A stretch of DNA of 64,000 nucleotides from a virus, in IMG/VR virus record IMGVR_UViG_3300017917_002228, positions 1-64,000 of that record; one strand, written 5' to 3'. Under the pieces are notes generated by a model that saw nothing but the letters and a program-made list of their open reading frames with translations, was not told the origin of the DNA and made no database searches. This document shows positions 1-64,000 of the stretch, one piece after another (within the stretch, counting starts at the first letter, position 1; every line of letters begins with the position of its first letter). Position numbers and translations under genes: made by a program.

Positions 1-3000
1 GCTAATGAACTATTTGGTGAACAGGCCATAGTCACAGGTTCTTTAGATCTTGGTGGTGCACTTATAGCAGATGGTTCTCCTGGTACGTCTGGTCAAGTAC
101 TTAAAACTAATGGTAATTTTGTATTCTGGGATGATGAAGCAGGAGGTGGAGCAGGTAATGGATTCACTGGTTCTGTAGGCCGTCCATCAAAATCAGAGAC
201 ATTTGTTTATAACGGAACTAATCCTTCTCCTACCAGTGATTTCATTGGATCCCCAGAGTATGCTCTTGTTATAGTTAACGGTCTTATTCAGATACCTGCA
301 GAAGATTACACTACTGGCCTTGATGGTATTACGTGGATTAACGAGCCGCCAATTGGTTCAGATGTCGAAATAAGATATTTTGGTAATGTTGTCGGTGATG
401 CTGGCTTTACTGGATCTGTAGGATTTAGAGGATCTGTAGGTGAGACTGGATTCACCGGTTCTGTAGGATTCACTGGTTCAGTTGGTACAGTTGGATTTAC
501 AGGCTCTGTTGGTTTTTCTGGTTCACAAGGTGATGTAGGTTTTAACGGTTCTGTAGGATTCACAGGATCAGTAGGAACACCTGGTTATACTGGTTCAGAA
601 GGCTTCATAGGCTCTGCTGGTTTCACTGGATCGGTAGGTTATGTTGGATCTGCAGGTGATGATGGTCCTGTAGGTTATAGAGGTTCTGTTGGTTATTCTG
701 GCTCAGTAGGTGATATAGGACCAGAAGGTTATAGAGGATCAGCAGGTGAGGTAGGTTATAGAGGCTCTGTAGGTGAGCAAGGACCTTCAGGGGGCGCAGA
801 CGGTTACACTGGCTCACAAGGTGATTTGGGATATACTGGTTCACAAGGCCTTCCAGGTGAATATGGCGGGGTAGGATTTACCGGCTCTAGAGGTGATACT
901 GGTTTTGTAGGGTCAGTTGGTTTTGCTGGTTCAGGCGGATTAGGTTATACTGGTTCTAGAGGCTTTAACGGCTCACGCGGTGACGTAGGTTACGTTGGTT
1001 CTAGAGGCGATCTAGGTTATACAGGTTCATTAGGTTACTACGGTTCTACCGGCTTTACTGGATCGGTAGGAGCTGGATTTACTGGTTCTCAAGGTACTAC
1101 AGGATTTACTGGATCAGTTGGCCCATCTGGTCCTTCTGGTGGTCTAGCAGTACCTAGTGAATTTCAAACATTCGTAGCTACTGGTGCATCAACATACAAT
1201 CTATCAAAATATGTTGAAGAAGCAGTTAACATCATCGTCTCTGTTAATGGTCTAGTTCAAATACCAGATGCTGATTATACTATATCTGGTTTAGGAGTGC
1301 TAGAGTTTAATGACGTTCCTAATGAGAATTCTGATATCGAAATTAGATATTTCGGCCCTTCTGTAGGTAGCGAAGGATATACCGGTTCGGCAGGGTTTAC
1401 AGGTTCAAGTGGAGCTACAGGCTTTACAGGGTCAGCTGGTACACTAGGTGCACAAGGACCTACAGGGTTTAGAGGTTCAGGTGGCTTTAGAGGATCAGCA
1501 GGTTATTCTGGATCAAAAGGTCAAGATGGTGCTCCTGGTGGCCCTACTGGTTACACAGGTTCTGGTGGCTTTACAGGTTCAAAGGGCAACGTCGGTTTTA
1601 CCGGCTCAAGAGGAACTCTAGGCTTTGTAGGCTCTAGAGGTAATTTAGGCTTTACTGGTTCTATTGGTTATACCGGCTCTCAAGGTATCCCAGGCGAATA
1701 TGCTGCTCTAGGTTATACAGGATCTGTAGGTTTTGTTGGCTCAAGAGGCGCTACAGGCTTTACTGGATCTAGAGGACAAATTGGTTACACAGGATCTAGA
1801 GGTACGACCGGTTTTGCAGGCTCTGTTGGTAATACTGGGCCAGTAGGATTTACAGGTTCATTAGGTACTATAGGTCTAACAGGCTCGGTTGGCTTTACTG
1901 GTTCTATAGGTGGTATAGGTAATACAGGCTTTACCGGATCACAAGGTATACCTGGTGAGTTTGCTGCATTAGGTTATACTGGTTCGGTAGGACATACTGG
2001 ATCTATCGGTGCAACTGGACCGCAAGGTAATACCGGATTTACTGGATCGCGTGGTGCATACGATGCTGTAGGCTTTACAGGATCGGTAGGGTTTGCTGGC
2101 TCTAAAGGTGATACTGGGTTTGCAGGGTCAGTAGGATATACCGGGTCAGTAGGCTTTGTAGGATCTCAAGGTGCAGGCTTTACTGGTTCGCAAGGTGAAA
2201 CCGGCTTTACTGGATCACGTGGTGCATTTGATGCAATCGGATTTACTGGATCAGAAGGTTATACAGGTTCAGTAGGCTTTGCGGGTTCTAGAGGGTCGAA
2301 GGGTGATGCAGGTTTTGCAGGATCGGTTGGTAATACTGGTCCTGTAGGCTTTACAGGTTCTATTGGCGGAGTTGGATTTACAGGCTCTGTTGGCTTTGTA
2401 GGTTCGGTTGGCTTTGCTGGATCACAAGGTGATGTAGGTTATACAGGATCATCTGGCGCTGCAGTAGATAAAGGTTATACTGGATCACAAGGTGAAGTTG
2501 GTTTTGCAGGCTCTATAGGTGATTTAGGTTATACAGGGTCAGCCGGTGATAATGGCCAGACTGGTTATACAGGATCAGCAGGAGCTGGTTATACCGGTTC
2601 ACAAGGTGAGACTGGATATGCAGGTTCATCAGGTGAATATGGTGCAATAGGATTTACAGGATCAATAGGGTTTACTGGTTCAGAAGGTAGCACCGGTAAT
2701 ACCGGCTTTACAGGCTCATCAGGCTTTGCTGGATCAATAGGTGATCTCGGCTATACCGGTTCAATAGGTTATACTGGTTCAGTAGGACCTACCGGCTTTG
2801 TAGGATCTACAGGTATTATAACTGGTGTTCCATTTAGATTTAATGCAGCATCATTTGTACATGATGATCCAGGACCAGGTGCATTTACTTTTGATACTTT
2901 TGATCCTTCAACTGCAGTTGAGATGCATATTAGTAATCTTGACATCAATAATAGAACGATGTTAGGTTTTATTGAATACTGGGGTAGCAGTACTTCTGGA

Positions 3001-4842
3001 GATAAAGGCTATCTAACATTCTATAATGCATTAACAGGGCTTCCAAGTTATGTGGCATCCATTACCTCTGTGAGTGTAGGGGTTAACTGGCATACTGTGT
3101 ATATTGAGTATGTAAATATTAATGCATTAACTTCTAATACAGTATATAATATTGCATTCAGTAAGACTGGTGATGCAGGTGATTATGCAGCAGTAGGGTT
3201 TGTAGGCTCGGTAGGGTTTGTAGGATCAAGAGGTCAACTAGGCTATACAGGTTCTTCTGGAGCTGCAGCTGCAGTAGGATTTACTGGATCAGCTGGTAAT
3301 ACAGGTTTTACAGGCTCTATTGGTTATTCTGGCTCTGTAGGTAATACTGGCTTTACAGGATCAAGAGGTGCTTATGATGCTGTTGGATTTACAGGTTCAG
3401 TAGGCTTTACAGGATCTGCAGGCACATCTGGTGCTAATGGTGTGAATGGATTCACAGGCTCTATCGGATTTACTGGTTCAAGAGGGTATTCTGGATCAGG
3501 AGGATCTGCCTTTGTAGATAGTGTTGCACCACCTGCTGTAACTAATAGTAATGCATTATGGTTTGATTCTGATACTGGAATATTAAGCATATATTATCAA
3601 CCAGAATCAACCTGGGTTGCCCTTAATACAGGTGCTCCTGGCTTTACAGGCTCAATAGGTTATTCAGGTTCTACTGGAGCTGGGTTTGTAGGATCACAAG
3701 GTACCACAGGGTTTGTAGGTTCTCTGGGATACACAGGCTCAAAAGGTGATATAGGATATACTGGTTCGCTTGGAAATATTAACGGTATAACTTATCGATA
3801 TGCTAGTGATATAACCACACCTACTCTTCCAGGCACAGGTTTCTTTGGTTTTAACTCATCAAATATAGGTACCGGTAATCAAATCTATATTAGTTCAAAA
3901 GATTTAAATAACCTAAGCAAAAACAATTTTATTGGATATTGGGGTAATAGCACATCTACTTCAAGTAAAGGTTTCTTAACCTTTTACTCTGCTAGTGGAA
4001 ATGCAGTAGCAACAGTATCAGTATCTAATACTCAATATCAACAAAACACAGCAGCTGATTGGTACATAATTAATTATGTTCCTCTTGCAAATTATACATT
4101 TACTAATTTTGAAGTGTTTAGAATTGATTTTTCTAGAACAGGTGATTCAGGAGATTATGCTGCTATAGGATTCACAGGCTCACAAGGCTCTCAAGGCAAT
4201 GTAGGTTTTGTAGGTTCTCAAGGTGATACAGGATATACTGGTTCTAAAGGCGATACTGGATTTACAGGCTCTCAAGGCAATGTAGGTTTTGTAGGTTCTC
4301 AAGGTGATATAGGATATACTGGTTCTAAAGGCGATACTGGATTTACCGGATCTTTTGGTAATACCGGGTTCACCGGTTCGTCCGGCTTTACTGGATCAAT
4401 AGGAAGCTTTGACGCTAACACTGCATATGCATTTGCTAACGTAACATCATTTAGTAGTAATGTAAACTTTAGCGGGCTTACTACATTCCAGCAAGTTAAT
4501 GAAGTCATAGTTCCTCTATCACTTGCAACAGGTGTAGTTACCCATAACTATGCAAACGGATCTACATTCTTCCATAGTAGTATTGCTGCTAACTTTACTG
4601 CTAACTTCACTAACGTACCTACTACTGATAATAGAGCGACAAACTTTGCTCTAATATTAAATCAAGGTGCAACTGGTTACTATGCTAATGCAGTACTAAT
4701 TGGAGGGGTAGCACAGACAATAAGATGGGCAAGTGGTACTACACCAACACCAGGTACTAATAAGATAGAAATTCAATCTATTTCACTAGTAAGATCAGGT
4801 GCTACTTGGTATGTACTAAGTGCTATTAACCCTTATGCGTGA
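1..4842 (+). CDS. Giant collagen-like tail fibre protein (5' end outside window)
   Basis: The reading frame is open from base 1 with no start, so at least 1613 residues are visible and the N terminus is missing. Most of the protein is Gly-X-Y collagen-like sequence with a hexad Gly-[Phe/Tyr]-[Thr/Val/Ala/Arg]-Gly-Ser-X repeated many times. Non-collagen modules interrupt it: two related modules at residues about 61-129 and 381-454 (both with a VNGL[IV]QIP...DYT...IEIRYFG-type pattern), two related modules at about 938-1061 and 1259-1389 (both with YWG, KG-LTFY and SKTGD/SRTGDSGDYAA motifs), and a short module at about 1169-1215. The C-terminal 145 residues form a distinct beta-rich, Asn/Thr-rich tip. 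The likely role is a trimeric virion fibre for host contact. Downstream adhesin genes support this. The collagen fold and trimerisation are inferred from the repeat. Confidence 0.85.
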   Translation, partial: ANELFGEQAIVTGSLDLGGALIADGSPGTSGQVLKTNGNFVFWDDEAGGGAGNGFTGSVGRPSKSETFVYNGTNPSPTSDFIGSPEYALVIVNGLIQIPAEDYTTGLDGITWINEPPIGSDVEIRYFGNVVGDAGFTGSVGFRGSVGETGFTGSVGFTGSVGTVGFTGSVGFSGSQGDVGFNGSVGFTGSVGTPGYTGSEGFIGSAGFTGSVGYVGSAGDDGPVGYRGSVGYSGSVGDIGPEGYRGSAGEVGYRGSVGEQGPSGGADGYTGSQGDLGYTGSQGLPGEYGGVGFTGSRGDTGFVGSVGFAGSGGLGYTGSRGFNGSRGDVGYVGSRGDLGYTGSLGYYGSTGFTGSVGAGFTGSQGTTGFTGSVGPSGPSGGLAVPSEFQTFVATGASTYNLSKYVEEAVNIIVSVNGLVQIPDADYTISGLGVLEFNDVPNENSDIEIRYFGPSVGSEGYTGSAGFTGSSGATGFTGSAGTLGAQGPTGFRGSGGFRGSAGYSGSKGQDGAPGGPTGYTGSGGFTGSKGNVGFTGSRGTLGFVGSRGNLGFTGSIGYTGSQGIPGEYAALGYTGSVGFVGSRGATGFTGSRGQIGYTGSRGTTGFAGSVGNTGPVGFTGSLGTIGLTGSVGFTGSIGGIGNTGFTGSQGIPGEFAALGYTGSVGHTGSIGATGPQGNTGFTGSRGAYDAVGFTGSVGFAGSKGDTGFAGSVGYTGSVGFVGSQGAGFTGSQGETGFTGSRGAFDAIGFTGSEGYTGSVGFAGSRGSKGDAGFAGSVGNTGPVGFTGSIGGVGFTGSVGFVGSVGFAGSQGDVGYTGSSGAAVDKGYTGSQGEVGFAGSIGDLGYTGSAGDNGQTGYTGSAGAGYTGSQGETGYAGSSGEYGAIGFTGSIGFTGSEGSTGNTGFTGSSGFAGSIGDLGYTGSIGYTGSVGPTGFVGSTGIITGVPFRFNAASFVHDDPGPGAFTFDTFDPSTAVEMHISNLDINNRTMLGFIEYWGSSTSGDKGYLTFYNALTGLPSYVASITSVSVGVNWHTVYIEYVNINALTSNTVYNIAFSKTGDAGDYAAVGFVGSVGFVGSRGQLGYTGSSGAAAAVGFTGSAGNTGFTGSIGYSGSVGNTGFTGSRGAYDAVGFTGSVGFTGSAGTSGANGVNGFTGSIGFTGSRGYSGSGGSAFVDSVAPPAVTNSNALWFDSDTGILSIYYQPESTWVALNTGAPGFTGSIGYSGSTGAGFVGSQGTTGFVGSLGYTGSKGDIGYTGSLGNINGITYRYASDITTPTLPGTGFFGFNSSNIGTGNQIYISSKDLNNLSKNNFIGYWGNSTSTSSKGFLTFYSASGNAVATVSVSNTQYQQNTAADWYIINYVPLANYTFTNFEVFRIDFSRTGDSGDYAAIGFTGSQGSQGNVGFVGSQGDTGYTGSKGDTGFTGSQGNVGFVGSQGDIGYTGSKGDTGFTGSFGNTGFTGSSGFTGSIGSFDANTAYAFANVTSFSSNVNFSGLTTFQQVNEVIVPLSLATGVVTHNYANGSTFFHSSIAANFTANFTNVPTTDNRATNFALILNQGATGYYANAVLIGGVAQTIRWASGTTPTPGTNKIEIQSISLVRSGATWYVLSAINPYA
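4186..4347 (+). repeat. Tandem 81-bp duplication inside the fibre gene
   Basis: Bases 4186-4266 and 4267-4347 are a nearly exact direct repeat of 27 codons. The two copies differ in only a few bases, for example a gataca versus gatata change in the middle. The duplication preserves the collagen hexad register and looks recent. Confidence 0.85.
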
Positions 4843-4850
4843 GTTAGTTG

Positions 4851-5705
4851 ATGCCATTTTTTGGACGTTTTAGCAATAGTTTTGGTATAAGAAAAAATAT
4901 ACCGCCTCCTGCTAAAGGGCAGCAATTGTTTAGCTCTAGTGGCAACTTTACTGTTCCTGCGGATGTAACTACTATATGTGCGGTGTGCGTAGGTGGTGGA
5001 GGAGGTGGGTATCAAACCACTGGCACTGGTAACGGAGGCGGAGGTGCTGGTTTAAGATATATTAATAATCTACCAGTTACACCAGGTGAAGTACTTACAG
5101 TAGTAGTAGGAGCAGGAGGAGCATCAAGTTCTTCGTTAGGAGCTGATCCATCTTGGGGAAATAATACTACTTTAAGAAGAGGTGCTAACACCTTAGTGTT
5201 TGCTGAAGGAGGAGCTCCAGGGCAGTTCAGTGATGCTAGAGGAGGTACGGGTTCTTCAATAGGATCTGGTACCTATGGAGGCACTATAGGCGGTGGTGAC
5301 GGTGGAACTAGCTTCGCAGGACTGTCTAATAATAACCCATCTGGCGGTGGTGGTGCTGGTGGTTATAGCGGTACTGGAGGTTATGGAGCATACGGCAGCT
5401 CTTTTGGCGCAGGAAGTGGAGGCGGAGGTGCTGGAGGAAACGGTTTCGGTTCTAGTGGGTCTGGTATAGGAGGCGGCGGTACAGGGTTGTATGGACAGGG
5501 TACATCCGGCTCTACTAACGGCTCTGGAGGATCTGGTGGAGGGAACGGCTTCGGAGATGGTGTAGGAGGCACATACGGGGGTGGTGCCGGAGGAAGAGAT
5601 TCTGCTACTTATGTTAACGGTGCTAATAAAGGTGGAGATGGTGGCTTAAGAATTATATGGGGTGCTGGAAGAGCATTTCCAAGTACTAATACAACAGATG
5701 TATAA
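4851..5705 (+). CDS. Glycine-rich adhesin-like protein
   Basis: A 284-residue protein. ATG at 4851 is preferred over the TTG codon just before it. After a short N terminus with a FTVPADVTTI-like strand, residues about 48-265 are dominated by GGGGxGG runs separated by short Tyr/Ser/Asn-containing turns. This resembles glycine-rich phage receptor-binding domains, including the polyglycine-helix adhesins of some T4-like phages. It follows the giant fibre gene by 8 bases, suggesting co-translation and a role at the fibre tip. The assignment rests on composition and context; no catalytic motif is seen. Confidence 0.65.
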   Translation: MPFFGRFSNSFGIRKNIPPPAKGQQLFSSSGNFTVPADVTTICAVCVGGGGGGYQTTGTGNGGGGAGLRYINNLPVTPGEVLTVVVGAGGASSSSLGADPSWGNNTTLRRGANTLVFAEGGAPGQFSDARGGTGSSIGSGTYGGTIGGGDGGTSFAGLSNNNPSGGGGAGGYSGTGGYGAYGSSFGAGSGGGGAGGNGFGSSGSGIGGGGTGLYGQGTSGSTNGSGGSGGGNGFGDGVGGTYGGGAGGRDSATYVNGANKGGDGGLRIIWGAGRAFPSTNTTDV

Positions 5706-5711
5706 TAAATA
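5705..5711 (+). promoter_or_regulatory. T4-type late promoter core
   Basis: ATAAATA in the context TATAATAAATATTG, 29 bases before the start of the next fibre gene. It matches the T4 late -10 element read by gp55-RNA polymerase. Confidence 0.7.
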
Positions 5712-5739
5712 TTGAGATAGATAAAAACAAAGGTTTAAA

Positions 5740-6723
5740 ATGGCTTTAATCTTTCCAGATAATCCACAATTAAATGATCAGACTACCACAGGAGGTAGAC
5801 TGTGGATATGGGATGGAGTCCGCTGGGTTCCGCAAAATCCAGTCGGTTATACAGGTTCTGTTGGCTTTGTAGGATCAGTAGGTTTCGCAGGCTCTAAAGG
5901 TGATATTGGTTTTACCGGATCACGAGGCGCATTCGATGCAATAGGATTTACAGGATCAAAAGGTGATCAAGGTTCTACTGGATTCACAGGCTCACAAGGT
6001 TCTGTAGGATTTACCGGTTCGATAGGTAATATAGGTCCTACCGGCTTTACCGGTTCAATAGGAAGTACCGGATTTACAGGAAGCCAAGGTAATTTAGGAT
6101 ATACTGGTTCAAAAGGTGATCAAGGCGGTACCGGCTATCAGGGTTCAGAAGGTATACAAGGACCTGTAGGGTTTACTGGATCGGCTGGTTATTTTGGTTC
6201 TACAGGTTATAGAGGATCAGAAGGATACAAAGGATCTGAAGGTTATAGAGGATCAGTAGGGTTCACAGGATCAGTAGGATTTACAGGATCGGCTGGTGAT
6301 ACTGGATTTAGAGGTTCAGTTGGTGCTAACGGTGTTACAGGATTTTCAGGTTCAACTGGACTCTATGATCAAACCTTTACTATAGCATTAACCAACGAAA
6401 CGGATACTATAGCCGGTGGTACATATATAACAAGTTTTAGAGCGCCTTTTGCTTTAACACTTACCGACATTCCAAGAAGTTCTCTATCTAATTCCTCATC
6501 TGCAGGTGTAGTAACTGTTGATATTAATTTAAATGGTACTTCTATTTTAGGTGCTAATAAATTATCAATTGACGTGAATGAAAAAACATCTAAGACTGCA
6601 GCAACTCCTACTACACTAGCAACAACTAGCGTCGCAGATGACGATGAAATTTCATTTGATATAGATGCTCCAGGTACAAATGCTAAAGGTCTAAAAGTAA
6701 CTCTTTATTTTAGAAGACCATAA
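5740..6723 (+). CDS. Collagen-like fibre protein
   Basis: A 327-residue virion fibre candidate. The N terminus (FPDNPQLNDQ, then LWIWDGVRWVPQNP) resembles the attachment segment of many phage tail fibres. Residues about 35-207 are GFTGSx/GYTGSx collagen-like hexads. The C-terminal 120 residues form a beta-rich globular domain with Thr/Ser-rich strands (TDTIAGGTYITSF, VTVDINLNGTSI, ISFDIDAPGTNAKGLKVTLYF), resembling a tip or carbohydrate-binding beta sandwich. A late promoter lies immediately upstream, and the gene is followed within 4 bases by a glycine-rich gene. Exact position in the virion cannot be told. Confidence 0.75.
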   Translation: MALIFPDNPQLNDQTTTGGRLWIWDGVRWVPQNPVGYTGSVGFVGSVGFAGSKGDIGFTGSRGAFDAIGFTGSKGDQGSTGFTGSQGSVGFTGSIGNIGPTGFTGSIGSTGFTGSQGNLGYTGSKGDQGGTGYQGSEGIQGPVGFTGSAGYFGSTGYRGSEGYKGSEGYRGSVGFTGSVGFTGSAGDTGFRGSVGANGVTGFSGSTGLYDQTFTIALTNETDTIAGGTYITSFRAPFALTLTDIPRSSLSNSSSAGVVTVDINLNGTSILGANKLSIDVNEKTSKTAATPTTLATTSVADDDEISFDIDAPGTNAKGLKVTLYFRRP

Positions 6724-6727
6724 TAAT

Positions 6728-8542
6728 ATGACAGCTTCGTTAATTAACTCTGCAATATATCCTAAGCTTATCAACTCTAGTCTTTTTCTAGTTGGAGGCG
6801 GAGGCGCAGGCGGCACTGGTAACGGTGGAGGCGGCGGTGGAGGGGGTTTAGTAACTTCAAACATAACTATATATTCTACTGCAACAGCTAACATAACTAT
6901 TGGTCAAGGTGGTGTAGGAAACACTTCTTTAGGACCAGGAGGTAATGGTGGTGATACTATATTTGCAGGTGCTGGCGGGTATTTACTTACAGCTAAAGGT
7001 GGAGGCGGAGGCGGTCGCGCTATTGATAGTACTTCAGGTTACGGTGTTGATGGTGGAAGCGGTGGAGGCGCTGGTGGTCGTACTAGCGTAGGTACTAACT
7101 TCGGTGGTGCTAATCTTTCTGTACAAGGCTTTAGAGGTGGTAATACTACATCCTCTTCTATATATACTACTGGAGGTGGTGGAGGAGGAGGAGCTGGTGG
7201 GCAAGGTAGTTCACCCACCACACAATCTGGATATACTTTTCCTAACCAAGGTGGAAACGGAGGCGCTGCAAGTTTTTATACTATAGGTTCATCAATAGTG
7301 TCATACTTTGCTGGAGGTGGTGGAGGCTCAGTAGGTCAAAGTGGGTCTGGAGGAGGTACGGGAGGAATCGGAGGTGGAACCGGATCTTTTAATAACGCTA
7401 CTTCTCCTACAGAAGGTACAGTTAATACCGGTGGAGGGGGCGGAGGTGGATTTAACATTACATATAGAGGGGCAAATGGAGGAAGCGGTTATGCTCTCAT
7501 GCAATATAACTACACTAACACCGCTTCAAATCCCTTACAGCTTTTCATAGGCGGAAATGTATATAATAGAGGTGGTAATGTATACCATGAGTTTATATCT
7601 AACGGATTTATTAGTCCGTATACTGGTAGCGGTTATATAACAGCTGATGTAATGTTAGTTGCAGGTGGCGGTGGTGGTGGCGTAAGAGGTGGTGGAGGCG
7701 GTGGTGGAGGTATGCTATTTTACCCTAACACTATTATTAACTCTACTGCTACTTACACAATCACAGTAGGAGGAGGAGGAACTGGATCTTCTTCTGCTTC
7801 CTTAAATGGTTCTAATGGAACTGATACTATTTTAACTGGTGGCAACTTTAATGCAATTTATTTTAAAGATAAAGAGTTAGCAACAGCAAAAGGAGGTGGG
7901 GGAGGAGGATCAACTTCTGCTTCTTCTGATGGTGCTGGATCTATTGGTGGTTGTAGTGGCGGAATGGCAGAAAAGCAAGCAGATCTAACCTCTACATTTG
8001 TAAACCCAATATTTAATTTTTTAATATATGATCAGTACAACATTACAGGATATCACGGAGGTTCCGGAGGTATACGATCTGCAACATCAACAGAAATTAG
8101 TTCTGCTTCCGGTGGAGGAGGAGCTGGTTCAAATGCTGCATCAGTAAATCGTAATCAAAACCCCGGAGGTAACGGCGGAGCAGGAAGATATAATTCTATA
8201 TCAGGAGCTAATACTGCTTATGGTGGCGGAGGTGGTGGAACTACCTCTAATAGTAGAACTACAGCTACACAAGGCGGCACAGGGGGTGTAGGCGGAGGTG
8301 GTAATGGTGGGTGGAGAAATAGCTCTACTCTTAACGGAGGAGGAGCTGGTACTACTAACTTAGGTGGCGGAGGAGGAGGCGGTGCTGGTACTTCTGCAGG
8401 ACAAATAGGCGGTAACGGAGGCAGTGGCGTCTTTATTATCTCTTATAGAGGTAATCCTAGATTCACCGGCGGCACTATAACAATAGTAGGCACTAATACA
8501 GTTCATACATTTACATCAACCGGAACACTTACTCCAGTATAG
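6728..8542 (+). CDS. Large glycine-rich adhesin-like protein with two tandem domains
   Basis: A 604-residue protein. It contains two successive glycine-rich domains, at residues about 20-256 and 310-578, each starting with a LVGGGGGAGG or MLVAGGGGGG strand. They are joined by a segment with the pattern VYHEFISNGFISP, and the protein ends with VHTFTSTGTLTPV. That strand pattern is typical of phage glycine-rich tail proteins, where the short beta segment caps the polyglycine core. It looks like a duplication of the architecture in the gene at 4851. A role in receptor recognition is inferred from composition and from sitting between two collagen-like fibre genes. Confidence 0.65.
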   Translation: MTASLINSAIYPKLINSSLFLVGGGGAGGTGNGGGGGGGGLVTSNITIYSTATANITIGQGGVGNTSLGPGGNGGDTIFAGAGGYLLTAKGGGGGGRAIDSTSGYGVDGGSGGGAGGRTSVGTNFGGANLSVQGFRGGNTTSSSIYTTGGGGGGGAGGQGSSPTTQSGYTFPNQGGNGGAASFYTIGSSIVSYFAGGGGGSVGQSGSGGGTGGIGGGTGSFNNATSPTEGTVNTGGGGGGGFNITYRGANGGSGYALMQYNYTNTASNPLQLFIGGNVYNRGGNVYHEFISNGFISPYTGSGYITADVMLVAGGGGGGVRGGGGGGGGMLFYPNTIINSTATYTITVGGGGTGSSSASLNGSNGTDTILTGGNFNAIYFKDKELATAKGGGGGGSTSASSDGAGSIGGCSGGMAEKQADLTSTFVNPIFNFLIYDQYNITGYHGGSGGIRSATSTEISSASGGGGAGSNAASVNRNQNPGGNGGAGRYNSISGANTAYGGGGGGTTSNSRTTATQGGTGGVGGGGNGGWRNSSTLNGGGAGTTNLGGGGGGGAGTSAGQIGGNGGSGVFIISYRGNPRFTGGTITIVGTNTVHTFTSTGTLTPV

Positions 8543-8543
8543 G

Positions 8544-8550
8544 ATAAATA
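8544..8550 (+). promoter_or_regulatory. T4-type late promoter core
   Basis: ATAAATA in GGATAAATACTAG, immediately after the preceding stop codon and 27 bases before the next start. Confidence 0.7.
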
Positions 8551-8576
8551 CTAGAGAATTCAATTAGGATAAACCA

Positions 8577-9593
8577 ATGCCAACAAAAATTTTCGTATCA
8601 CAGATTGATGCTACTAATCCAGACGGCTCTATAGCTAATGCTAATTCATATGTTAAGCTAACTAATTCTGGCGCTGTTTGGGCTCCTATATCTGATCTTG
8701 CATCTGCAGGTGCAGTAGGGTATACAGGATCAGCTGGCAATAAAGGTGAAACTGGTTATATGGGATCTGAGGGTGAATCAGGTCTAGACGGGTTTCAGGG
8801 ATCGGCAGGTGAAAGAGGTGAGCCAGGATACTCTGGATCGCAAGGTGATAGAGGTGAAACTGGCTTTACTGGTTCGGTTGGATTTACAGGTTCTGTTGGT
8901 TTCTCAGGTTCTATGGGCTTTACTGGTTTCACAGGATCGATTGGTGATAGAGGTTTAAATGGATTTGATGGTTCAGTTGGTTATACCGGTTCTGCTGGTG
9001 ATGTTGGATATAGAGGATCAGCTGGTGAGACAGGATCACTAAGCGGTATTCTTGCTTTTACTGAACTTGTAGATGTTCCTCAAGATTATACCGGTGCAGC
9101 TGGTCAGTTTGTTGTTGTTAATGAAGCTGAAGACGCTCTAGAATTTAGCGATGCTGTATATCTAACTAATAATATATCTACTAATGTTGCTTTCAATGGC
9201 TTTCAAATTACTAATCCTTTATTGGTAGGCTTTGGTGAAGAAGTTATAACAAAAGATGGTTCACTCAACCCTACTATTAATCCTTTGGAATCTAACATCT
9301 ATAGAATTAATTTAGATACACCTGTAACTACTATAACCATGAATGCATCTGGATTGACTCCAGGTAAGTTTTATTACACTTCGTTTATCTTAAAACAAGA
9401 CGGAGCAGGAAGTAGAACGGTCGACTGGTCCGGTCAAACAATTTACTGGCCAGGAGCTGAAAATATAGTAGGTCCAGAAGGCCCAGCACTATCAACTGAA
9501 GCAAACTACACTGATGTGGTTACACTTTATACATTTAATCAGGGAACATATTGGCTAGGCGTATTGTCCGGTAAAGGTTTCCCAACTGCATAA
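8577..9593 (+). CDS. Collagen-like fibre protein with C-terminal beta domain
   Basis: A 338-residue protein. Residues 1-45 form an N-terminal attachment-like segment (PTKIFVSQIDATNPDGS, SYVKLTNSGAVWAP). Residues about 47-155 are collagen-like, alternating GFTGSV hexads with more charged triplets such as GERGEPG. The C-terminal 185 residues are non-repetitive, with beta strands and aromatic residues near the end (GSRTVDWSGQTIYWPG, TYWLGVLSGKGFPT). This end resembles the tails of other phage fibre proteins. It has its own late promoter. Confidence 0.75.
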   Translation: MPTKIFVSQIDATNPDGSIANANSYVKLTNSGAVWAPISDLASAGAVGYTGSAGNKGETGYMGSEGESGLDGFQGSAGERGEPGYSGSQGDRGETGFTGSVGFTGSVGFSGSMGFTGFTGSIGDRGLNGFDGSVGYTGSAGDVGYRGSAGETGSLSGILAFTELVDVPQDYTGAAGQFVVVNEAEDALEFSDAVYLTNNISTNVAFNGFQITNPLLVGFGEEVITKDGSLNPTINPLESNIYRINLDTPVTTITMNASGLTPGKFYYTSFILKQDGAGSRTVDWSGQTIYWPGAENIVGPEGPALSTEANYTDVVTLYTFNQGTYWLGVLSGKGFPTA

Positions 9594-9601
9594 GGTGAAT
9601 T

Positions 9602-11092
9602 ATGCCTGCTAGCTCTTCTTTATTCAGAAGTATTTACACTAAAAACGATCCTGACAAATTACCGTATGTACCAGATTATGCGGTTTTATTTTGGCACGCA
9701 CCTGATGGTTTATGGGGTAAAACAACTACAGAAAATGGTAGTTTTGACGGAGCATATAATCCTCAATACTATAGACGTTTTGAGTCAGTTTCAAGATTTC
9801 CAGCATACAATGACCCAAAAGTAGTTTCTTATCCAGTTGTTAAGTGTGTAGCAGATGATGCTAGTTGGACTACAGAAACTGGAAAACTAGAAGATCCTTT
9901 TGTTAGCATTGCAAACACTGTAGCTACTCTTTTAGAAGTTGCAGGACCTCATAACCCCTTAACAATGCTTAGAACTAATATATACACAACATCTGGGTTT
10001 GCAGCTGGAGATACTGCATCTACTAATTTAACATATGTTTATAAAGAAAAAACCGGCTCACAAGCAGGACATTCTCATTTTGTGGATAATGTAAGAGATT
10101 TAATTTATAGTATTAACTACGGTAATTATAAAAATACTGTTAATACAGATGCGCAATATGTTCCTAGCGGTATGCAAACTCTTCAAGTTGATCTATTAAT
10201 ACGAGATCCTAAATTATCAGGCGCTGATAAAAAATTAAATTGGTTACCTAAAAACGTAATAGTATTTGGTTCAACACTTCCAGATCCTTATTATGTAAGA
10301 ACAGATGTACTAACCGCTTCTAACCAAAAACTAGCTGATGGTAAAAAGTATTTACCTTTATTAGCTAAACATCCACATGTTGGTGTAGAAGGTGATGATG
10401 CTGAGTTAATTACTTTTTATGGCAGTTCTAGTTTTTCTAATAACCACACTCATGATAAGCTACCTGTAGCTAATAAGAGCCTATCAAACAAGACCAATCA
10501 GACAGGCTATTTGTATCTGCCTGCAGGTGCACATAATCATGTGGTTGAATATAAAGTTGAAACATTTATTAAGTCTAAGCTACTTAAAGCATGGGTAACT
10601 ACAGAAGATAAAACACCTATTGCTGATGGTGTAATTTTAGCTTTAGCAATAGGACCTGGCACTGGTTATAGCGGCAGTTTTGATAATTCAGATATACTTC
10701 CTCCTAACTGGCATTTTTGTGATGGTACAAACGGTACTCCCGATCTAAGAGATTATTACGTGATGGCAAATTTTGCTGATAGTGATCATGATGTTATTAA
10801 TAGTCCTGGAAATGAAGCTACTGTAGTTTCTATTACTACATCTGCAAACGGTAATCATTCTCACTACTCTGCAGGTCCATTTACTGGTTTTAACGGTACT
10901 ATGATTGATATTGGCGGGCATGGATTTGAAGATAGCTTAAATCACACTCATACTGTCTCAGTTCAACCTTCGTTCAAAAAGAGACCTACAGACTCTACTA
11001 ACGTAACCAACTTTAGAAATTTATTTGAATTTGAGTATGCTCCTCCTACAGTATCGTTAGCATTTATAATGTATAACGAAAATATCGAATAG
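9602..11092 (+). CDS. Short-tail-fibre-like / tail collar protein, His-rich
   Basis: A 496-residue protein. It carries several His-x-His or His-rich clusters (AGHSHF, NNHTHD, AGAHNHV, GNHSHY, LNHTHT). T4 gp12 and gp37 use such HxH motifs to bind metal ions that stabilise fibre trimers. Near residue 375 it has CDGTNGTPDLRDYYVM, the signature of the phage tail-collar/gp12 receptor-binding region. It therefore probably forms a baseplate short fibre or a related receptor-binding trimer. It lies 8 bases after a collagen-like fibre gene and 7 bases before the endolysin. Confidence 0.7.
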   Translation: MPASSSLFRSIYTKNDPDKLPYVPDYAVLFWHAPDGLWGKTTTENGSFDGAYNPQYYRRFESVSRFPAYNDPKVVSYPVVKCVADDASWTTETGKLEDPFVSIANTVATLLEVAGPHNPLTMLRTNIYTTSGFAAGDTASTNLTYVYKEKTGSQAGHSHFVDNVRDLIYSINYGNYKNTVNTDAQYVPSGMQTLQVDLLIRDPKLSGADKKLNWLPKNVIVFGSTLPDPYYVRTDVLTASNQKLADGKKYLPLLAKHPHVGVEGDDAELITFYGSSSFSNNHTHDKLPVANKSLSNKTNQTGYLYLPAGAHNHVVEYKVETFIKSKLLKAWVTTEDKTPIADGVILALAIGPGTGYSGSFDNSDILPPNWHFCDGTNGTPDLRDYYVMANFADSDHDVINSPGNEATVVSITTSANGNHSHYSAGPFTGFNGTMIDIGGHGFEDSLNHTHTVSVQPSFKKRPTDSTNVTNFRNLFEFEYAPPTVSLAFIMYNENIE

Positions 11093-11099
11093 GATTAAA

Positions 11100-11714
11100 A
11101 TGTTTACACAAGAAGATATTTTTAGCGCTTTTCCTAACGCAAAACCAGATATAGTAGATGCACTAGTTAATAGTATTGACTTGCTTGCTAGTGACTACGG
11201 TATCGATACACCTATGAAAATGGCTCATTTTTTAGCTCAGACCGCTCATGAGTCTGGCGGATTTAGACTAATGGAAGAAAATTTAAATTATTCTTCTGAT
11301 CGTCTTGTAGCAGTCTTTCCAAAATATTTTAGAAATGTTGATGCACGTGCTTATCATAGACAACCTGAAAAGATTGCTAATAGAGTGTATGCAAACAGAA
11401 TGGGTAACGGTGATGAAGAAACCGGTGATGGTTATCATTTTAGAGGTCGTGGTTTAATTCAGCTCACCGGTAGAAACAACTATACAATGTTTGCAGAAGA
11501 TAATAATTTAGAATTAGAAGATGCTGTTAACTTCTTAACATCTCCAGAAGGGTCTGTTCAGTCAGCAGCATGGTTCTGGGATAAAGCAAATATTAATCCA
11601 TTAGCAGAAGATGATAATGTAGTCGCCGTTACCAAGAAAATTAATGGTGGTACAAACGGTTTAGAAGAGCGTAAAAAATATACTAACAAGTTTAAAGATC
11701 TTCTAGGTGCATAA
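11100..11714 (+). CDS. GH19-family endolysin (chitinase-like muramidase)
   Basis: A 204-residue peptidoglycan hydrolase of the GH19/class I chitinase fold, used by many phages as endolysin. Supporting motifs are MAHFLAQTAHESGGF around residues 41-55, with the likely catalytic Glu51, a second acidic residue near Glu60, and YHFRGRGLIQLTGRNNY at 112-128. No signal peptide or transmembrane segment is visible, so release probably needs a holin. The candidate is the leftward 3-TM gene at 54922-55287. The gene sits among tail genes, so a virion-associated lysin acting at the baseplate is also possible. Confidence 0.85.
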   Translation: MFTQEDIFSAFPNAKPDIVDALVNSIDLLASDYGIDTPMKMAHFLAQTAHESGGFRLMEENLNYSSDRLVAVFPKYFRNVDARAYHRQPEKIANRVYANRMGNGDEETGDGYHFRGRGLIQLTGRNNYTMFAEDNNLELEDAVNFLTSPEGSVQSAAWFWDKANINPLAEDDNVVAVTKKINGGTNGLEERKKYTNKFKDLLGA

Positions 11715-12052
11715 TGGCACAGCAACCGGTAGCTCGTTTAGGAGATGTAAGTAGTCACGGCGGTGTTATAATATCGGTACTTTCTGTAACTACCGATACT
11801 AATAATATAAAAACTGCTCGTGTAACTGATTTACATTTTTGTCCTAAAAGAGGTCATGGTATTACACCTATCGTAAACGGTTCTGGAAATTTTAGAGCTG
11901 AAGGTAAAATAGTGGCAGTTAGAGGTAGTGTTTGTGGTTGCGGTGCATTAATAACTACTGGTAGTGGAAATACTTTTGCTCCGTTAGAATCTCCTAGAGG
12001 AGCATTTATTGTTAGTCAAGATCAGTTAAATAGAGGTATTTGGTTAGGATGA
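11714..12052 (+). CDS. PAAR-repeat baseplate spike-tip protein
   Basis: A 112-residue protein with PAAR-family features: an [11 protein letters not shown] start, a central H-F-C-P-K-R-G-H-G segment, [11 protein letters not shown]-like Gly/Cys motifs and a short length. PAAR proteins form a metal-bound cone sharpening the central spike (T4 gp5.4 family). The ATG overlaps the endolysin stop by one base, and the next gene starts with an ATGA overlap, so the three are probably translationally coupled. Confidence 0.75.
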
Positions 12053-13035
12053 AAATTTTTGTTCAAGGTGAGATTTTAACTGCAGAAGATCTTAACGCTA
12101 ACTTTCGTAAAGCGTCTACACCTGAGTTAGATTATCGCTATTATGGTGGTGTGTTTACTGAGCCGTGGAGTGTGTTTAGAGCTGGGTCTAATAGTGATCT
12201 AGTTTACGAGCAGATTAATGATGCTGCTATAGGCGACTATATTATTCGTACTGACAAGTATGTTTGGGCTATTGGTAATTTAGTTCCTCTTGATCCAACT
12301 CAAGATTATGAATGTGAGATGTGGATTAGAAGAATATCAGGTTCTGGTGCTGGTACTCATTATATGGTTGTTGCTCAATTTGATGGTGATGGTAATAGAA
12401 TAAGTCAAGATGGTACTGACTATTATTATCCAGTATCAGATCAACCAATGTCAAGTATACCTACTACTTGGACAAAATACAAGTATTTAGTAGGACCAAG
12501 AGCATCTAGAGGACATCACCCTAACGCTAAATTTATTGCAATAGGGTTTATAGTAAACTATCCGTTTCAACCAAACTATGTTGTTGAGATGTGCGGATTT
12601 AAGTGTCGTACTAATTCTATAGGTTATACTGGTTCTTTCGGATATACAGGATCACAAGGCATCCAAGGTATACAAGGAATTCCTGGACCGCAAGGTGTTC
12701 AAGGTATACAGGGACCTCAAGGTCCACAAGGACCACAGGGTGCGCAAGGCCCTGCTGGTGCTTCTGGATCAGGAGGCATAACAACTGCAACTGGATTAGT
12801 AACTAATTTTACTGTAGGAACTTATATAACCGCTGGTTCTACCATAATTGCTTATGGAAACGAAGCTATATCATTTTATACTTTACATGGAGTAATGTAT
12901 TTGCAAGACCCGAACGTCTGGGGTGATCAAGGTGGTTATACTTTCTCAAATACCTCTTTACCATATTATGGGTTTATATTAATGCCGGGTACATGGGCAA
13001 GAAGAGGCGTAGGATTATTTCAGAGGATTGCATAA
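12049..13035 (+). CDS. Fibre/baseplate protein with classical collagen repeat
   Basis: A 328-residue protein starting at the ATG that overlaps the PAAR gene stop. The N terminus [18 protein letters not shown] is a common phage fibre/baseplate attachment motif. Residues about 60-185 form a beta-rich domain. A collagen segment at about 195-240 begins with two GYTGS units and then changes to conventional Gly-Pro/Ile-Gln triplets (GPQ, GIQ), unlike the GFTGSx fibres upstream. A C-terminal domain of about 85 residues follows. Probably a virion appendage; partner unknown. Confidence 0.7.
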
Positions 13036-13304
13036 TGATAGTTATTAATATTAAAAATGTTAAAAAATTTTGGAACGGTAGTTATAATTTAGTTGCAGAC
13101 TTTGAAACATCTGATGGTGTTTTTACTGCTCCTTTTTGCTTATCACCTATTGATAGTGCACCTGCAGCTGCAATAATAAAAGAGATGATCGATAACGGTG
13201 AATATGAAGGTAGTATAGAATTTGTGCCTGAACCAGCTCCAGAAGAAATAAATACATTAAGAGAACGTATTCAAGCAGAGATAAAAACTAATGGCAATCC
13301 ATAG
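13035..13304 (+). CDS. Small conserved phage protein of unknown function
   Basis: An 89-residue protein chosen from the ATG that overlaps the previous stop (TAATG). It has an N-terminal beta-rich half (IVINIKNVKKFWNGSYNLVADFETSDG) and an acidic C-terminal helix (PEPAPEEINTLRERIQAEI). It overlaps gp13 by 14 bases. The position between fibre and neck genes suggests a structural or fibre-assembly accessory role, but no family is recognised. Confidence 0.5.
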   Translation: MIVINIKNVKKFWNGSYNLVADFETSDGVFTAPFCLSPIDSAPAAAIIKEMIDNGEYEGSIEFVPEPAPEEINTLRERIQAEIKTNGNP

Positions 13305-14028
13305 TAGAGAAGAATTTAAAGAGTATTGCCTTAGAAAGTTAGGCAAACCAGTTATTGAAATCAACGTAGATGACGATCAAGTTGAAGATCGTATTGATGA
13401 AGCGTTGAAATATTACTGGGACTATCACTTTGATGGTACAGAAAAGATTTACTATAAGCACCAGATTACAGAACAAGATGTAACTAACAAGTACATCACA
13501 TTACCAAACAACATCATTGGTGCTGTAAGTATTTTCGACATAGGCGATTATATATCAGTTAATAATATTTTCAACATAAGATATCAGATTGCACTAAACG
13601 ATTTGTATACATTGACATATCAGTCAATGGTTCCATACTACATGGCATTCCAGCACATTCAGTTATTAGAACAGCTTTTAGTAGGTAAACAACCAATTCG
13701 TTATAACAGACGCACTAATAAGCTTTACATAGATGTAAACTGGGAAAAAGTAACACCAGGTTATTACTTAGTTGTAGAAGCATACCAGATTGTAGATCCA
13801 ACTGAATATCAAGATGTATGGAACGATTGGTGGTTACAGCGTTATGCAACCCAGCTTATTAAGAAGCAATGGGGTACTAATTTAACTAAATTTACTGGCA
13901 TGTCTTTACCAGGTGGTGTACAATTTAACGGTGAAAAAATTTATAATGATGCTCATGAAGATATTGAGAAACTTGAAGCTGAAATGATTAACAGCTACAG
14001 CTTGCCTGTTGCAGATATGATAGGCTGA
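13291..14028 (+). CDS. gp13: Neck protein gp13
   Basis: A 245-residue homologue of T4 gp13, which together with gp14 completes the head after packaging and forms the neck to which the tail joins. The N-terminal EINVDDDQVEDRIDEALKYY-type helix and the DYHFDGTEKIYY segment are characteristic of the T4-like family. gp14, gp15, gp16 and gp17 follow in the T4 order with stop/start overlaps, indicating one late operon. Confidence 0.85.
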   Translation: MAIHSREEFKEYCLRKLGKPVIEINVDDDQVEDRIDEALKYYWDYHFDGTEKIYYKHQITEQDVTNKYITLPNNIIGAVSIFDIGDYISVNNIFNIRYQIALNDLYTLTYQSMVPYYMAFQHIQLLEQLLVGKQPIRYNRRTNKLYIDVNWEKVTPGYYLVVEAYQIVDPTEYQDVWNDWWLQRYATQLIKKQWGTNLTKFTGMSLPGGVQFNGEKIYNDAHEDIEKLEAEMINSYSLPVADMIG

Positions 14029-14756
14029 TGGCTACTAACTTTTACTTTAATAACTTCTCTTCGTCTGGTGAACAGGCTCTCATAGAAAATCTTATCATAG
14101 AATCTATTAAGATCTATGGTGTAGAAAACTATTACATTCCTCGTAAGATTGTTAATAAAGATACTACATTTAGAGAGCAAGAGTTTGCTGAGTACGGTGA
14201 AGCTATTAATGTTGAAATGTATATTAGAAACTTTGATGGTTTCGAAGGTGATGGAGAATTCTTATCTAAGTTTGGCGTACAGGTAAGAGATCAGATTACC
14301 TTTACAATTGCTATGAGAGTGTTTGAGGCGGAAGTAGGTAGAAATATTCAACGTGATCGTCCTCTAGAAAACGATCTAGTTTGGTTTCCATTTAATAAAG
14401 CACTATATCAAATCAAGTATGTTAATAAGAAGCCTGTCTTTTATCAGATGGGCGCGTTGCAGATGTATGATGTTGTTTGTGAATTATACGAGTATTCAAA
14501 CGAAGTGTTTAATACCGGTATTGACATTATCGACGAGACATATAATGCATTCCTCACAACAACTGATCCATATTTAATTACTACTGAAAATGGCGCATCT
14601 ATATTTACAGAAAATAGCTACGCTATTATTGAAGAAGAATATAGTATCGATTATCTAGACGGTAATGCTCAAAACGAAAGCTTTGAACAGCAAGCTATTG
14701 AGTTCTTAGATTTTTCTGAACGTGATCCGTTCAGTGAGTTAGATAGGAGAGCTTAA
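14028..14756 (+). CDS. gp14: Neck protein gp14
   Basis: A 242-residue homologue of the T4 gp14 head-completion protein. The segment ENLIIESIKIYGVENYYIPR followed by EQEFAEYGEAINVEMYI is typical of the family. It overlaps gp13 (TGATG) and gp15 (TAATG), consistent with coordinated translation of neck components. The C terminus is acidic and ends in RDPFSELDRR. Confidence 0.85.
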   Translation: MATNFYFNNFSSSGEQALIENLIIESIKIYGVENYYIPRKIVNKDTTFREQEFAEYGEAINVEMYIRNFDGFEGDGEFLSKFGVQVRDQITFTIAMRVFEAEVGRNIQRDRPLENDLVWFPFNKALYQIKYVNKKPVFYQMGALQMYDVVCELYEYSNEVFNTGIDIIDETYNAFLTTTDPYLITTENGASIFTENSYAIIEEEYSIDYLDGNAQNESFEQQAIEFLDFSERDPFSELDRRA

Positions 14757-15565
14757 TGCTTAACGTTCCATTTTATAATTCTCTCTTTAAAAAATATGTT
14801 ATTATATTCGGCACCCTTTTTAACAATATTAAAATTGAGAGAAAAAATACTGACGGTACATTAGAGCAAACATTTACAGTTCCAATTGCATATGGACCTA
14901 GAGAAAAGTTTCTTGCTCGTATTGAAGAAAACCCAGATGCAGCTATGCTAACTGCTATCAAATTACCTCGTATGGCATTTGAAATAACAGGAGTTAATTA
15001 TGCAGCTGATAGAAAGCTACAGACAGTAAATAAGATAGCTTCGAAGAAAAATATTAACGGTAAAAACGTTTATAGTAAAGTTTATAATCCAGCTCCATAT
15101 GATATTGAGTTTCAATTAGATATTATGTCTAAAACTATGGAAGATGGTCTACGTATTGTAGAGCAAATTCTTCCATACTTCACTCCTGAATGGACTGTAT
15201 CAGCAAAGTTGTTAGGCGCTGATTTTGATAATGTCACTGATATTCCTTTGGTACTTGATAGTGTCGCTATTGATGATAGTTATGCTGCTGACTTTATTAC
15301 AAGACGAGTCTTAATATTTACTCTTCGTTTTACTATGAAGTGTTACTTCTATGGACCAGTAACTGAGAGCAAGCTAATTAAATTAGTAGACGTAAGATTA
15401 TATGCCAACCCAACTGCCAATAATGGCATTGTTACAACAACAATAAGACCAGGTCTAACAGCTGACGGGCAACCTACTTCTAATGCTGATCTTTCAGTAG
15501 CGTTAGCAATGATAGATGAAGATGATAATTATGGATTTATTGTGACTGTGGAAGATAATGCATGA
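14756..15565 (+). CDS. gp15: Tail terminator / sheath stabiliser gp15
   Basis: A 269-residue homologue of T4 gp15, which caps the tail tube and sheath and connects to the gp13-gp14 neck. Recognisable features are LNVPFYNSLFKKYVIIFGTLFNNI, the YGPREKFLARI segment and LPRMAFEITGVNYA. The adjacency to gp14 and gp16 is the same as in T4. Confidence 0.85.
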   Translation: MLNVPFYNSLFKKYVIIFGTLFNNIKIERKNTDGTLEQTFTVPIAYGPREKFLARIEENPDAAMLTAIKLPRMAFEITGVNYAADRKLQTVNKIASKKNINGKNVYSKVYNPAPYDIEFQLDIMSKTMEDGLRIVEQILPYFTPEWTVSAKLLGADFDNVTDIPLVLDSVAIDDSYAADFITRRVLIFTLRFTMKCYFYGPVTESKLIKLVDVRLYANPTANNGIVTTTIRPGLTADGQPTSNADLSVALAMIDEDDNYGFIVTVEDNA

Positions 15566-15960
15566 GTGATAAAAAAATAGCACAATCTCTTGGAATGGAT
15601 CCTTTAGTGGATCAACCTAATAAAGTAATTCTACCTCCTAAAAAAGTTCCAGAGAATAACGATTATGAATATGCTCGTCAGAATATGTACAATATTCTTG
15701 AACGAGGTACAGATGCTTTGGAAGAAATGCTTGAGATTGCCAAACAATCAGAGAGTGCTAGAGCGTTTGAAGTAGTAAGTAATCTTATTAAGACGCTTGC
15801 TGAGACTAACAAAGATCTATTAGATCTTGCTAAGAAGCAAAAAGATCTAGTCAAAGAAGAAGATGGTCCTCAAAAGACTGTCACTAACAACAATCTATTT
15901 GTAGGGTCATCTACAGAACTATTGAAAATGATTAAAAAGTCTTCAGAAACTGAGGAGTGA
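15562..15960 (+). CDS. gp16: Terminase small subunit gp16
   Basis: A 132-residue protein in the gp16 position, about the family length. The NDYEYARQNMYNILERGTDALEEMLEIAKQSES segment is the central coiled-coil of T4-like small terminases, which assemble as rings and regulate gp17. It starts with an ATGA overlap on gp15. Unlike T4, the large terminase does not follow directly; an oxygenase gene intervenes. Confidence 0.8.
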   Translation: MSDKKIAQSLGMDPLVDQPNKVILPPKKVPENNDYEYARQNMYNILERGTDALEEMLEIAKQSESARAFEVVSNLIKTLAETNKDLLDLAKKQKDLVKEEDGPQKTVTNNNLFVGSSTELLKMIKKSSETEE

Positions 15961-15966
15961 TTTGTT

Positions 15967-16686
15967 ATGATTGATCTAAGGCTTATTCAATCCATTAATT
16001 TGGATCTTTTCCCTGTACCTGTTACAGTTATTCAGCTTGGTGAACAAAGCCGGGAAATGAATAAAAAAATTATTGAAGCTATTATGGAAGAAAAAAATAA
16101 TAGCGAATATAAAATTCTTCGTTCAGGTATTAATGTTTGGCAAAGCAAATACGATTTAGAAAAGCGTTATGATATTTTTGCTGCTCTAAAAGAGAGATTT
16201 TCAGAGCTAATTAAACCCGCATTAAATAGAGCAGGTTTTTCTAACGACATATCTTCTTATCTAGAAGTAGAAGAGTTCTGGGCAAACGTAGATGAAACAT
16301 CTTACGGTTTTACTGCCCCTCATATTCATGGTGTAGGTAATACAGCGTATGCAGGTGTTTATTATCCTACAAGCGGTTTAAAAAACGGTAAGAGTATTTC
16401 AGAAGATGAAAATTTAAATACTCCTAAAGATATTTTAGAGGCATCTTCTAGACCTAAACCTGGCTCATTAGTTTTAATGGATCCAGGTATGAATACTAAA
16501 TCACTAGTAATGCCTCATAGAGATGACTTTAGACGTTATCCTTATTATGGGTTGCCGTTTTGTATTACTCCAAGAGAGGGAACACTAGTTCTTTTTCCTG
16601 CATACTTAATGCACTACGTTTCACCAGTTGAGCAGGATGACTTTACAAGAATTAGTATAGCATTTAGTGTAAATATTAAGAGATGA
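15967..16686 (+). CDS. Putative 2OG-Fe(II) oxygenase
   Basis: A 239-residue protein resembling the 2OG-Fe(II) oxygenase group (PF13759 type) common in marine and cyanophage T4-like genomes. Features are FWANVDETSYG, then PHIHG with His119/His121 as possible iron ligands, AYAGVYYP, GTLVLFPAYLMHYVSPV with His216, and a C-terminal R-I-S-I-A-F-S-V-N with Arg228 as a possible 2-oxoglutarate contact. The substrate is unknown; hydroxylation of a virion protein is a common proposal. It lies 6 bases after gp16 and overlaps gp17 by ATGA, so it is expressed with the packaging genes. Confidence 0.7.
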   Translation: MIDLRLIQSINLDLFPVPVTVIQLGEQSREMNKKIIEAIMEEKNNSEYKILRSGINVWQSKYDLEKRYDIFAALKERFSELIKPALNRAGFSNDISSYLEVEEFWANVDETSYGFTAPHIHGVGNTAYAGVYYPTSGLKNGKSISEDENLNTPKDILEASSRPKPGSLVLMDPGMNTKSLVMPHRDDFRRYPYYGLPFCITPREGTLVLFPAYLMHYVSPVEQDDFTRISIAFSVNIKR

Positions 16687-18284
16687 ACAATACAGATTTT
16701 TATCTTGGAAATAAAAACTTAAAACGATCTGACGTCAGGATCGAATTTACAAAAGAACAAATTCAAGAGTACATAAAGTGCGCTGAGGATGTAGAATACT
16801 TTTGTGAAAAATATGTTAAGATTGTTAGCGTAGATAGAGGTCTAGTCCCATTTAAACCTTTTGAATATCAGAAGAAGATGTTCAAGACGTTTGATGATAA
16901 CCGCTTTACAATTTGTAAGATGCCTCGTCAGGTTGGTAAAACAACAGGCGTTGTAGGTTATCTACTCCATAAAGTTCTCTTTAACGAGAACTATAACATC
17001 GCTGTTCTAGCTAACAAACAACAACAGGCCAGAGAAATCTTATCCAGGGTTCAGTTAGCATACGAATGGCTACCAAAATGGCTGCAACAAGGAGTAGTAG
17101 AATGGAACAAAGGAAACTTAGAACTTGAAAACGGTTCAAAGATTCTTGCATCGTCTACATCCTCATCTGCTATTCGTGGACAATCCTATAACCTAATTTA
17201 TCTAGACGAGTTTGCGTTCGTTCCTCGCAACATGCAAGATAGCTTCTTTGCATCGGTCTTCCCTACCATTACATCTGGTACATCATCTAAACTGCTCATA
17301 ACATCTACACCTAACGGTATGAATCTATTTTATAAGATATGGATGGATAGCGTTAATGGTGAAAACAGTTATGCAAGAGTAGACGTTCACTGGTCAGACG
17401 TTCCAGGGAGAGATGAAGCCTGGAAAGAACTGATGATACGAAGCACATCAGTAGATCAGTTCAGACAAGAGTTTGAATGTGAGTTCTTAGGTTCATCTAA
17501 CACTCTTATCCACCCATCTGTGTTATCTAGATTGGCATATGTACCTGCTTTAAGACAGCAGCATGGTGTAAAAATATACAAAGAGCCTATTAAAGGTCAT
17601 GTCTATGCAATGTGTGTAGATGTATCTGAAGGATTAGGTTTAGATAGTAGCGCGTTCACTATTGTAGATAGTAGCGTAATGCCTTATGAGGTAGTAGCAA
17701 CTTATAAAGATGCAAACATGAGTCAGCTTATGTTTCCTACCTTAATAGCATCGATAGCCAAATACTATAATGAAGCAGCCGTGTTAGTAGAAATTAATAC
17801 TGGACAACAGGTCGTAACATTATTACAGCAAGATCTAGAGTACGAAAACGTTGTTATGACCAAAGTAAATGGCCGTAAAGGTATTAACATAGGTTTAGAT
17901 GCTGGTAAGTCTAGATTTGGTATTAAAACTACTGCTGTTACTAAAAGAATAGGTTGTGCAAACTTAAAAACTATAATAGAAGCCGATAAAATTGTTCTTA
18001 ATGATTATGATATTATACATGAGCTTTCTACATATGTGGTAGACAAGAACACATATAATGCAGAAGAAGGTTATCATGATGATCTTGTGATGTGCCTTGT
18101 TCTGTTTGCTTGGATGGTTAGTCAAAACTACTTTAAAGAAGCTTCTAACACTGACGTCAGACGTCAACTTGAACAGGAAGTAGAAGATGACTATACACCT
18201 TTCGGCATTATCGATGATGGAATGCCAGATGATTTTGAGAAACCTATGTCTCAAGATCAATTTGAGCGTTGGCTCCTAAACTAA
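16683..18284 (+). CDS. gp17: Terminase large subunit gp17 (ATPase-nuclease)
   Basis: A 533-residue packaging motor protein. The N-terminal ATPase has a Walker A variant RQVGKTT (residues 82-88), a Walker B LIYLDEFAF with Asp175/Glu176, and a coupling motif near ITSTPNG (207-212). The C-terminal RNase H-like nuclease has Asp313 in CVDVSEGLGLD and a late acidic pair in YHDDLVMCLVL. Length and motif order match T4 gp17, which cuts concatemeric DNA and drives packaging at the portal. Confidence 0.93.
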   Translation: MNNTDFYLGNKNLKRSDVRIEFTKEQIQEYIKCAEDVEYFCEKYVKIVSVDRGLVPFKPFEYQKKMFKTFDDNRFTICKMPRQVGKTTGVVGYLLHKVLFNENYNIAVLANKQQQAREILSRVQLAYEWLPKWLQQGVVEWNKGNLELENGSKILASSTSSSAIRGQSYNLIYLDEFAFVPRNMQDSFFASVFPTITSGTSSKLLITSTPNGMNLFYKIWMDSVNGENSYARVDVHWSDVPGRDEAWKELMIRSTSVDQFRQEFECEFLGSSNTLIHPSVLSRLAYVPALRQQHGVKIYKEPIKGHVYAMCVDVSEGLGLDSSAFTIVDSSVMPYEVVATYKDANMSQLMFPTLIASIAKYYNEAAVLVEINTGQQVVTLLQQDLEYENVVMTKVNGRKGINIGLDAGKSRFGIKTTAVTKRIGCANLKTIIEADKIVLNDYDIIHELSTYVVDKNTYNAEEGYHDDLVMCLVLFAWMVSQNYFKEASNTDVRRQLEQEVEDDYTPFGIIDDGMPDDFEKPMSQDQFERWLLN

Positions 18285-18289
18285 GAAAA

Positions 18290-18297
18290 TATAAATA
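18290..18297 (+). promoter_or_regulatory. T4-type late promoter
   Basis: TATAAATA, a perfect T4 late element, 43 bases before the sheath gene. The sheath gene has a clear AAAGGAGAAA ribosome-binding site. Confidence 0.8.
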
Positions 18298-18340
18298 AAC
18301 AACAAGATATTGAACTGTTTTTATTATAAAGGAGAAACCA

Positions 18341-20440
18341 ATGCCATTCCAAGTAAGCCCTGGTGTTAACGTATCAGAGATTGACTTAACTACCGTAGTG
18401 CCTGCTGTATCTACTACAGAAGGTGCAATTGGCGGTGTGTTTAAGTGGGGTCCAATCGAAGAGCGCGTGCTTATCTCTAACGAAGATGAGCTAGTTAGCG
18501 TATACGGTAAGCCAACATCAAACAATCACGAAACATTTTTCGTAGCTGCAAACTTCCTAGCATACGGCAACCAGCTATATGTATCAAGAGCAGCTGCAAA
18601 TGCTTTCAATGCTGTAGCTAATACTGGTGAAGTAGCTAACACAACAGCTGATAATCTGTTAATCAAAGGTAGTATTGATTACCAAGCAACTAAATCAACT
18701 TATGAAACAGCTGCTTATGCTAACGTTCAGTTTGCTGCAAAGTATGCTGGTGTTCTGGGCAACTCACTAAAAATTTCAATTTGCGCTGATGCAGATGCTT
18801 ATAGCAAAAATATCAAAGCATATAATGGATCAAACACAGATCTATCTACATCAAACACTTCAATTACATTCTCTGTAAACGTAGGTGAAAGATTTGCTAA
18901 TATTGCTGTAACAAGCTTAGTAAACACAGCATTTGCTTCTGCAATTGCATCAGATATTGCTAGCCTTCTAAATGAAGGCGACTTAATTGAAGTAGGTGAT
19001 TCAATAAGCGGCATTCAATATATGCATGTATCATCTATTGATCCGGTTTTCAATAACCTATCAGTACCATCTCCAACAAGCCAGTCTTATATTAGAGTCA
19101 ATTTCTCTGATGCTTATAAGCAGAAAACTTCAGTAAGCAAGACACTTCTAGCTACTTCTGCTGATACCCTATTCAAGAGAAACTGGGAATACTTTAACCT
19201 AGTAGATGCTGCTCCTGGCATGTCAAACTATGTTGCTTCTCGTACTACCACTACAGTAAACGATGAAGTGCACGTAGTCGTTGTAGACAAGAACGGTGCA
19301 TTTACAGGTGTTCCTAATCAGGTTCTTGAAGTGTGGTCAAACCTATCACGTGCTACTGATGCTAGAAGCGATCAAGGTAATTCAATTTACTACCGTGATG
19401 CTCTAAACAATAATTCACGTTATGTTTGGTCAACAAGAGATTATCTAGGAAGCTCTGCAACAAGTGATAACTTTGCAGCACTCAATATTTCTGGTCCAAA
19501 GCAGTTTACATTCGTAGATGGTCAAGATGGTGAAGATGAGAATACTATTGAAGTAGCAAAACTAGCTGCTGCTTACGATGTATTTAAGTCACCAGAAGAT
19601 GTAGAAGTATCACTAATTCTTGCTGGTAAAGCAAGAGGTGGAATCGGAGAAGTTCTAGCAAACTATATCATTGATAATATCTGCGAAGTAAGAAAAGATT
19701 GTATCGCATTTATTTCTCCAGATATTAATGATACAGTTAACGTGCCTGGCAATGAACTCACAAACGTAACTGCATTTAGAAATCAGCTACGTTCTACATC
19801 TTATGCTGTTCTTGACTCTGGTTATAAGTATCAGTACGACAAGTATAACGATGTGTATCGTTGGGTTCCACTAAATGGTGATATTGCAGGTCTTTGCGTA
19901 CGCACAGACAGTGTAAGAGATCCTTGGTTCTCACCAGCTGGCTTTAACCGTGGTAACATTAAGAACATTGTTAAGCTAGCATACAATCCAGATAAGGCTG
20001 ACCGTGATGTTCTATACCGTGCTGGAGTAAATCCAGTAGTAACATTCATGGGTCAAGGAACAGTGCTTTATGGTGATAAAACACTTCTAGCTCGTCCTTC
20101 AGCATTTGACCGTATTAACGTACGTAGACTATTCATCGTACTTGAAAAGGCAATTGCAAAGTCTGCACAGTCTGCTCTCTTCGAATTCAATGATGACTTC
20201 ACAAGAGCTGCATTCCGCAACTTGATCGAGCCTTATCTAAGAGATGTACAAGGACGTCGTGGCATTTATGACTTCAAGGTAGTTTGTGACACTACAAACA
20301 ATACACCGGAAGTTATTGATCGCAACGAGTTCCGTGGCGACATCTATATTAAACCAGCCCGTTCAATCAATTTCATCCAGCTTAACTTCGTTGCAGTACG
20401 CACCGGCGTCGAGTTTGAAGAAATTGTTGGTCGCTTCTAA
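18341..20440 (+). CDS. gp18: Tail sheath protein gp18
   Basis: A 699-residue contractile sheath subunit, close to T4 gp18 in length. The start FQVSPGVNVSEIDLTTVVPAVSTTEGAIGG is the conserved sheath N terminus. The C terminus contains the conserved RRLFIVLEKAIAKSA and RNEFRGDIYIKPARSINFIQLNFVAVRTG segments that form the inner core domain. It is followed by the tube gene and has its own late promoter. Confidence 0.93.
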   Translation: MPFQVSPGVNVSEIDLTTVVPAVSTTEGAIGGVFKWGPIEERVLISNEDELVSVYGKPTSNNHETFFVAANFLAYGNQLYVSRAAANAFNAVANTGEVANTTADNLLIKGSIDYQATKSTYETAAYANVQFAAKYAGVLGNSLKISICADADAYSKNIKAYNGSNTDLSTSNTSITFSVNVGERFANIAVTSLVNTAFASAIASDIASLLNEGDLIEVGDSISGIQYMHVSSIDPVFNNLSVPSPTSQSYIRVNFSDAYKQKTSVSKTLLATSADTLFKRNWEYFNLVDAAPGMSNYVASRTTTTVNDEVHVVVVDKNGAFTGVPNQVLEVWSNLSRATDARSDQGNSIYYRDALNNNSRYVWSTRDYLGSSATSDNFAALNISGPKQFTFVDGQDGEDENTIEVAKLAAAYDVFKSPEDVEVSLILAGKARGGIGEVLANYIIDNICEVRKDCIAFISPDINDTVNVPGNELTNVTAFRNQLRSTSYAVLDSGYKYQYDKYNDVYRWVPLNGDIAGLCVRTDSVRDPWFSPAGFNRGNIKNIVKLAYNPDKADRDVLYRAGVNPVVTFMGQGTVLYGDKTLLARPSAFDRINVRRLFIVLEKAIAKSAQSALFEFNDDFTRAAFRNLIEPYLRDVQGRRGIYDFKVVCDTTNNTPEVIDRNEFRGDIYIKPARSINFIQLNFVAVRTGVEFEEIVGRF

Positions 20441-20460
20441 GGTAAAGGGAGGAAAGTAAA

Positions 20461-21012
20461 ATGGCTTTCAACATTAATGACATTCGCTCCCAGCTTGCTT
20501 TTGGTGGCGCTAGACCAAGTCTATTCCAAGTAATCATCAGCAACCCAATCAATCCGGTTGCTGATATTAAAGTTCCTTTCCTATGTAAGGTAGCTCAAAT
20601 TCCTAGCTCACAACTAGGTCTAATTGAAGTACCTTACTTTGGAAGAAAGCTTAAGATTGCTGGTGATAGAAGATATGATCCATGGACAGTCACAATCATC
20701 AACGATGAAGACTTCCAGGTCCGTAATGCTATGGAACAGTGGAATAACTTCATCAACTTGTATGAGCAAAACGTTACTGCTCTTCCAAATGGTGCACCTG
20801 GTTTCTACAAGTCCCAGGCTACTGTTACACAGTTTGGTAAAGCTGGTGAAGTTCTAAGAACATATCAGTTCAACGGAATCTATCCAGAATCTATCGCTCC
20901 AATTGATCTTGCTTGGGCTTCAGTAGATGAAATCGAAGAATTCCAAGTAACATTCCAGTATGACACTTTTGAAATTGTTGATGGTGTTACTGGTAACGCT
21001 GGTGGCGCTTAA
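20461..21012 (+). CDS. gp19: Tail tube protein gp19
   Basis: A 183-residue tube subunit. The pattern PSLFQVIISNP, then VAQIPSSQLGLIEVPYFGRKLKIAGDR, TVTIINDEDF and RNAMEQWNNFIN is characteristic of gp19. It lies 20 bases after the sheath gene with an AGGGAGGAAAG ribosome-binding site. A second member of this fold occurs at 34298-34819. Confidence 0.92.
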   Translation: MAFNINDIRSQLAFGGARPSLFQVIISNPINPVADIKVPFLCKVAQIPSSQLGLIEVPYFGRKLKIAGDRRYDPWTVTIINDEDFQVRNAMEQWNNFINLYEQNVTALPNGAPGFYKSQATVTQFGKAGEVLRTYQFNGIYPESIAPIDLAWASVDEIEEFQVTFQYDTFEIVDGVTGNAGGA

Positions 21013-21023
21013 TAATTAAGGTT

Positions 21024-21060
21024 AGAGAGCTGCTATAAATACTACTAGCAGCTCTCTTTT
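21024..21060 (+). terminator. Terminator hairpin with a late promoter in its loop
   Basis: An 11-bp perfect inverted repeat (21024-21034 with 21047-21057, AGAGAGCTGCT) is followed by TTTTCTT, giving an intrinsic terminator shape after gp19. The 12-nt loop contains ATAAATA. Confidence 0.75.
21034..21041 (+). promoter_or_regulatory. T4-type late promoter inside the terminator loop
   Basis: TATAAATA, 34 bases before the portal gene. It overlaps the last base of the hairpin's left arm and the loop, so the region both stops sheath-tube transcripts and starts portal transcripts. Confidence 0.75.
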
Positions 21061-21074
21061 CTTAAGGACATATT

Positions 21075-22640
21075 ATGGTACAGCTTTTTGGTTTTGAAAT
21101 TAAACGTAAAGATGAAGAAGAACCAGTTCAGTCGTTTGCTCCGGAAATAAAGGACGACGGCGCTGTTGTTGTAGCTGCTGGTGGAGCTTATGGTACTTTT
21201 GTCGATCTTGACGGTACTGCTCGCACAGAAGCAGAATTAGTTTCCAAATACAGAGAAATCTCATTACAACCAGAAATAGAACAAGCCGTTGATGATATCG
21301 TCAACGAAGCTATTGATACTGATGCTGATGAGATTGTAACTCTTAATACAGATAAGCTTGAATATTCTGAAAATGTTAAAGAAAGAATCAGAGAAGAGTT
21401 TGACCTGATTAAGGAACTTCTAAACTTTCAGAACGAAGCTTATGAACTTTTCAGACGTTGGTACATTGATGGTAGAATGTACTATCACGTTATTATTGAC
21501 GAGAAGAACCCTCGTTTAGGTATCAAAGAGCTTCGTTATCTTGATCCTAGAAAGATTCGTAAAGTAAGAGAAATTAAGAAAGTTCCAAAAGGACCTATTA
21601 CTGTTACTGAAACTAAAAGAGAATACTTTGTATATAATGATCGTAGCTATTTACCTGCCGGTGGTAATGCTGGCATGCCGATGGATAGTAACGTAACAAG
21701 CGGTATTCGTATTGCTACTGACTCCATCTTACATTGCACTTCTGGTTTAATGGATAAGAACAACATGCTTGTTTATTCTTATCTACAAAAAGCAATTAGA
21801 CCTCTTAACCAGTTACGCACTCTAGAAGATGCAACGGTCATTTATCGTATCTCAAGAGCACCTGAACGTAGAATTTTCTATATTGATATTGGTAACCTGC
21901 CTAAGGTAAAGGCAGAACAATATCTAAGAGATATGATGGTTCGTCATAAGAATCGTCTCGTATATGATGCTACTACTGGTGAAGTGAGAGACGACCGTAA
22001 GTATATGACTATGCTTGAAGATTACTGGCTACCAAGAAGGGAAGGTAACCGTGGAACAGAAATCACCACTCTACCTGCAGGACAGAATCTTGGAGAACTT
22101 CAAGACGTTCAATACTTTCAACGAAAACTTTATCAAGCACTCAATGTTCCTATGTCTCGACTTGAACCTGGCAGTGCTGGCTTCAATCTTGGTAGGTCAG
22201 CTGAAATTAGCAGAGACGAAGTCAAGTTCACCAAGTTCGTGGGAAGACTACGTAGAAGATTCTCTCAGCTTTTCCTCAAGGCTCTTGAGAAGCAACTTGT
22301 GCTCAAAGGCATAGTTTCAGAGCAAGAATGGCCTGAGATTGCAAATAAGATTAACTTCGACTTCCAAATAGATAACCACTTTGAAGAGTTTAAGGAAGCA
22401 GAAGTATTACAGAATAGACTACAGCTTCTTAATCAAATGCAACCGTTTATCGGACGTTATTATTCAATGGAATGGGTTCGTAAGAACGTTCTTAAGATGT
22501 CAGATGAAGATATCGAAGAGATGGATACACAGATTAAAGAAGAACCTCCGCTTATGGCAGATGAGAATGGTAACTTTATACCACCTTCTCCACATGAACC
22601 GGTCATTAAGAGCTTTAGTAACAACAGTTCAAGTAGTTAA
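21075..22640 (+). CDS. gp20: Portal vertex protein gp20
   Basis: A 521-residue portal subunit, similar in length to T4 gp20. Family motifs include SLQPEIEQAVDDIVNEAI, RRWYIDGRMYYHVIID, RYLDPRKIRKVREI and LPAGQNLGELQDVQYF, followed by VPMSRL. Portals form the dodecameric ring at one capsid vertex through which gp17 pumps DNA. The upstream terminator/promoter hybrid and the gp67, gp21, gp22, gp23 genes downstream match T4-like head operons. Confidence 0.92.
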   Translation: MVQLFGFEIKRKDEEEPVQSFAPEIKDDGAVVVAAGGAYGTFVDLDGTARTEAELVSKYREISLQPEIEQAVDDIVNEAIDTDADEIVTLNTDKLEYSENVKERIREEFDLIKELLNFQNEAYELFRRWYIDGRMYYHVIIDEKNPRLGIKELRYLDPRKIRKVREIKKVPKGPITVTETKREYFVYNDRSYLPAGGNAGMPMDSNVTSGIRIATDSILHCTSGLMDKNNMLVYSYLQKAIRPLNQLRTLEDATVIYRISRAPERRIFYIDIGNLPKVKAEQYLRDMMVRHKNRLVYDATTGEVRDDRKYMTMLEDYWLPRREGNRGTEITTLPAGQNLGELQDVQYFQRKLYQALNVPMSRLEPGSAGFNLGRSAEISRDEVKFTKFVGRLRRRFSQLFLKALEKQLVLKGIVSEQEWPEIANKINFDFQIDNHFEEFKEAEVLQNRLQLLNQMQPFIGRYYSMEWVRKNVLKMSDEDIEEMDTQIKEEPPLMADENGNFIPPSPHEPVIKSFSNNSSSS

Positions 22641-22643
22641 AAG

Positions 22644-22650
22644 ATAAATA
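22644..22650 (+). promoter_or_regulatory. T4-type late promoter core
   Basis: ATAAATA in AAGATAAATATATTATTAGG, just after the portal gene and 26 bases before the gp67-like gene. Confidence 0.7.
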
Positions 22651-22675
22651 TATTATTAGGATTTTGGAGAAAACC

Positions 22676-22885
22676 ATGGAAAACGAAAACATTCAGGACA
22701 TCCTAGCTTATGCTTGGAACGGCGATATGGAAAACTTGAAGGCTACTCTCGATACAGAGATGCAGGCCCGAGTAGCTGTTGAAGTAGATAATATGACTGC
22801 TGAAGTAGCTCAGAGTATTTTTAATCCTGAGGTTGAGCAAGAAGATATTACATCAGACGAGGAAGTAACAGATGAAGTCGTTTAA
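22676..22885 (+). CDS. gp67: Prohead core protein gp67-like
   Basis: A 69-residue protein from ATG 22676, which follows a TTTTGGAGAAAACC ribosome-binding site. The very acidic C-terminal half (EVEQEDITSDEEVTDEVV) and the position right after the portal match T4 gp67, a small acidic prohead core protein cleaved during maturation. Identification depends mainly on position, size and acidity. It overlaps the next gene by 14 bases. Confidence 0.65.
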   Translation: MENENIQDILAYAWNGDMENLKATLDTEMQARVAVEVDNMTAEVAQSIFNPEVEQEDITSDEEVTDEVV

Positions 22886-24275
22886 GGATTATATCCAAGA
22901 AGTAGCTCAGCCTCTATCTCAAGGCGAACGCAACTTTAAAGAATTACATGGTAGCTTAGAACCTACCAATAGAGATATGGTACCAGGTGTTACCGATCAA
23001 GATTTTCTATTCAAAGGCCATGCGCGTGCTATGGACCCTAAGACAGCTTCTTATGAAACTGAAGACGAAGCTATCAAGCAATATGATAAGAATCTACAGA
23101 TTCATCCACAGACTACTGAAAATGATCTTAAGCAGATGGGTGAAGAGATAAAGGATCCGCTAAAATTTAAAAATTTTACACTTCCTCCTCAGCAAGGCGC
23201 TAAAAAAGGCGTAAAGGTCGGAGGCGAAGAGCAGGTTCATGTTGGTAAATATTCTGTTGCTGAAGATTATAAGCCGCCTGAGAGAGATATTGATTCTCAT
23301 TTTAAAAAGCAATCTAAAAAGATGCAAGATGCTATTAACTTACATTTACGTAAAGGAAATAGCTATTGGGATTCTTATAGAAAAGCTAAAGTACATGTTA
23401 AAGAAGGTTGGGTTGCTCTTGGACCAGCTACAAAGCCAGGCGAAAAGCCTAAGTCACCTTTTAATAAATTAGGTAACCCAAACCCAGGTACTACAATTTA
23501 TGGTGATCGTCCTGAACTTAAACCATCAGGAAGAAGCGATAACCGTAAGTCAGCTGCTTATGATAAGCAACGTATTGGTGAAGAAGTAGAGTTAGATGAA
23601 AAGACTCTCACTCCTGCTGAAATGAGAAAGCGTGAAGAAATAGTTAAAGCAATGAAGCGCAAAGGTGCTGATAAGTCATCTAGAACTTATGCTATTGCTA
23701 CAGCAGCTGCCAAGCGAGTTGCAGAAGAAGTAGAAATGGATTATGAAGGCGAAATGGCTAAAGCAGAACTAAATGCTATTTGTGATAAGGCAGGTGTTCT
23801 AGCTGAAATGATGTCTGATGATATGCAGCTTGAAGCATGGTTACAGTCAAAGATCACAAAAGCCAAGTATATGATCGATTCAGTATATGATTATCTCATG
23901 TACAACGAGAAGATGGCTGATAAAGAAGAAGACGAAATGCCTTCACAGTCAAATGCTATGGCTTCTAACTATGGCTCTTTCCTAACACGTATGGGTGAAG
24001 AAGTAGAGTTACAAGAAAAAGTAACAGCCAGTGATTATAAAGTAGGTGCAGAAAAGTCTCAGTTTGGTGGTTATACTCCTTATGTAAAGCATAAGGCAAG
24101 AGGCACTACAATGTATAGCGGTGCTGCACAATATAAGAAAGTAGAACATGCTATGGGTCATGCACATGCTTATCTAAAAGGCTATTCAGAAGCCGGGGAG
24201 AATGGTGCTAACAGAGCTACTCGTCATTACGTAGAGAAGAATAAAGATCACCTATACAAAAAGGACGAGAAATGA
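22872..24275 (+). CDS. Putative head-internal protein with T4-type capsid-targeting N terminus
   Basis: A 467-residue Lys/Glu-rich protein of unknown function. Its first ten residues (MKSFKDYIQE, followed by V) closely resemble the capsid-targeting sequence of T4 internal proteins, MKTYQEFIAE, which gp21 cleaves after Glu10. Further L/I-x-E sites occur in repeated EEVELDE and EEVELQE segments (around residues 238 and 379) and LAEMM. The rest is basic and low in hydrophobic core, for example KRKGADKSSRTYAIATAAAKRVAEE. Position between gp67 and gp21 fits a core/internal protein ejected with DNA. Proteolysis is inferred from motifs only. Confidence 0.6.
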   Translation: MKSFKDYIQEVAQPLSQGERNFKELHGSLEPTNRDMVPGVTDQDFLFKGHARAMDPKTASYETEDEAIKQYDKNLQIHPQTTENDLKQMGEEIKDPLKFKNFTLPPQQGAKKGVKVGGEEQVHVGKYSVAEDYKPPERDIDSHFKKQSKKMQDAINLHLRKGNSYWDSYRKAKVHVKEGWVALGPATKPGEKPKSPFNKLGNPNPGTTIYGDRPELKPSGRSDNRKSAAYDKQRIGEEVELDEKTLTPAEMRKREEIVKAMKRKGADKSSRTYAIATAAAKRVAEEVEMDYEGEMAKAELNAICDKAGVLAEMMSDDMQLEAWLQSKITKAKYMIDSVYDYLMYNEKMADKEEDEMPSQSNAMASNYGSFLTRMGEEVELQEKVTASDYKVGAEKSQFGGYTPYVKHKARGTTMYSGAAQYKKVEHAMGHAHAYLKGYSEAGENGANRATRHYVEKNKDHLYKKDEK

Positions 24276-25726
24276 GCGACGATATCTTAAACGAAGCTGA
24301 TTATAGCGGCAAAGAAGGTAACAATCCTCAGTTTAATGATGATGTACCTGCTATGCTTAAAGACCTTAAGTCTAAAAAAGTATCTCATCCAGATATGCGC
24401 CGTACATATGGTGCTAGCTGGAAAAGATTAGAGCGTCATGCTATTAGAAAACATGGTGATAGATTTACTACAAAACATCTAATAGACGTTGCGCATGATC
24501 ATATAGATCATCTAAAAAGTATGAAAGAAGAAACAGAGCAGCTTGACGAACTATCAAAGAAGACTCTAGGCAGCTATATTAAGAAATCTACAGAAAAAGT
24601 TCATAAGTCATCTTTTCTGGCTGCTAGAGATAAGCCAGAAAATGCTGCTAAGCATGGTATGGATGCCTATAAACGTATTGAAGGTATACGTAAAGCTACT
24701 GATCGTCTAACTAAAGAAGATCATGATATTGATGAAGCTATGAGTTTATCTCAATCTAGTGCTGCGAAGAAAATTATAGGTGATGTAGCTAAAAAAACAC
24801 CTACCGGTAAAGTACCTTTCCAGTCTATCGTTTATACAAAATCTGGTAAACAGGTTACTCATGGATATCATGATTCAGAAGGTAACAAAGTTGTAACCAA
24901 AGTTACTAAAGAAGAGATAGAGTTAGATGAGGCTCGTCGCGGTCGTCCTCGCAAAGATGGTTCAAAGCCAGAAGGTGAAGAAGATGGTGGTCGTGATCAT
25001 ATCATCATGCAACTACGTAAGGTAGTTAACCTTCGTGGTCAGAAGAAGGTAGAGTTCAACGATGACTCTAAGCATGATATTGATGTTGCACACGCTAAGA
25101 AAGCATTAGCACGTCATGACTCAATGCATAAGGCTGCTGATAAGCAAGACTATGCTAACAAGCTTGCTAAGTCACACGCTTCATTTAAACAGACAGTAAG
25201 TGAAGCTGCTGATCCATCAACAATGAGATCAGATAGAGGCGATGTAAAAGCTGGTACTATGATGGGTGCTGATGGTCGAGTTAAAGTATTTAAGCATAGA
25301 GAGCCTCGTAAGCCTATTAAAGTAGGTCAAGTGCCAAAGTATGCCAACGAAGAAGTAGAAGTATATGAGATGGACTTTGAAGAGCTAGATGAAGCTCTAA
25401 AAGGCAATCAACATAAAATCGACGCCAATAAAAATGGTAAAGTTGACTCACATGACTTTAAACTTCTAAGAGCTAAAAAGCATATTAAAGAAGCTCTTAA
25501 AGGTGCACAGCATAAGCTAGATGCTAATAAGAATAAGAGAATTGATTCTCATGATTTTGAGCTTCTTCGTAAGAAGAAAGAAATGAAAGAAACCTCTGAA
25601 GAAGAATCCCTAAATAAACTATATGAAAGTTTATCTGAAGATAATAGAGAGAAGTTTCTTCGTACTTTAGAGACAGATGAAGGTAAAGAAGCTCTTCTAA
25701 GATTTGCCAGGGAGCAAGGATTCTAA
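24272..25726 (+). CDS. Putative processed head-internal protein with EF-hand-like repeats and an AT-hook
   Basis: A 484-residue charged protein overlapping its upstream neighbour by ATGA. At least five sites match the T4 prohead protease rule L/I-x-E before Ala: ILNEA (residue 8), DIDEA, ELDEA (twice) and IKEA, plus QLDEL. An AT-hook-like RRGRPRKDG lies at bases about 24932-24960. Two EF-hand-type loops, DANKNGKVDSHD (near base 25420) and DANKNKRIDSHD (near 25516), sit in a 30-residue duplication. Together this suggests a DNA-associated, perhaps metal-binding internal head protein cut into pieces by gp21. The function is inferred, and no homologue name is claimed. Confidence 0.6.
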   Translation: MSDDILNEADYSGKEGNNPQFNDDVPAMLKDLKSKKVSHPDMRRTYGASWKRLERHAIRKHGDRFTTKHLIDVAHDHIDHLKSMKEETEQLDELSKKTLGSYIKKSTEKVHKSSFLAARDKPENAAKHGMDAYKRIEGIRKATDRLTKEDHDIDEAMSLSQSSAAKKIIGDVAKKTPTGKVPFQSIVYTKSGKQVTHGYHDSEGNKVVTKVTKEEIELDEARRGRPRKDGSKPEGEEDGGRDHIIMQLRKVVNLRGQKKVEFNDDSKHDIDVAHAKKALARHDSMHKAADKQDYANKLAKSHASFKQTVSEAADPSTMRSDRGDVKAGTMMGADGRVKVFKHREPRKPIKVGQVPKYANEEVEVYEMDFEELDEALKGNQHKIDANKNGKVDSHDFKLLRAKKHIKEALKGAQHKLDANKNKRIDSHDFELLRKKKEMKETSEEESLNKLYESLSEDNREKFLRTLETDEGKEALLRFAREQGF

Positions 25727-25974
25727 TGTCAAGCGTATACAAATTCAGAGGACCTGAGATTTCTATTGCTTCTGCTAACACAGTAAGCTTAGCAAATCTT
25801 GTAAGAGTTTATAACTCAGGATCAGCTGCTATTCTTAATATGGCTTATGCTAACGGTCAGATTTATGCTAACTGCACTGTAGCTCAATATGAGTCTATTA
25901 CAATTGAGAAAGCAACAACTGATACTCTAACCGGTGCCAATATGAGAGGCGCCCCTATTGCTTATAGGAACTAA
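25726..25974 (+). CDS. Small probable virion protein
   Basis: An 82-residue protein starting on the overlapping stop of the previous gene. Alternating hydrophobic strands (VYKFRGPEISIASANTVSLANLVRVYN, YESITIEKATTDTL) suggest a small beta-sandwich. Genes of this size lie at the same place in marine T4-like phages. Position just before gp21 suggests a capsid or core component, but the function is unknown. Confidence 0.6.
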   Translation: MSSVYKFRGPEISIASANTVSLANLVRVYNSGSAAILNMAYANGQIYANCTVAQYESITIEKATTDTLTGANMRGAPIAYRN

Positions 25975-25975
25975 G

Positions 25976-26638
25976 ATGAAACTCATCACAGAAGTAACAG
26001 AAGAAGTTAGATATATTGCTGAAGAAGGTACTGAAGGTAAAGGTAAAAGCCTTTACATCGAAGGTATCTTTCTACAAGGCGGTATCACTAACAGAAATGG
26101 TCGTAGATATCCTACGCAGACTCTTGCTAAAGAAGTAGCAAGATATCATGCTGAGCAGATCGATAAGGGTCGTGCTTATGGTGAATTAGGACATCCATCA
26201 GGACCTACAATCAATCTAGAACGTGTTTGCATGATGATTAAATCACTTAAGCAAGAGGGTGATAACTTTATTGGCCGTGCTAAAATCATGGATACTCCAT
26301 ACGGTAATATCGTTAAAAATCTCATGAACGAAGGCGCACGTCTAGGTGTTTCTTCTCGCGGTATGGGTTCTATTAGAGAAGTAAACGGTATTAATGAAGT
26401 ACAGGATGATTTTTTCCTAGCTACAGCAGCTGATATCGTAGCCGATCCTTCAGCACCAGATGCCTTTGTAAATGGTATTATGGAAGGTGTGGAGTGGGTA
26501 TGGGATAACGGTGTTCTCAAAGCTCAGCAGTTAGAAAAAGCTAAGAAGCATTTAAACGAATCTGCTAAAAAGGTCTCTAAACATGAGTTAGAAGAGGCTA
26601 AGGTTCGCGTATTCCAACATTTCCTATCAAAACTATAA
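25976..26638 (+). CDS. gp21: Prohead core protease gp21
   Basis: A 220-residue serine protease of the assemblin-like phage prohead protease family. The start at ATG 25976 follows an AGGA-containing site. The conserved SLYIEGIFLQGG segment is at residues 25-36, the catalytic-type His73 lies in GELGHP, and Ser126/Ser127 lies in LGVSSRGMGS. In T4 it cleaves core and capsid proteins after L/I-x-E. Such sites occur in gp23 and in the two large upstream proteins. Its own ITE and YIAE near the N terminus could be self-cleavage sites. Confidence 0.9.
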   Translation: MKLITEVTEEVRYIAEEGTEGKGKSLYIEGIFLQGGITNRNGRRYPTQTLAKEVARYHAEQIDKGRAYGELGHPSGPTINLERVCMMIKSLKQEGDNFIGRAKIMDTPYGNIVKNLMNEGARLGVSSRGMGSIREVNGINEVQDDFFLATAADIVADPSAPDAFVNGIMEGVEWVWDNGVLKAQQLEKAKKHLNESAKKVSKHELEEAKVRVFQHFLSKL

Positions 26639-26650
26639 ATACCATAAATA
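26634..26650 (+). promoter_or_regulatory. Double T4-type late promoter
   Basis: TATAAATA at 26634-26641 and ATAAATA at 26644-26650, ten bases apart, upstream of the scaffold gene gp22. The first overlaps the gp21 stop. Confidence 0.75.
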
Positions 26651-26678
26651 TATTACAAATATCCTTAAGGAGAAGATA

Positions 26679-27716
26679 ATGTCTGATAACGAACTAAATC
26701 AAGAAGTGGTTGACGAAGGCACTGAGATTGTAACAGAAGGTAATGCTGATACAATCGCTGCTAAGCCAACCGGCATTTCACGTTCAGATCTGATTTCAAA
26801 GATGGTTGCTTATGCATCTAAGATGGATAAGGAATCTCTAGCTCAGGCTGTTGAGACAATCACAAAGTCACCAGATGAAATCTACAACACAGTTGCAGAC
26901 AATACAACAGGTGATGCTTCAGGTAAGAACAAGGCTTCTATCAAGTCATCAGGCGCCAAGGGCGATGCAATGGCTTCAGTTAAGGAAGATCTTGGTCTAC
27001 TATTTGGCGACTCAACAGATCTATCTGAAGAGTTTCGTATGAAGACAGAAGCTCTATTTGAAGCAGCTGTCTCAACAAGAGTTAATATGGAAATTGCAAG
27101 ACTCGAAGAAGAATATGAAGAAAAGCTTAACGAGTCTGTTGAAGAAGTTAAGAATGATATGGTTGAGAATATCGACCGTTATCTTAACGTTGCAGTGGCA
27201 GAATGGGTTGCAGAGAACAAGCTAGCAGTTAAGAGCAGCATCCGTACACAGATGGCTGAATCTTTCCTAACAGGTATGAAGTCTCTGTTTGAAGAACACT
27301 ATGTTTCAATTCCTGAAGAACAAGCTGATGTTGTTGAATCTCTAACTGATCGTCTAGAAGCTCTAGAAGCTGCATTAGAAGAGTCAACCTCAGCTGCTGT
27401 AGAACTAGCTAAGGCTCTTAACGAGAAAGAAGTTAAGGAAGTAGCTGATTCACTATCTGAAGGAATGACAGATACTCAGAAGGATAAGTTTACTAAGCTT
27501 CTAGAAGCTACAAGCTATTCTTCTGCAGAAGAATTCCGTAAGAAAGCTTCTATCATCAAAGAAACATACTTCAATGGCAAGCCAGAAGTAAAGGTTGTTG
27601 AAGATCAGCTTATTACAGAAAGTGTTGAAGAAGAGCCAGCTGAAAAGCCAGCCGGTTATCAGAACCCAGAGATGGCTGCTTACGTCGCTTCTCTATCAAG
27701 ATCAATCAAAAGATAA
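26679..27716 (+). CDS. gp22: Prohead scaffold protein gp22
   Basis: A 345-residue acidic, strongly helical protein between the protease and the major capsid gene, as in T4. It is Glu/Lys-rich with predicted coiled-coil at about residues 125-155 and 215-250. The DLGLLFGDSTDLSEEFRMKTEALFEAAV segment is typical of T4-like scaffold proteins. It forms the inner core and is degraded by gp21. A good AAGGAGAAG ribosome-binding site and tandem late promoters suggest high expression. Confidence 0.88.
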   Translation: MSDNELNQEVVDEGTEIVTEGNADTIAAKPTGISRSDLISKMVAYASKMDKESLAQAVETITKSPDEIYNTVADNTTGDASGKNKASIKSSGAKGDAMASVKEDLGLLFGDSTDLSEEFRMKTEALFEAAVSTRVNMEIARLEEEYEEKLNESVEEVKNDMVENIDRYLNVAVAEWVAENKLAVKSSIRTQMAESFLTGMKSLFEEHYVSIPEEQADVVESLTDRLEALEAALEESTSAAVELAKALNEKEVKEVADSLSEGMTDTQKDKFTKLLEATSYSSAEEFRKKASIIKETYFNGKPEVKVVEDQLITESVEEEPAEKPAGYQNPEMAAYVASLSRSIKR

Positions 27717-27722
27717 GTTTTA

Positions 27723-27729
27723 ATAAATA
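27723..27729 (+). promoter_or_regulatory. T4-type late promoter core
   Basis: ATAAATA in TTTTAATAAATACTATT, 28 bases before the major capsid gene. That gene has an AAAAGGAGAAA ribosome-binding site. Confidence 0.75.
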
Positions 27730-27756
27730 CTATTACAACTCTAAAAGGAGAAACCA

Positions 27757-29097
27757 ATGAATAGTCTTAATGAAGAGTTAATTGCTAAGTGGAAGCCAGT
27801 TCTTGAGCATCCTGAACTCAACGAGATCAAGGATCCTCATCGCCGTAACGTCACTGCTGTTCTTCTTGAGAACACAGAGAAGGCGATCCGTGAACAGGCA
27901 GCTTTCAATCCTCAGTCACTTCTAACCGAAACACCAACTAACGCAGCTGGTACAGGCGGTTATTCTTCAGCTGGTGGAACAGGCGTTGCTGGTTACGACC
28001 CAATCCTAATTTCACTAATTCGTCGTTCAATGCCTAACCTAATTGCTTATGATCTCTGCGGCGTTCAGCCAATGACAGGTCCAACAGGCCTAATCTTCGC
28101 AATGCGTTCACAGTATGCTAACAGCACTGCAAAAGGCGCTGAAACATTCTATGACGAAGTTAACACTGAAGCTTCAACAATTCGCGCTGGTACAAACGCA
28201 ATTGGTGAAAAGCAAACAGGTACAGCTCCAGCTGGTTCAGCTGCATCATACAACTTCGCTGGTGGTATGACAACTGCTGATTCTGAAGCTCTTGGTTCAA
28301 GCCAAGTGTTCCCAGAAATGGCATTCAGCATTGATAAGGTTTCTGTAACAGCTCGTTCACGTGCTCTAAAAGCTGAGTACACAATGGAACTAGCACAGGA
28401 CCTAAAGGCAATCCATGGTCTAGATGCTGAAACAGAACTAGCCAACATCCTTCAGTCAGAAATTCTAGCTGAAATCAACCGTGAAGTAGTTCGTACAATC
28501 AACCTATCAGCTGTAACAGGTGCTCAGGAAGGCACAACAACTGCAGGTACATTCGACCTAGATACAGACTCAAACGGCCGTTGGTCAGTTGAAAAGTTCA
28601 AGGGCCTAATGTTCCAGGTAGAGCGTGAAGCTAACAAAGTTGCCAAGGACACACGTCGTGGTAAAGCTAACCTAATCATCTGTTCATCAGACGTTGCTTC
28701 AGCACTTCAGATGGCTGGTGTTCTAGATTACACACCTGCTCTAAACAGCAACAATCTACAGGTTGACGACACAGGCAACACTTTCGCTGGTGTTCTAAAT
28801 GGTCGCTTCCGCGTTTACATTGACCCATATACAACTGGCAACTACATGACAGTTGGCTATAAGGGCGCCAATGCATTCGACGCTGGTATCTTCTACTGCC
28901 CATATGTACCACTACAGATGGTTCGTGCAGTTGGTCAAGATACATTCCAGCCAAAGATTGGTTTCAAAACTCGTTACGGAATGGTAGCAAATCCATTTGC
29001 TCGTTCAGTAGTAGGTACACCAAACCTATCAGACGGCTCAATCACTGTAAACTCAAACGCTTATTATCGTCGCGTTCAAGTTGCAAACATTATGTAA
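27757..29097 (+). CDS. gp23: Major capsid protein gp23
   Basis: A 446-residue HK97-fold capsid protein of the T4 gp23 family. The conserved stretch RRSMPNLIAYDLCGVQPMTGPTG and the IDPY, TVGYKG and FYCPYVPLQM motifs are present. The expected maturation site is Leu56-Thr57-Glu58 before Thr59, matching the gp21 rule, so residues 1-58 are probably removed. No gp24 vertex paralogue follows, as in many marine T4-like phages. Codon choice is the most GC-rich of the window, in line with high expression. Confidence 0.95.
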   Translation: MNSLNEELIAKWKPVLEHPELNEIKDPHRRNVTAVLLENTEKAIREQAAFNPQSLLTETPTNAAGTGGYSSAGGTGVAGYDPILISLIRRSMPNLIAYDLCGVQPMTGPTGLIFAMRSQYANSTAKGAETFYDEVNTEASTIRAGTNAIGEKQTGTAPAGSAASYNFAGGMTTADSEALGSSQVFPEMAFSIDKVSVTARSRALKAEYTMELAQDLKAIHGLDAETELANILQSEILAEINREVVRTINLSAVTGAQEGTTTAGTFDLDTDSNGRWSVEKFKGLMFQVEREANKVAKDTRRGKANLIICSSDVASALQMAGVLDYTPALNSNNLQVDDTGNTFAGVLNGRFRVYIDPYTTGNYMTVGYKGANAFDAGIFYCPYVPLQMVRAVGQDTFQPKIGFKTRYGMVANPFARSVVGTPNLSDGSITVNSNAYYRRVQVANIM

Positions 29098-29140
29098 TGT
29101 TTAAGCAGGCTCGACCTGCGTGCTCGAAAGAGCTGACTAA

Positions 29141-29164
29141 GGGGGCTTCGGCCCCCTTTTTTTT
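29141..29164 (+). terminator. Strong intrinsic terminator after gp23
   Basis: GGGGGC-TTCG-GCCCCC hairpin (29141-29156) followed by eight T residues. It separates the late head operon from the convergent leftward genes. Confidence 0.92.
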
Positions 29165-29369
29165 ATAGACGCTGTTCGTCTACGTTCTCTTCTTGTTCCC
29201 AAAAGCGCATATGAAATACTTTAGCTTCAATAAGATCATTAAGAAGCTTTCTTGGGTAGCCTTCTTCGACTAACCACTGATGTATCTCATCTTGACGTTC
29301 TCTTGGAAGCACTTTAGGAAATCCATACTTCCATCCTTCAGGTGGATCAACAATAATTACTTTAGCCAT
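29163..29369 (-). CDS. Small hypothetical protein
   Basis: A 68-residue protein, last in the leftward block. Its sequence (MAKVIIVDPPEGWKYGFP, then VEEGYPRKLLNDLIEAK) looks like a compact alpha/beta protein. Similar small proteins beginning with VIIVDPPEGW occur in phages, but their function is unknown. The start overlaps the upstream gene by 8 bases. Confidence 0.65.
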   Translation of the reverse strand: MAKVIIVDPPEGWKYGFPKVLPRERQDEIHQWLVEEGYPRKLLNDLIEAKVFHMRFWEQEENVDEQRL

Positions 29370-29712
29370 TCATAGCCTCCTGAATATGTCTACACGTTCT
29401 ACGGAATTGAAATCCGCTACAAGAACAGTTATTACCTTTATCTGATAGTTCTACTGTATAGACATTACCTTTAGAACCATTAATCTGTACTACACGTACA
29501 ACAGGTTTAAGAGTAATAGTTTCTTCACCATCTAGAGTAATAATATCTTCTTTAGCAATAATACGCATACGAAACTTGCCTGACTCATTAGTAGTCATAG
29601 CAATAGCGTCGTACGGAACCCAAGAAGGAGTAGCTACTAGCTCTCCAACATAGGTATACGTATCTTTACCAAATGTATTATGCTTAGTGGGATTACGAAT
29701 AGTTACCTGCAT
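29362..29712 (-). CDS. SWIM-type zinc-finger protein
   Basis: A 116-residue protein starting at ATG 29712, which has a GAGGT-type ribosome-binding site; a TTG codon upstream is less likely. The C-terminal segment has CSC, then a spacer, then CRH (the NCSCSGFQFRRTCRHI motif), the CxC...CxH pattern of SWIM zinc fingers. These bind DNA or protein in many mobile-element proteins. The N-terminal part is beta-rich. Position in an accessory early block suggests a host-takeover or regulatory role, which is inference. Confidence 0.7.
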   Translation of the reverse strand: MQVTIRNPTKHNTFGKDTYTYVGELVATPSWVPYDAIAMTTNESGKFRMRIIAKEDIITLDGEETITLKPVVRVVQINGSKGNVYTVELSDKGNNCSCSGFQFRRTCRHIQEAMNG

Positions 29713-29968
29713 AGGATGGTACCTCGTCAATCATATTAGCTAATTCAGCATGAGGTATTATACCAGGTATTAGATTTTTATGCCAGGCTTGAAGAAAGTT
29801 ATAGAGGTGTGCATAGTTTTTACCAGATAGTGTAATATCGGTAGTACCATCTGGTTTAGCTGTATAGTTTTCAATTGTTAAACCAAACTCAAGAGTTTGA
29901 TCCACGAAGGCTCTCGCCTTCGTGATCTTTGTTTTAACAGTAACTGTAGTAGCGAATCTCTTGCTCAT
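29693..29968 (-). CDS. Small hypothetical protein
   Basis: A 91-residue protein from ATG 29968. The first half (MSKRFATTVTVKTKITKARAF) is basic and beta-rich; the second has a helix with LYNFLQAWHKNLIPG. It overlaps the SWIM-finger gene by 20 bases. No family is recognised. Confidence 0.6.
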   Translation of the reverse strand: MSKRFATTVTVKTKITKARAFVDQTLEFGLTIENYTAKPDGTTDITLSGKNYAHLYNFLQAWHKNLIPGIIPHAELANMIDEVPSYAGNYS

Positions 29969-29976
29969 ACTATTAC

Positions 29977-30291
29977 TTATGCTGCTGCAAGGTTGCAGAA
30001 CTCGCCAGGTTCTAAACCATAACAACGCCATACCACATTTCCATCTTGACAGAATTTAGGAGCTGCTCCTAAAACTTGTTCATAGATGAGAAGCGAGTCA
30101 GGCCCTTGAGTGTCAGGAGAGTCACCCATTTCTTCTGCTAGAGCGTTAAGCTCTAAGGCTTCATCGGTAACACCCCAATCACGCTGACGGAAAGCGTTTG
30201 CTGCAGAAACTGCTTCGTTTAAAGTAGCATATACTCCGAGCAGGTATTCGCCTTCGTATTCGATACCTTCGTTGAGAACATAAACACGCAT
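29977..30291 (-). CDS. Small hypothetical protein
   Basis: A 104-residue acidic protein from ATG 30291, which is preceded by GAGGAGAAGTAAG. MRVYVLNEGIEYEGEYLLGVYATLNEAVSAANAF resembles small phage proteins that read a sensor-like beta hairpin followed by a helix. Function unknown. It follows the upstream 64-residue gene after one base. Confidence 0.6.
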   Translation of the reverse strand: MRVYVLNEGIEYEGEYLLGVYATLNEAVSAANAFRQRDWGVTDEALELNALAEEMGDSPDTQGPDSLLIYEQVLGAAPKFCQDGNVVWRCYGLEPGEFCNLAAA

Positions 30292-30292
30292 C

Positions 30293-30487
30293 TTACTTCT
30301 CCTCGTTATTGAGAATCTCTTTAGAGATGGTATTGAGAACAATCATCATAGCAGTTGTAGCTGCCATCTCTCCGTCCGGACCAAGCCGACGGAAGACTTC
30401 GAACGCGTAGTCGACAGCATCCTTAACTGTATTGCGATCTGCAAACAGTTTATGACGAATGCTCAATGCGAGTTCTTGATTAGTCAT
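30293..30487 (-). CDS. Small helical hypothetical protein
   Basis: A 64-residue protein with a GAGGAAAAAACA ribosome-binding site. It is mainly helical (SIRHKLFADRNTVKDAVDYAFEVF) with no known motif. Tight packing with its neighbours suggests one leftward operon. Confidence 0.6.
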   Translation of the reverse strand: MTNQELALSIRHKLFADRNTVKDAVDYAFEVFRRLGPDGEMAATTAMMIVLNTISKEILNNEEK

Positions 30488-30497
30488 TGTTTTTTCC

Positions 30498-30755
30498 TCA
30501 GTCGAAGTAAACGGTCATTGCACGGTCTTTGCCGTACGAGATATTCATATAGGTATCACACTTGTCGAGAAAGTTACCACTTTCAGTAACATGTGCTTCG
30601 AAGTTATAATTCTCGGCCATTTTTATAAAACGTGCAAGCCGTTTTTCAAACATCGGCTCACCTCGTCTAACATACTCGCCTGCACAACCACAGCGGCAGA
30701 TACGATCACGGCCGAGATAGATCTGAGTAACATCTTCAGCTTTGAACTTAGACAT
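30498..30755 (-). CDS. Cys-rich small protein
   Basis: An 85-residue protein. ATG 30755 is chosen because AAGGA lies 8 bases upstream; two nearby upstream ATG codons are possible. It has a CRCGCAGEY cluster and a later Cys, suggesting metal binding, plus a short start KFKAEDVTQIYLGRD seen in small phage proteins. It has its own sigma70-like promoter. Confidence 0.6.
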   Translation of the reverse strand: MSKFKAEDVTQIYLGRDRICRCGCAGEYVRRGEPMFEKRLARFIKMAENYNFEAHVTESGNFLDKCDTYMNISYGKDRAMTVYFD

Positions 30756-30783
30756 CTTGATCATCCTTAACATCACATATCTG

Positions 30784-30811
30784 ATTATAGCGAGCTTCGT
30801 AATAAGTGCAA
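30784..30811 (-). promoter_or_regulatory. Sigma70-like early promoter, leftward
   Basis: On the minus strand TTGCAC (30806-30811), a 16-base spacer, then TATAAT (30784-30789), about 30 bases before the Cys-rich gene. Confidence 0.7.
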
Positions 30812-30812
30812 C

Positions 30813-31106
30813 TTAGAAACTCACCACTTTCAGATCCTTTACAGGTATCATTTCACGGTCATGTCGAACGATGATGCGGCGATTCTTCAGATCAATTTCT
30901 ATGAAACCGTCATCCATCAGAATCTGCATAGGAGCACGATCCTTAAGTCTCGTAAAGTAGTCTTCGACGTCATAGTTGTTGCTCAGAATACGGACGTAGT
31001 CTGCTTTATTGGGTTTTCCCCTACCACGGAAACGAGCAACAAAGTTTCCCGTGTACGTGAGATAACCACCGTGATATTCGAAAAGCTTTTTATCGAAGCG
31101 AGTCAT
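30813..31106 (-). CDS. Small hypothetical protein
   Basis: A 97-residue basic protein with a GAGGAGATATAG ribosome-binding site. It has a beta-rich end (GFIEIDLKNRRIIVRHDREMIPVKDLKVVSF) and an arginine-rich middle (FVARFRGRGKPNK). Nucleic-acid binding is possible but not shown. Second gene of the leftward transcript starting near 31220. Confidence 0.6.
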   Translation of the reverse strand: MTRFDKKLFEYHGGYLTYTGNFVARFRGRGKPNKADYVRILSNNYDVEDYFTRLKDRAPMQILMDDGFIEIDLKNRRIIVRHDREMIPVKDLKVVSF

Positions 31107-31116
31107 CTATATCTCC

Positions 31117-31200
31117 TCAGAAGAAGTTTTCTACGATGATGATAGGAATGAGGGAAATGATGATTGATAGGATAGGGTGGTTATAGATGAAGTTAAACAT
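31117..31200 (-). CDS. 27-residue membrane microprotein
   Basis: ATG 31200 to TGA 31117. The peptide is MFNFIYNHPILSIIISLIPI, then IIVENFF, which is almost entirely a single hydrophobic transmembrane helix. It has a strong AAGGAGATACGAA ribosome-binding site and is the first gene after a well-formed promoter. Its stop lies next to the ribosome-binding site of the following gene. Function unknown. Confidence 0.65.
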   Translation of the reverse strand: MFNFIYNHPILSIIISLIPIIIVENFF

Positions 31201-31224
31201 TTCGTATCTCCTTACCATACACAT

Positions 31225-31253
31225 ATAATAGCCTTTAATGAAAAATTGTGCAA
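31225..31253 (-). promoter_or_regulatory. Sigma70-like early promoter, leftward
   Basis: On the minus strand TTGCAC (31248-31253), an exact 17-base spacer, then TATTAT (31225-31230). It drives the microprotein and the genes after it. Confidence 0.75.
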
Positions 31254-31260
31254 CTCTGTA

Positions 31261-31400
31261 AATCATTGAAATCATTGAACTTTTAAAAAAAGTGCACTTT
31301 TCTATAACTCATTGATATTATTGTACTTTTTTAACCTATTGAAATCATTGATGTTTTTCTATGCAGAAACCACTGTTTCTATGCTAAACCCTTGTGTTTC
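31261..31400. repeat. Two repeat families in the divergent promoter region
   Basis: ATTGAAATCATTGA occurs exactly at 31265-31278 and 31338-31351, with a degraded copy at 31311-31324. TTTCTATGC occurs at 31356-31364 and 31376-31384, 20 bases apart. No gene is seen here. The repeats lie between a leftward and a rightward promoter and could be operator sites. Confidence 0.6.
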
Positions 31401-31418
31401 TTAGTGAAAAAATAAAGG

Positions 31419-31446
31419 TTGCATTAATAACTAAGCTAGCTATAAT
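31419..31446 (+). promoter_or_regulatory. Sigma70-like early promoter, rightward
   Basis: TTGCAT (31419-31424), a 16-base spacer and a perfect TATAAT (31441-31446), 35 bases before the 72-residue gene. Confidence 0.75.
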
Positions 31447-31480
31447 CATATTTGTGATGATCAAACAAAGGTACTTAGAT

Positions 31481-31699
31481 ATGACTGACAACTGGAACGA
31501 AGAAGATATGGAATGGTACAGCCGTTGGCTTAATAACCAAGCTAAGGCTACAATGGTAGCGTACTTGTTTGGTGCAACGCTCGAGCGTACTTATGAATTT
31601 GTACGTGAGATTATTCAGGACGAGATCGACGAAGATTATGTCCGTATGATCTATACGGAAGCTTCAAGTCAGACTCCTGAAGTTGTGATGTTGCATTAA
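31481..31699 (+). CDS. Small acidic helical protein
   Basis: A 72-residue protein. ATG 31481 is chosen because it follows AAAGG and lies downstream of the promoter; longer frames would begin before transcription starts. Helical and Trp/Glu-rich (NWNEEDMEWYSRWLNNQAKA, then VREIIQDEIDEDYVRMIY). Function unknown. Position in the early region suggests a host-interaction role. Confidence 0.6.
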   Translation: MTDNWNEEDMEWYSRWLNNQAKATMVAYLFGATLERTYEFVREIIQDEIDEDYVRMIYTEASSQTPEVVMLH

Positions 31700-31719
31700 T
31701 TCTCGAAATAGCATACATT
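31691..31719 (+). promoter_or_regulatory. Sigma70-like promoter
   Basis: TTGCAT (31691-31696), a 17-base spacer, then TACATT (31714-31719), 37 bases before the next start. The -35 box overlaps the end of the previous gene. Confidence 0.55.
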
Positions 31720-31755
31720 GATCAAGTGAACAGACATACAGAAAGGAACTCTACA

Positions 31756-32034
31756 ATGTCTAAGATTCTTCACGCCTCTAAGATCGTTGAGTCCAATCCT
31801 GAGCTCAACAAGAAAGACCTCGTTGCTCTTATTGAGAAAGAGCTCGGAGTGACTAAGGCTAATGCTCGCGTTTATCTCTATAATGTAGGTAAGCGTAAGG
31901 AAAAGCCTGCTAAGAATATGCACGCTGCATCCAACAAGTTAATCTCGGATGCTATCAAGCGTGATCCTTCTCTTGGTAAGGTTAAGCGTTCTAAGGACTC
32001 TAAAGTTCTTGAGCCCGTTGCAACAGCAGCGTAA
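31756..32034 (+). CDS. Small basic protein, probable nucleic-acid binder
   Basis: A 92-residue Lys-rich protein from ATG 31756 after GAAAGGAACTCTACA. The helices SKIVESNPELNKKDLVALIEKELGVTKANARVYLYNVGKRK look like a winged-helix or HTH-like unit, followed by a basic tail with KVKRSKDSK. Proteins with this pattern occur in T4-like phages without known function. DNA binding is inferred from fold-like spacing and charge. Confidence 0.65.
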   Translation: MSKILHASKIVESNPELNKKDLVALIEKELGVTKANARVYLYNVGKRKEKPAKNMHAASNKLISDAIKRDPSLGKVKRSKDSKVLEPVATAA

Positions 32035-32048
32035 AGCAGCTATATATG

Positions 32049-32070
32049 GAGACAGCTTTGGCTGTCTCTT
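32049..32070 (+). terminator. Terminator-like hairpin
   Basis: GAGACAGC (32049-32056) pairs with GCTGTCTC (32061-32068) around a TTTG loop. Only TT follows, so it may be weak, or a processing hairpin before the tRNA cluster. Confidence 0.55.
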
Positions 32071-32136
32071 CACGGGTGCATCAGGGTTGACCACCACAAC
32101 CTCCTTGACCTTGGTGCATCTCTGTAGAGACAGTTC

Positions 32137-32212
32137 GGGTGATTAGCTCAGTGGTAGTAGCGTCTGCTTTACACGCAGAATGTCGGGAGTTCGACCCTCT
32201 CATCACCCACCA
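32137..32212 (+). tRNA. tRNA-Val (UAC)
   Basis: Acceptor GGGTGAT pairs with ATCACCC, anticodon stem TCTGC/GCAGA with loop TTTACAC giving anticodon TAC. Discriminator A and an encoded CCA are present. Confidence 0.9.
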
Positions 32213-32230
32213 TCTAGAAGCAACATGTTT

Positions 32231-32280
32231 GTCCGAGTGTTGTGGATTTACGCTGTTAAATGGTACAGCATCGGACTCCA
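32231..32280 (+). ncRNA. tRNA-like CCA-ended minihelix
   Basis: Fifty bases with a 6-bp acceptor-like stem (GTCCGA at 32231-32236 with TCGGAC at 32271-32276, one further mismatch), a T-arm-like stem GCTGT/ACAGC with an 8-nt loop (32252-32269), a single base before the trailing strand, a discriminator T and encoded CCA at 32278-32280. There is no D arm or anticodon arm; 14 to 15 unpaired bases replace them. It could be a degenerate tRNA or a functional acceptor/T-arm mimic. Confidence 0.5.
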
Positions 32281-32396
32281 TTATAACTGATGAACACTAG
32301 GCTATCATACCGATTCACCGAAATCGTGACAACAGGCAAAGGTGGCGGGTACCACCGATGCAGGATGGGAAACCCTCTAGTGTTCTTCTGTTATAA
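32281..32396 (+). ncRNA. Structured RNA candidate between tRNA-like element and tRNA-Tyr
   Basis: A long closing stem, TTATAAC (32281-32287) with GTTATAA (32390-32396), a 4x4 internal loop, then GAACACTA (32292-32299) with TAGTGTTC (32378-32385). Inside are hairpins CGATT/AATCG (32311-32326), GGTGG/CCACC (32341-32356) and GGG/CCC (32367-32375). It exactly fills the space between the encoded CCA and the tRNA-Tyr. It is comparable in placement to the stable RNAs of the T4 tRNA cluster. The function is unknown. Confidence 0.5.
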
Positions 32397-32397
32397 T

Positions 32398-32482
32398 GGG
32401 AAAGTGTCCCGAGCGGCAAAGGGGGAGGACTGTAAATCCTTTGGCTAAGCCTTCGTAGGTTCGAGTCCTACCTTTCCCACCA
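32398..32482 (+). tRNA. tRNA-Tyr (GUA)
   Basis: Acceptor GGGAAAG/CTTTCCC, anticodon loop CTGTAAA giving GTA, a class II long variable arm and encoded CCA. Confidence 0.92.
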
Positions 32483-32483
32483 T

Positions 32484-32559
32484 TGGAGTATAGCTCAGTT
32501 GGTAGAGCAAACGCTTGATAAGCGTTAGGTCACTGGTTCGAGCCCAGTTACTCCAACCA
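32484..32559 (+). tRNA. tRNA-Ile (GAU)
   Basis: Acceptor TGGAGTA/TACTCCA, anticodon stem AACGC/GCGTT with loop TTGATAA giving GAT, canonical T arm with TTCGAGC loop, encoded CCA. Confidence 0.92.
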
Positions 32560-32565
32560 AAATAT

Positions 32566-32642
32566 GGTTCGGTAGCTCAACTGAATAGAGCATCGGAATA
32601 CGACTCCGAAGGTTGAGGGTTTGAATCCTTCCCGAACCTCCA
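32566..32642 (+). tRNA. tRNA-Arg (ACG)
   Basis: Acceptor GGTTCGG/CCGAACC, anticodon stem TCGGA/TCCGA with loop ATACGAC giving ACG, so the wobble A would need host TadA to become inosine. The discriminator is T, and CCA is encoded. Confidence 0.9.
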
Positions 32643-32647
32643 TATAT

Positions 32648-32739
32648 GGGCGTGGGTGTTGGTACACAGGGAGAGCTTATACCTCTTCTAGCGGCAGATT
32701 ACCGTTCTCGACAGGGTTCGAATCCTTGCACGCCCACCA
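32648..32739 (+). tRNA. Class II tRNA with apparent UAU anticodon and short D arm
   Basis: Acceptor GGGCGTG/CACGCCC with A and encoded CCA. The anticodon stem GAGAG/CTCTT has a 7-nt loop CTTATAC, giving anticodon TAT (Ile AUA by the code). The variable arm is long (AGCGG/CCGTT stem), as in Leu, Ser or Tyr tRNAs. The D arm is unusually short (TGT, then ACA). Identity is uncertain; it may be a Leu-type tRNA altered by deletion. Confidence 0.7.
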
Positions 32740-32745
32740 TACTAT

Positions 32746-32819
32746 GCTGTCTTGGTGTAAAGGTAGCACACGAGTTTGTGGCACTCGTAGCACTGGATCG
32801 TTACCAGTAGACAGTACCA
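32746..32819 (+). tRNA. tRNA-His (GUG)
   Basis: Anticodon stem CGAGT/ACTCG with loop TTGTGGC giving GTG. Acceptor GCTGTCT pairs with AGACAGT apart from a G-T first pair, with discriminator A and encoded CCA. Confidence 0.85.
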
Positions 32820-32824
32820 TAGGT

Positions 32825-32983
32825 GTACCGTAAGACACAACGCTACTGAAGTGACTGGTCATCACGGGTAGGGTAGCTGGAAGACTTACGCTCTCTGGTG
32901 TTGGAAATTGACCGCCAACATTCGTAAGTTAGAGAGGCGCTGTAGCCGAGCAGCAGGCAACCGTAGGAGATACGGATCGGTAC
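32825..32983 (+). ncRNA. Structured RNA candidate with a nested pseudoknot
   Basis: GTACCG (32825-32830) and CGGTAC (32978-32983) can close the domain. Inside are GCTAC/GTAGC (32842-32846 with 32873-32877) enclosing GTGA/TCAC, and hairpin CCGTA/TACGG (32961-32975). Between them is a pseudoknot: ACTTACG (32884) pairs with CGTAAGT (32923), CTCTCT (32891) pairs with AGAGAG (32931), and TGTTGG/CCAACA is nested. No protein gene fits here. The function is unknown. Confidence 0.5.
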
Positions 32984-32998
32984 TAATTAGTCCTTACA

Positions 32999-33050
32999 CT
33001 CATTGGGACTTTAATGTTTATGTGTATGTTATACACAGAGTCCCAATGAG
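32999..33050 (+). other. Large imperfect hairpin before tRNA-Asp
   Basis: CTCATTGGGACT (32999-33010) is the exact reverse complement of 33039-33050. A second stem, TGTGTAT/ATACACA (33021-33037), sits inside with a 3-nt loop. There is no following T run, so it looks more like a processing or stability element than a terminator. Confidence 0.65.
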
Positions 33051-33062
33051 CATAATGATTTT

Positions 33063-33139
33063 GGCCTGGTAGTTCAGTTGGTTAGAGCACTAGCCTGTCA
33101 CGCTAGAAGTCGCCGGTTCGAGCCCGGTCCAGGTCGCCA
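33063..33139 (+). tRNA. tRNA-Asp (GUC)
   Basis: Acceptor GGCCTGG/CCAGGTC (one G-T pair), anticodon stem CTAGC/GCTAG with loop CTGTCAC giving GTC, discriminator G and encoded CCA. Confidence 0.92.
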
Positions 33140-33156
33140 TTATTATCTGTATAGCG

Positions 33157-33162
33157 TATAAT
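33157..33162 (+). promoter_or_regulatory. Putative -10 element
   Basis: A perfect TATAAT 23 bases before the 58-residue gene. No clear -35 box lies 17 bases upstream, where the 3' end of tRNA-Asp is found, so confidence is limited. Confidence 0.45.
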
Positions 33163-33184
33163 ATGTGAGTGAAAGGAACACACT

Positions 33185-33361
33185 ATGTATGAACCTCATT
33201 TTATCTATACAGTAAAGGTTTCCAAGGGCAAGCTTGTGCTCTTGAACAAGAAGTTCGATAGCTATATCCAAGCTATGGACTATTGTGACTTTGTAGAAGA
33301 TCGTTACGGTAAGAAACTGTTTAAGATCGAGTTTACTACAAAGCGCAAGAAAGTTGCCTAA
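33185..33361 (+). CDS. Small basic hypothetical protein
   Basis: A 58-residue protein beginning MYEPHFIYTVKVSKGKLVLL and ending in a Lys/Arg-rich tail (TTKRKKVA). It has a good GAAAGGAACACACT ribosome-binding site. A beta hairpin followed by a helix (FDSYIQAMDYCDFVEDRY) is likely. No family is recognised. Confidence 0.6.
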   Translation: MYEPHFIYTVKVSKGKLVLLNKKFDSYIQAMDYCDFVEDRYGKKLFKIEFTTKRKKVA

Positions 33362-33428
33362 TTTTAGTAGGTATACTACTATTAGGTGTGAAATAATTCA
33401 CAATCTTAACAATGAAAAGGTGATATAC

Positions 33429-33695
33429 ATGACTAACGAAACTCAGACTACTCGCGTTCTTGAAGCTTTCATGAACGGTGACAACCTCACTTCTAAGCAG
33501 ATTTCTGCTCGTTTCAATATTGCTAATCCTCGCGCAGTTGTCCATCAGCTTCGTGAACAGGGTTATGCAATCTATCTCAACAAGCATCGCGATACGAAGG
33601 GCCGTGAGACGATGAAGTATCGTCTTGGTACTCCTTCGCGTAAGCTTATTGCCGCTGGCTATGCTGCACTCGGTGCAGAAGGCTTCAGCCGCTAA
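33429..33695 (+). CDS. Winged-helix/HTH DNA-binding protein
   Basis: An 88-residue protein from ATG 33429, preceded by AAAAGGTGATATAC. TTRVLEAFMNGDNLTSKQISARFNIANPRAVVHQLREQG is a typical helix-turn-helix with recognition helix, followed by a beta wing (YAIYLNKHRDTKGRETMKYRLG). Such phage proteins are likely transcription regulators; the target is unknown. A hairpin terminator follows. Confidence 0.7.
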   Translation: MTNETQTTRVLEAFMNGDNLTSKQISARFNIANPRAVVHQLREQGYAIYLNKHRDTKGRETMKYRLGTPSRKLIAAGYAALGAEGFSR

Positions 33696-33705
33696 GCTAT
33701 ATACT

Positions 33706-33728
33706 GGAGAGCCTTCGGGCTCTCCTTT
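33706..33728 (+). terminator. Intrinsic terminator
   Basis: GGAGAGCC-TTCG-GGCTCTCC hairpin (33706-33725) followed by TTT, directly after the HTH gene. Confidence 0.75.
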
Positions 33729-33731
33729 CAC

Positions 33732-33818
33732 GGATACACTACGGCCCACAGTGCGGACCTATGTAAGGGGTGTGAATGTGAAAATAAACCGTAATAATAT
33801 CACCAGTATAGTGTATCC
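33732..33818. repeat. Long-range inverted repeat before the secreted protein gene
   Basis: GGATACACTA (33732-33741) and its exact reverse complement TAGTGTATCC (33809-33818) are separated by 67 bases. The right arm overlaps a TATAGT -10-like hexamer (33807-33812), so it may be an operator or an RNA leader stem. Confidence 0.55.
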
Positions 33819-33834
33819 TTGTAAGGAGAGTACG

Positions 33835-34212
33835 ATGATTAAAGCAATTCTTCTAGCTACAGGTATTATAGCATTTGCTTCTACAGTAGCGGAAGCTCAG
33901 CAACGTCAATATAACCGAGGTGGTTATTCACAAAACTACCGCGGTGGTAATTATTATCGTAATAATGGAAACCGTTATGTCCAAAATAACTTTTACGGTA
34001 ATCGCGGCTATTATGGTGGTGGTAACGGTGCTGCTTGGGCTGCTGGCATTGGAGGTTTAGCAGTAGGAGCTATTTTAGGTAGCGCATTATCTCAACCAAC
34101 ATATGCATATCCAGCTCCTGTTTACCCAGTAGCGCCTGTTGCTACTTCTTGTTTTAGACAGTATGTAACACTAGCTAATGGTCAAACAATTTTAGCTACT
34201 GTGTGTCCTTAA
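33835..34212 (+). CDS. Secreted Gly/Asn/Tyr-rich protein with glycine-zipper segment
   Basis: A 125-residue protein from ATG 33835 after TAAGGAGAGTACG. Residues 1-21 form a signal peptide (MIKAILLATGIIAFASTVAEA). The mature region is Asn/Gly/Tyr-rich, with a glycine-zipper-like stretch AWAAGIGGLAVGAILGSALS around residues 65-84, a Pro-Val repeat (YPAPVYPVAPVA), and two Cys in the last 22 residues. It probably reaches the periplasm or outer membrane. It resembles host envelope proteins rather than virion proteins, so a role in envelope change or superinfection exclusion is possible but unproved. Confidence 0.65.
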   Translation: MIKAILLATGIIAFASTVAEAQQRQYNRGGYSQNYRGGNYYRNNGNRYVQNNFYGNRGYYGGGNGAAWAAGIGGLAVGAILGSALSQPTYAYPAPVYPVAPVATSCFRQYVTLANGQTILATVCP

Positions 34213-34233
34213 TTTAAATTACATTGAGTAAAG

Positions 34234-34256
34234 GCCGGCTTATGCCGGCTTTTTTT
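34234..34256 (+). terminator. Intrinsic terminator
   Basis: GCCGGC-TTAT-GCCGGC followed by seven T residues, after the secreted-protein gene. Confidence 0.9.
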
Positions 34257-34260
34257 ATGG

Positions 34261-34267
34261 ATAAATA
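34261..34267 (+). promoter_or_regulatory. T4-type late promoter core
   Basis: ATAAATA in TGGATAAATACC, 31 bases before the tail-tube paralogue, which fits late expression of a structural gene. Confidence 0.7.
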
Positions 34268-34297
34268 CCTTATATGGTATTATTATAAGAGATCAGA

Positions 34298-34819
34298 ATG
34301 CCTATACTGCACAATCAACCAGACAATATTAACTTCTTATCTCCATTAGGATTTAAGTTTACGCTCACGCGTGCTCCTAACTTGAACTTTTTTGCAACAG
34401 ATGTTAATATACCATCTATCACTTTAGGTTTCATTGAATTGCCTACACCGTTCAAAATCATTGAACTACCTGGTGATAAGCTTGACTTTGGTGATCTCAT
34501 GGTTACATTTAGAGTAGATGAAGACTTTGCTAATTACTTTGAAATATATAACTGGATTAGAGCACTAGGTTTTCCTGATGAGTTTGGTCAGTATAAAAAG
34601 ATAAGAGATTCTAATCCTGGTGAAAAGGATACTATCTATTCCGATGCTACTCTTACCGTTATGAATAGTGCAATGATACCTAATATTGAAGTACGCTTTC
34701 AGGATCTGTTTCCAGTATCTATTAGTGATATAAACTTTACTGCAACAGATACATCAGTTAACTATGTAACTAATACAGCATCGTTTAAGTTTAAAAAATT
34801 TGACGTCGTGAAAATCTAA
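34298..34819 (+). CDS. Tail-tube-fold structural protein (gp19 paralogue)
   Basis: A 173-residue protein with the same order of features as gp19: an NFLSPLGFKFTLTRAPNLNFF start, an IPSITLGFIELPTPFKIIELPGD strand pair, a TFRVDEDFANYFEIYNWIRALG helix region and a final SFKFKKFDVV strand. Tube-like paralogues in T4 relatives include baseplate-tube initiators such as gp54 and gp48. It lies far from the tail operon but has its own late promoter, so it is probably a virion protein. Which one is not certain. Confidence 0.65.
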   Translation: MPILHNQPDNINFLSPLGFKFTLTRAPNLNFFATDVNIPSITLGFIELPTPFKIIELPGDKLDFGDLMVTFRVDEDFANYFEIYNWIRALGFPDEFGQYKKIRDSNPGEKDTIYSDATLTVMNSAMIPNIEVRFQDLFPVSISDINFTATDTSVNYVTNTASFKFKKFDVVKI

Positions 34820-34836
34820 CCTTAAAAGGTTTTGTT

Positions 34837-35271
34837 ATGAAGCTTGATGAAATCCATGCATTGTGGGATGAAGACTGTAATATTGACCGTACTGAACTTG
34901 GTGAAGAGTCTCTTCGCATACCTAAGCTACATAGTAAGTATTTGCAAATTTATTCCACAGAGCGCTTACAGTTACGTAGACTAGAAGAAGAACGTAAAGA
35001 GCTAGTAAAGCTTAAACATGATTATTATCGCGGCGTGTTGCCGGAAGAGGATTTAAAAGCAAATGGTTGGACGCCTTTTCAGTTATCTGTACTCAAGTCC
35101 GATGTACCGCTCTACCTTGATGCAGACCAGGATCTCATCAAACTCAATCTTAAAATTTCTGTTCAACAGGAAAAAGTAGATACATTGGAAGCGATTGTTC
35201 GTTCTATCAGTAATCGAGGTTACTTGATAAAGAATGCAATCGAGTATGAAAAGTTTAAAGTTGGCGCGTGA
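34837..35271 (+). CDS. uvsY: Recombination mediator UvsY
   Basis: A 144-residue homologue of T4 UvsY, which loads the UvsX recombinase on gp32-covered single-stranded DNA. LDEIHALWDEDCNIDRTELGEESLRIPKLHSKYL is the conserved start. The LKHDYYRGVLPEEDL segment and the C-terminal helix match the family and its usual length of about 137. It overlaps uvsW. Confidence 0.88.
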   Translation: MKLDEIHALWDEDCNIDRTELGEESLRIPKLHSKYLQIYSTERLQLRRLEEERKELVKLKHDYYRGVLPEEDLKANGWTPFQLSVLKSDVPLYLDADQDLIKLNLKISVQQEKVDTLEAIVRSISNRGYLIKNAIEYEKFKVGA

Positions 35272-36694
35272 TATAGTTCATCTCAGAAAAATTAATGAAG
35301 TATTCTTACAGGTACAAGCAGAGCCTTCCATACTGCAAGAGCTATCCGACCAGCTGACATTCTTAGTACCAGGCGCAAAATTTATGCCTGCAGTACGAAA
35401 CAAATATTGGGATGGTAAAATAAGACTCCTGAATACTATGACAGGATTGACTTATGTTGGTCTTGTTCATTTTATTCGGGAGTTTTGTTATCAGCGTAAC
35501 TATCAGTTATCGTTAGATGATAACTTAGTTATTGCAACAGATGATACTCCTCCTAAGCTACCAAAAAGTCTTACAAAAGAACCTCGTGATTATCAGCTTG
35601 CTGCTCTTAAGAAAGCTGTTGATGCTACCAGAGGTATTTTTCTTTCACCTACTGCATCAGGTAAGAGTCTTATCATTTATCTCATCTCATGCTTTTATAA
35701 AAAGAAAACTCTTATCATAGTACCAACTGTATCACTTGTGATGCAGATGAAAAAAGACTTTGAGGATTATGCAGGTAAAGCTCTAGACATTTACTGCATT
35801 ACAGCTGGTGTCGATAAAGTATCAGACAGCCCTATTGTAATTAGTACATGGCAGTCTATCTACAAAATGCCAAAGAACTGGTTCAAACAGTTCGATGTAG
35901 TCATAGGCGATGAAGTGCATATCTTTAAAGCAACGTCGCTCAAGTCTATTATGGAAAAGCTCGAAGACTGTAAGTATCGTTTTGGATTTACAGGTACACT
36001 AGATGGTTCACTGACTAATAGAGTGACGCTCGAAGGACTATTTGGACCGGTACAACAAGTTACAACTACTTCTGAGCTCATGGAACAGAATCATGTTGCC
36101 ACTTTGAAAATAAAAGCTATAATACTACAGTACAATCAAGATATAAGAAAACAAGCTAAAGACTTTACGTACCAAGATGAGATTGACTTCCTTGTTAGAT
36201 ATGAACCTCGTAACAAATTTATCCGTAATCTTGCTCTTAATCTTAACGGTAATACATTGGTTTTATTTCAATACGTAGAAAAGCATGGTAAGCTACTCTA
36301 TGATATGATGAGAGATAAAGATGAAAAGCGTAAAATACTTTTTATTCATGGTGGTGTAGATGCAGAAGATAGAGAGTCAGTCAGAGCAATTGTTGAGAAA
36401 GAAAATGACGCAATTATTATTGCCTCTTATGGTACTTTCTCCACAGGTATTAACATACGTAATTTACATAATGTTGTGTTTAGTTCTCCAACTAAAAGTC
36501 GCGTAAGAACTTTACAGTCTATTGGACGTGGTCTAAGAATATCAGAAACAAAAGATGCAGTAACAGTATACGATATTGCTGACGATCTCAAATATAAAAC
36601 GCGTATGAACTTTACACTACAGCATTTTGCTGAGAGACTAAATATCTACAATAGCGAGAATTTTGAATACAAGATTCATAATACGGAGATTTAG
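35234..36694 (+). CDS. uvsW: ATP-dependent DNA/RNA helicase UvsW
   Basis: A 486-residue SF2 helicase. The N-terminal domain carries KFMPAVRNKYWDGKIRLL, the RNA/DNA-binding feature of UvsW. Walker A is SPTASGKS near residue 139, the Walker B box is GDEVH, and motif VI is SIGRGLR. UvsW unwinds R-loops and branched structures and shifts replication to the recombination-dependent mode. The ATG at 35234 is used; ATG 35246 is an equally possible start, since both lie inside uvsY. Confidence 0.88.
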   Translation: MQSSMKSLKLARDIVHLRKINEVFLQVQAEPSILQELSDQLTFLVPGAKFMPAVRNKYWDGKIRLLNTMTGLTYVGLVHFIREFCYQRNYQLSLDDNLVIATDDTPPKLPKSLTKEPRDYQLAALKKAVDATRGIFLSPTASGKSLIIYLISCFYKKKTLIIVPTVSLVMQMKKDFEDYAGKALDIYCITAGVDKVSDSPIVISTWQSIYKMPKNWFKQFDVVIGDEVHIFKATSLKSIMEKLEDCKYRFGFTGTLDGSLTNRVTLEGLFGPVQQVTTTSELMEQNHVATLKIKAIILQYNQDIRKQAKDFTYQDEIDFLVRYEPRNKFIRNLALNLNGNTLVLFQYVEKHGKLLYDMMRDKDEKRKILFIHGGVDAEDRESVRAIVEKENDAIIIASYGTFSTGINIRNLHNVVFSSPTKSRVRTLQSIGRGLRISETKDAVTVYDIADDLKYKTRMNFTLQHFAERLNIYNSENFEYKIHNTEI

Positions 36695-36695
36695 T

Positions 36696-37061
36696 ATGAG
36701 CAACGTTGTTATGATATCTGTAAATTCAAGCTACCCGGTCATCGGTAAAAAAATAGAAGAGGATGATTTTATTATTATCCTCGAATATCCTATTTCTATT
36801 TTTAAAGATAATCCAAACGTATATACAACACAATATATGCCTTTCGCTGACGGTGGTCTAGTATCTTTCTTTAAAAATAATATTATCAGTGTAGCTAACG
36901 TTCAAGAAAATATTGAGAAGTACTACCAAAAAGCTGTTGATTATTATAAAACAACTAAACCAGTTACGTATGAGATGCATAACGGTGATGAACCAGAAGA
37001 TGAAGCTACAGCAGAATTAATAGAGTCAGTAATATCAAAACTAACTAAAACTCTACATTAG
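36696..37061 (+). CDS. Hypothetical protein between uvsW and gp55
   Basis: A 121-residue protein starting at ATG 36696, one base after the uvsW stop, with CGGAGA upstream. The N-terminal half is beta-rich (VVMISVNSSYPVIGKKIEEDDFIIILEYP) and the C-terminal half helical and acidic. Conserved position with uvsW and gp55 suggests a transcription or recombination accessory, but no family is recognised. Confidence 0.6.
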   Translation: MSNVVMISVNSSYPVIGKKIEEDDFIIILEYPISIFKDNPNVYTTQYMPFADGGLVSFFKNNIISVANVQENIEKYYQKAVDYYKTTKPVTYEMHNGDEPEDEATAELIESVISKLTKTLH

Positions 37062-37124
37062 TGCTTGCAATTATTCTAATAACATATTAGTATTATAATT
37101 ATATTTCGCATTTAGGTAATTGTA

Positions 37125-37679
37125 ATGAGCACTAAAACTGGTAAACACTATATCGATAATAAAAAATTCTATACTGCTATAATTCATCATAAGCAGGCAG
37201 TAGAAGCTGCACGTGCAGCTGGTAAAGAAGAGCCTCGCATCCCAGCTTATATTGGTGAATGTCTTTTTAAAATTGCTACACGCCTATCTCTTAAACCAAA
37301 CTTTATTAGTTATACGTTTAGAGACGAGATGATATCAGACGGACTAGAAAACTGTATCAACTATCTTAATAATTTTGATCCAGAAAAGTCTGATAATCCT
37401 TTTGCCTACTTCACACAAATTATCTGGTTTGCTTTCTTACGTCGAATAGACAAAGAGAAAAAACATCTCTATGTTAAACAAAAGACGTTGGAAAATTTTT
37501 ATTTTGAAGGTATACTAGCAGAACAAGCTTTTGATGATGAAAAGAGTGTATCGGTCAATCTAGATAACGAGTATATGAAAAATCTAGTTGAATCTTACGA
37601 TAAGAAGCAAGCAGAGAAACAAAGAAAGAATAAAGCAAAAAAAGTTGGAGTGGAGAAGTTCTACGATGAACAAGAATAG
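37125..37679 (+). CDS. gp55: Late-transcription sigma factor gp55
   Basis: A 184-residue homologue of T4 gp55, matching its usual length. The sigma region-2-like part is IATRLSLKPNFISYTFRDEMISDGLENCINYLNNFDPEKSDNPFAYFTQIIWFAFLRRIDKEKK. It directs RNA polymerase to TATAAATA promoters, which are found before most head, tail and holin genes here. The short upstream region is AT-rich with a TATAAT at 37094. Confidence 0.9.
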   Translation: MSTKTGKHYIDNKKFYTAIIHHKQAVEAARAAGKEEPRIPAYIGECLFKIATRLSLKPNFISYTFRDEMISDGLENCINYLNNFDPEKSDNPFAYFTQIIWFAFLRRIDKEKKHLYVKQKTLENFYFEGILAEQAFDDEKSVSVNLDNEYMKNLVESYDKKQAEKQRKNKAKKVGVEKFYDEQE

Positions 37680-37860
37680 AATGCATATGATTCCCCAAGT
37701 TATTATTGACTGCGCTGAGAACTTTGTTAATACAAAGAATGAAAATTCGCGTGTTGCTTACGAGACTAGACTTATTGCTATTAAAGAGTATTGTGACTTT
37801 ATGCTTAAGCAACGTTCTAGCATTACTGATACATTTGGTAATAAGAGAAGCCGTAAATGA
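37666..37860 (+). CDS. Small hypothetical protein
   Basis: A 64-residue protein from ATG 37666 with TGGAGAAG upstream, overlapping gp55 by 14 bases and gp47 by 4. It is helical and basic (PQVIIDCAENFVNTKNENSRVAYETRLIAIKEYCDF). Coupled to recombination and late-transcription genes; function unknown. Confidence 0.55.
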   Translation: MNKNRMHMIPQVIIDCAENFVNTKNENSRVAYETRLIAIKEYCDFMLKQRSSITDTFGNKRSRK

Positions 37861-38921
37861 AAATTGCACTCATTACTGATACGCACTGGGGAGTCCGAAA
37901 CGACTCTCCGGTGATGCATAATTATATGAAAAGGTTTCTGGATAATGTCTTCTTTCCTCAATTGGATGCTAATGATGTGGAGTATATTATCCATCTTGGT
38001 GATTTGGTTGATCGCCGTAAGTTCATTAATTATAGCACTGCGTCACGTCTTCGAAAAGATTTTTTAGATCCAATTGCTCATTCAGGAAGACATTTATACA
38101 TTATTGCTGGTAATCACGACACATATTATAAAAACACAAATGAGCTCAACTCTCTTCGTGAAATATTGTGGGGCTACAATAATGTTTTTATATATGATAA
38201 TGAACCTGATATTATTGAATTTGATGATTTAAAAATTCTTATGCTTCCTTGGATATGCGCAGAAAATAAAGACATATGCATGAAAGCAATTGAGAAAACT
38301 GATGCTCCTATTTTAATGGGTCATCTTGAACTTAACGGCTTTGAGATGTATAGAGGACATATTAATGACCATGGTGACGATCCGAAACTATTTGATAAGT
38401 TCGATATTGTCTGTTCTGGCCACTACCACACTCGCAGTAATAATGGTAACATTTATTATCTTGGGACTCCTTGCGAGTACACTTGGTCTGATTACAACGA
38501 CCCTAAAGGCTTTCATATCTTGGATACTGAGACCAGACAGTTACAGTTTATTCCTAATCCTGATACTCTTTTTGTTAAGCATCATTATGATGACTTAAAT
38601 AAAGAGATGGATGATGTGCTTTTATTCGACGATAAAGACTTTAAGGGTAAATACGTTAAGGTTATTATCCGAAACAAGACTAATCCGTATTGGTTCGATA
38701 CTGTAATTGATCGTATGGAAAAGATTGGTGTAGCTGATCTACAAGTAGTTGAAGATCACTTCCATCTCGATCTTGAAGAAGATTCTGATATTGTAAACGA
38801 AGCAGAAGATACTATGACTATTCTTCGTAAGTTTATTACAGGTCTTCAGTTTAATACGGATAAGAAAAGAGTTGAAAACATTATTCAAAACCTCTATATT
38901 GAAGCACAGGCCATTGAGTAA
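37857..38921 (+). CDS. gp47: Recombination endonuclease subunit gp47 (Mre11-like)
   Basis: A 354-residue calcineurin-like phosphoesterase. The metal-binding motifs are DTHWG at residues 8-12, GDLVDRR near 48, GNHD near 82 and GHYHTRS near 183. With gp46 it resects DNA ends for recombination-dependent replication. The gene overlaps its upstream neighbour by ATGA and precedes gp46 by 6 bases. Confidence 0.93.
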   Translation: MKIALITDTHWGVRNDSPVMHNYMKRFLDNVFFPQLDANDVEYIIHLGDLVDRRKFINYSTASRLRKDFLDPIAHSGRHLYIIAGNHDTYYKNTNELNSLREILWGYNNVFIYDNEPDIIEFDDLKILMLPWICAENKDICMKAIEKTDAPILMGHLELNGFEMYRGHINDHGDDPKLFDKFDIVCSGHYHTRSNNGNIYYLGTPCEYTWSDYNDPKGFHILDTETRQLQFIPNPDTLFVKHHYDDLNKEMDDVLLFDDKDFKGKYVKVIIRNKTNPYWFDTVIDRMEKIGVADLQVVEDHFHLDLEEDSDIVNEAEDTMTILRKFITGLQFNTDKKRVENIIQNLYIEAQAIE

Positions 38922-38927
38922 TATTGC

Positions 38928-40643
38928 ATGATTTTGTTTAATACCATTCGTTGGAAGAACTTTCTATCTACAGGAAATAGCTTTACTGAGATTAATCTCA
39001 ATAAAGCTCCTACGACTCTAATTGTTGGTGAGAATGGTGCAGGGAAGTCAACTATGCTTGACGCCCTTTCTTTTGTTCTCTATAATAAGCCATTTCGTAA
39101 GATCAATAAGCCCCAGCTACTCAATTCGATTAACAAAAAAGATCTTCGGGTCGAGATTGAGTTTAGTATTGGGCCAGGCAAATATAAGATCATTCGTGGT
39201 CTTAAGCCTGCTGTATTTGAAGTTTACCAGAACGGTAAATTACTTAACCAGGATGCTGACAGTAAAGACTATCAGGAGGTTCTCGAGAAGCAAATTCTCA
39301 AACTGAATCATAAGTCTTTCTGTCAGGTTGTGGTGCTTGGTAGCGCGTCTTTTGTTCCTTTCATGCAGCTATCAGCACAGAATCGTCGAGAAGTTATTGA
39401 AGACCTTTTGGATATTCAAATCTTCTCGACGATGAACTCTTTGCTTAAACAGAAGATAAACGATAACAGCAGCACGCTGATGAAGGTCGAATATGATTAT
39501 GATTTGGTCTCCGAAAAAATTAAGATGCAACAAGCACACATCGATGCAATGCAGAAAAATACCGAAGAGCAGATCGCCAAGCTTAAATCCGATTTATCCG
39601 ATTACACCCAGCAGATCGACAGTGAAAAGGCTCTTGCTGACGAAAAGGATAGGGCTATACAATCTCTCCAGATCACAATTAGCGATAAAGAGTTGGTTGA
39701 AAAGAAACATGAAAAGCTTAAAGACCTCGAACGTCAACTCAAAGACAAAATTAAAAAGATACAAAACGAAACAGAGTTCTTCTCCTCTCACGATAACTGC
39801 CCTACGTGCAAACAAACTATTGATGATAGATTTAAGTGTGAAACATTATTGGAGAAAGAAAATCAGAGTCGAGAAGTATCAGACGGTATCGAAAAACTCC
39901 AGCAGGAGATTAAGGCTATCGTGGATAGAATCAGTGAGATATCTCAGATCACTTCTCAAATAACTGATTTGAATATTGAGAAAATTACTCATCATAACAG
40001 CGTGCAAGGCTTAATGAAGCAATGTAAAAAGATTGCTACAGAGATTGAAGAACTACAGAAGAAGTCTGATGATTACGCTATCAACGATGATATGATGAAA
40101 GAGCTTGACGATAAGCTTAACTCACTTTCAAACGAGAAGGCAGAACTGCTTCGTGATAAAGATGCATTACAAGTCGCTTCTATTATCCTAAAAGATACTG
40201 GCATTAAGGCTCGTATTATTAAGCAGTATGTACCTGTTATTAATAAACTAATTAACAAGTATTTGGCTGCAATGGACTTCTTCGTTAACTTTGAACTGGA
40301 TGAGAACTTCAATGAAACTATCAAGTCGAGATTTAGAGACGAATTCTCGTATGCCTCTTTCTCAGAGGGTGAAAAGATGCGTATTAACTTGGCTATACTT
40401 TTCACCTGGCGAGCTGTTGCTAAGCTTCGCAATAGCGCTAGCACTAACCTTCTTATCATGGACGAAGTATTGGACGGTTCATTAGACTCAAATGGTACAG
40501 ATGAGTTCCTAAAGATCCTAAACAACTTGACTATTGATACAAATACCTTTATAATTAGTCACAAAGTTGATACTATGTATGATAAGTTTGCAAACGTAAT
40601 CAAGTTTGAAAAACACAAAAACTTTTCGAGGATGGCAGCATGA
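38928..40643 (+). CDS. gp46: Recombination endonuclease subunit gp46 (Rad50-like)
   Basis: A 571-residue SMC-type ATPase. Walker A GENGAGKS is at residues 34-41, a long coiled-coil surrounds a CPTC zinc hook near residue 292, and the ABC signature SFSEGEKMRINLAI and Walker B LLIMDEVLDGSLD are in the C-terminal part. It partners gp47 in end resection. Length is close to T4 gp46. Confidence 0.93.
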   Translation: MILFNTIRWKNFLSTGNSFTEINLNKAPTTLIVGENGAGKSTMLDALSFVLYNKPFRKINKPQLLNSINKKDLRVEIEFSIGPGKYKIIRGLKPAVFEVYQNGKLLNQDADSKDYQEVLEKQILKLNHKSFCQVVVLGSASFVPFMQLSAQNRREVIEDLLDIQIFSTMNSLLKQKINDNSSTLMKVEYDYDLVSEKIKMQQAHIDAMQKNTEEQIAKLKSDLSDYTQQIDSEKALADEKDRAIQSLQITISDKELVEKKHEKLKDLERQLKDKIKKIQNETEFFSSHDNCPTCKQTIDDRFKCETLLEKENQSREVSDGIEKLQQEIKAIVDRISEISQITSQITDLNIEKITHHNSVQGLMKQCKKIATEIEELQKKSDDYAINDDMMKELDDKLNSLSNEKAELLRDKDALQVASIILKDTGIKARIIKQYVPVINKLINKYLAAMDFFVNFELDENFNETIKSRFRDEFSYASFSEGEKMRINLAILFTWRAVAKLRNSASTNLLIMDEVLDGSLDSNGTDEFLKILNNLTIDTNTFIISHKVDTMYDKFANVIKFEKHKNFSRMAA

Positions 40644-40933
40644 GTAGAGATTACGAAAGAGGTTATAGTGACGGCTTTGAAGCCGGCTTTAAAATGGCCG
40701 AACGTTTTCATAATAATAAAATAACCGAACATAAGCAAGTTATCGCTCCTGATTATAAATGTATTAAGTGTGGTAAAGTTTTTGAAGCAAATAAAGTATA
40801 TAATTTTGTTTGTGCACATCCACAATGTCCATCTATAATGACATGTCTTACCTCAACAACAATGGGTGCAGTAGGATCATCAGAATATCCAACAACACCA
40901 CCAGGCGCAGTAGGAGCAGCAGGACCTGTATGA
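40640..40933 (+). CDS. Small zinc-ribbon-like protein
   Basis: A 97-residue protein coupled to gp46 by ATGA. CIKCGKVFEANKVYNFVCAHPQCP gives a CxxC...CxxxxC metal-binding pattern. The tail is Gly/Pro/Ala-rich (TTPPGAVGAAGPV). Function unknown; a DNA or RNA contact is possible. Confidence 0.55.
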   Translation: MSRDYERGYSDGFEAGFKMAERFHNNKITEHKQVIAPDYKCIKCGKVFEANKVYNFVCAHPQCPSIMTCLTSTTMGAVGSSEYPTTPPGAVGAAGPV

Positions 40934-41115
40934 GTAATTTTGAAGAAGAATATAGAAACTGGCACACACGTCTTTCATATATTAAGTCAGCAGCTCGTAT
41001 TGGTGGTTGTGTAGGAGTAATTTTTATTACCCATGCTACTCTACTACCAGTAACTATTTTAGCAACATCATTTTTAGTAGCAGAAATTATTGGTATAGCA
41101 GAGGAATGGGTATAA
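40930..41115 (+). CDS. Small membrane protein
   Basis: A 61-residue protein with an N-terminal polar part and one or two hydrophobic helices (GGCVGVIFITHATLLPVTILATSFLVAEIIG). It overlaps neighbours on both sides (ATGA, TAATG). Function unknown. Confidence 0.55.
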   Translation: MSNFEEEYRNWHTRLSYIKSAARIGGCVGVIFITHATLLPVTILATSFLVAEIIGIAEEWV

Positions 41116-41372
41116 TGACTGATATCGATAAAAAAACCGGCTTTAGAGTGGGCGATTATTTTGTTTCGTTTCCTGAAGATGAATTTATTAAAGAAGATCC
41201 AGAAACAGGCGGTATGTATGTGCTTGTAGATATATTCAGACTCGACCGTGATAATAATGCGTTCAGAGTTGAACAAAGTGATATAACACCAGAGATTGAA
41301 CATCTTGTCAATACAGAAATTAATAAAATGTTGACAGCAGCAATAGCCGAGCTTGAGAAGGCAGATAAATAG
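41115..41372 (+). CDS. Hypothetical protein
   Basis: An 85-residue acidic protein starting on the stop of the previous gene. It has a beta-rich start (GFRVGDYFVSFPEDEF, then GGMYVLVDIFRLDRDNN) and a helical end. Just upstream of the modification island. Function unknown. Confidence 0.55.
   Translation: MTDIDKKTGFRVGDYFVSFPEDEFIKEDPETGGMYVLVDIFRLDRDNNAFRVEQSDITPEIEHLVNTEINKMLTAAIAELEKADK
41365..41371 (+). promoter_or_regulatory. Possible late promoter before queE
   Basis: ATAAATA in CAGATAAATAG overlaps the end of the upstream gene and lies 47 bases before queE. queE is not a structural gene, so this match may be accidental. Confidence 0.35.
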
Positions 41373-41375
41373 TTT

Positions 41376-41410
41376 ACCAGTGCCCTTCCACTGGTCAACC
41401 AAAACTAGGA
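41376..41410 (+). promoter_or_regulatory. Leader hairpin of the queE operon
   Basis: A perfect 7-bp stem ACCAGTG/CACTGGT (41376-41395) with a 6-nt loop, followed by CAACCAAAACTAGGAG. That tail contains the queE ribosome-binding site. It resembles a small ligand-responsive leader, but the loop is short for a preQ1 riboswitch. Confidence 0.4.
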
Positions 41411-41417
41411 GCAATCA

Positions 41418-42263
41418 ATGTCTAAAATTAAAGTAGCTGAACTGTTTTACTCACTTCAAGGTGAGGGACAGTACTTAGGAACTCCAAGCATTTTTCTAAG
41501 AGTGTTTGGATGTAACTTTCAATGCGCAGGCTTTTCTATGCCTCGCGGTCAAAAATCAGAAGAACGTTTAGCAGTAGATCCTTCTAAGTATGAACGCTAT
41601 GAGGACCTTCCTCTTGTTCACACAGGGTGTGATTCATATGCTTCTTGGGATGTGCGCTTTAAAAAGCTCTCACCAATGCTTTCTGTTCAGCAGATTGTAG
41701 ATAAGATGGAAGAACTACTACCTGATGGTAAGTTTGGTAATGATAAGCATCTTATTCTTACAGGTGGTGAACCTCTTCTTGGATGGCAGCGTTCATATAT
41801 TGATCTCTTTGAAGAGATTAAAAGTCGTAGAATGAATCTTACTCATATTACGTTTGAGACAAATGGCACTCAGCCTCTTCAAGAAGAACTTTTACAATAT
41901 CTAAACACCGGTCCTTTTGATGTGACGTTTAGTGTATCATCAAAGCTTCCTTCATCTGGTGAAGCTTGGGAAGATGCAATTAAACCGGAAATTATTAATC
42001 AATACTATTGGGCTGGAACGTTAACCTATTTTAAATGGGTTGTATCTTCGCAAGATGATTATGATGATGTTATTCGTGCTGTAGAAGAATACGGCAAGGT
42101 GTGTGATATGGATGATATTCCTGTTTACCTTATGCCTGCTGGTGGTACTACAATGCACTATGATAATAATGAGAAGTGGGTTGCTGATCTTGCTATGAAA
42201 AATGGCTGGCGTTACTCGCCGCGTCTACAAGTTCAGCTTTGGAAGAATATGTGGGGTACGTAA
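41418..42263 (+). CDS. queE: 7-carboxy-7-deazaguanine synthase QueE
   Basis: A 281-residue radical SAM enzyme, third step of preQ0 synthesis (carboxy-tetrahydropterin to CDG). Start motif is LFYSLQGEGQYLGTPSIFLRVFGCNFQC and the SAM-binding motif is LILTGGEPLLGW. The cluster cysteines are Cys32, Cys36 and Cys71: the third is separated by a 34-residue insertion rather than the usual CX3CX2C spacing. Similar insertions occur in phage relatives. First gene of the modification island and adjacent to queD. Confidence 0.88.
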   Translation: MSKIKVAELFYSLQGEGQYLGTPSIFLRVFGCNFQCAGFSMPRGQKSEERLAVDPSKYERYEDLPLVHTGCDSYASWDVRFKKLSPMLSVQQIVDKMEELLPDGKFGNDKHLILTGGEPLLGWQRSYIDLFEEIKSRRMNLTHITFETNGTQPLQEELLQYLNTGPFDVTFSVSSKLPSSGEAWEDAIKPEIINQYYWAGTLTYFKWVVSSQDDYDDVIRAVEEYGKVCDMDDIPVYLMPAGGTTMHYDNNEKWVADLAMKNGWRYSPRLQVQLWKNMWGT

Positions 42264-42808
42264 TGGAATACATTGATACAAATATCACTAAATCTCCAAC
42301 AATGGAAGCAAGAATCCCTCGTACATACAAATACGTTTCAACAAAAGAATATCATGATGCATTTCCGTGCGCATATCGTCAATGGAGAGCTGATAGCCAT
42401 TGTAATTTGATTCATGGCTACAGCTTCTCTATGAAGTTTTATTTTGGTACAGATCATCTAGACGTTCGTAACTGGGTTGCTGATTATGGCGGTTTGAAAG
42501 AACTCAAGAAAGTTCTCGAAGATCAGTTTGATCATACACTACTAGTCGCTCAAGACGATCCTCATTTCGATGTATATAAGTTGCTCGAAGAAAAGAACTT
42601 GGCTAAATTAACGGTATTGCCTAAACTAGGATGTGAAGGGCTAGCTGATATGCTTTACAAATATGTAAACGGAGTCTACATTCCTGATATGTGGGGCCCT
42701 GGTGAAGCTGATCGTTTGTGGTGCTTCAGAGTTGAAGTACGTGAAACGCAGGCTAACATGGCATATCGAGTTGGTCATAGAGAATGGAATGAGGATTTGT
42801 TTGAATGA
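42263..42808 (+). CDS. queD: 6-carboxytetrahydropterin synthase QueD-like
   Basis: A 181-residue T-fold enzyme, second step of preQ0 synthesis. It has the C-x-x-x-H-G-x-S-F site (Cys47, His51) and a FDHTLL motif with the catalytic Asp-His pair. The usual HGH zinc motif is HGY here (Tyr53 in place of the second His), so one canonical zinc ligand is changed. The coding sequence overlaps queE by TAATG and folE by ATGA, which supports the assignment. Confidence 0.82.
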   Translation: MEYIDTNITKSPTMEARIPRTYKYVSTKEYHDAFPCAYRQWRADSHCNLIHGYSFSMKFYFGTDHLDVRNWVADYGGLKELKKVLEDQFDHTLLVAQDDPHFDVYKLLEEKNLAKLTVLPKLGCEGLADMLYKYVNGVYIPDMWGPGEADRLWCFRVEVRETQANMAYRVGHREWNEDLFE

Positions 42809-43494
42809 GTATATCTGAAAAGATTAAAAAAAGGATTAAAGATGCAGGCGCTCGCTTTCATGCCAATGATAACATTAGCGAATTTATTCGTGATAATGAG
42901 CGTGATGCACTCATTGAGGAACTAGCAACTAAGTTTGACGGGGTACTTCGTTCACTTATTATTGACGTTGATACTGATCCTAACTCAAAAGGAACAGCAA
43001 AGCGTCTTGCTAAGATGTATGTGAACGAGATTATGGAAGGCCGTTATTGGCCTGCTCCAGCTGTTGCAGCATTTCCTAACGATGGTTCTCACGGCACAGA
43101 TCCTTACAAGGGCATGCTCGTAGTACGTGCAGAACTAAAGTCAATGTGCTCACATCATCATCAGCCAGTTACAGGTACTGCATACATCGGTATCATTCCG
43201 AGCGGTAAAGTAATTGGATTGAGCAAATATATTCGTATTGCTCAGCATTGTGCACGTCGTGGTACATTACAAGAAGAACTGTGCGGTGATATTGCACAAG
43301 CTATTATGGAAGCAACTTCTTCTGGTAACGTAGCAGTTTACATTGAAGCTAAGCACGGATGCTGTGAGAATCGTGGTGTAATGGCTTCGAACAGTACTAC
43401 TCAAACTACAGTGCTCCATGGTATGTTCCACGATGCTGGTGTTAAATCAGAGTTCTATTCGAACATTCGACTACAGAAGTATAATTGCAGTTGA
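42805..43494 (+). CDS. folE: GTP cyclohydrolase I FolE
   Basis: A 229-residue enzyme converting GTP to dihydroneopterin triphosphate, the first step toward preQ0. The zinc and catalytic motifs are MCSHHHQP near residues 112-119 and KHGCCENRGV near 185. TAKRLAKMY and GLSKYIRIAQ are also typical. The gene order queE-queD-folE matches phage 7-deazaguanine clusters. Confidence 0.93.
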   Translation: MSISEKIKKRIKDAGARFHANDNISEFIRDNERDALIEELATKFDGVLRSLIIDVDTDPNSKGTAKRLAKMYVNEIMEGRYWPAPAVAAFPNDGSHGTDPYKGMLVVRAELKSMCSHHHQPVTGTAYIGIIPSGKVIGLSKYIRIAQHCARRGTLQEELCGDIAQAIMEATSSGNVAVYIEAKHGCCENRGVMASNSTTQTTVLHGMFHDAGVKSEFYSNIRLQKYNCS

Positions 43495-43519
43495 TTTTAT
43501 TATGCTCCTATACTAGTAT
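43491..43519 (+). promoter_or_regulatory. Sigma70-like promoter
   Basis: TTGATT (43491-43496), a 17-base spacer, then TAGTAT (43514-43519), 21 bases before the 70-residue gene, with GGTATAGGAG as the ribosome-binding site. It overlaps the end of folE. Confidence 0.6.
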
Positions 43520-43539
43520 TAGAGGTATAGGAGATCGTT

Positions 43540-43752
43540 ATGAAAAACTTGACATCTGAACTGAAAAGCATCTACGGCGAACGTGATCTGAATAAGAAGA
43601 GAGAGCTTGCTAAACGGTTGATCGAAAATTCGCATGCGAAAACGACAACCAAAAATCAAGCTCTCTTTCTTGTTATGAATAAGTTGAGCGTAGATAAGAT
43701 TGACCGTTTTATGACAAATTATGTTTTGTCAGGTGAAGGTATGAAGGTATGA
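43540..43752 (+). CDS. Small hypothetical protein
   Basis: A 70-residue basic helical protein (LTSELKSIYGERDLNKKRELAKRLIENSHAKTTTKNQALFLV), coupled to the nuclease-like gene by ATGA. Coupling suggests a partner or regulator of that nuclease; no family is recognised. Confidence 0.55.
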   Translation: MKNLTSELKSIYGERDLNKKRELAKRLIENSHAKTTTKNQALFLVMNKLSVDKIDRFMTNYVLSGEGMKV

Positions 43753-44273
43753 TCGTTAAAAAAATACCTTATGATGATGATGTTAGGAAAGCTATTTGGC
43801 CTTCCTTCAAATTATCTCTAGAAGAAAAGCATGGTAACTCAGGCGCTATCGGTCAACGAGGCGAAGAGAATGCTATTAATTTAATTCAAGAACATTTTCC
43901 TAATATGTTTCAAGTATGCTACGATCATTCAGAAGACGTAGCAGCTCAATACCGTGGTATAGACTTGACTCTTTTTCATCGACAGGGTATTATGACTGTT
44001 GATGTTAAATCAGGTAAGACTGGTCTATACTGGGATAGAGATAACAAATACTGGTATATTACTCTACGTGAAGACTTTTTTAACAAGCGCAAAAACAATA
44101 ATGCAATCATGCATGTAGGGCCTAAGGGTGATCTTTTTGCGCTCTATAATAAATCAGAAATGGAAAAGTTCTTTATTAGTAATGAAGAGCTTTTTATAAA
44201 AGATGAATATGGCTATCGTTTAAGTATGGATGATTGGCCTGACTTTATACAGCATAACCTCCGGAGATATTAA
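43749..44273 (+). CDS. Putative PD-(D/E)XK nuclease
   Basis: A 174-residue protein with a restriction-endonuclease-like core: helix GQRGEENAINLIQEHF (Glu39/Glu40), then Asp72 in RGIDLTLF and Asp85-Val-Lys87 in MTVDVKSGKTG. This spacing fits PD-(D/E)XK enzymes and Holliday-junction-type nucleases. It lies inside the 7-deazaguanine island directly before dpdA, with TAATG overlap. A role in degrading unmodified DNA is attractive but only inferred. Confidence 0.6.
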   Translation: MIVKKIPYDDDVRKAIWPSFKLSLEEKHGNSGAIGQRGEENAINLIQEHFPNMFQVCYDHSEDVAAQYRGIDLTLFHRQGIMTVDVKSGKTGLYWDRDNKYWYITLREDFFNKRKNNNAIMHVGPKGDLFALYNKSEMEKFFISNEELFIKDEYGYRLSMDDWPDFIQHNLRRY

Positions 44274-45052
44274 TGAAGATAGCACATGAGGCTCCTAAAT
44301 CTATTTTTGCACACGTCCAGCGCAAGACGGATTACGATTATGCGCTAGTGCATTTGTTTGAGACTGATCCAGTCTACTATCGCTTGTTTAAAGATGCAGT
44401 TATTCAAGGACGTGAAGTTATTCTCGATAACTCTATCTTTGAATTAGGTACAGCGTTTAGTGGCGACAAGTATTACAAGTGGATTAACGAACTTAAACCT
44501 ACTTGGTATATTATTCCAGATGTTCTAGGCGATAGAACAGCTACCATGGAAAGCATGGATAGATGGCTTTCTACTTATAAAGTAGAGGGTGTAAAGTCTA
44601 TTGGTGTTGTTCAAGGCAGCAATTATGATGAGGTTGTTAGATGTTATCTTGAACTAGCTCCTAAGGTTGATAAGGTTGCTATCTCATTTGATTATCAGTT
44701 CTTTGTTTCTGGTATTAATAACAAGTACGTAGACTATATGGCAGGTCGTATTAGTCTTATTAAACGTCTTTTAGATGAAAAAATTATTGATGAGAATAAA
44801 CCTCATCATCTACTCGGTTGCGGTCTACCTCAAGAGTTTCAATTTTATCGTGATATGAAATATACATTTATCGATAGCATTGATACATCTAATCCAGTTG
44901 TTCACGGATTAAATCGTATTCGTTATACACCAACAGGCTTGGCAGATAAAGTTCCTACAAAGCTTATTGAATATATGGACGAAGAAGTAACTAAAGATCA
45001 ACTTAAAGATATTGATTACAACATCGCAATGTTTAGAGAATTTTGCAAATGA
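44273..45052 (+). CDS. dpdA: Phage DNA transglycosylase DpdA (TGT-like)
   Basis: A 259-residue TIM-barrel protein of the phage DpdA group, which replaces guanine in DNA by a 7-deazaguanine base. Like tRNA-guanine transglycosylases it has Asp residues at barrel ends (Asp52 in ILDNSIFELG, Asp83 and Asp87 in IPDVLGD), a GVVQG loop at 111-115, and LLGCGLP at 180-186 with FIDSID after it. The zinc-binding tRNA domain is absent, as in DpdA. It is preceded by the nuclease and followed by a formyltransferase with ATGA overlap. Confidence 0.82.
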   Translation: MKIAHEAPKSIFAHVQRKTDYDYALVHLFETDPVYYRLFKDAVIQGREVILDNSIFELGTAFSGDKYYKWINELKPTWYIIPDVLGDRTATMESMDRWLSTYKVEGVKSIGVVQGSNYDEVVRCYLELAPKVDKVAISFDYQFFVSGINNKYVDYMAGRISLIKRLLDEKIIDENKPHHLLGCGLPQEFQFYRDMKYTFIDSIDTSNPVVHGLNRIRYTPTGLADKVPTKLIEYMDEEVTKDQLKDIDYNIAMFREFCK

Positions 45053-45573
45053 AATGGATAGCATTATTCAGCCAAACAGGAAGTGAGATTAACCGTATTG
45101 CAGAAGCATTAGGCCGTTGGCCTGACGCAGTTTTGACTAATAATCGCGATCTTAACGACTGGGAAGATTATATAGATCTTACCGAAACCTCTGTGTTTAT
45201 TTCTAATACAGAAGGTATTAATAATGCACTCCGTAAAGCAGATCGTGCATTTGTAACGCTACACGGATATCTTCGTATTATACCAGCCGATATTTGTAAA
45301 CGTCATAAAATATATAACGGGCACCCTGCTCTTATTAGTGAGTATCCAGAACTAAAAGGTAAAGATCCTCAAGAGCGAGTCTGGTTAGCAGGTAAGGAAA
45401 TTTATCCTAATATAGGTTCTGTAGTACATGAGTGTACACCAGAGCTTGATGGTGGTAAGATTATTAGTGTTGCGATGGATTTTAATCATTGCAATACTAA
45501 GCAAGAGTTGTATAATAAGCTTAAAGAGACTTCTCTCAAAGCTTGGACTTTCTTTCTGGAGACGCGTCTATGA
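45049..45573 (+). CDS. dpdN: PurN-like formyltransferase, candidate dPreQ1 formyltransferase DpdN
   Basis: A 174-residue protein of the folate-dependent formyltransferase fold. Catalytic-type residues are Asn90 and His92 in YNGHPALISEYP, with His127 and Asp134 in VVHECTPELDGGKII, at the spacing seen in PurN. It lies between dpdA and queF. An enzyme of this family (DpdN) has been proposed to formylate dPreQ1 in phage DNA. Purine synthesis is an alternative but no other pur gene is present. Confidence 0.7.
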   Translation: MKWIALFSQTGSEINRIAEALGRWPDAVLTNNRDLNDWEDYIDLTETSVFISNTEGINNALRKADRAFVTLHGYLRIIPADICKRHKIYNGHPALISEYPELKGKDPQERVWLAGKEIYPNIGSVVHECTPELDGGKIISVAMDFNHCNTKQELYNKLKETSLKAWTFFLETRL

Positions 45574-45815
45574 CTAAGAATGCTATTCGTCCTTCTCATT
45601 ATAAGGCAGACGGCTGTAAGTATGAGTGTATTGAAGTAATTGAAGAGTTGTGCGGTCTGTCTAATAATGATCGTTTTACTGATTATAATCGCTTTCAGGC
45701 ATTTAAGTACGTATGGCGTGCTGGTATGAAAGATCCTGTGTTGCAGGATTTAAAGAAGGCTAAACAGTTTATTGAATTTGCTATTGCTTACGAGGAAAAT
45801 AAAAATGTCAAGTGA
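45570..45815 (+). CDS. DUF3310-family protein
   Basis: An 81-residue protein with the DUF3310 pattern: RPSHYKADGCKYECIEVIEEL, then F-Q-A-F-K-Y-V-W-R-A-G-M-K, then DLKKAKQFIEFAI. Such proteins are common in phages and are described as nucleotide-kinase-like, but their role is unclear. It overlaps the formyltransferase by ATGA and queF by 11 bases. Confidence 0.8.
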   Translation: MTKNAIRPSHYKADGCKYECIEVIEELCGLSNNDRFTDYNRFQAFKYVWRAGMKDPVLQDLKKAKQFIEFAIAYEENKNVK

Positions 45816-46728
45816 TATTATTAATCAACTAGCCAGCGTACATCTAGGTAAAGCGGGAGATGGTAGCGTTGTCAAACCGTATGTTACTCCTGATAATATT
45901 GATCCTTCTCTTCTTGTGCCTGTGCCTCGCCATCTTAATCGTACCGGGTACGGTATTGAAGACAATAATCTACCTTTTATTGGGTATGATACTTGGAACT
46001 GCTATGAGTTTAGTACTTTAACAAATAATGGCTTCCCAGTATCCGGTGTCATTCGAATTGTATATTCTTCTTATCAACCAAATATTGTTGAGTCAAAGTC
46101 GCTTAAGCTTTATTTGAACTCGTTCAATATGCATAAGAGTGGCACTACTATTCAAGACGTTATTGAGTTTGTAGAAGACCAGATTGAAGTAGATCTTCAG
46201 GGTATTGGTATTAGTGCATCAGCATGCTTTCATGATGAGACTGCAATCGTCACTCAACCTATTCAGGGTGACTTTTTGACTCTCGAAAACTTCTGCGACG
46301 TTGAGTCTATGACGTTTGACCACTATAATGAAGATCCGGCTATTCTTGAAGTAATTGATAATCCAGACTACTATGATAGTTGGAAGTCGCATTCATTGCG
46401 TTCAAACTGTCGTGTAACTAATCAGCCGGACTGGGGTGATGTTTATATTCATATTGGTGGTGATAAGACAGTAACTCCTGAATCACTCTTGCAGTACATT
46501 GTATCGATGCGTAAAGAGAATCACTTCCACGAAGAAATTTGTGAGTGTATCTACAAGCGTCTTCTCGATACTTTGAATCCAGAAGAGCTTATGGTTGCAT
46601 GTCTCTATACTCGTCGTGGTGGTATCGATATTAATCCTGTACGTGCAAAGAGTAACAGCACTTTGTTTAAGTATGCAGGTAATCTTATTCAACCAGACTT
46701 CCTTAATTATAAGACAATGAGACAATAA
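45805..46728 (+). CDS. queF: NADPH-dependent preQ0 reductase QueF
   Basis: A 307-residue bimodular T-fold enzyme, reducing preQ0 (nitrile) to preQ1 (aminomethyl). Catalytic Cys202 lies in LRSNCRVTNQPDWGDVYI and Asp209 is seven residues later, as in known QueF enzymes. ESKSLKLYLNSFN (96-108) and NHFHEEICE are also conserved. Start ATG 45805 has CGAGGAAAA upstream. Its presence directs the pathway to preQ1 rather than stopping at preQ0. Confidence 0.92.
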   Translation: MSSDIINQLASVHLGKAGDGSVVKPYVTPDNIDPSLLVPVPRHLNRTGYGIEDNNLPFIGYDTWNCYEFSTLTNNGFPVSGVIRIVYSSYQPNIVESKSLKLYLNSFNMHKSGTTIQDVIEFVEDQIEVDLQGIGISASACFHDETAIVTQPIQGDFLTLENFCDVESMTFDHYNEDPAILEVIDNPDYYDSWKSHSLRSNCRVTNQPDWGDVYIHIGGDKTVTPESLLQYIVSMRKENHFHEEICECIYKRLLDTLNPEELMVACLYTRRGGIDINPVRAKSNSTLFKYAGNLIQPDFLNYKTMRQ

Positions 46729-47477
46729 TGAATCTACAACAAGCGCTTGATAAACTTCCCAACACTGATCAGAACGTAGTATCGGTCCTCTCCGGAGGAC
46801 TCGACTCTACTATTATGACTTACATTCTTGTCAAGAAATATGGCAAGGATAGAGTTTTTGCTTTATCATACGACTATGGACAGAAGCAAAAGATTGAATT
46901 AGATATGGCTCGTCGTACTTGTATGTACCTCGGCATTAGTCATAAAATTCTCGATCTAGGTATTTTAGGTGAGATAGTAAAAAATGTTTCTGCTAACATT
47001 AATGGTACTGATGTCGCGATGCCTACCATTAGAGACGTTCTAGGTGATCCTCAACCGAAAACCTATGTACCGTTTCGTAATATGATCTTGAATGCTCTTG
47101 CATTCTCTTATGCAGAAGCAAATAAAGCATCTCATGTTTTTACCGGTCTTCAAGTTCACGATGAGTATGGCTACTGGGATACTACTCAGAAGTTTGTAGA
47201 TGCAATGAATGCAGTTGCTGATCAAAACCGTACTCATAAAGTTAAGATGGAAGCACCTTTTAGTCTACTATCTAAGTATGACGAATTAAAGATTGCTAAT
47301 GAACTAGGTGGAGTTAAATTAGAATATACTCTAACATGTTATAATCCGGATGAACAGGGTCGTTCATGTGGTATGTGTCCATCATGTTCAGAACGTATTC
47401 AGAACTTTATTAAAGCTGGTATGCGCGACCCGATTCCATATTCTATAGGTATTGAATGGGAAAGGTTTGTTAAGTAA
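46728..47477 (+). CDS. queC: 7-cyano-7-deazaguanine synthase QueC
   Basis: A 249-residue ATP-dependent enzyme that converts CDG and ammonia to preQ0. The ATP-binding motif SGGLDS is at residues 22-27, and the C-terminal zinc site is C...CGMCPSC. It overlaps queF on the left and the amidotransferase on the right by TAATG. Length and motifs match free-standing QueC. Confidence 0.93.
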   Translation: MNLQQALDKLPNTDQNVVSVLSGGLDSTIMTYILVKKYGKDRVFALSYDYGQKQKIELDMARRTCMYLGISHKILDLGILGEIVKNVSANINGTDVAMPTIRDVLGDPQPKTYVPFRNMILNALAFSYAEANKASHVFTGLQVHDEYGYWDTTQKFVDAMNAVADQNRTHKVKMEAPFSLLSKYDELKIANELGGVKLEYTLTCYNPDEQGRSCGMCPSCSERIQNFIKAGMRDPIPYSIGIEWERFVK

Positions 47478-48109
47478 TGTGTTCTATCACAGGGTCATTC
47501 TCTAAAGAAGTTGTAGCTGCGCTTGCGCAGCTCAACGCATATCGTGGTCAGCATTCACACTCAGTTTACGTCTTTGAACGTTTTACAAATAGAGTGTTGT
47601 ATGCGCATCGCGATCTAGGCGAACTTAATTTGGAAGATCATAATCTTCCAGATGGTTATATTGTAGTGCATCAACAAGCACCCACTACTGACAATAAGGA
47701 TGAGTCTTCGATTCATCCAGCTCAGATTAACGAAAACCTTTTGTGGCATAATGGTATCGTAAAAGCAGAAGAGATTAAAAATCTACAGAGTGAGTTAGAG
47801 TCTACTATTTCATGGGATACTAAACTAATTCTCCTCAAACTTATGCTATATAATTCAGTAAAGGACATTGATGGTACCTTTAGCTGTTTATGGTATGATG
47901 GAACTAATATGTTCCTATTTCGTAATGAGATTAGTCCAATGTTTATTGACGCGGACGGAAACATTTCTTCTACAAAGTTTCCAGGCTCTGAGCCTATCGA
48001 TCCAAACTTCCTCTGGATTTTTAACCCATCCTATCCTACACTAACAGAATACTTGGAAGAATTTAACACAGTTGAGAACCCTTATTTTTTTGCGGATGAA
48101 CAGAAATGA
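47477..48109 (+). CDS. Class II glutamine amidotransferase-like protein
   Basis: A 210-residue protein with an N-terminal nucleophile, Cys2 after Met (MCSITGSF), RGQHSH, VVHQQAPT and LLWHNGIV, all typical of the class II amidotransferase domain. There is no synthase domain attached. Phages with a fused Gat-QueC make archaeosine-type bases. Here Gat and QueC are separate and adjacent, so it may supply ammonia to QueC or act on another step. The exact role is open. Confidence 0.7.
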   Translation: MCSITGSFSKEVVAALAQLNAYRGQHSHSVYVFERFTNRVLYAHRDLGELNLEDHNLPDGYIVVHQQAPTTDNKDESSIHPAQINENLLWHNGIVKAEEIKNLQSELESTISWDTKLILLKLMLYNSVKDIDGTFSCLWYDGTNMFLFRNEISPMFIDADGNISSTKFPGSEPIDPNFLWIFNPSYPTLTEYLEEFNTVENPYFFADEQK

Positions 48110-48603
48110 TGTTGCATATTATGTCCGGTGAAACTGGATCTACACTTACTGAAGTACAAGAAGAAGATATTCAGCCTAACGCAGTTGATCTTCGTGTTGC
48201 TAAGATCTTTAAAATTAAAGAAGAAGATTTTATTATTGATAATGAAACAAAAACTCATCGTGGTTCAGAAGAGATTCATCCATACCCTTCAGGTATGTGG
48301 TATCTTAAACCAGGTACCTATGAGATTGTGATGGAGAATATTATCCATGTCGGTGAAGACGAAGCTGGTTGGGTTATTACACGATCCACTCTTAATCGTA
48401 ATGGTGTGTTTATTACTTCTGGTCTTTATGATAGTGGTTATCATGGCGTAATGGCTGGCGCTATGCATGTGACTACTGGACCGATGTGGATTAAAAAAGG
48501 AACTCGAGTAGGTCAGTTCCTTCTCTTTAAGTCACAAGCACTAAAGAAGTATGATGGTGATTATGGTATCGGCAAAGCGCACGATCAAAAGTACGGAGTA
48601 TAA
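48106..48603 (+). CDS. dUTPase / dCTP deaminase-family protein
   Basis: A 165-residue trimeric dUTPase-fold protein. PNAVDLRV, then VITRSTLNRNGVFITSGLYDSGYHGVMAGAMHV, GTRVGQFLLF and the final YDGDYG match the conserved sites that bind pyrimidine nucleotides. It would limit dUTP or deaminate dCTP to balance phage pools. ATG 48106 overlaps the previous stop; ATG 48109 is possible. Confidence 0.75.
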   Translation: MMLHIMSGETGSTLTEVQEEDIQPNAVDLRVAKIFKIKEEDFIIDNETKTHRGSEEIHPYPSGMWYLKPGTYEIVMENIIHVGEDEAGWVITRSTLNRNGVFITSGLYDSGYHGVMAGAMHVTTGPMWIKKGTRVGQFLLFKSQALKKYDGDYGIGKAHDQKYGV

Positions 48604-48605
48604 TT

Positions 48606-49676
48606 ATGGAAATTAAAATTGATATTGACTCGCTGCGTAAGCGTAAGTTGTTTGTTGCAACACCAATGTATGGTGGTAACTGCAACGGTATGTATACCCG
48701 CTCACTTTGTGATTTGACTGCACTTTGTGTTCGCTATGGTATTGAGATTCGTTCCTACTTTTTGTTTAACGAATCACTCATTACACGCGCACGCAACTAC
48801 TGCGTAGATGAGTTCCTTCGTAGTGATGCAGAACATCTCTTGTTTATCGACTCTGATATTGGATTCAATCCACAAGACGTTATTGCGATGATGGCATTAC
48901 AGACTCCGGAATCTGAATATGATGTTATTGCAGGCCCTTATCCTAAGAAGTGTATCACTTGGGAAAAGATTAAAGCAGCAATTGACAAAGGTGTTGCAGA
49001 TCAAAACCCAAATGTTCTAGAAGACTTTGTCGGTGACTTTGTTTTTAATCCTGCAATGGAACCTGGTGAGACTTCTAAAACAATTCAGCTTGATCAGCCA
49101 GCAGAAGTTCTAGAAGCTGGTACTGGCTTTATGATGATTCGTCGTAAGACATTTGAAAAGTATCTTGCTGCTTATCCTGAAATTCAGTATCGTCCTGATC
49201 ACGTCCGTACAGAAGCATTTGACGGGTCGCGTGAGATCGGAATGTATTTCCAGGCAGAAGTCGATAAGTATAGTCCTGAAAAGGACTATGAAGAAATGCT
49301 TCGTCGTATTCAGAATGGCGGTACAGTTACTGCTAATGAAGCAGCGCTTGCTATTAAGTCAACACGTGATAAGATTCAAGCTTCTACTAAGCGTTATCTT
49401 TCAGAAGATTATCTTTTCTGTCAGAACGTTCGTAAGATGGGTGGTAAGGTCTGGTTGTGTCCGTGGATGCATCTACAGCATGCTGGTACCTACGTCTTTG
49501 CTGGCAAGCTTGCAGCTCTTGCAGCAGTTGGTGCTTCTGCAACAGCAGATGCAGACTTGATTAAGAAGCATCGTGATGCTGGCAGAACACCGCATCCAGC
49601 TATTGCAATACCTAAACCGGTTAAACCAGTAGCACCAAGCTCAGAGCTCTTGAAGAAGTTTAAGACTGTTAAGTGA
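48606..49676 (+). CDS. GT-A fold glycosyltransferase-like protein
   Basis: A 356-residue protein. LFVATPMYGGNCNGMYTRSL, LITRARNYCVDEFLRS and HLLFIDSDIGF with a DSD motif at 82-84 give the nucleotide-sugar site of GT-A enzymes, followed by IAGPYPKK. It carries an extra Lys/Pro-rich tail. Cyanophages and other marine T4-like phages have related genes. Its target could be DNA, virion or host surface; none is indicated by sequence. Confidence 0.7.
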   Translation: MEIKIDIDSLRKRKLFVATPMYGGNCNGMYTRSLCDLTALCVRYGIEIRSYFLFNESLITRARNYCVDEFLRSDAEHLLFIDSDIGFNPQDVIAMMALQTPESEYDVIAGPYPKKCITWEKIKAAIDKGVADQNPNVLEDFVGDFVFNPAMEPGETSKTIQLDQPAEVLEAGTGFMMIRRKTFEKYLAAYPEIQYRPDHVRTEAFDGSREIGMYFQAEVDKYSPEKDYEEMLRRIQNGGTVTANEAALAIKSTRDKIQASTKRYLSEDYLFCQNVRKMGGKVWLCPWMHLQHAGTYVFAGKLAALAAVGASATADADLIKKHRDAGRTPHPAIAIPKPVKPVAPSSELLKKFKTVK

Positions 49677-49691
49677 TAGGAAATTTATATT

Positions 49692-50339
49692 ATGAAACTA
49701 AGTGAACAAACTATTAATATTCTCAAGAACTTTGCAACCATTAATCCTTCTCTGCTAGTAAAGCCTGGTAACTTTCTTAATACAGTTGCAATTAACCGTA
49801 GCATCTTTGCTAAGTGTAACGTAGAAGAAAAGTTTCCTAAGCAGTTTGCTATCTACGATCTTCCTAAGTTTCTAGGTGTGGTTTCTCTCTTTAAGGAGCC
49901 AGACCTAGAGTTTATGAAGAGCCAGCTACGTATTACTTCTGGTAGACAGTCAGTAAACTTTACCTATGCAGAACCTAATACAATTGTTGCACCTACATCT
50001 GATACGATTAAGTTTCCAACTGCAGATGTAGAGTTTGAACTATCACAGGAAGAACTGCAGCGTCTTATTCGCGCTGCAGGTATTCTTCAGTTACCTCATA
50101 TTGTAGTGACTGGTGATGGCTCAAACGTTAAAGTAGCAGCATCAGATGCAAAGAACCCTACAACAGATACATTTAGCGTTGAAGTAGGTACAACTAATAA
50201 AGAGTTTAGTACTGTGTTTAAAACAGAAAACATTCTTAAGTTGCTTTCTACTAACTATAATGTTAAAATGACAATTAAGGGTCTTGCTCAGTTTACATCT
50301 GATCAAGTTACCTATTTTGTTGCAGCAGAAAAAGTATAA
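49692..50339 (+). CDS. gp45: Sliding clamp gp45
   Basis: A 215-residue clamp, slightly shorter than T4 gp45. Start is LSEQTINILKNFATINPSLLVKPGNFLNTVA and the DLPKFLGVVSLF segment is typical. It tethers the polymerase gp43 and also activates late transcription with gp55. Next to gp44 as in T4. Confidence 0.9.
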   Translation: MKLSEQTINILKNFATINPSLLVKPGNFLNTVAINRSIFAKCNVEEKFPKQFAIYDLPKFLGVVSLFKEPDLEFMKSQLRITSGRQSVNFTYAEPNTIVAPTSDTIKFPTADVEFELSQEELQRLIRAAGILQLPHIVVTGDGSNVKVAASDAKNPTTDTFSVEVGTTNKEFSTVFKTENILKLLSTNYNVKMTIKGLAQFTSDQVTYFVAAEKV

Positions 50340-50347
50340 GGTGATAA

Positions 50348-51289
50348 ATGGAACACGCAGAATTTCTTTGGGTTGAAAAATATCGCCCAAGAAAGATTGA
50401 AGATTGTATACTCACACCGGAGCTGAAGTCAACCTTCAGCTCTTTTGTTGAGAAGGGTGAGATACCTAATTTGCTTCTGACTGGATCTTCAGGTGTTGGT
50501 AAAACAACAGTTGCACGTGCTATGTTGGATGAAATCGATGCAGATTATATTATTGTTAACGGATCGATGAATGGTAACATTGATACGTTACGTACAGAAA
50601 TTATGCAATTTGCTTCTACAATTTCTTTTAGAGGAAGTAGGAAATATGTCATACTCGACGAAGCTGATTATCTCAATGCCAATTCAACGCAACCCGCCTT
50701 ACGTAATTTCATGGAAGAATTTTCCAGTAACTGCGGGTTCATCCTTACCTGTAACTTCGTCAATCGAATCATTGAACCGCTACACTCCCGTTGCTCTGTC
50801 ATTAACTTCTCTGTCAACAAACAAGAACTTCCGCAACTAGCAGCTCGCTTCTTTAAGCGAGTAGTTAATATTCTTAATGCAGAGAATGTAGAGTTTGACA
50901 AGCAGGTAGTAGCTGAACTTATTAACAAGCATGTGCCTGATTGGCGAAGAGTATTAAACGAACTACAAAGGTATTCACATAATGGAAAGATTGACTCAGG
51001 TATCTTTGTTAACATCGGTGATGAATCGTTTAAGACACTTATCGGCTATCTCAAAGCTAAAAACTTTACAGAGATGCGTAAGTGGGTCGCGGAGAACTCG
51101 GATAGCGATAGTACTGCTTTATTTCGTAAGCTGTATGATAGCGCTTATTTACATGTTAAGCCTAACAGCATTCCACAACTAGTTCTCATTCTCGCAGACT
51201 ACCAATATAAAGATGCGTTTGTAGCTGATAAAGAAATAAATATTGTAGCTGCAATGACGCAGATTATGGTAGATGTTGAGTTTGTTTAA
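50348..51289 (+). CDS. gp44: Clamp loader ATPase gp44
   Basis: A 313-residue AAA+ protein: Walker A GSSGVGKT (46-53), Walker B ILDEADYL, and a Ser-Arg-Cys sensor-like LHSRCSVINF. With gp62 it loads gp45 on primed DNA. Position next to gp45 and gp62 is conserved. Confidence 0.92.
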   Translation: MEHAEFLWVEKYRPRKIEDCILTPELKSTFSSFVEKGEIPNLLLTGSSGVGKTTVARAMLDEIDADYIIVNGSMNGNIDTLRTEIMQFASTISFRGSRKYVILDEADYLNANSTQPALRNFMEEFSSNCGFILTCNFVNRIIEPLHSRCSVINFSVNKQELPQLAARFFKRVVNILNAENVEFDKQVVAELINKHVPDWRRVLNELQRYSHNGKIDSGIFVNIGDESFKTLIGYLKAKNFTEMRKWVAENSDSDSTALFRKLYDSAYLHVKPNSIPQLVLILADYQYKDAFVADKEINIVAAMTQIMVDVEFV

Positions 51290-51507
51290 TGGCTGGGATA
51301 TCAGAATATACCACTGCAAAAGATACTAAAGTATGTGATGGATGTTCTAAACTGATATATCCAGATGAGACCTACGTTCATTCTAGATTCACACTTAATG
51401 ACCCGGGCAGCAATGTTGTCCGGTTTATTTCTGTTTTTATATGTAATGAATGCTTATTTGACTTTGATGACTTTGCTCACGGTGCTAATAACGAGATAAC
51501 TACATGA
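51289..51507 (+). CDS. Small zinc-binding protein
   Basis: A 72-residue protein with two CxxC pairs, CDGCSKLI and CNECLF, suggesting a zinc ribbon. It overlaps gp44 and gp62, so it is part of the replication operon. Insertion between gp44 and gp62 is unlike T4. Confidence 0.6.
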   Translation: MAGISEYTTAKDTKVCDGCSKLIYPDETYVHSRFTLNDPGSNVVRFISVFICNECLFDFDDFAHGANNEITT

Positions 51508-51923
51508 ACCCTTTTGATTATGTTAATGCGATTAATTCTAATAAAGATATTATCAGAAACTCTAATAACCCTGAACTAGCAGAAAAGTTATACCAGCCCT
51601 TTATTATTAATAGAGCGCTATCATATCATATAGATACAATTCTATATGCTAATGAGATGAATATATATTCAGAAATACCCGCTATTATGCAAAATGACTA
51701 TTACCTAAATAGTATACGTCCAAAAAAGAGATATGCTAAGTGGCATAAAAAATTGCAGGATGAAGCTATTGAGGTAATACAAGAGTTTTATGGCGTTAGT
51801 ATGGCAAAAGCATTAGATATATATAAAGTGCTAACAGAAGATCAGATAGACGCCATAAAACAGAAAATATTTAAAGGCGGGAATAATGTTCAATATCAGT
51901 CAATTAGTAGAAGTAAGACTTAA
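51504..51923 (+). CDS. gp62: Clamp loader small subunit gp62
   Basis: A 139-residue protein, shorter than T4 gp62 (187). It starts NPFDYVNAINSNKDI, then has FIINRALSYHIDTILYANEMN and RPKKRYAKWHKK, which match T4-like gp62. It overlaps regA by 38 bases, a tight T4-type coupling. Confidence 0.85.
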   Translation: MNPFDYVNAINSNKDIIRNSNNPELAEKLYQPFIINRALSYHIDTILYANEMNIYSEIPAIMQNDYYLNSIRPKKRYAKWHKKLQDEAIEVIQEFYGVSMAKALDIYKVLTEDQIDAIKQKIFKGGNNVQYQSISRSKT

Positions 51924-52281
51924 AAATACAGAAGACTTCTTGAAAATAAGAGAAACCCTTTCTCGTATAGGTCTTGCATCTAAAAAAGATAATACTCTAT
52001 ATCAATCATGCCACATCCTGCATAAACAGGGTAAGTATTATATTGTGCACTTTAAAGAGCTGTTTATGCTCGATGGTAAAGAATCTAATTTCTCAGAAGG
52101 CGATATCGCTAGACGTAATAGAATTGCTAACCTTCTTGAAGAGTGGGAACTACTAGAAGTAGTTGATCCACAGAAGATACAAGAACCACAATCACCACTT
52201 AATCAGATTAAGATTATACCATTTAGAGACAAGAACAAGTGGAATCTAGTTACAAAGTATACTATAGGTAACAAATATTAA
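51886..52281 (+). CDS. regA: Translational repressor RegA
   Basis: A 131-residue RegA homologue, near T4 length (122). NISQLVEVRLKNTEDFLKIRETLSRIGLASKK is the conserved start, and LYQSCHILHKQGKYYIVHFKELFMLDGK forms the RNA-binding core. It represses early mRNAs by binding near start codons. The gene ends with terminator hairpins. Confidence 0.9.
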   Translation: MFNISQLVEVRLKNTEDFLKIRETLSRIGLASKKDNTLYQSCHILHKQGKYYIVHFKELFMLDGKESNFSEGDIARRNRIANLLEEWELLEVVDPQKIQEPQSPLNQIKIIPFRDKNKWNLVTKYTIGNKY

Positions 52282-52343
52282 AAACTATAGTATTCTCAAT
52301 AGTTTCAATACTTTAAGTCCTTGGAAAACAAGGACTTTTTTTT
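52281..52343 (+). terminator. Tandem hairpins ending the replication operon
   Basis: A hairpin AAACTAT/ATAGTTT just after regA is followed by AAGTCCTTG-GAAAA-CAAGGACTT (52315-52337) and a run of T, a strong intrinsic terminator. Confidence 0.88.
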
Positions 52344-52356
52344 GTGAAGAAAACTG

Positions 52357-52385
52357 TTGCTTTAATTATAAAAACACCGTATTCT
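52357..52385 (+). promoter_or_regulatory. Sigma70-like early promoter
   Basis: TTGCTT (52357-52362), a 17-base spacer, then TATTCT (52380-52385). The sequence GTTGCTTTAATTA is shared with the promoter at 52684. Confidence 0.7.
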
Positions 52386-52412
52386 GTTATTATGAAAACA
52401 AAGGACATGATG

Positions 52413-52682
52413 ATGAAATCGAAGATTGTGCCGTGCAATGTACCTGGTAAACACCGTACAGGTACTCTCGATGATATGAATGTTAAAGCGATTAGTGAAG
52501 TGCTCGGTTTCGCTCCTAACGTAAAAGATGATGAAGATAAGGTGAAATACTCCTGGGGCTTCACATACGAAGGTATTCCGTGCGGCATCTGGGACTATAA
52601 AGGTTCGAGCGAGTTCGGAGCATTCTCTACTTTCGGGCCTGATATTGTGTTCGAAAAGCTTTTTCCTCACAACTACGTCTGA
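52413..52682 (+). CDS. Hypothetical protein
   Basis: An 89-residue protein. Three ATG codons in a row (52407, 52410, 52413) follow AAAGGA; the last gives the best spacing. It contains a central VKAISEVLGFAPNVKDDEDKVKYSWGFTYEGIPCGIWDYKGS, a segment seen in small phage proteins without assigned function. Accessory early gene. Confidence 0.6.
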   Translation: MKSKIVPCNVPGKHRTGTLDDMNVKAISEVLGFAPNVKDDEDKVKYSWGFTYEGIPCGIWDYKGSSEFGAFSTFGPDIVFEKLFPHNYV

Positions 52683-52683
52683 G

Positions 52684-52712
52684 TTGCTTTAATTAAAAAA
52701 GCAGCGTATAAT
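52684..52712 (+). promoter_or_regulatory. Sigma70-like early promoter
   Basis: TTGCTT (52684-52689), a 17-base spacer and a perfect TATAAT (52707-52712), 32 bases before the DUF932 gene. Confidence 0.8.
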
Positions 52713-52743
52713 CTTATTATTGAAACAGTGAAAGGAACGTAAC

Positions 52744-53679
52744 ATGGCTCATATGATAGAAACGATGGCCTACGCCGGTGAAACTCCCTGGCACGGCCTT
52801 GGTAAGCGAGTGATTAGCGATCTGACTCCTGCTCAGATGCTTGTAGAAGCTCAACTTGATTGGACTGTTGAAAAGCGTCCGTTGAGCTTTATTAAGAATG
52901 ACGGTACAATGGAAATGTCTGAGAGTTCAGCACTTGTGCGCTCTTCTGACGAATCAGTACTCTCGGTGGTGAGCAATGACTGGAATCCTGTCCAAAATGA
53001 AACTGCCTTTGAGTTCTTCCATGACTTCGTTATGGCAGGCGATATGGAAATGCACACCGCAGGATCAATCCGAGATGGTAAAAACGTCTGGGCTCTCGCA
53101 AAAGTTAAAGACAGTTTTGAAATTCTCGGTGGTGATCGTGTTGATTCCTATCTTCTTTTTAGTAATCCTCATGAGTACGGCAAATGCATTGATATTCGGT
53201 TTACTCCGATTCGCGTTGTATGTAATAACACTCTTACTCTTGCTCTTGGTAATCGCTCTGATCTTATGGTACGGCTTAATCATCGTCGGGAGTTTGATAG
53301 TGCTATGGTGAAGCAGACTCTCGGTATTGCTCAGACTAAGATGGGTAATTACAAAGAGATGGCTGAGTTTCTTTCATCTCGTCAGTATACTGATCAGACT
53401 GTTGTTGAATATCTCAAGGAAGTGTTTCCTTCTGCTTCTAAGAAAGATGCAAAGCTTTCACGTCCTGCAGAAACTGCATTCAGCGTTCTCGAGACGCAAC
53501 CAGGTAACGAGTTCGGTAAGAACAGCTGGTGGCAAGCTTTCAATGCAGTAACCTACTCGACCGATCATTTGCTCGGTCGTTCTCAAGAGACTCGTTTGCA
53601 GAGCTCCTGGTACGGTGTTAACCGCCAGAAGAAACTTGCAGCTCTTGAGAAGGCAGTCGAATACGCTGAGGCTGCTTAA
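52744..53679 (+). CDS. DUF932 phage/plasmid-like protein
   Basis: A 311-residue protein of the DUF932 / TIGR03299 group: AHMIETMAYAGETPWHGLGKRV, then a SNDWNPVQN segment, DIRFTPIRVVCNNTLTLAL and SSWYGVNRQKKLAALEKAVEYA. These genes are widespread in phages and plasmids; function is not established. It has the best early promoter of the region, suggesting strong early expression. Confidence 0.85.
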   Translation: MAHMIETMAYAGETPWHGLGKRVISDLTPAQMLVEAQLDWTVEKRPLSFIKNDGTMEMSESSALVRSSDESVLSVVSNDWNPVQNETAFEFFHDFVMAGDMEMHTAGSIRDGKNVWALAKVKDSFEILGGDRVDSYLLFSNPHEYGKCIDIRFTPIRVVCNNTLTLALGNRSDLMVRLNHRREFDSAMVKQTLGIAQTKMGNYKEMAEFLSSRQYTDQTVVEYLKEVFPSASKKDAKLSRPAETAFSVLETQPGNEFGKNSWWQAFNAVTYSTDHLLGRSQETRLQSSWYGVNRQKKLAALEKAVEYAEAA

Positions 53680-53682
53680 TAG

Positions 53683-53702
53683 AGGGGGCTACGGCCCCTT
53701 CT
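53683..53702 (+). terminator. Terminator-like hairpin
   Basis: GGGGC (53685-53689), TACG loop, GCCCC (53694-53698), then TTCT, just after DUF932. Confidence 0.65.
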
Positions 53703-53705
53703 CAC

Positions 53706-53733
53706 TTGCTTTTATATTCTCTCCAGCTATAAT
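53706..53733 (+). promoter_or_regulatory. Sigma70-like early promoter
   Basis: TTGCTT (53706-53711), a 16-base spacer and TATAAT (53728-53733), 9 bases before the start. The transcript would be nearly leaderless, starting at or just before the ATG. Confidence 0.65.
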
Positions 53734-53742
53734 AGGTGAATC

Positions 53743-53970
53743 ATGCATTGGAACCATCGTGTAATGAAGGGTACTACAGAATCGGGTGAAACCTACTACT
53801 CTATTCATGAGGTTTATTACGATTTAGAAGAGCCTGGTAATAAAGGATGGACCAATAATCCAGTTGAAGCAGTTGGTGAATCGCTAGAAGAGCTCCGTGA
53901 AAGTCTTAAACGTATGCTCGAAGCTACCTATACGCCAATTTTAGATTATGAAACTGGTAAAGAAATATGA
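53743..53970 (+). CDS. Small hypothetical protein
   Basis: A 75-residue protein: MHWNHRVMKGTTESGETYYSIHEVYYD, then SLEELRESLKRMLEATYTPILDY. It resembles a widespread small phage/plasmid protein with a beta-hairpin and a helix. The start is very close to the -10 box. Function unknown. Confidence 0.65.
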   Translation: MHWNHRVMKGTTESGETYYSIHEVYYDLEEPGNKGWTNNPVEAVGESLEELRESLKRMLEATYTPILDYETGKEI

Positions 53971-54083
53971 AGCACCCTTCCTCGTCTAAATATGATTATG
54001 AAACACCCGGTGATGGAGAGATGCAATGGACTGTGATACTCGTGTTTACTATGGTTTTGTTGTTGGTATGGGCGCTGCTATAA
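53967..54083 (+). CDS. 38-residue membrane microprotein overlapping its neighbour
   Basis: Starts with ATGA overlap on the previous gene. The C-terminal half (WTVILVFTMVLLLVWALL) is one transmembrane helix; the N-terminal half is polar. It overlaps by 58 bases, in another frame, a second membrane protein that starts at 54026. Confidence 0.5.
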   Translation: MKHPSSSKYDYETPGDGEMQWTVILVFTMVLLLVWALL

Positions 54084-54211
54084 CAGTCTTTTGGCCTATC
54101 CTAGCACTTCTAGTGCTCGGGTTTACACGTAAACGGCCTTTTGAAGCTGAGCGTGAAACTATTATTCGTAATATGAATGAGGCTATGGGTATTAAAAATG
54201 GCAAGCGTTGA
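54026..54211 (+). CDS. Small single-span membrane protein
   Basis: A 61-residue protein with GGAGAG six bases before its ATG. Residues about 10-32 (GFVVGMGAAITVFWPILALLVLGF) form a membrane helix followed by a basic, helical tail (TRKRPFEAERETIIRNMNEAM). The gene overlaps the 38-residue membrane protein. Holin-like or accessory; function unknown. Confidence 0.6.
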   Translation: MDCDTRVYYGFVVGMGAAITVFWPILALLVLGFTRKRPFEAERETIIRNMNEAMGIKNGKR

Positions 54212-54233
54212 TCATCTCCCTATCGGAGAACCT

Positions 54234-54398
54234 ATGACACAATTTTCTCGTCTTGATGTTAAGTATAAGCAGCTTCTTCAAGAATATTATGATGCAGAGT
54301 TTGAGGACAATAAAGAAAAAATCCATACGCTTCGCCAACAGCTAGATACACTAGAACTAAGAATGCAGCTTGGCGAAGAGTATGAGGTTCCTTTCTAA
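54234..54398 (+). CDS. Small coiled-coil protein
   Basis: A 54-residue protein. ATG 54234 is chosen because CGGAGAACCT precedes it; an in-frame ATG at 54198 inside the previous gene is also possible. Almost wholly helical (YKQLLQEYYDAEFEDNKEKIHTLRQQLDTLELRM). Function unknown. Confidence 0.55.
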   Translation: MTQFSRLDVKYKQLLQEYYDAEFEDNKEKIHTLRQQLDTLELRMQLGEEYEVPF

Positions 54399-54676
54399 TG
54401 GCTAATGAAGAATTGTTTCAGAGGGCGAGTAGCTTAAAGGTGAAGCCGGCCGCTCATAACGGTCTGAGTGTAGGTTCGAGTCCTACCTCGCCCACCAGCT
54501 TTCCTAATTCAGTTAACGATCAGATTACAGATGCTGTGACACAATCACAGATTACTGATTCAGTTACACTTGAAAGAGAAAAGCCAAAACTTAAAGACAT
54601 AATTACTTTACTAATTATTAACCCTATCGCAGTTATTGCAATTATAGGAATAGTGCTCTATCATTTTTTTGGTTGA
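54398..54676 (+). CDS. Small C-terminally anchored membrane protein whose 5' part contains a tRNA
   Basis: A 92-residue frame starting on the stop of the previous gene (TAATG). The last 30 residues form a membrane helix (IITLLIINPIAVIAIIGIVLYHFF). Codons 9-33 coincide with the tRNA-Met gene, so that segment (ASSLKVKPAAHNGLSVGSSP) is not normal protein sequence. Either the tRNA was inserted in frame or only the later part is a gene remnant. Confidence 0.4.
   Translation: MANEELFQRASSLKVKPAAHNGLSVGSSPTSPTSFPNSVNDQITDAVTQSQITDSVTLEREKPKLKDIITLLIINPIAVIAIIGIVLYHFFG
54423..54497 (+). tRNA. tRNA-Met-type (CAU)
   Basis: Acceptor GGGCGAG/CTCGCCC, anticodon stem GGCCG/CGGTC with loop CTCATAA giving CAT, T arm TAGGTTCGAGTCCTA, discriminator A and encoded CCA. 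The paired first base excludes an initiator tRNA. It could be elongator Met or an Ile tRNA modified at C34. Confidence 0.9.
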
Positions 54677-54701
54677 TTTTCATTTAATAAGTTCGTATAA
54701 T
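54673..54701 (+). promoter_or_regulatory. Sigma70-like early promoter
   Basis: TTGATT (54673-54678), a 17-base spacer and TATAAT (54696-54701), 27 bases before the next start. Confidence 0.75.
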
Positions 54702-54727
54702 ATGAACACTAGATGAGGAGACTGAAA

Positions 54728-54925
54728 ATGTCGTACTACCCTGGTTCTTATAAGTATGTCGTCGAGTTTGAAAAGGTACTCAAAAAAGGAGTACTGAACG
54801 GTCTTACTGTTAAAGATCGTTTACACTTTGTAAATGAAAAAGATGCTCGACGTTGGGTAAGAGATGTGCAAGCGTTCGATAGGAACTCACAGTATACTAA
54901 CTTTGAAGTTAAGGCTGTGGCTTAG
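54728..54925 (+). CDS. Small hypothetical protein
   Basis: A 65-residue basic protein from ATG 54728 with ATGAGGAGACTGAAA upstream. MSYYPGSYKYVVEFEKVLKKGVLNGLTVKDRLHFV is a beta-rich start, followed by a helix (EKDARRWVRDVQAF). It ends four bases inside the convergent holin gene. Function unknown. Confidence 0.6.
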   Translation: MSYYPGSYKYVVEFEKVLKKGVLNGLTVKDRLHFVNEKDARRWVRDVQAFDRNSQYTNFEVKAVA

Positions 54926-55287
54926 TCCCGGCCTTTTTCATTTGCTACAAAGTTAGTAGGAGCAGGTTTGTTATATCTTGGCTTAATAGTCTCTTCTTCA
55001 TACAATCTATACTTCTCGAGGTTTTCCTTACCTCTAGACCAAGAAGTAACACCTAGAATAGCTCCCATAGCCATATGAAATACACCACCGCCTCCTAAAG
55101 TAAGAGGCTGCCATTCACCAAATTTAGCCACATCTTTTGTATAGTAAGCATACCATGCATAGAAGAGTGGTCCTAGTATAAAATCAAATACACAGATACC
55201 CATATACATCCATGCCATAGTAGGACGCCATATTCTACTAAACCAAGGTTCTTCGCTAGGCAACATAACTTTTTTGGGGTCTGACAT
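54922..55287 (-). CDS. Probable 3-TM holin
   Basis: A 121-residue leftward protein. RPTMAWMYMGICVFDFILGPLFYAWYAYY forms two membrane helices in a hairpin and GGGVFHMAMGAILGVTSWSRGKE a third, resembling the 3-TM phage/GTA holin group. The charged C terminus would be cytoplasmic. It is the only leftward gene with a late promoter, expected for a lysis timer. Its partner is probably the GH19 endolysin at 11100. Confidence 0.65.
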   Translation of the reverse strand: MSDPKKVMLPSEEPWFSRIWRPTMAWMYMGICVFDFILGPLFYAWYAYYTKDVAKFGEWQPLTLGGGGVFHMAMGAILGVTSWSRGKENLEKYRLYEEETIKPRYNKPAPTNFVANEKGRD

Positions 55288-55317
55288 ATTGATTTCTCAT
55301 AGCTAACGACACATATA

Positions 55318-55324
55318 TATTTAT
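55318..55324 (-). promoter_or_regulatory. Leftward T4-type late promoter
   Basis: On the minus strand ATAAATA in GACATAAATATATATG, 31 bases before the holin ATG. Confidence 0.65.
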
Positions 55325-55375
55325 GTCAGTGCCTAATGGGCTGACTAATCAAACCTTGCTTAATAGGAGGACTAT

Positions 55376-55909
55376 ATGAACTGGAAAGTTTCTGATACTG
55401 CATTTAATCCTTTTGGCGACCTAGCCAAGCTCGACAAGTACTTTGTTGGTTTCGAAGATCTACATAACCGTCTAACAAAGTCAGTCACAGAATATACAAA
55501 AAATGTAACAAACTATCCTCCATACAATATCGTCAAGACAGACGAGAATAAGTATGTGATTGAGATGGCTGTTGCAGGTTTTGGTAAACACAATCTTGAA
55601 CTAGAACTCAATGATGGTGTACTTACCATTGTAGGCAATACAACAGTAAGCGATCTAGTCAAAGAAGGACTAGAGAATGCTTATATCTATAAAGGTATTG
55701 CTGACCGCTCTTTCACCCGCAAGTTTACACTTGCAGATACCGTTGAAATTAAGAACGCTGAATTGATCAACGGCATGCTTCGCGTATGGCTAGAGAATAT
55801 TATTCCGGATTCGAAAAAGCCAAAGAAGATCAATATTAACGATTCTACGGACGATTCGAATCCTCCGTATTCAAATCCGCAATTCCTAGCAGAAAAAAAA
55901 AGTAAGTAA
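55376..55909 (+). CDS. hsp20: Small heat-shock protein Hsp20
   Basis: A 177-residue alpha-crystallin-domain chaperone: YPPYNIVKTDENKYVIEMAVAGFGKHNLELELNDGVLTIVG opens the domain, then IYKGIADRSFTRKFTLADTVEIKNAELINGMLRV. Its Asn/Pro-rich C terminus ends FLAEKKSK, as in cyanophage Hsp20. It has a strong TAGGAGGACTAT ribosome-binding site. Likely prevents aggregation during infection or assists head/tail assembly. Confidence 0.9.
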   Translation: MNWKVSDTAFNPFGDLAKLDKYFVGFEDLHNRLTKSVTEYTKNVTNYPPYNIVKTDENKYVIEMAVAGFGKHNLELELNDGVLTIVGNTTVSDLVKEGLENAYIYKGIADRSFTRKFTLADTVEIKNAELINGMLRVWLENIIPDSKKPKKININDSTDDSNPPYSNPQFLAEKKSK

Positions 55910-55913
55910 TAAA

Positions 55914-56084
55914 ATGACAAAAATTCTAAAGAAAGTGCAGAGAACAATCTCTGCACGCAAAAACTATTTGGCTACTATCCATGAACTAAATCGTCTAAGT
56001 GATAGAGAACTTAACGATATTGGTATTCATAGATGTGATATTGAATTCGTTGCTCGTAAGTTCGCAAAGAAGAATGCAGCATGA
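55914..56084 (+). CDS. DUF1127 (YjiS-like) microprotein
   Basis: A 56-residue protein with the DUF1127 core: HELNRLSDRELNDIGIHRCDIEFVARK. This family is common in alpha- and gammaproteobacteria, where some members act in RNA or phosphate metabolism. Its presence suggests acquisition from a proteobacterial host. It follows hsp20 by four bases and overlaps the next ORF by ATGA. Confidence 0.82.
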   Translation: MTKILKKVQRTISARKNYLATIHELNRLSDRELNDIGIHRCDIEFVARKFAKKNAA

Positions 56085-56182
56085 TAGCATTCTTTAAAAA
56101 GATTTACGAAGCATTAATCGAAGCACAGGAACTCAGAGTCAAAATGTTTATGCAAAATAGACATTGGCCAACAGGAGAATAA
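56081..56182 (+). CDS. 33-residue helical microprotein
   Basis: MIAFFKKIYEALIEAQELRV, then KMFMQNRHWPTGE. Starts with ATGA overlap on the DUF1127 gene. It is amphipathic and helical, and its end contains the GGAG ribosome-binding site for the next microprotein. Unknown function. Confidence 0.45.
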   Translation: MIAFFKKIYEALIEAQELRVKMFMQNRHWPTGE

Positions 56183-56183
56183 A

Positions 56184-56234
56184 ATGTGGCCTTACAACGA
56201 AGAAGAGCTTGAGATAATTAACAAAGGTTGTTAA
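56184..56234 (+). CDS. Possible 16-residue microprotein
   Basis: MWPYNEEELEIINKGC, with AGGAGAATAAA upstream. Very short, but the good ribosome-binding site, the close spacing and the terminator just after it support translation. Similar short MWPY-type peptides occur in marine phages and bacteria. Confidence 0.4.
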   Translation: MWPYNEEELEIINKGC

Positions 56235-56237
56235 TAT

Positions 56238-56262
56238 AAGGGGGTAGAGATGCCCCCTTTCT
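56238..56262 (+). terminator. Intrinsic terminator of the hsp20 operon
   Basis: AAGGGGG (56238-56244), 8-nt loop, CCCCCTTT (56253-56260), then CTCTTT. Confidence 0.82.
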
Positions 56263-56275
56263 CTTTAGGTGAACA

Positions 56276-56464
56276 ATGAGTGATGACTTTAAAGATATTC
56301 CTATTCTAGATGTTGACTATCATCTCCGTGAATATGATCGAGAAGATATAGTTGTGCGGCTAGGTAATGTAGGTGGCTTTGATGAGTTAGCTGAGCTGTG
56401 TAGTGAAGCACGAAGTGAAATTATCAGGTTACGTGAGCAGATTAAACAATTGGTACAGCAATGA
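56276..56464 (+). CDS. Small acidic coiled-coil protein
   Basis: A 62-residue protein coupled to gp43 by ATGA overlap. It ends in a helix (ELAELCSEARSEIIRLREQIKQLVQQ). Position suggests a polymerase-expression or accessory role; no family is recognised. Confidence 0.6.
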   Translation: MSDDFKDIPILDVDYHLREYDREDIVVRLGNVGGFDELAELCSEARSEIIRLREQIKQLVQQ

Positions 56465-58980
56465 AGTTTTATACTAACGTCACACTTAAAGGAAATAATA
56501 TTCTGCTACGCGGCTATGAGAATGGCCAGCGAGTGCAGCATACCATTCCTTACAGACCTTATCTCTTTATTCATTCTAAGAGCGGCGATTCAGTTTACCG
56601 TAACCTTAAAGGTAAAGGTGTTGATCGTATGGATTTTGACTCACCATCTGATGCTCGTGATTTTGTAAAACGTCATGGTGGAGTAGAAGGTCTTACTATT
56701 TACGGTTTGACTAACTGGGTATATACTTTTATCAACGATTACTATCCTGGTGAAATTGATTATGATCCTTCTCTTATCTCAAAAGTAAATATCGATATCG
56801 AAGTCGCGGCTGATGAAGGCTTTCCTAACATTCAGACCGCCGATAAAGAAATTACTGCTATCACGATGAAGAAGAATGACATGTATGTAGTTCTTGGTTG
56901 TGGTGAGTTTACAACAGACGATCCTAAAGTAAAGTATGTTCGTTGTGCTGATGAAGCAGAACTGCTTATGAAGTTTCTAGATGTATGGAGAAGTAAATGG
57001 CTATCTCCTGATCTAGTAACAGGATGGAACGTAGAGTTCTTCGATATTCCTTACATCGTGAACCGCATTACTCGTGTGCTTGGTGGTCGGATGGCTAAGA
57101 AACTCTCTCCGTGGGAAATCCTGGAAGAAAGAAAGATCGTCATTGCCGGTCGCGAGAACCAAGTTTATATTCCTGCAGGCATTTCTATTCTAGACTATAT
57201 GCAGATGTATAAGAAGTTTACCTTTACTATGCAGGAGTCTTATCGTCTTGACCATATTGCCAACATCGAGCTCGGTGAACGTAAACTCGATTACTCAGAA
57301 TACGATAACCTGTTTGACCTCTATAAGAAAAACTATCAGCTATTCATCGAGTATAACATCAAGGACGTTGACCTCGTAGACCGTCTAGACGAAAAGCTAA
57401 AACTAATCGAACAAGTATTTGCTATCGCATATGATGGTAAAGTCAACTATCAAGATACCTTTACATCGGTGCGTATGTGGGATGTTATTATTCATAACTA
57501 TCTTCTTAACCAACGTATTGTTGTTCCTCAATTTAACGGCAATATTAAAGATAGACAGATCATTGGTGCATATGTTAAGGATCCTCAGGTCGGTATACAT
57601 AAGTGGGTCGTATCTTTTGACTTGAATTCTCTCTATCCTCATCTCATTATGCAGTATAATATCTCACCAGAGACTTATACCGGTCACGTATCTGCAATTA
57701 ATGGTGATGATGGTGTAGAGAAGATCTTGAATGGTTATCTAAACGAACCATCTATTCGTAATCAGCTTGTATCACAGAACGTAACTGTAGCTGCTAGCGG
57801 ATGTATGTTTGATAAAGACTATCAAGGCTTCCTTCCTAAGCTTATGCAGCGTATGTATGATGACCGTGTTGTCTATAAACAACGCATGCTTGAAGCAAAG
57901 CAGGCTCAAGAAGATAATCCTTCTGAGGAAAATATTAAAGCAATTGCACGTAACCATAACATGCAGCTTGCTAAGAAGATTCAGCTTAACTCAGCATATG
58001 GTGCATTGTCTAACCAATACTTTCGCTGGTTTGATAATAAACTTGCCGAGTCGATTACTCTTTCCGGTCAGCTTTCCATTAAGTGGATGGAGCGTGAGAT
58101 GAATAAATATCTCAATAAGCTGCTTAAAACGGAAGGTGTAGATTATGTCCTGGCATGCGATACGGATTCTATGTACATTACGCTTGACGCTCTGGTCAAT
58201 CAACTCCCTAACAAGAGCCTTGAAACTTCAGAGATCGTCAAAATCGTTGACAAATTCTGCGTTAATAAGCTTGAACCGTATATTGATGCGTGTTACGGAC
58301 AGCTTAGCGAATATGTTAACGCCTACGACCAAAAAATGAAGATGAAGCGAGAAGCAATCGCTGATAAAGGTATTTGGACTGCCAAGAAAAGATATATACT
58401 CAACGTATGGAACAATGAAGGAGTTTCATACAACGAACCTAAGCTAAAGATGATGGGCATCGAAGCTGTTCGTTCCTCCACTCCAGCATCCTGTCGCGAT
58501 AACATTAAAAAGTGTATTAATGTGATCATGAATAAAGACGAAGATGCAACAATAGAGTTTATTGAAAACTTTAGAAAAGAATTCTCTAAACTTCCTTTCG
58601 AGGAGGTAGCGTTTCCTCGTGGCTGTAAGAGCTTAATGGAATATGCTGATCGTGATAACATTTATAGAAAAGCTACTCCTATTCATGTAAGAGGTGCTCT
58701 TCTCTATAACAAACTGCTCAAGGATAAGCAACTAGATAAACGTTTCCCGCTTATTCAAGACGGTGATAAAATTAAGTTCTGTTATCTTCGTCTACCTAAC
58801 CCTATTAGGGAAAATGTTATCGCGTGTCCTAACACGCTACCAAGGCAATTAGGTATTGATCAGTATATTGATTATGAGCTACAATACGATAAAGCTTTCG
58901 TTGAGCCGATCAGAACCATTCTAGATGCTATTGGTTGGCAAGTTGAAAAAACGGCTACATTGGATCAATGGTTCGCATAA
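56461..58980 (+). CDS. gp43: DNA polymerase gp43 (family B)
   Basis: An 839-residue polymerase (T4: 898). The 3'-5' exonuclease has NIDIEVAADEGFP and TGWNVEFFDIPYI; polymerase motif A is DLNSLYPHLIMQYNISPET, motif B KIQLNSAYGALSNQYF, motif C ACDTDSMY. The C-terminal region carries a clamp-binding-type end (LDQWFA). It replicates the phage genome with gp45 and the gp44/62 loader. Confidence 0.95.
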   Translation: MKFYTNVTLKGNNILLRGYENGQRVQHTIPYRPYLFIHSKSGDSVYRNLKGKGVDRMDFDSPSDARDFVKRHGGVEGLTIYGLTNWVYTFINDYYPGEIDYDPSLISKVNIDIEVAADEGFPNIQTADKEITAITMKKNDMYVVLGCGEFTTDDPKVKYVRCADEAELLMKFLDVWRSKWLSPDLVTGWNVEFFDIPYIVNRITRVLGGRMAKKLSPWEILEERKIVIAGRENQVYIPAGISILDYMQMYKKFTFTMQESYRLDHIANIELGERKLDYSEYDNLFDLYKKNYQLFIEYNIKDVDLVDRLDEKLKLIEQVFAIAYDGKVNYQDTFTSVRMWDVIIHNYLLNQRIVVPQFNGNIKDRQIIGAYVKDPQVGIHKWVVSFDLNSLYPHLIMQYNISPETYTGHVSAINGDDGVEKILNGYLNEPSIRNQLVSQNVTVAASGCMFDKDYQGFLPKLMQRMYDDRVVYKQRMLEAKQAQEDNPSEENIKAIARNHNMQLAKKIQLNSAYGALSNQYFRWFDNKLAESITLSGQLSIKWMEREMNKYLNKLLKTEGVDYVLACDTDSMYITLDALVNQLPNKSLETSEIVKIVDKFCVNKLEPYIDACYGQLSEYVNAYDQKMKMKREAIADKGIWTAKKRYILNVWNNEGVSYNEPKLKMMGIEAVRSSTPASCRDNIKKCINVIMNKDEDATIEFIENFRKEFSKLPFEEVAFPRGCKSLMEYADRDNIYRKATPIHVRGALLYNKLLKDKQLDKRFPLIQDGDKIKFCYLRLPNPIRENVIACPNTLPRQLGIDQYIDYELQYDKAFVEPIRTILDAIGWQVEKTATLDQWFA

Positions 58981-58994
58981 GGAAAAAAATAGTC

Positions 58995-59288
58995 ATGAGA
59001 GAGCAAGTTAAACCAGAAGTAACTTTTGATTTCGGCTTCTCTGCTGTATCAGAAGATGAACTAAAAGAGTATGAGCGTCAACAGATTGATGAGCTTGCCA
59101 AGCGTTCATCATCAGTAACTCAAGAAGCTCTTGTTTATAAAAATCGTCTAGAGACAATGTATAAGATGATTCTGCCTCTTCTTGTATCTTTGCAAAAAGA
59201 TCCTCAGAAAGAATATATTTTGTGGCCAAACCGTGAAGCTAAAATTAGAGAGTTTAAACAGAAGTTAGATCAATTAGTAAATGATTAA
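58995..59288 (+). CDS. Hypothetical protein
   Basis: A 97-residue charged helical protein from ATG 58995 after AAGGAAAAAAATAGTC. DELKEYERQQIDELAKRSSSVTQEALVYKNRLETM forms a long helix. Conserved position after gp43 suggests a replication link. Overlaps the next gene by 8 bases. Confidence 0.6.
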   Translation: MREQVKPEVTFDFGFSAVSEDELKEYERQQIDELAKRSSSVTQEALVYKNRLETMYKMILPLLVSLQKDPQKEYILWPNREAKIREFKQKLDQLVND

Positions 59289-60165
59289 CCTATTAGCTTT
59301 ACTTACCGCGCTCGGTATATCAGCCGTTGCCGCTTACTATTCTATTATTGGACTAACAACCATCTTTGCAGGTGCATTTTATCCTATCCTTATTATGGGT
59401 AGTGCACTTGAGATTGGTAAGCTTGTAACTATTTCCTGGCTGTATAGAAACTGGCATAAGATTTCTTTTGGTGTTAAATCTTATCTCAGTGTATGTGTAT
59501 TCATTCTGATGTTCATTACCTCTATGGGCATCTTTGGGTTTCTATCAAAGTCCCATATTGAACAGACAATGAACATTGCTAATTCACAATCAGGTCAGAT
59601 AGAAGTTATCAATCAGCAAATTGAACTTAACTCTACTAAAGTTGTTGATCTCGATAAGCAGATAGTAAACATTGACGGTGCTATTAGTAAACTGCTCGAG
59701 AAAGGTCAGGCACAGACTTCTCTTCGTGCAGCTGATCAACAAAGAAAGAATAGAGATGCTCTCGTTAAACAAAGAGACCAACTTAATAATACTCTTGCTG
59801 ATTTAAAAACTCAGAAGATCAAACAAGAAATAGAAATTAAAAAACTAGAAGCTGAAGTTGGTCCTCTTAAGTATATCGCAGAACTAATATATGGGAAAGA
59901 TGATGCGAAATCTCATTTTGATAGTGCTGTACGCCTTGTCATTATCATTCTTATTCTGGTATTCGATCCTCTGGCCGTAGTGCTCCTACTTGGTATTAAC
60001 CAAGTTACAACCAGAAAAGAAGAGCAAGTTGAAACATTATATGTAGAGCAACCAGTTATAAAAAGAGGTCGACCTCCTAAAGAAAAAGAAGATGTGCAGT
60101 TGCAAAGTGCAAAGAGAAAGTCTACAATAGAGATTGATAGGGATAGTATCTTCGAAATTAAGTAA
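59281..60165 (+). CDS. Membrane protein with coiled-coil and AT-hook-like tail
   Basis: A 294-residue protein. Three membrane helices at about residues 2-23, 28-55 and 65-87 are followed by a long coiled-coil (about 92-200), a fourth helix (VRLVIIILILVFDPLAVVLLL, about 216-238) and a basic cytosolic tail with KRGRPPKEKE, an AT-hook-like core. Between gp43 and uvsX in many marine T4-like phages, without known role. The tail could contact DNA, possibly at the membrane; this is inference. Confidence 0.6.
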   Translation: MINLLALLTALGISAVAAYYSIIGLTTIFAGAFYPILIMGSALEIGKLVTISWLYRNWHKISFGVKSYLSVCVFILMFITSMGIFGFLSKSHIEQTMNIANSQSGQIEVINQQIELNSTKVVDLDKQIVNIDGAISKLLEKGQAQTSLRAADQQRKNRDALVKQRDQLNNTLADLKTQKIKQEIEIKKLEAEVGPLKYIAELIYGKDDAKSHFDSAVRLVIIILILVFDPLAVVLLLGINQVTTRKEEQVETLYVEQPVIKRGRPPKEKEDVQLQSAKRKSTIEIDRDSIFEIK

Positions 60166-60176
60166 AGGGTTATATT

Positions 60177-61223
60177 ATGTCATTGGTGAATCGACTTCTT
60201 AAGAATTCTACAATCAAAGAAGCAGCAGTGCTGTCTGAGTCTAAGATCTACAGCACTAAAGATATGGTTACTACTAACGTTCCAATGGTGAACGTTGCAC
60301 TCTCAGGTCGTGTTGATGGTGGACTGACTCCTGGACTTACAGTCTTGGCTGGTCCATCTAAACACTTTAAGTCGGCCTTTTCTCTCCTTATGGCATCGGC
60401 TTATCTGAAACAGTACCCTGAGAGTGTTCTTCTATTCTACGATTCAGAGTTTGGTACTCCTCAAGGTTACTTTGAGTCGTTCGGTATTGATATGGACCGA
60501 GTTGTTCATACTCCTATTACCGATATCGAACAGCTTAAGTTTGATATTATGAAACAGCTTGGTGAACTTGAACGTTCAGATAAAGTTGTTATCGTAATCG
60601 ACTCTGTTGGTAACTTGGCTTCTAAGAAAGAAGTCGAGGATGCCGAAAACCAGAAGTCAGTTGCTGACATGAGCCGTGCAAAGAGTCTTAAGTCACTCTT
60701 CCGTATGGTTACACCTCATCTCACTCTCAAAGATATTCCGCTCATTGTTGTTAATCACACTTATATGGAAATCGGGATGTTCCCGAAGGCTATTGTAGGT
60801 GGTGGTACGGGCATTTATTATTCTGCAGATACGATCTGGATTCTAGGACGTCAGCAGGATAAGGATGGTGGTGAGATCGCTGGTTACCACTTTATTATTA
60901 ACGTGGAGAAGAGTCGTTTTGTCAAAGAGAAAGCAAAGATTCCTATTACAGTTTCTTACGAAGGTGGAATTAATCGATGGAGTGGTTTGCTTGATATTGC
61001 TCTCGACGGCGGTTATATTGCTAAGCCTTCCAACGGATGGTATCAAGTCGTCGACAAAGCAACAGGTGAACTTGTTGGAAGCAAGATGCGGGCTGCTGAC
61101 GTCGAAAATAACGGGCCCTTCTGGAAAAAGCTTTTGACAGAAACTGATCTTGCAGACTTTATCAAGAACAAGTATTCTCTAGTAAGTGGTGGTTCTTTGG
61201 TAAGTGAAGATGAGGATGATTGA
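60177..61223 (+). CDS. uvsX: RecA-like recombinase UvsX
   Basis: A 348-residue recombinase. The Walker A variant GPSKHFKS is at residues 59-66, close to T4 UvsX, and Walker B is VVIVIDSVGNL. VNHTYMEIGMFPKAIVGGGTGIYYSAD is conserved. It performs strand exchange in recombination-dependent replication with UvsY. Confidence 0.93.
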   Translation: MSLVNRLLKNSTIKEAAVLSESKIYSTKDMVTTNVPMVNVALSGRVDGGLTPGLTVLAGPSKHFKSAFSLLMASAYLKQYPESVLLFYDSEFGTPQGYFESFGIDMDRVVHTPITDIEQLKFDIMKQLGELERSDKVVIVIDSVGNLASKKEVEDAENQKSVADMSRAKSLKSLFRMVTPHLTLKDIPLIVVNHTYMEIGMFPKAIVGGGTGIYYSADTIWILGRQQDKDGGEIAGYHFIINVEKSRFVKEKAKIPITVSYEGGINRWSGLLDIALDGGYIAKPSNGWYQVVDKATGELVGSKMRAADVENNGPFWKKLLTETDLADFIKNKYSLVSGGSLVSEDEDD

Positions 61224-62266
61224 TGACTAAACGTGTCTTAATTACTGGCGGTGCAGGATTTATTGGACATCACATCATAGATTTGTTGTTACAAAAAACT
61301 GATTGGGAAATTGTTTCTTTAGATCGTTTAGATTATTCTGGTAATTTAAATAGACTTGATGATGTTGTAAGAAAATATCCAGCTGATCAGCGTAAACGAT
61401 TAAAAATTGTATGGCATGATCTAAAAGCTGAAATTCAAAATCTTACAGCAAACATGATCGGCGATATTAATATAATTCTTCATGTTGCAGCTGCATCACA
61501 TGTTGATCGTTCGATATCTTATCCTATGGAATTTTTAATGGATAACACAGTCGGGACAGTCAATACTCTTAATTTTGCACGCAGATTTAAAAATCTTGAG
61601 CGTTTTGTTTACTTCTCAACAGATGAAGTTTTTGGTATTGCTCCTAATGATGTTGCTTATCGCGAACGTGACCGATATAATTCAACAAATCCATATTCAG
61701 CTTCGAAAGCTGCTGCTGAGGAGTTTTGTGTTGCATATGAAAATACATACAAATTACCAATATTTATTACACATACAATGAATGTTTTTGGTGAACGTCA
61801 ACACTCAGAAAAATTTATTCCTATGTCTATTCGTAAGATCAGGAATGGTGAAACAATACAAATTCATTCAGACCCAACAAAAACAATTCCTGGATCACGT
61901 TTTTATATTCACGCAAAAGATGTTGCTGATGCTTTGTATTTTATACTACATCTAAACGAAGAACAGCTTAAAAAGGTTTACGTGCCTGATTATGGTGGTG
62001 CAAAATGTCCAAAGTTTAATATTGTTGGTAAAGAAGAAATTAATAATTTACAAATGGTTCAGTTGATCGCAAGCGCACAAAACAAAACAGCAAAATATGA
62101 AATGGTTGACTTTCACAGTTCTCGTCCAGGACATGATCTTCGATATGCATTATCTGGCGATTTTATGCGTGAACTTGGCTGGGAACCAAGACACAGTTTA
62201 AATGATCGTATAAAAGAAGTTGTAGAATGGTCCTTGGCAAATCCTGAGTGGATTGAAATTGCATAA
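61223..62266 (+). CDS. Sugar-nucleotide dehydratase/epimerase (dTDP-glucose 4,6-dehydratase-like)
   Basis: A 347-residue extended SDR enzyme: NAD site TGGAGFIG (8-15), HVAAASHVDRS, STDEVFG with the Asp-Glu dehydratase pair, NPYSASKAAAEEF with the catalytic Tyr-x3-Lys, and GxRFYIHAKDVADA. It resembles RmlB-type dehydratases. It sits between uvsX and gp41, a place without such a gene in T4, so it looks acquired. Its codon use is somewhat more AT-rich than in its neighbours. It may supply sugars for surface or DNA glycosylation. Confidence 0.85.
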   Translation: MTKRVLITGGAGFIGHHIIDLLLQKTDWEIVSLDRLDYSGNLNRLDDVVRKYPADQRKRLKIVWHDLKAEIQNLTANMIGDINIILHVAAASHVDRSISYPMEFLMDNTVGTVNTLNFARRFKNLERFVYFSTDEVFGIAPNDVAYRERDRYNSTNPYSASKAAAEEFCVAYENTYKLPIFITHTMNVFGERQHSEKFIPMSIRKIRNGETIQIHSDPTKTIPGSRFYIHAKDVADALYFILHLNEEQLKKVYVPDYGGAKCPKFNIVGKEEINNLQMVQLIASAQNKTAKYEMVDFHSSRPGHDLRYALSGDFMRELGWEPRHSLNDRIKEVVEWSLANPEWIEIA

Positions 62267-62289
62267 CAAGTATAACCAGAGGTGAAGTG

Positions 62290-62496
62290 ATGAAAATATG
62301 GCACGTTCTTGAGAACGCAGAAGAAGTAAAAACAATGCTTGATGGCAAGAAGTATGAAATGGGTGGAGTCACTACACACCCTGTTACATTTGCCCCTCAT
62401 GTTTATATCAAAGTAGAAAAATGGCGTGACGAGGAAGGTGGTGAAGTCGTGTTCATTGTTCCATTAGAGCTGGTGCAGCGAGATGTTAGTAACTGA
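62290..62496 (+). CDS. Small hypothetical protein
   Basis: A 68-residue protein with AGAGGTGAAGTG upstream. MKIWHVLENAEEVKTMLDGKKYEMGG, then HPVTFAPHVYIKVEKW. Beta-rich; function unknown. It lies in a run of small genes before gp41. Confidence 0.6.
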   Translation: MKIWHVLENAEEVKTMLDGKKYEMGGVTTHPVTFAPHVYIKVEKWRDEEGGEVVFIVPLELVQRDVSN

Positions 62497-62689
62497 AGTA
62501 ACTCGCAATCGACTGTCTACTCGTCGCTTTCATCGCAACTTGAAGAAGCAGGGCTATCGACCAGTCGACGAGTTTGGCTGCGCTGTCATCTGGGAAATGT
62601 CCAGAGGCTCTATCACGAACCACAAGATCAAAGATGTTGTGATTGACATTGAAGGCAAGAGTCTGTGGGTTAAGACTGGAGTAGAGTGA
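62483..62689 (+). CDS. Small basic hypothetical protein
   Basis: A 68-residue protein rich in Arg/Lys at the start (TRNRLSTRRFHRNLKKQGYRP). It overlaps both neighbours. Nucleic-acid binding is possible. Confidence 0.55.
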   Translation: MLVTEVTRNRLSTRRFHRNLKKQGYRPVDEFGCAVIWEMSRGSITNHKIKDVVIDIEGKSLWVKTGVE

Positions 62690-62907
62690 TGGGTGATACT
62701 TGGCATATAATAATGGAACGTGATGCTTTATCTTCTATGTTAAAAGATGTTCAAAAAGAGTGTATAGAGTTGCGTCAAGAAAATGAGCTGCTGCGTAATT
62801 GGCTTATCAACATTAAAGGTGATGTTTTACATATCGCTGATAATTGCGATAGGCTTGCTGACGAAATTGAAAAGTTACTTATTGGAAAATTGGAGAATGA
62901 ACAATGA
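62689..62907 (+). CDS. Small coiled-coil protein
   Basis: A 72-residue protein from ATG 62689, which overlaps the previous stop. Heptad-like helix ALSSMLKDVQKECIELRQENELLRNWLINIKGDVL. Function unknown. Confidence 0.55.
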   Translation: MGDTWHIIMERDALSSMLKDVQKECIELRQENELLRNWLINIKGDVLHIADNCDRLADEIEKLLIGKLENEQ

Positions 62908-63194
62908 ATAAGCGTATTAGAGAATTGCTAATTGAGGAAACTTTAAATAACAATCCAATTGAACTTTCAACTTCGTTTTTTCTTATTGAAATTACTGATG
63001 ATAAAGGAACAAAGACTGTTGCACGCATTCCAACAGAGTTCTGTGAGAAGTTCGCTGAGGTAGTTATTCGAGAATGCACCAATAGAATTAGCAAATGGGG
63101 AACGGCTCACATCGATGATAATGGAAAAGTTCATCATGGTGAGATCGGTAAAGATATCGTTGAAGACATTAACAAACACTTTGGGATTGAGTGA
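62904..63194 (+). CDS. Hypothetical protein
   Basis: A 96-residue protein coupled by ATGA overlap. The end HIDDNGKVHHGEIGKDIVEDINKHFG is distinctive, with several His/Asp, but not an identified metal site. Function unknown. Confidence 0.55.
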   Translation: MNKRIRELLIEETLNNNPIELSTSFFLIEITDDKGTKTVARIPTEFCEKFAEVVIRECTNRISKWGTAHIDDNGKVHHGEIGKDIVEDINKHFGIE

Positions 63195-63200
63195 TGCTGA

Positions 63201-64000
63201 ATGATTGAGAAGACAATACTATCTCATCTTATCTTTAATGAACCCTATGCACGTAAGGTTCTACCTTTTTTAAGAGAAGAGTACTTTCAGAATTTATCAG
63301 ACAAGACTGTCTATAAGCTTATTAACGATTATGTTAGTAAGTATAATGGTACTCCTACTCGCGAAGTTCTTCAGCTTGAGTTGAAGAACAAAGAAGGTAT
63401 TTCTGAGACAACATATAAAGAATCAAAAGACATTATTGATAACCTCTCTTCAGAGGAAAGTGACATTAACTGGTTGCTTGACTCTACAGAGAAGTTCTGT
63501 CAAGATAGGGCTATTTACAATGCAATTATGGCTTCGATTAAAATCCTGGATGATAAAAAAGGATCGGAGAGCACAGGAGCTATTCCCGGTCTGCTATCAG
63601 ACGCTCTCGGGGTTAGTTTTGATATTACTATCGGTCATGATTACTTTGATAATGCTGATAGCCGATATGATTTTTATCATCGGAGGGAGGAACATATTCC
63701 CTTTGACTTGGATTATTTCAATAAGATCACAAAAGGCGGTCTTGTTCGGAAAACTCTCAACGTTGCCTTGGCAGGTACGGGCGTTGGTAAATCTCTCTTT
63801 ATGTGTCATTGTGCTTCTTACAATCTTACCCAAGGTAAAAATGTACTTTATATAACTATGGAAATGGCAGAAGAGAAGATTGCAGAACGTATTGACGCAA
63901 ACCTTCTTAACGTAACAGTAGATGAGTTAGCTGTTCTACCTAAGGACGTCTATGATAAGAAAATTAACCGTGTGAAAGAGAAGACTGTTGGTAAGCTTAT
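63201..64000 (+). CDS. gp41: Replicative DNA helicase gp41 (3' end outside window)
   Basis: The first 266 residues are visible. The N-terminal domain is helical, followed by a linker and the RecA-like helicase domain with Walker A GTGVGKS at residues 192-198 and VLYITMEMAEEK, the DnaB-family H1a motif. Its place after uvsX in T4-like genomes is conserved. ATG 63201 is chosen because the earlier GTG frame stops at once. Confidence 0.9.
   Translation, partial: MIEKTILSHLIFNEPYARKVLPFLREEYFQNLSDKTVYKLINDYVSKYNGTPTREVLQLELKNKEGISETTYKESKDIIDNLSSEESDINWLLDSTEKFCQDRAIYNAIMASIKILDDKKGSESTGAIPGLLSDALGVSFDITIGHDYFDNADSRYDFYHRREEHIPFDLDYFNKITKGGLVRKTLNVALAGTGVGKSLFMCHCASYNLTQGKNVLYITMEMAEEKIAERIDANLLNVTVDELAVLPKDVYDKKINRVKEKTVGKL

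Follow-up and report, generated by a model that had tools for sequence, protein, structure and literature searches.

A small nuclease gene directly upstream of dpdA in the window (the whole 64,000-nucleotide stretch analysed here, taken from a virus record of 160,495 bases) sits in a slot that, in related phages, holds one of several small predicted nuclease types, each tightly linked to the DNA modification gene and replaceable by nucleases of unrelated fold. The slot is real and well supported; its function, which we infer from gene content and analogy, may be to provide a nuclease that is held off phage DNA by the phage's own 7-deazaguanine modification. A nuclease slot next to dpdA in phages is described nowhere in the literature searched, which lay outside the key reviews of 7-deazaguanine phages. 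The principle is known from T4 and from restriction-modification, and it is the setting and organisation that appear to be new. Base modification in phages is usually seen as a shield against host restriction, and 7-deazaguanines do protect phage DNA in this way (PMC6884629). If a nuclease is tied to the modification gene, however, the modification would be half of a weapon, which would make it possible to foresee which phages break down host DNA, help to account for how modification has spread in phages and point to superinfection exclusion, while small nuclease families that may tell 7-deazaguanine from guanine would be useful reagents. As related backbones occur both without a slot nuclease and with any of three kinds, the question is directly testable.

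The 7-deazaguanine island and its nuclease

The phage is T4-like, with homologues of gp32, 41, 43, 44, 45, 46, 47, 55, 59, UvsX and RNase H, and its gp46/47 homologues adjoin the 7-deazaguanine island (Table 1). DpdA of the window is 51.5% identical (tblastn) to the annotated DpdA of Flavobacterium phage immuto (MW353176). Downstream, dpdA is adjoined by the gene for a formyltransferase-domain protein, an arrangement kept in nearly all related loci, and this constant neighbour suggests that the final base is a formylated or otherwise finished 7-deazaguanine. The ORFs of the nuclease and of its upstream neighbour p70 are both found at the positions given in the preliminary description; they have 4 bases in common (ATGA). 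The nuclease gene lies between folE and dpdA, and one base of its TAA stop codon also belongs to the ATG of dpdA. Among relatives of the window nuclease dN/dS is only 0.10-0.16, a sign of selection and hence of real genes.

Table 1. Features of the window and of related loci; positions are those of the window unless a locus (L) or the whole genome is named.
Feature	Position or locus	Strand	Evidence or remark
gp47 homologue	37857-38921	+	phmmer with T4 protein, 7.9e-49
gp46 homologue	38928-40643	+	phmmer with T4 protein, 3.6e-97
queE-like radical SAM	41418-42263	+	phrog_2076, 7.3e-52
queD	42281-42808	+	PF01242, 1.8e-14; phrog_2389, 9.4e-37
folE, GTP cyclohydrolase I	42805-43494	+	PF01227, 4.3e-38
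Candidate promoter/regulatory element AGTTGATTT-N11-TATACTA	43489-43515	+	unique in window
p70, 70 aa, upstream neighbour of slot nucleases	43540-43752	+	phrog_12669, E=3.1e-5
Slot nuclease, 174 aa, predicted PD-(D/E)XK, NERD-like	43749-44273	+	Pfam, AlphaFold2, conservation
dpdA, TGT-like DNA transglycosylase	44273-45052	+	phrog_19058, 3.3e-50
Formyltransferase-domain protein	45049-45573	+	PF00551, 8.3e-12
queF-like	45805-46728	+	PF14819, 3.4e-27; PF14489, 3.4e-22; TIGR03138, 9.2e-67 (below TIGR03138 cut-off)
queC	46728-47477	+	PF06508, 1e-53
Glutamine-amidotransferase-like, beside queC	47477-48109	+	phrog_12378, 9.6e-43; weak GATase_7
RuvC-like resolvase of the window phage	genome 115931-116479 (L190:13931-14476)		phrog_159, E=3.6e-37
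NERD-type relative	L036:2015-2617		Q-I-K: Gln replaces second catalytic acid
NERD-type occupants	L001, L018, L076, L036		
Short PD-(D/E)XK occupants	L006, L010, L014, L022, L024, L067, L078, L082, many more		
GIY-YIG-like occupants, ~120-135 aa	L013, L017, L021, L029, L047, L071, L081		
Combination of occupants	L010		HNH (1.4e-5) and short PD-(D/E)XK
Combination of occupants	L007		further PD-(D/E)XK-like protein (motif only) and GIY-YIG-like
GIY-YIG protein resembling T4 DenA, p70-dpdA interval	L090:4152-4577; L112:4676-5086		weak similarity
PD-(D/E)XK-like ORF overlapping dpdA	L099:4113-4583		TnsA-like motif, by eye
178-192-aa proteins beside GIY-type slot genes	L092:3204-3758; L112:3715-4251; L099:749-1327		

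The nuclease passes the Pfam NERD model (PF08378) marginally (E=1e-4, 23.2 bits against a gathering cut-off of 22.1). With NERD proteins it shares the GxxGE...D...DxK layout, but it has no other domain, and while a relative 71% identical to it (L001) reaches 25.4 bits, the relatives L091 and L036 stay below detection in Pfam. In a profile-profile comparison with the shorter family (~144 aa) the catalytic residues align (probability 94.6, E=7e-8). The residues singled out earlier, Asp72, Asp85 and Lys87, are correctly numbered, and Glu39 and Gln67, absent from that list, are also invariant: Glu39, Gln67, Asp72 and Lys87 occur throughout the 51 distinct sequences, while Asp85 occurs in 50. The exception is a Gln in L036, where the Q-I-K motif may mark an altered active site or else a copy that has lost activity.

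AlphaFold2, supplied with 33 aligned sequences, predicts a PD-(D/E)XK fold (pLDDT 92.0, pTM 0.87; a model from 2 sequences, with pLDDT 36, was discarded as evidence). Its PDB matches in Foldseek and VIA-align are headed by PD-(D/E)XK and restriction-endonuclease-like folds, namely I-Ssp6803I (structure Z 9.0, with 117 residues aligned at rmsd 3.3 and 11% identity), the Eco15I domain (7.5), the SPARDA nuclease (7.5) and Hjc (7.3), followed at lower scores by DpnI (5.8), PvuII (5.0) and RecU (about 5). The search thus places the protein inside the fold suggested for it in the preliminary description, with E39, D72 and D85-x-K87 conserved, and we regard the predicted fold class as firm. The same predicted fold would suit restriction, homing and resolution, and leaves these three undistinguished. 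A special link to PvuII, raised by a profile search of PDB sequences (E=0.023), was rejected, as PvuII is one of many PD-(D/E)XK relatives. Homologues of the nuclease were not found by tblastn (E<=0.01) in 50,697 annotated phage records, nor was a near DNA match, and no defence nuclease model of PADLOC-DB (2023) matches it at E<=1.

Occupants of the slot, their linkage and exchange

Gene order was compared in 80 loci around DpdA relatives gathered from IMG/VR. Among the loci that group with the window, one of several small predicted nuclease types lies directly upstream of dpdA: a NERD-type protein, a short PD-(D/E)XK protein or a GIY-YIG-like protein (Table 1), the last with an invariant Y, K-x-G, R, E pattern and weak Pfam scores (MUG113 0.13, T5orf172 0.06). 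Combinations of two nuclease genes also occur. In all types the slot gene ends mostly 1 to 44 bases past the start of dpdA. The slot nuclease is dispensable, since in about nine phages of this arrangement it is missing and folE is followed immediately by dpdA. The immuto-like group has no such nuclease before dpdA.

To avoid the bias of starting from dpdA, IMG/VR was also scanned with each nuclease family instead. The short PD-(D/E)XK type was found inside the island at 61 of 62 loci, of which 56 have dpdA immediately downstream and 5 end with the contig just after the folE-nuclease pair; in the one exception (L167), a contig of 119 kb, dpdA and folE are both missing, but QueC is present. All 12 copies of the GIY type adjoin dpdA, and all seven of the NERD type lie inside the folE-dpdA interval. 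Neither PD-(D/E)XK type appeared in 84,980 bacterial and archaeal genomes. The association with dpdA, which the preliminary description had read as a possible restriction-modification pair, is thus tight and recurrent, and the scans show that these families are not scattered mobile genes; the genetic linkage of nuclease and modification gene expected of restriction-modification is found in searches independent of dpdA. Such pattern scans do not extend beyond fairly close relatives, so that part of this linkage reflects common descent.

Replacement of the occupant is seen most directly in three loci with similar flanks, of which L036 encodes a NERD-type protein of 200 aa, L047 a GIY-YIG-like protein of 120 aa and L022 a short PD-(D/E)XK protein. 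Their dpdA genes are 95% (L036-L047) and 87% (L022-L036) identical, and DNA similarity stops at the cassette borders. Purifying selection on the slot nucleases equals that on dpdA, with a median dN/dS of 0.12 for the short type (dpdA 0.13) and, in three pairs, of 0.10 for the NERD type (dpdA 0.18). Distances within the short type track those of dpdA (r=0.83), folE (0.75) and fmt (0.82), compared to 0.80-0.91 among the controls; two copies outside the slot were left out of this correlation, which was 0.69 over 33 loci before their removal. The picture is one of vertical inheritance, broken by cassette exchange.

Function of the slot nuclease

What could be the role of a slot that accepts nucleases of several folds? 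In T4, endonucleases II and IV attack cytosine-containing host DNA and leave the hydroxymethylated DNA of the phage alone; gp46/47 finishes the degradation (PMC6071114, PMC1564403). The reading we favour, and to which we would give about an even chance, is that the slot holds a modification-licensed nuclease directed against host or rival DNA. FolE, QueD, QueE and QueC would make the 7-deazaguanine, and QueF-like, formyltransferase-like or Gat-like enzymes would finish the product. DpdA would then swap guanines of the phage genome for it and so block the nuclease on phage DNA, whereas DNA without the phage 7-deazaguanine (the chromosome of the host, and perhaps plasmids or the DNA of rival phages) would be cut by what is probably a small metal-dependent PD-(D/E)XK endonuclease. 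The gp46/gp47-type exonuclease may then finish the nicked host DNA, as in T4. Since one base modification could block many unrelated nucleases, the slot would be refillable with nucleases of different folds, and by analogy with T4 we infer that it is the place of the nuclease that starts the breakdown, which the phage can bear thanks to its modification. It is possible, though we would not call it probable, that this is a dedicated cassette slot in which modification licenses the use of any small PD-(D/E)XK, GIY-YIG or HNH nuclease on the DNA of hosts or rivals, with the window gene as one allele of a modular phage-borne restriction arsenal under diversifying exchange.

The likeness to T4 DenA (GIY-YIG) or DenB and hydroxymethylcytosine lies in the combination of a small phage nuclease, a genome-wide base modification (here predicted) and gp46/47. 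In contrast to T4, the window nuclease is PD-(D/E)XK and not GIY-YIG, which places it outside the EndoII (DenA) family; the modification, as predicted from the genes, is on guanine and post-replicative; and the gene of the nuclease, whose role against host DNA is putative, is linked to that of the modification enzyme and undergoes exchange. In favour of the reading we prefer, the phage's own genome has gp46/47 homologues, and a search with T4 proteins detected none of DenA, DenB, gp42 or gp56. The T4 analogy drawn at the outset gains from related phages, where a weak EndoII relative lies in the folE-dpdA interval: in a sister arrangement (L090, L093, L112, L113) with extra genes between p70 and dpdA, one protein matches DenA weakly (E=0.001 to 0.013, with 0.001 and 0.0027 in L090 and L112), and the top PDB match of the same L090/L112 occupant is endonuclease II (2wsh, E=0.086). 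Further genes separate the DenA-like gene from dpdA in L090 and L112. It counts against the favoured reading that this link concerns another occupant, in relatives and at a weak score, and not the window protein, as do the nuclease-less relatives and the Gln in place of Asp85 in L036. A search for Endonuclease VII was silent even in controls and was left out of the evidence.

Two bacterial comparisons are also instructive. The dpd islands of bacteria likewise combine genes for 7-deazaguanine DNA modification with nuclease-type genes, but the locus described here is phage-borne, with a single small nuclease for which no similarity to PADLOC models was found. With type II restriction-modification (PvuII, DpnI, Eco15I/NhoI folds) it shares the fold class (Z 4-7.5) and the position of a nuclease beside a protective modification gene, but it has no methyltransferase.

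The main rival, unlikely in our opinion but to be taken seriously, is that the slot is a hot spot of free-standing homing endonucleases, each of which would cut the folE-dpdA junction where a co-infecting relative has no nuclease and be copied into it, with no role in degradation of host DNA. The best single fold match, I-Ssp6803I, is a homing endonuclease, and the homing repertoire includes GIY-YIG, HNH and PD-(D/E)XK classes alike, both points against the reading we favour; unlike I-Ssp6803I, the window nuclease is encoded outside any intron. Relatives without a slot nuclease would represent empty sites, the homing endonucleases of T4 overlap their neighbours too (segF/56 and mobE/nrdA coordinates), a large GIY-YIG-like gene lies just before dpdA in L072, and silent divergence is discordant in some pairs (for L022-L044, dS is 0.26 in the nuclease and 0.56 in dpdA). 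However, the window nuclease has no recognised DNA-binding module; active sites are undecayed in the 51 distinct PD-(D/E)XK sequences, bar one D-to-Q change; and the short type follows dpdA nearly as folE and fmt do. Moreover, unrelated intact nucleases are swapped among the closest relatives, and in 7-deazaguanine phages short PD-(D/E)XK relatives also recur elsewhere, ahead of DNA polymerase A.

We find it improbable that the nuclease acts in recombination or repair, for example as a Holliday-junction resolvase of the Hjc/RecU type on modified phage DNA. The folds of Hjc and RecU are among the matches listed above, and resolvases are often swapped between phages. This reading is weakened by the separate RuvC-like gene of the phage, recognised with PHROGs although RusA and Pfam RuvC searches gave no match; a resolvase would also have no need for a place beside dpdA, and its replacement by GIY-YIG proteins without a common substrate is harder to explain. 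More improbable still is that the protein is a direct helper of DpdA, for example one whose nuclease fold binds or nicks DNA so as to bring DpdA to it or to remove mis-modified stretches, since, despite the immediate coupling to dpdA in all types, the slot folds alternate or are missing while dpdA is conserved, so that DpdA needs no particular partner.

p70, the folE-p70 gap and possible further nuclease sites

The 70-residue protein had been taken for the nuclease's own partner, and this can no longer be maintained: p70 lies ahead of all three kinds of slot gene (NERD, short PD-(D/E)XK and GIY-YIG-like), many short-type phages have a slot nuclease but no p70, and p70 occurs once without dpdA, on a 26-kb fragment (L089). 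It is therefore a member of the island, not dedicated to the window nuclease. It matches the C-terminal part of the 193-aa family phrog_12669 and corresponds to the C-terminal part of the larger gp069 of Campylobacter phage NCTC12673, with no match in Pfam or the PDB. Assignments as PADLOC PDC-S05 (E=0.011, judged too weak) and as T4 UvsW.1 (for which no match was found) were rejected.

The promoter proposed for the pair is putative. The gap of 45 bases from the end of folE to the start of p70 contains no sigma-70 consensus match, but it does contain the element AGTTGATTT...TATACTA, which occurs once in the 64 kb and in none of 100 shuffles. Similar blocks are found upstream of p70 in several related phages and, together with the uniqueness of the element, make a regulatory role plausible; it is possibly a phage promoter of a type that the sigma-70 scan misses.

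In immuto-like phages (L003, L023, L042, L052, L058, L072, L075) a variable, often nuclease-like ORF lies before DNA polymerase A, as if this position were a second nuclease slot. It encodes short PD-(D/E)XK relatives in L023 and L058, GIY-YIG-like proteins in L042 and L075 and an I-E-L-K motif protein in Flavobacterium phage immuto. When pooled, these ORFs gave no match to the nuclease profiles, as the set mixes folds. In a divergent phage (L099) a different PD-(D/E)XK-like ORF overlaps dpdA and a GIY-YIG-like gene lies ahead of folE. The proteins of 178-192 aa beside GIY-type slot genes in L092, L112 and L099 have no convincing Pfam match and are candidates for further effectors.

What the first reader, a model, noticed from the sequence alone, without database searches (positions are those of the whole stretch)
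44273..47477. Complete route to formylated preQ1 in DNA: queF plus a DpdN-like formyltransferase next to dpdA
Seen: folE, queD, queE, queC and queF with intact key motifs, a TGT-like DpdA and, overlapping it, a PurN-fold formyltransferase (Asn90, His92, His127, Asp134). Established: DpdA inserts 7-deazaguanines in phage DNA, and DpdN has been proposed as the dPreQ1 formyltransferase giving 7-(formylamino)methyl-7-deazaguanine. Inference: this phage carries fdPreQ1, perhaps with unformylated dPreQ1.
Basis: partly seen in the sequence, partly recalled or inferred. Interest (0 to 1): 0.9.

Follow-up and report, generated by a model that had tools for sequence, protein, structure and literature searches.

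The report
Phage genes for formylated-preQ1 DNA
A T4-like virus of bacteria carries an operon that should swap guanines in its own DNA for formylated preQ1, a base chemistry already described in phages, and the same gene set recurs in over a hundred other viral contigs.

Summary
The finding is real and its reading holds up on sequence evidence. The window belongs to a 160,495-bp phage record with a 99-bp terminal repeat. It holds a tightly overlapping operon: queE, queD, folE, dpdA, PurN-fold formyltransferase, queF, queC. DpdA (AlphaFold pLDDT 96.5) matches TGT folds in the PDB and is kin to the enzyme of Campylobacter phage CP220, reported to have 100% of its dG replaced. The formyltransferase forms one clade (100/100) apart from cellular and phage PurN; it keeps N90/H92/H127/D134 but has lost GAR-site positions. 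Of 83 distinct relatives with enough flank, 82 have dpdA directly upstream and queF downstream; the last has all three, reordered. In DpdA3-family loci it never occurs without queF. Best reading: a DpdN that formylates preQ1 after QueF and around DpdA insertion. The chemistry (fdPreQ1, DpdN) was already reported, so this is a new member of a known kind. Open: share of G replaced, base-level or DNA-level formylation, and what the glutaminase adds (ammonia for QueC, or a dG+ branch). In passing: four related loci carry an acetyltransferase in the formyltransferase slot.

The parts
41418..42263 (+). queE (7-carboxy-7-deazaguanine synthase, radical SAM)
   Evidence: phrog_2076 E=7e-52, PF04055 above cutoff; CxxxC-long insert-C cluster motif as in pf16
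42263..42808 (+). queD (6-carboxytetrahydropterin synthase)
   Evidence: PF01242 2e-14, phrog_2389 1e-36; HGY instead of HGH
42805..43494 (+). folE (GTP cyclohydrolase I)
   Evidence: PF01227 4e-38
43540..43752 (+). small 70-aa protein, conserved with the cassette
   Evidence: homologues in 34 other loci held, all within 4 kb of a cassette gene
43749..44273 (+). NERD-like (nuclease-related) protein in the operon, role unknown
   Evidence: PF08378 just above cutoff; homologues in 13 other loci, all next to the cassette
44273..45052 (+). dpdA, DpdA3-type DNA guanine transglycosylase
   Evidence: 51.5% identical to the annotated immuto DpdA and 41% to CP220; predicted fold matches TGT, E=2e-8; D52, D83, Q114-G115, D204 invariant in 43 relatives
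45049..45573 (+). dpdN-like formyltransferase, 174 aa, predicted preQ1/dPreQ1 N-formyltransferase
   Evidence: PF00551 8e-12; AlphaFold pLDDT 96.3, PurN fold in PDB E=1e-11; own clade 100/100; N90/H92/H127/D134 invariant
45570..45815 (+). DUF3310 protein (in the slot of a P-loop kinase in many relatives)
   Evidence: PF11753 1e-11; homologues in 61 other loci, nearly all next to the cassette
45805..46728 (+). queF, preQ0 nitrile reductase (307 aa, ATG at 45805)
   Evidence: QueF_N 3e-27, QueF 3e-22; SNC...QPDWG catalytic and ESKSLKLY NADPH motifs
46728..47477 (+). queC, preQ0 synthase
   Evidence: PF06508 1e-53; TIGR00364 above the curated cutoff; SGGLDS and CxxCxxC
   Evidence: phrog_12378 1e-42; profile of 35 relatives matches GlmS glutaminase, E=1e-5; Cys2, HNG and WDT conserved
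48106..48603 (+). dUTPase/dCTP-deaminase-like protein co-conserved with the cassette (assigned by eye, not searched)
   Evidence: ATGA overlap with the glutaminase gene; homologues in 77 other loci, all within 4 kb of a cassette gene

Best explanation
The operon makes preQ0 from GTP (FolE, QueD, QueE, QueC), reduces it to preQ1 (QueF), and DpdA exchanges guanines in the phage DNA for the deazaguanine. The PurN-fold enzyme (DpdN) moves a formyl group from 10-formyl-tetrahydrofolate to the aminomethyl nitrogen of preQ1, either on the free base or, as the name dPreQ1 formyltransferase implies, in DNA, giving 7-(formylamino)methyl-7-deazaguanine. Formylation removes the positive charge of dPreQ1. 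Purpose, by analogy with phage CAjan and 9g: protection from host nucleases. Shown here: gene content, fold, conserved catalytic residues, separation from PurN, linkage to dpdA and dependence on queF. Inferred: the substrate, the product and the purpose.
For: Same order dpdA-formyltransferase-(kinase)-queF in Flavobacterium phage immuto, which is otherwise a distant phage. Of 83 distinct formyltransferase loci with enough flank, 82 have dpdA directly upstream and queF within 3.5 kb downstream; the other has queF-dpdN-dpdA. Among 74 DpdA3-family representatives at 80% identity: 55 with DpdN, all with QueF; 19 without DpdN, 10 with and 9 without QueF (Fisher p=8e-7, phylogeny ignored). Loci with GATase and QueF: 35 with DpdA3, all with DpdN; 14 with another enzyme in place of DpdA3, none with DpdN. 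Its own clade at 100/100. Catalytic N90, H92, H127, D134 invariant, while PurN N13 is E13 and the PurN E173 column is lost. PurN-like fold. Nearly confined to viruses: 151 relatives in viral contigs, one in 84,980 bacterial and archaeal genomes, itself beside dpdA.
Against: No chemistry. On the DpdA3 tree there are only 4-5 independent changes of DpdN and QueF, so the dependence on queF is not significant once phylogeny is counted. The glutaminase after queC could divert preQ0 to G+. The substrate switch from GAR to preQ1 is read from lost residues, not from a complex.
Confidence: 0.8

Rival explanations
1. The final base is a mixture. The stand-alone glutaminase works with QueC as a split version of phage 9g's Gat-QueC and turns part of the preQ0 into G+, so the DNA holds dG+ (or dPreQ0) beside fdPreQ1.
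For: The glutaminase follows queC directly and keeps Cys2 and HNG. Fused Gat-QueC plus DpdA of phage 9g puts dG+ in DNA (PMC6884629). The pair queC-gat is conserved in pf16, KVP40/nt-1 and 2.275.O, and nt-1 DNA holds dG+, dPreQ0 and dADG (PMC6884629). In some relatives queC-gat occurs without queF and dpdN.
Against: QueF competes for preQ0. Many DpdN loci, immuto included, have no glutaminase, so it is not part of the formyl route. Homology to the Gat domain of 9g is weak. It may only feed ammonia to QueC on the way to preQ0.
Confidence: 0.2
2. The formyltransferase acts on the free preQ1 base before insertion, and DpdA takes formyl-preQ1 as its substrate.
For: It sits between dpdA and queF and overlaps dpdA; DpdA3 enzymes evidently serve different bases, since CP220 lacks queF nearby and carries dADG.
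Against: DpdA3 loci with queF but no dpdN exist, so this DpdA family can apparently work with unformylated preQ1. Nothing here decides the order.
Confidence: 0.3
3. It is a phage PurN that boosts purine synthesis during infection, next to dpdA by chance.
For: The nearest solved folds are PurN enzymes; cyanophages do carry PurN.
Against: Separate clade, 35 bits against a cutoff of 150, GAR-site positions N13 and E173 changed, linkage to dpdA and queF in 83 of 83 loci.
Confidence: 0.03

Closest known systems
Flavobacterium phage vB_FspM_immuto_2-6A (NC_055915) dpdA-formyltransferase-queF cluster; DpdN and fdPreQ1 as proposed by Cui et al. 2023 (doi 10.1093/nar/gkad657; paper not held here, content from memory of its abstract)
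   Same: Same genes and order; DpdA 51.5%, formyltransferase 41%, QueF 45% identical
   Different: Kinase instead of DUF3310 between dpdN and queF; queC elsewhere in the genome, without zinc cysteines; no glutaminase; otherwise a distant phage
Campylobacter phage CP220 DpdA (dG 100% replaced by dADG: Crippen et al. 2019, as cited in PMC8306585)
   Same: DpdA of the same family, 41-42% identical
   Different: No queF or formyltransferase near it; different final base
Pseudomonas phage pf16 and Vibrio phages KVP40/nt-1/2.275.O queC-gat cassettes
   Same: queF-queC-gat order in pf16; queC up to 65% identical (2.275.O), glutaminase 34-41%
   Different: A phrog_10773 protein in place of DpdA3 in pf16 and nt-1 and no DpdN
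Enterobacteria phage 9g Gat-QueC/DpdA (dG+)
   Same: preQ0 genes and a glutaminase tied to QueC
   Different: Gat fused to QueC; DpdA too distant for profile comparison; no QueF or DpdN annotated

Membership tests
DpdN (dPreQ1 formyltransferase) | PurN-fold formyltransferase with catalytic Asn/His/Asp | tested here: met
DpdN (dPreQ1 formyltransferase) | Clusters with the immuto protein, apart from PurN | tested here: met
   one clade, 100/100
DpdN (dPreQ1 formyltransferase) | Occurs with dpdA and queF | tested here: met
DpdN (dPreQ1 formyltransferase) | Formylates preQ1 or dPreQ1 | not testable with these tools
   needs enzyme assay or LC-MS/MS
PurN (GAR transformylase) | Passes the PurN equivalog cutoff and falls among PurN in a tree | tested here: not met
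   35.1 bits against 150.1
PurN (GAR transformylase) | GAR-binding Asn13 and Glu173 (roles from established PurN structures) | tested here: not met
   E13 invariant in 47 sequences; E173 column lost
DpdA (DNA guanine transglycosylase), DpdA3 type | TGT fold with the two catalytic Asp | tested here: met
   fold; D52 and D204 invariant; residue mapping to TGT by motif order, not by structural superposition
DpdA (DNA guanine transglycosylase), DpdA3 type | Groups with CP220 and immuto DpdA | tested here: met
DpdA (DNA guanine transglycosylase), DpdA3 type | Replaces all G in the genome | not testable with these tools
   needs nucleoside analysis
QueF (nitrile reductase) rather than QueF-L | Catalytic Cys/Asp and NADPH motif E(S/L)K(S/A)xK | tested here: met
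   SNCRVTNQPDWG and ESKSLK; 225.7 bits, below the TIGR03138 cutoff of 293
Gat-QueC | Class-II glutaminase fused to QueC | tested here: not met
   separate gene, 47477-48109
Gat-QueC | Glutaminase homologous to the Gat domain of phage 9g | tested here: inconclusive
   weak match over the HNG region

The most novel reading that the evidence does not exclude
The phage replaces all of its guanine with formylated preQ1 (DpdA3-type enzyme, as CP220 does with dADG), giving a genome with no ordinary G, with the separate glutaminase tuning a dG+/fdPreQ1 balance.
Probability: 0.3. Interest if true: 0.65.

Novelty: new member of a known kind. Interest (0 to 1): 0.45.

Why it matters
It shows that the dpdA-dpdN-queF module is widespread (at least 151 relatives in viral contigs) and moves between unrelated tailed phages, and it gives sequence marks (E13, KGKDPQ, loss of the PurN E173 position) that separate preQ1 formyltransferases from PurN, as which phage annotations now name them. 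The natural comparison of DpdA3 loci with no queF, queF only, queF plus dpdN, or queF plus an acetyltransferase makes the idea of side-chain decoration of dPreQ1 directly testable.

Tried and rejected
No DNA-level relative among named phages. A sequence profile of DpdA against PDB chains found no TGT, so the fold comparison was needed. hhalign of the DpdA3 profile with the 9g DpdA gave nothing usable. No Rfam hit, hence no known preQ1 riboswitch, at 38000-52000. The PurN reading was rejected on tree, score and residues. Significance of the queF-dpdN link after correcting for phylogeny could not be reached. The kinase that follows dpdA in many relatives is absent from the whole 160-kb record, so it is not part of this operon. 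Cui et al. 2023 is not held, so which phage carried fdPreQ1 could not be checked.
Full report
What is there. The window is bases 1-64000 of a 160,495-bp virus record whose ends share a 99-bp direct repeat, so it is probably a complete phage genome. Its terminase is closest to T4-like aquatic phages such as Methylophilales phage Melnitz. At 41418-48603 lies a compact + strand operon whose genes mostly overlap by 1-4 nt: queE, queD, folE, a 70-aa gene, a NERD-like gene, dpdA, the formyltransferase, a DUF3310 gene, queF, queC, a class-II glutaminase and a dUTPase-like gene. Families were confirmed by Pfam, PHROGs and NCBIfam, with the exceptions below.

DpdA. Only a sub-threshold TGT hit in Pfam and none in a sequence search of the PDB. 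The AlphaFold model (43 sequences, pLDDT 96.5, pTM 0.92) has tRNA-guanine transglycosylases as its 29 best matches in the PDB, then the bacterial DpdA structure 7ui4 and human TGT. It is 51.5% identical to the annotated DpdA of Flavobacterium phage immuto and 41% to that of Campylobacter phage CP220, a phage in which 100% of dG is reported replaced by dADG (Crippen et al. 2019, as cited in PMC8306585). The subfamily name DpdA3 is from my memory of Cui et al. 2023 (doi 10.1093/nar/gkad657), which is not held.

The formyltransferase. 174 aa, AlphaFold pLDDT 96.3, best PDB folds PurN (E about 1e-11, TM 0.75-0.82). Across 47 diverse relatives N90, H92, H127 and D134 are invariant, as are F7, S8, Q9, G11, E13 and K103-G104, P107-Q108. 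Aligned with seven PurN proteins, the PurN Asn13 is always Glu in the relatives shown, and the PurN Glu173 column is lost; in PurN these residues touch GAR (established knowledge). The relatives form one clade with 100/100 support apart from all PurN, PurU and Fmt tested, and the window protein scores 35 bits against the PurN cutoff of 150.

Linkage. Scans of IMG/VR found 151 relatives of the formyltransferase and 514 of DpdA; the best 80 of each search were read with profile HMMs. Of 83 distinct formyltransferase loci with at least 1.3 kb before and 3.3 kb after, 82 have dpdA directly upstream and queF within 3.5 kb downstream; the last (L027) has queF, dpdN, dpdA in that order. Among 74 DpdA3-family representatives at 80% identity, all 55 with dpdN have queF, while 19 without dpdN split 10 with and 9 without queF (Fisher p = 8e-7). 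The tree shows only 4-5 independent changes, so this is suggestive rather than significant under phylogeny. Of loci with glutaminase and queF, 35 with DpdA3 all have dpdN and 14 without DpdA3 have none. In 84,980 bacterial and archaeal genomes only one relative was found, next to dpdA. This is the pattern expected of an enzyme that needs preQ1 and this DpdA, not of a purine-synthesis enzyme.

QueF is a reductase by its motifs (SNC...QPDWG and ESKSLKLY; motif meaning from established QueF literature). Streptococcus phage Dp-1, with a QueF-like protein, had dPreQ1 and no dG+ (PMC6884629).

The glutaminase. Its family profile matches the GlmS glutaminase domain and keeps Cys2 and the HNG motif. 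queC-gat pairs are conserved in pf16 and Vibrio phages, with 12 to 32 nt between the genes in three of the phages read and a 1-nt overlap in nt-1. In phage 9g a fused Gat-QueC with DpdA gives dG+ (PMC6884629), so a dG+ side branch here is a fair rival. But many dpdN loci lack it and others have it without queF, which also fits plain ammonia supply to QueC.

Mechanism proposed. GTP to preQ0 (FolE, QueD, QueE, QueC), preQ0 to preQ1 (QueF), guanine exchange in DNA (DpdA), formyl transfer from 10-formyl-THF to the aminomethyl nitrogen (DpdN). Steps named by family are established for those families; formylation of preQ1, its timing and the fraction of G replaced are inference.

Novelty. fdPreQ1 and DpdN were reported in 2023 (from memory of the abstract), so this is a new member of a known kind. 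New here, to my knowledge: the extent and strict linkage of the family, its separation from PurN by named residues, the missed glutaminase, and four related loci (L277, L314, L326, L349) with dpdA-acetyltransferase-kinase-queF and no dpdN, which suggest an acetylated dPreQ1.

Noticed in passing
L277:8804-9343, L314:8801-9340, L326:8801-9340, L349:617-1153: A GNAT-family acetyltransferase sits directly after dpdA, in the slot of the formyltransferase, in all four viral loci where it was found, each with queF and a kinase and without dpdN. It may acetylate the preQ1 side chain in DNA, which I do not know to be described.
   Followed up: partly
L002:13478-14002, L003:8819-9361, L258:8704-9249: A P-loop kinase (AAA_28, called thymidylate kinase) follows dpdA in CP220, immuto and many marine loci but is absent from the whole window genome. 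Its role beside DpdA is unknown.
   Followed up: partly
L009:18607-19488: QueC of immuto lacks the zinc-binding cysteines that the window, pf16 and Vibrio QueC keep.
   Followed up: no
window 42263-42808: QueD has HGY where phage 9g has HGH; shared with immuto and pf16, while the nt-1 QueD-like protein has lost more of the motif.
   Followed up: no
window 43749-44273: A NERD-like nuclease-related protein inside the operon, found next to the cassette in 13 other loci.
   Followed up: no
window 48106-48603: A dUTPase/dCTP-deaminase-like gene overlaps the glutaminase gene and is kept beside the cassette in 77 other loci.
   Followed up: no
L015:6948-8267, L014:6525-7916: A 440-464 aa protein of unknown function (phrog_10773, no Pfam hit) lies before queF (pf16) or queC (nt-1), in the place that DpdA3 has elsewhere; a possible distant transglycosylase.
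   Followed up: no
window 32137-33139 and 54423-54497: Eight tRNA genes, seven of them in one cluster.
   Followed up: no
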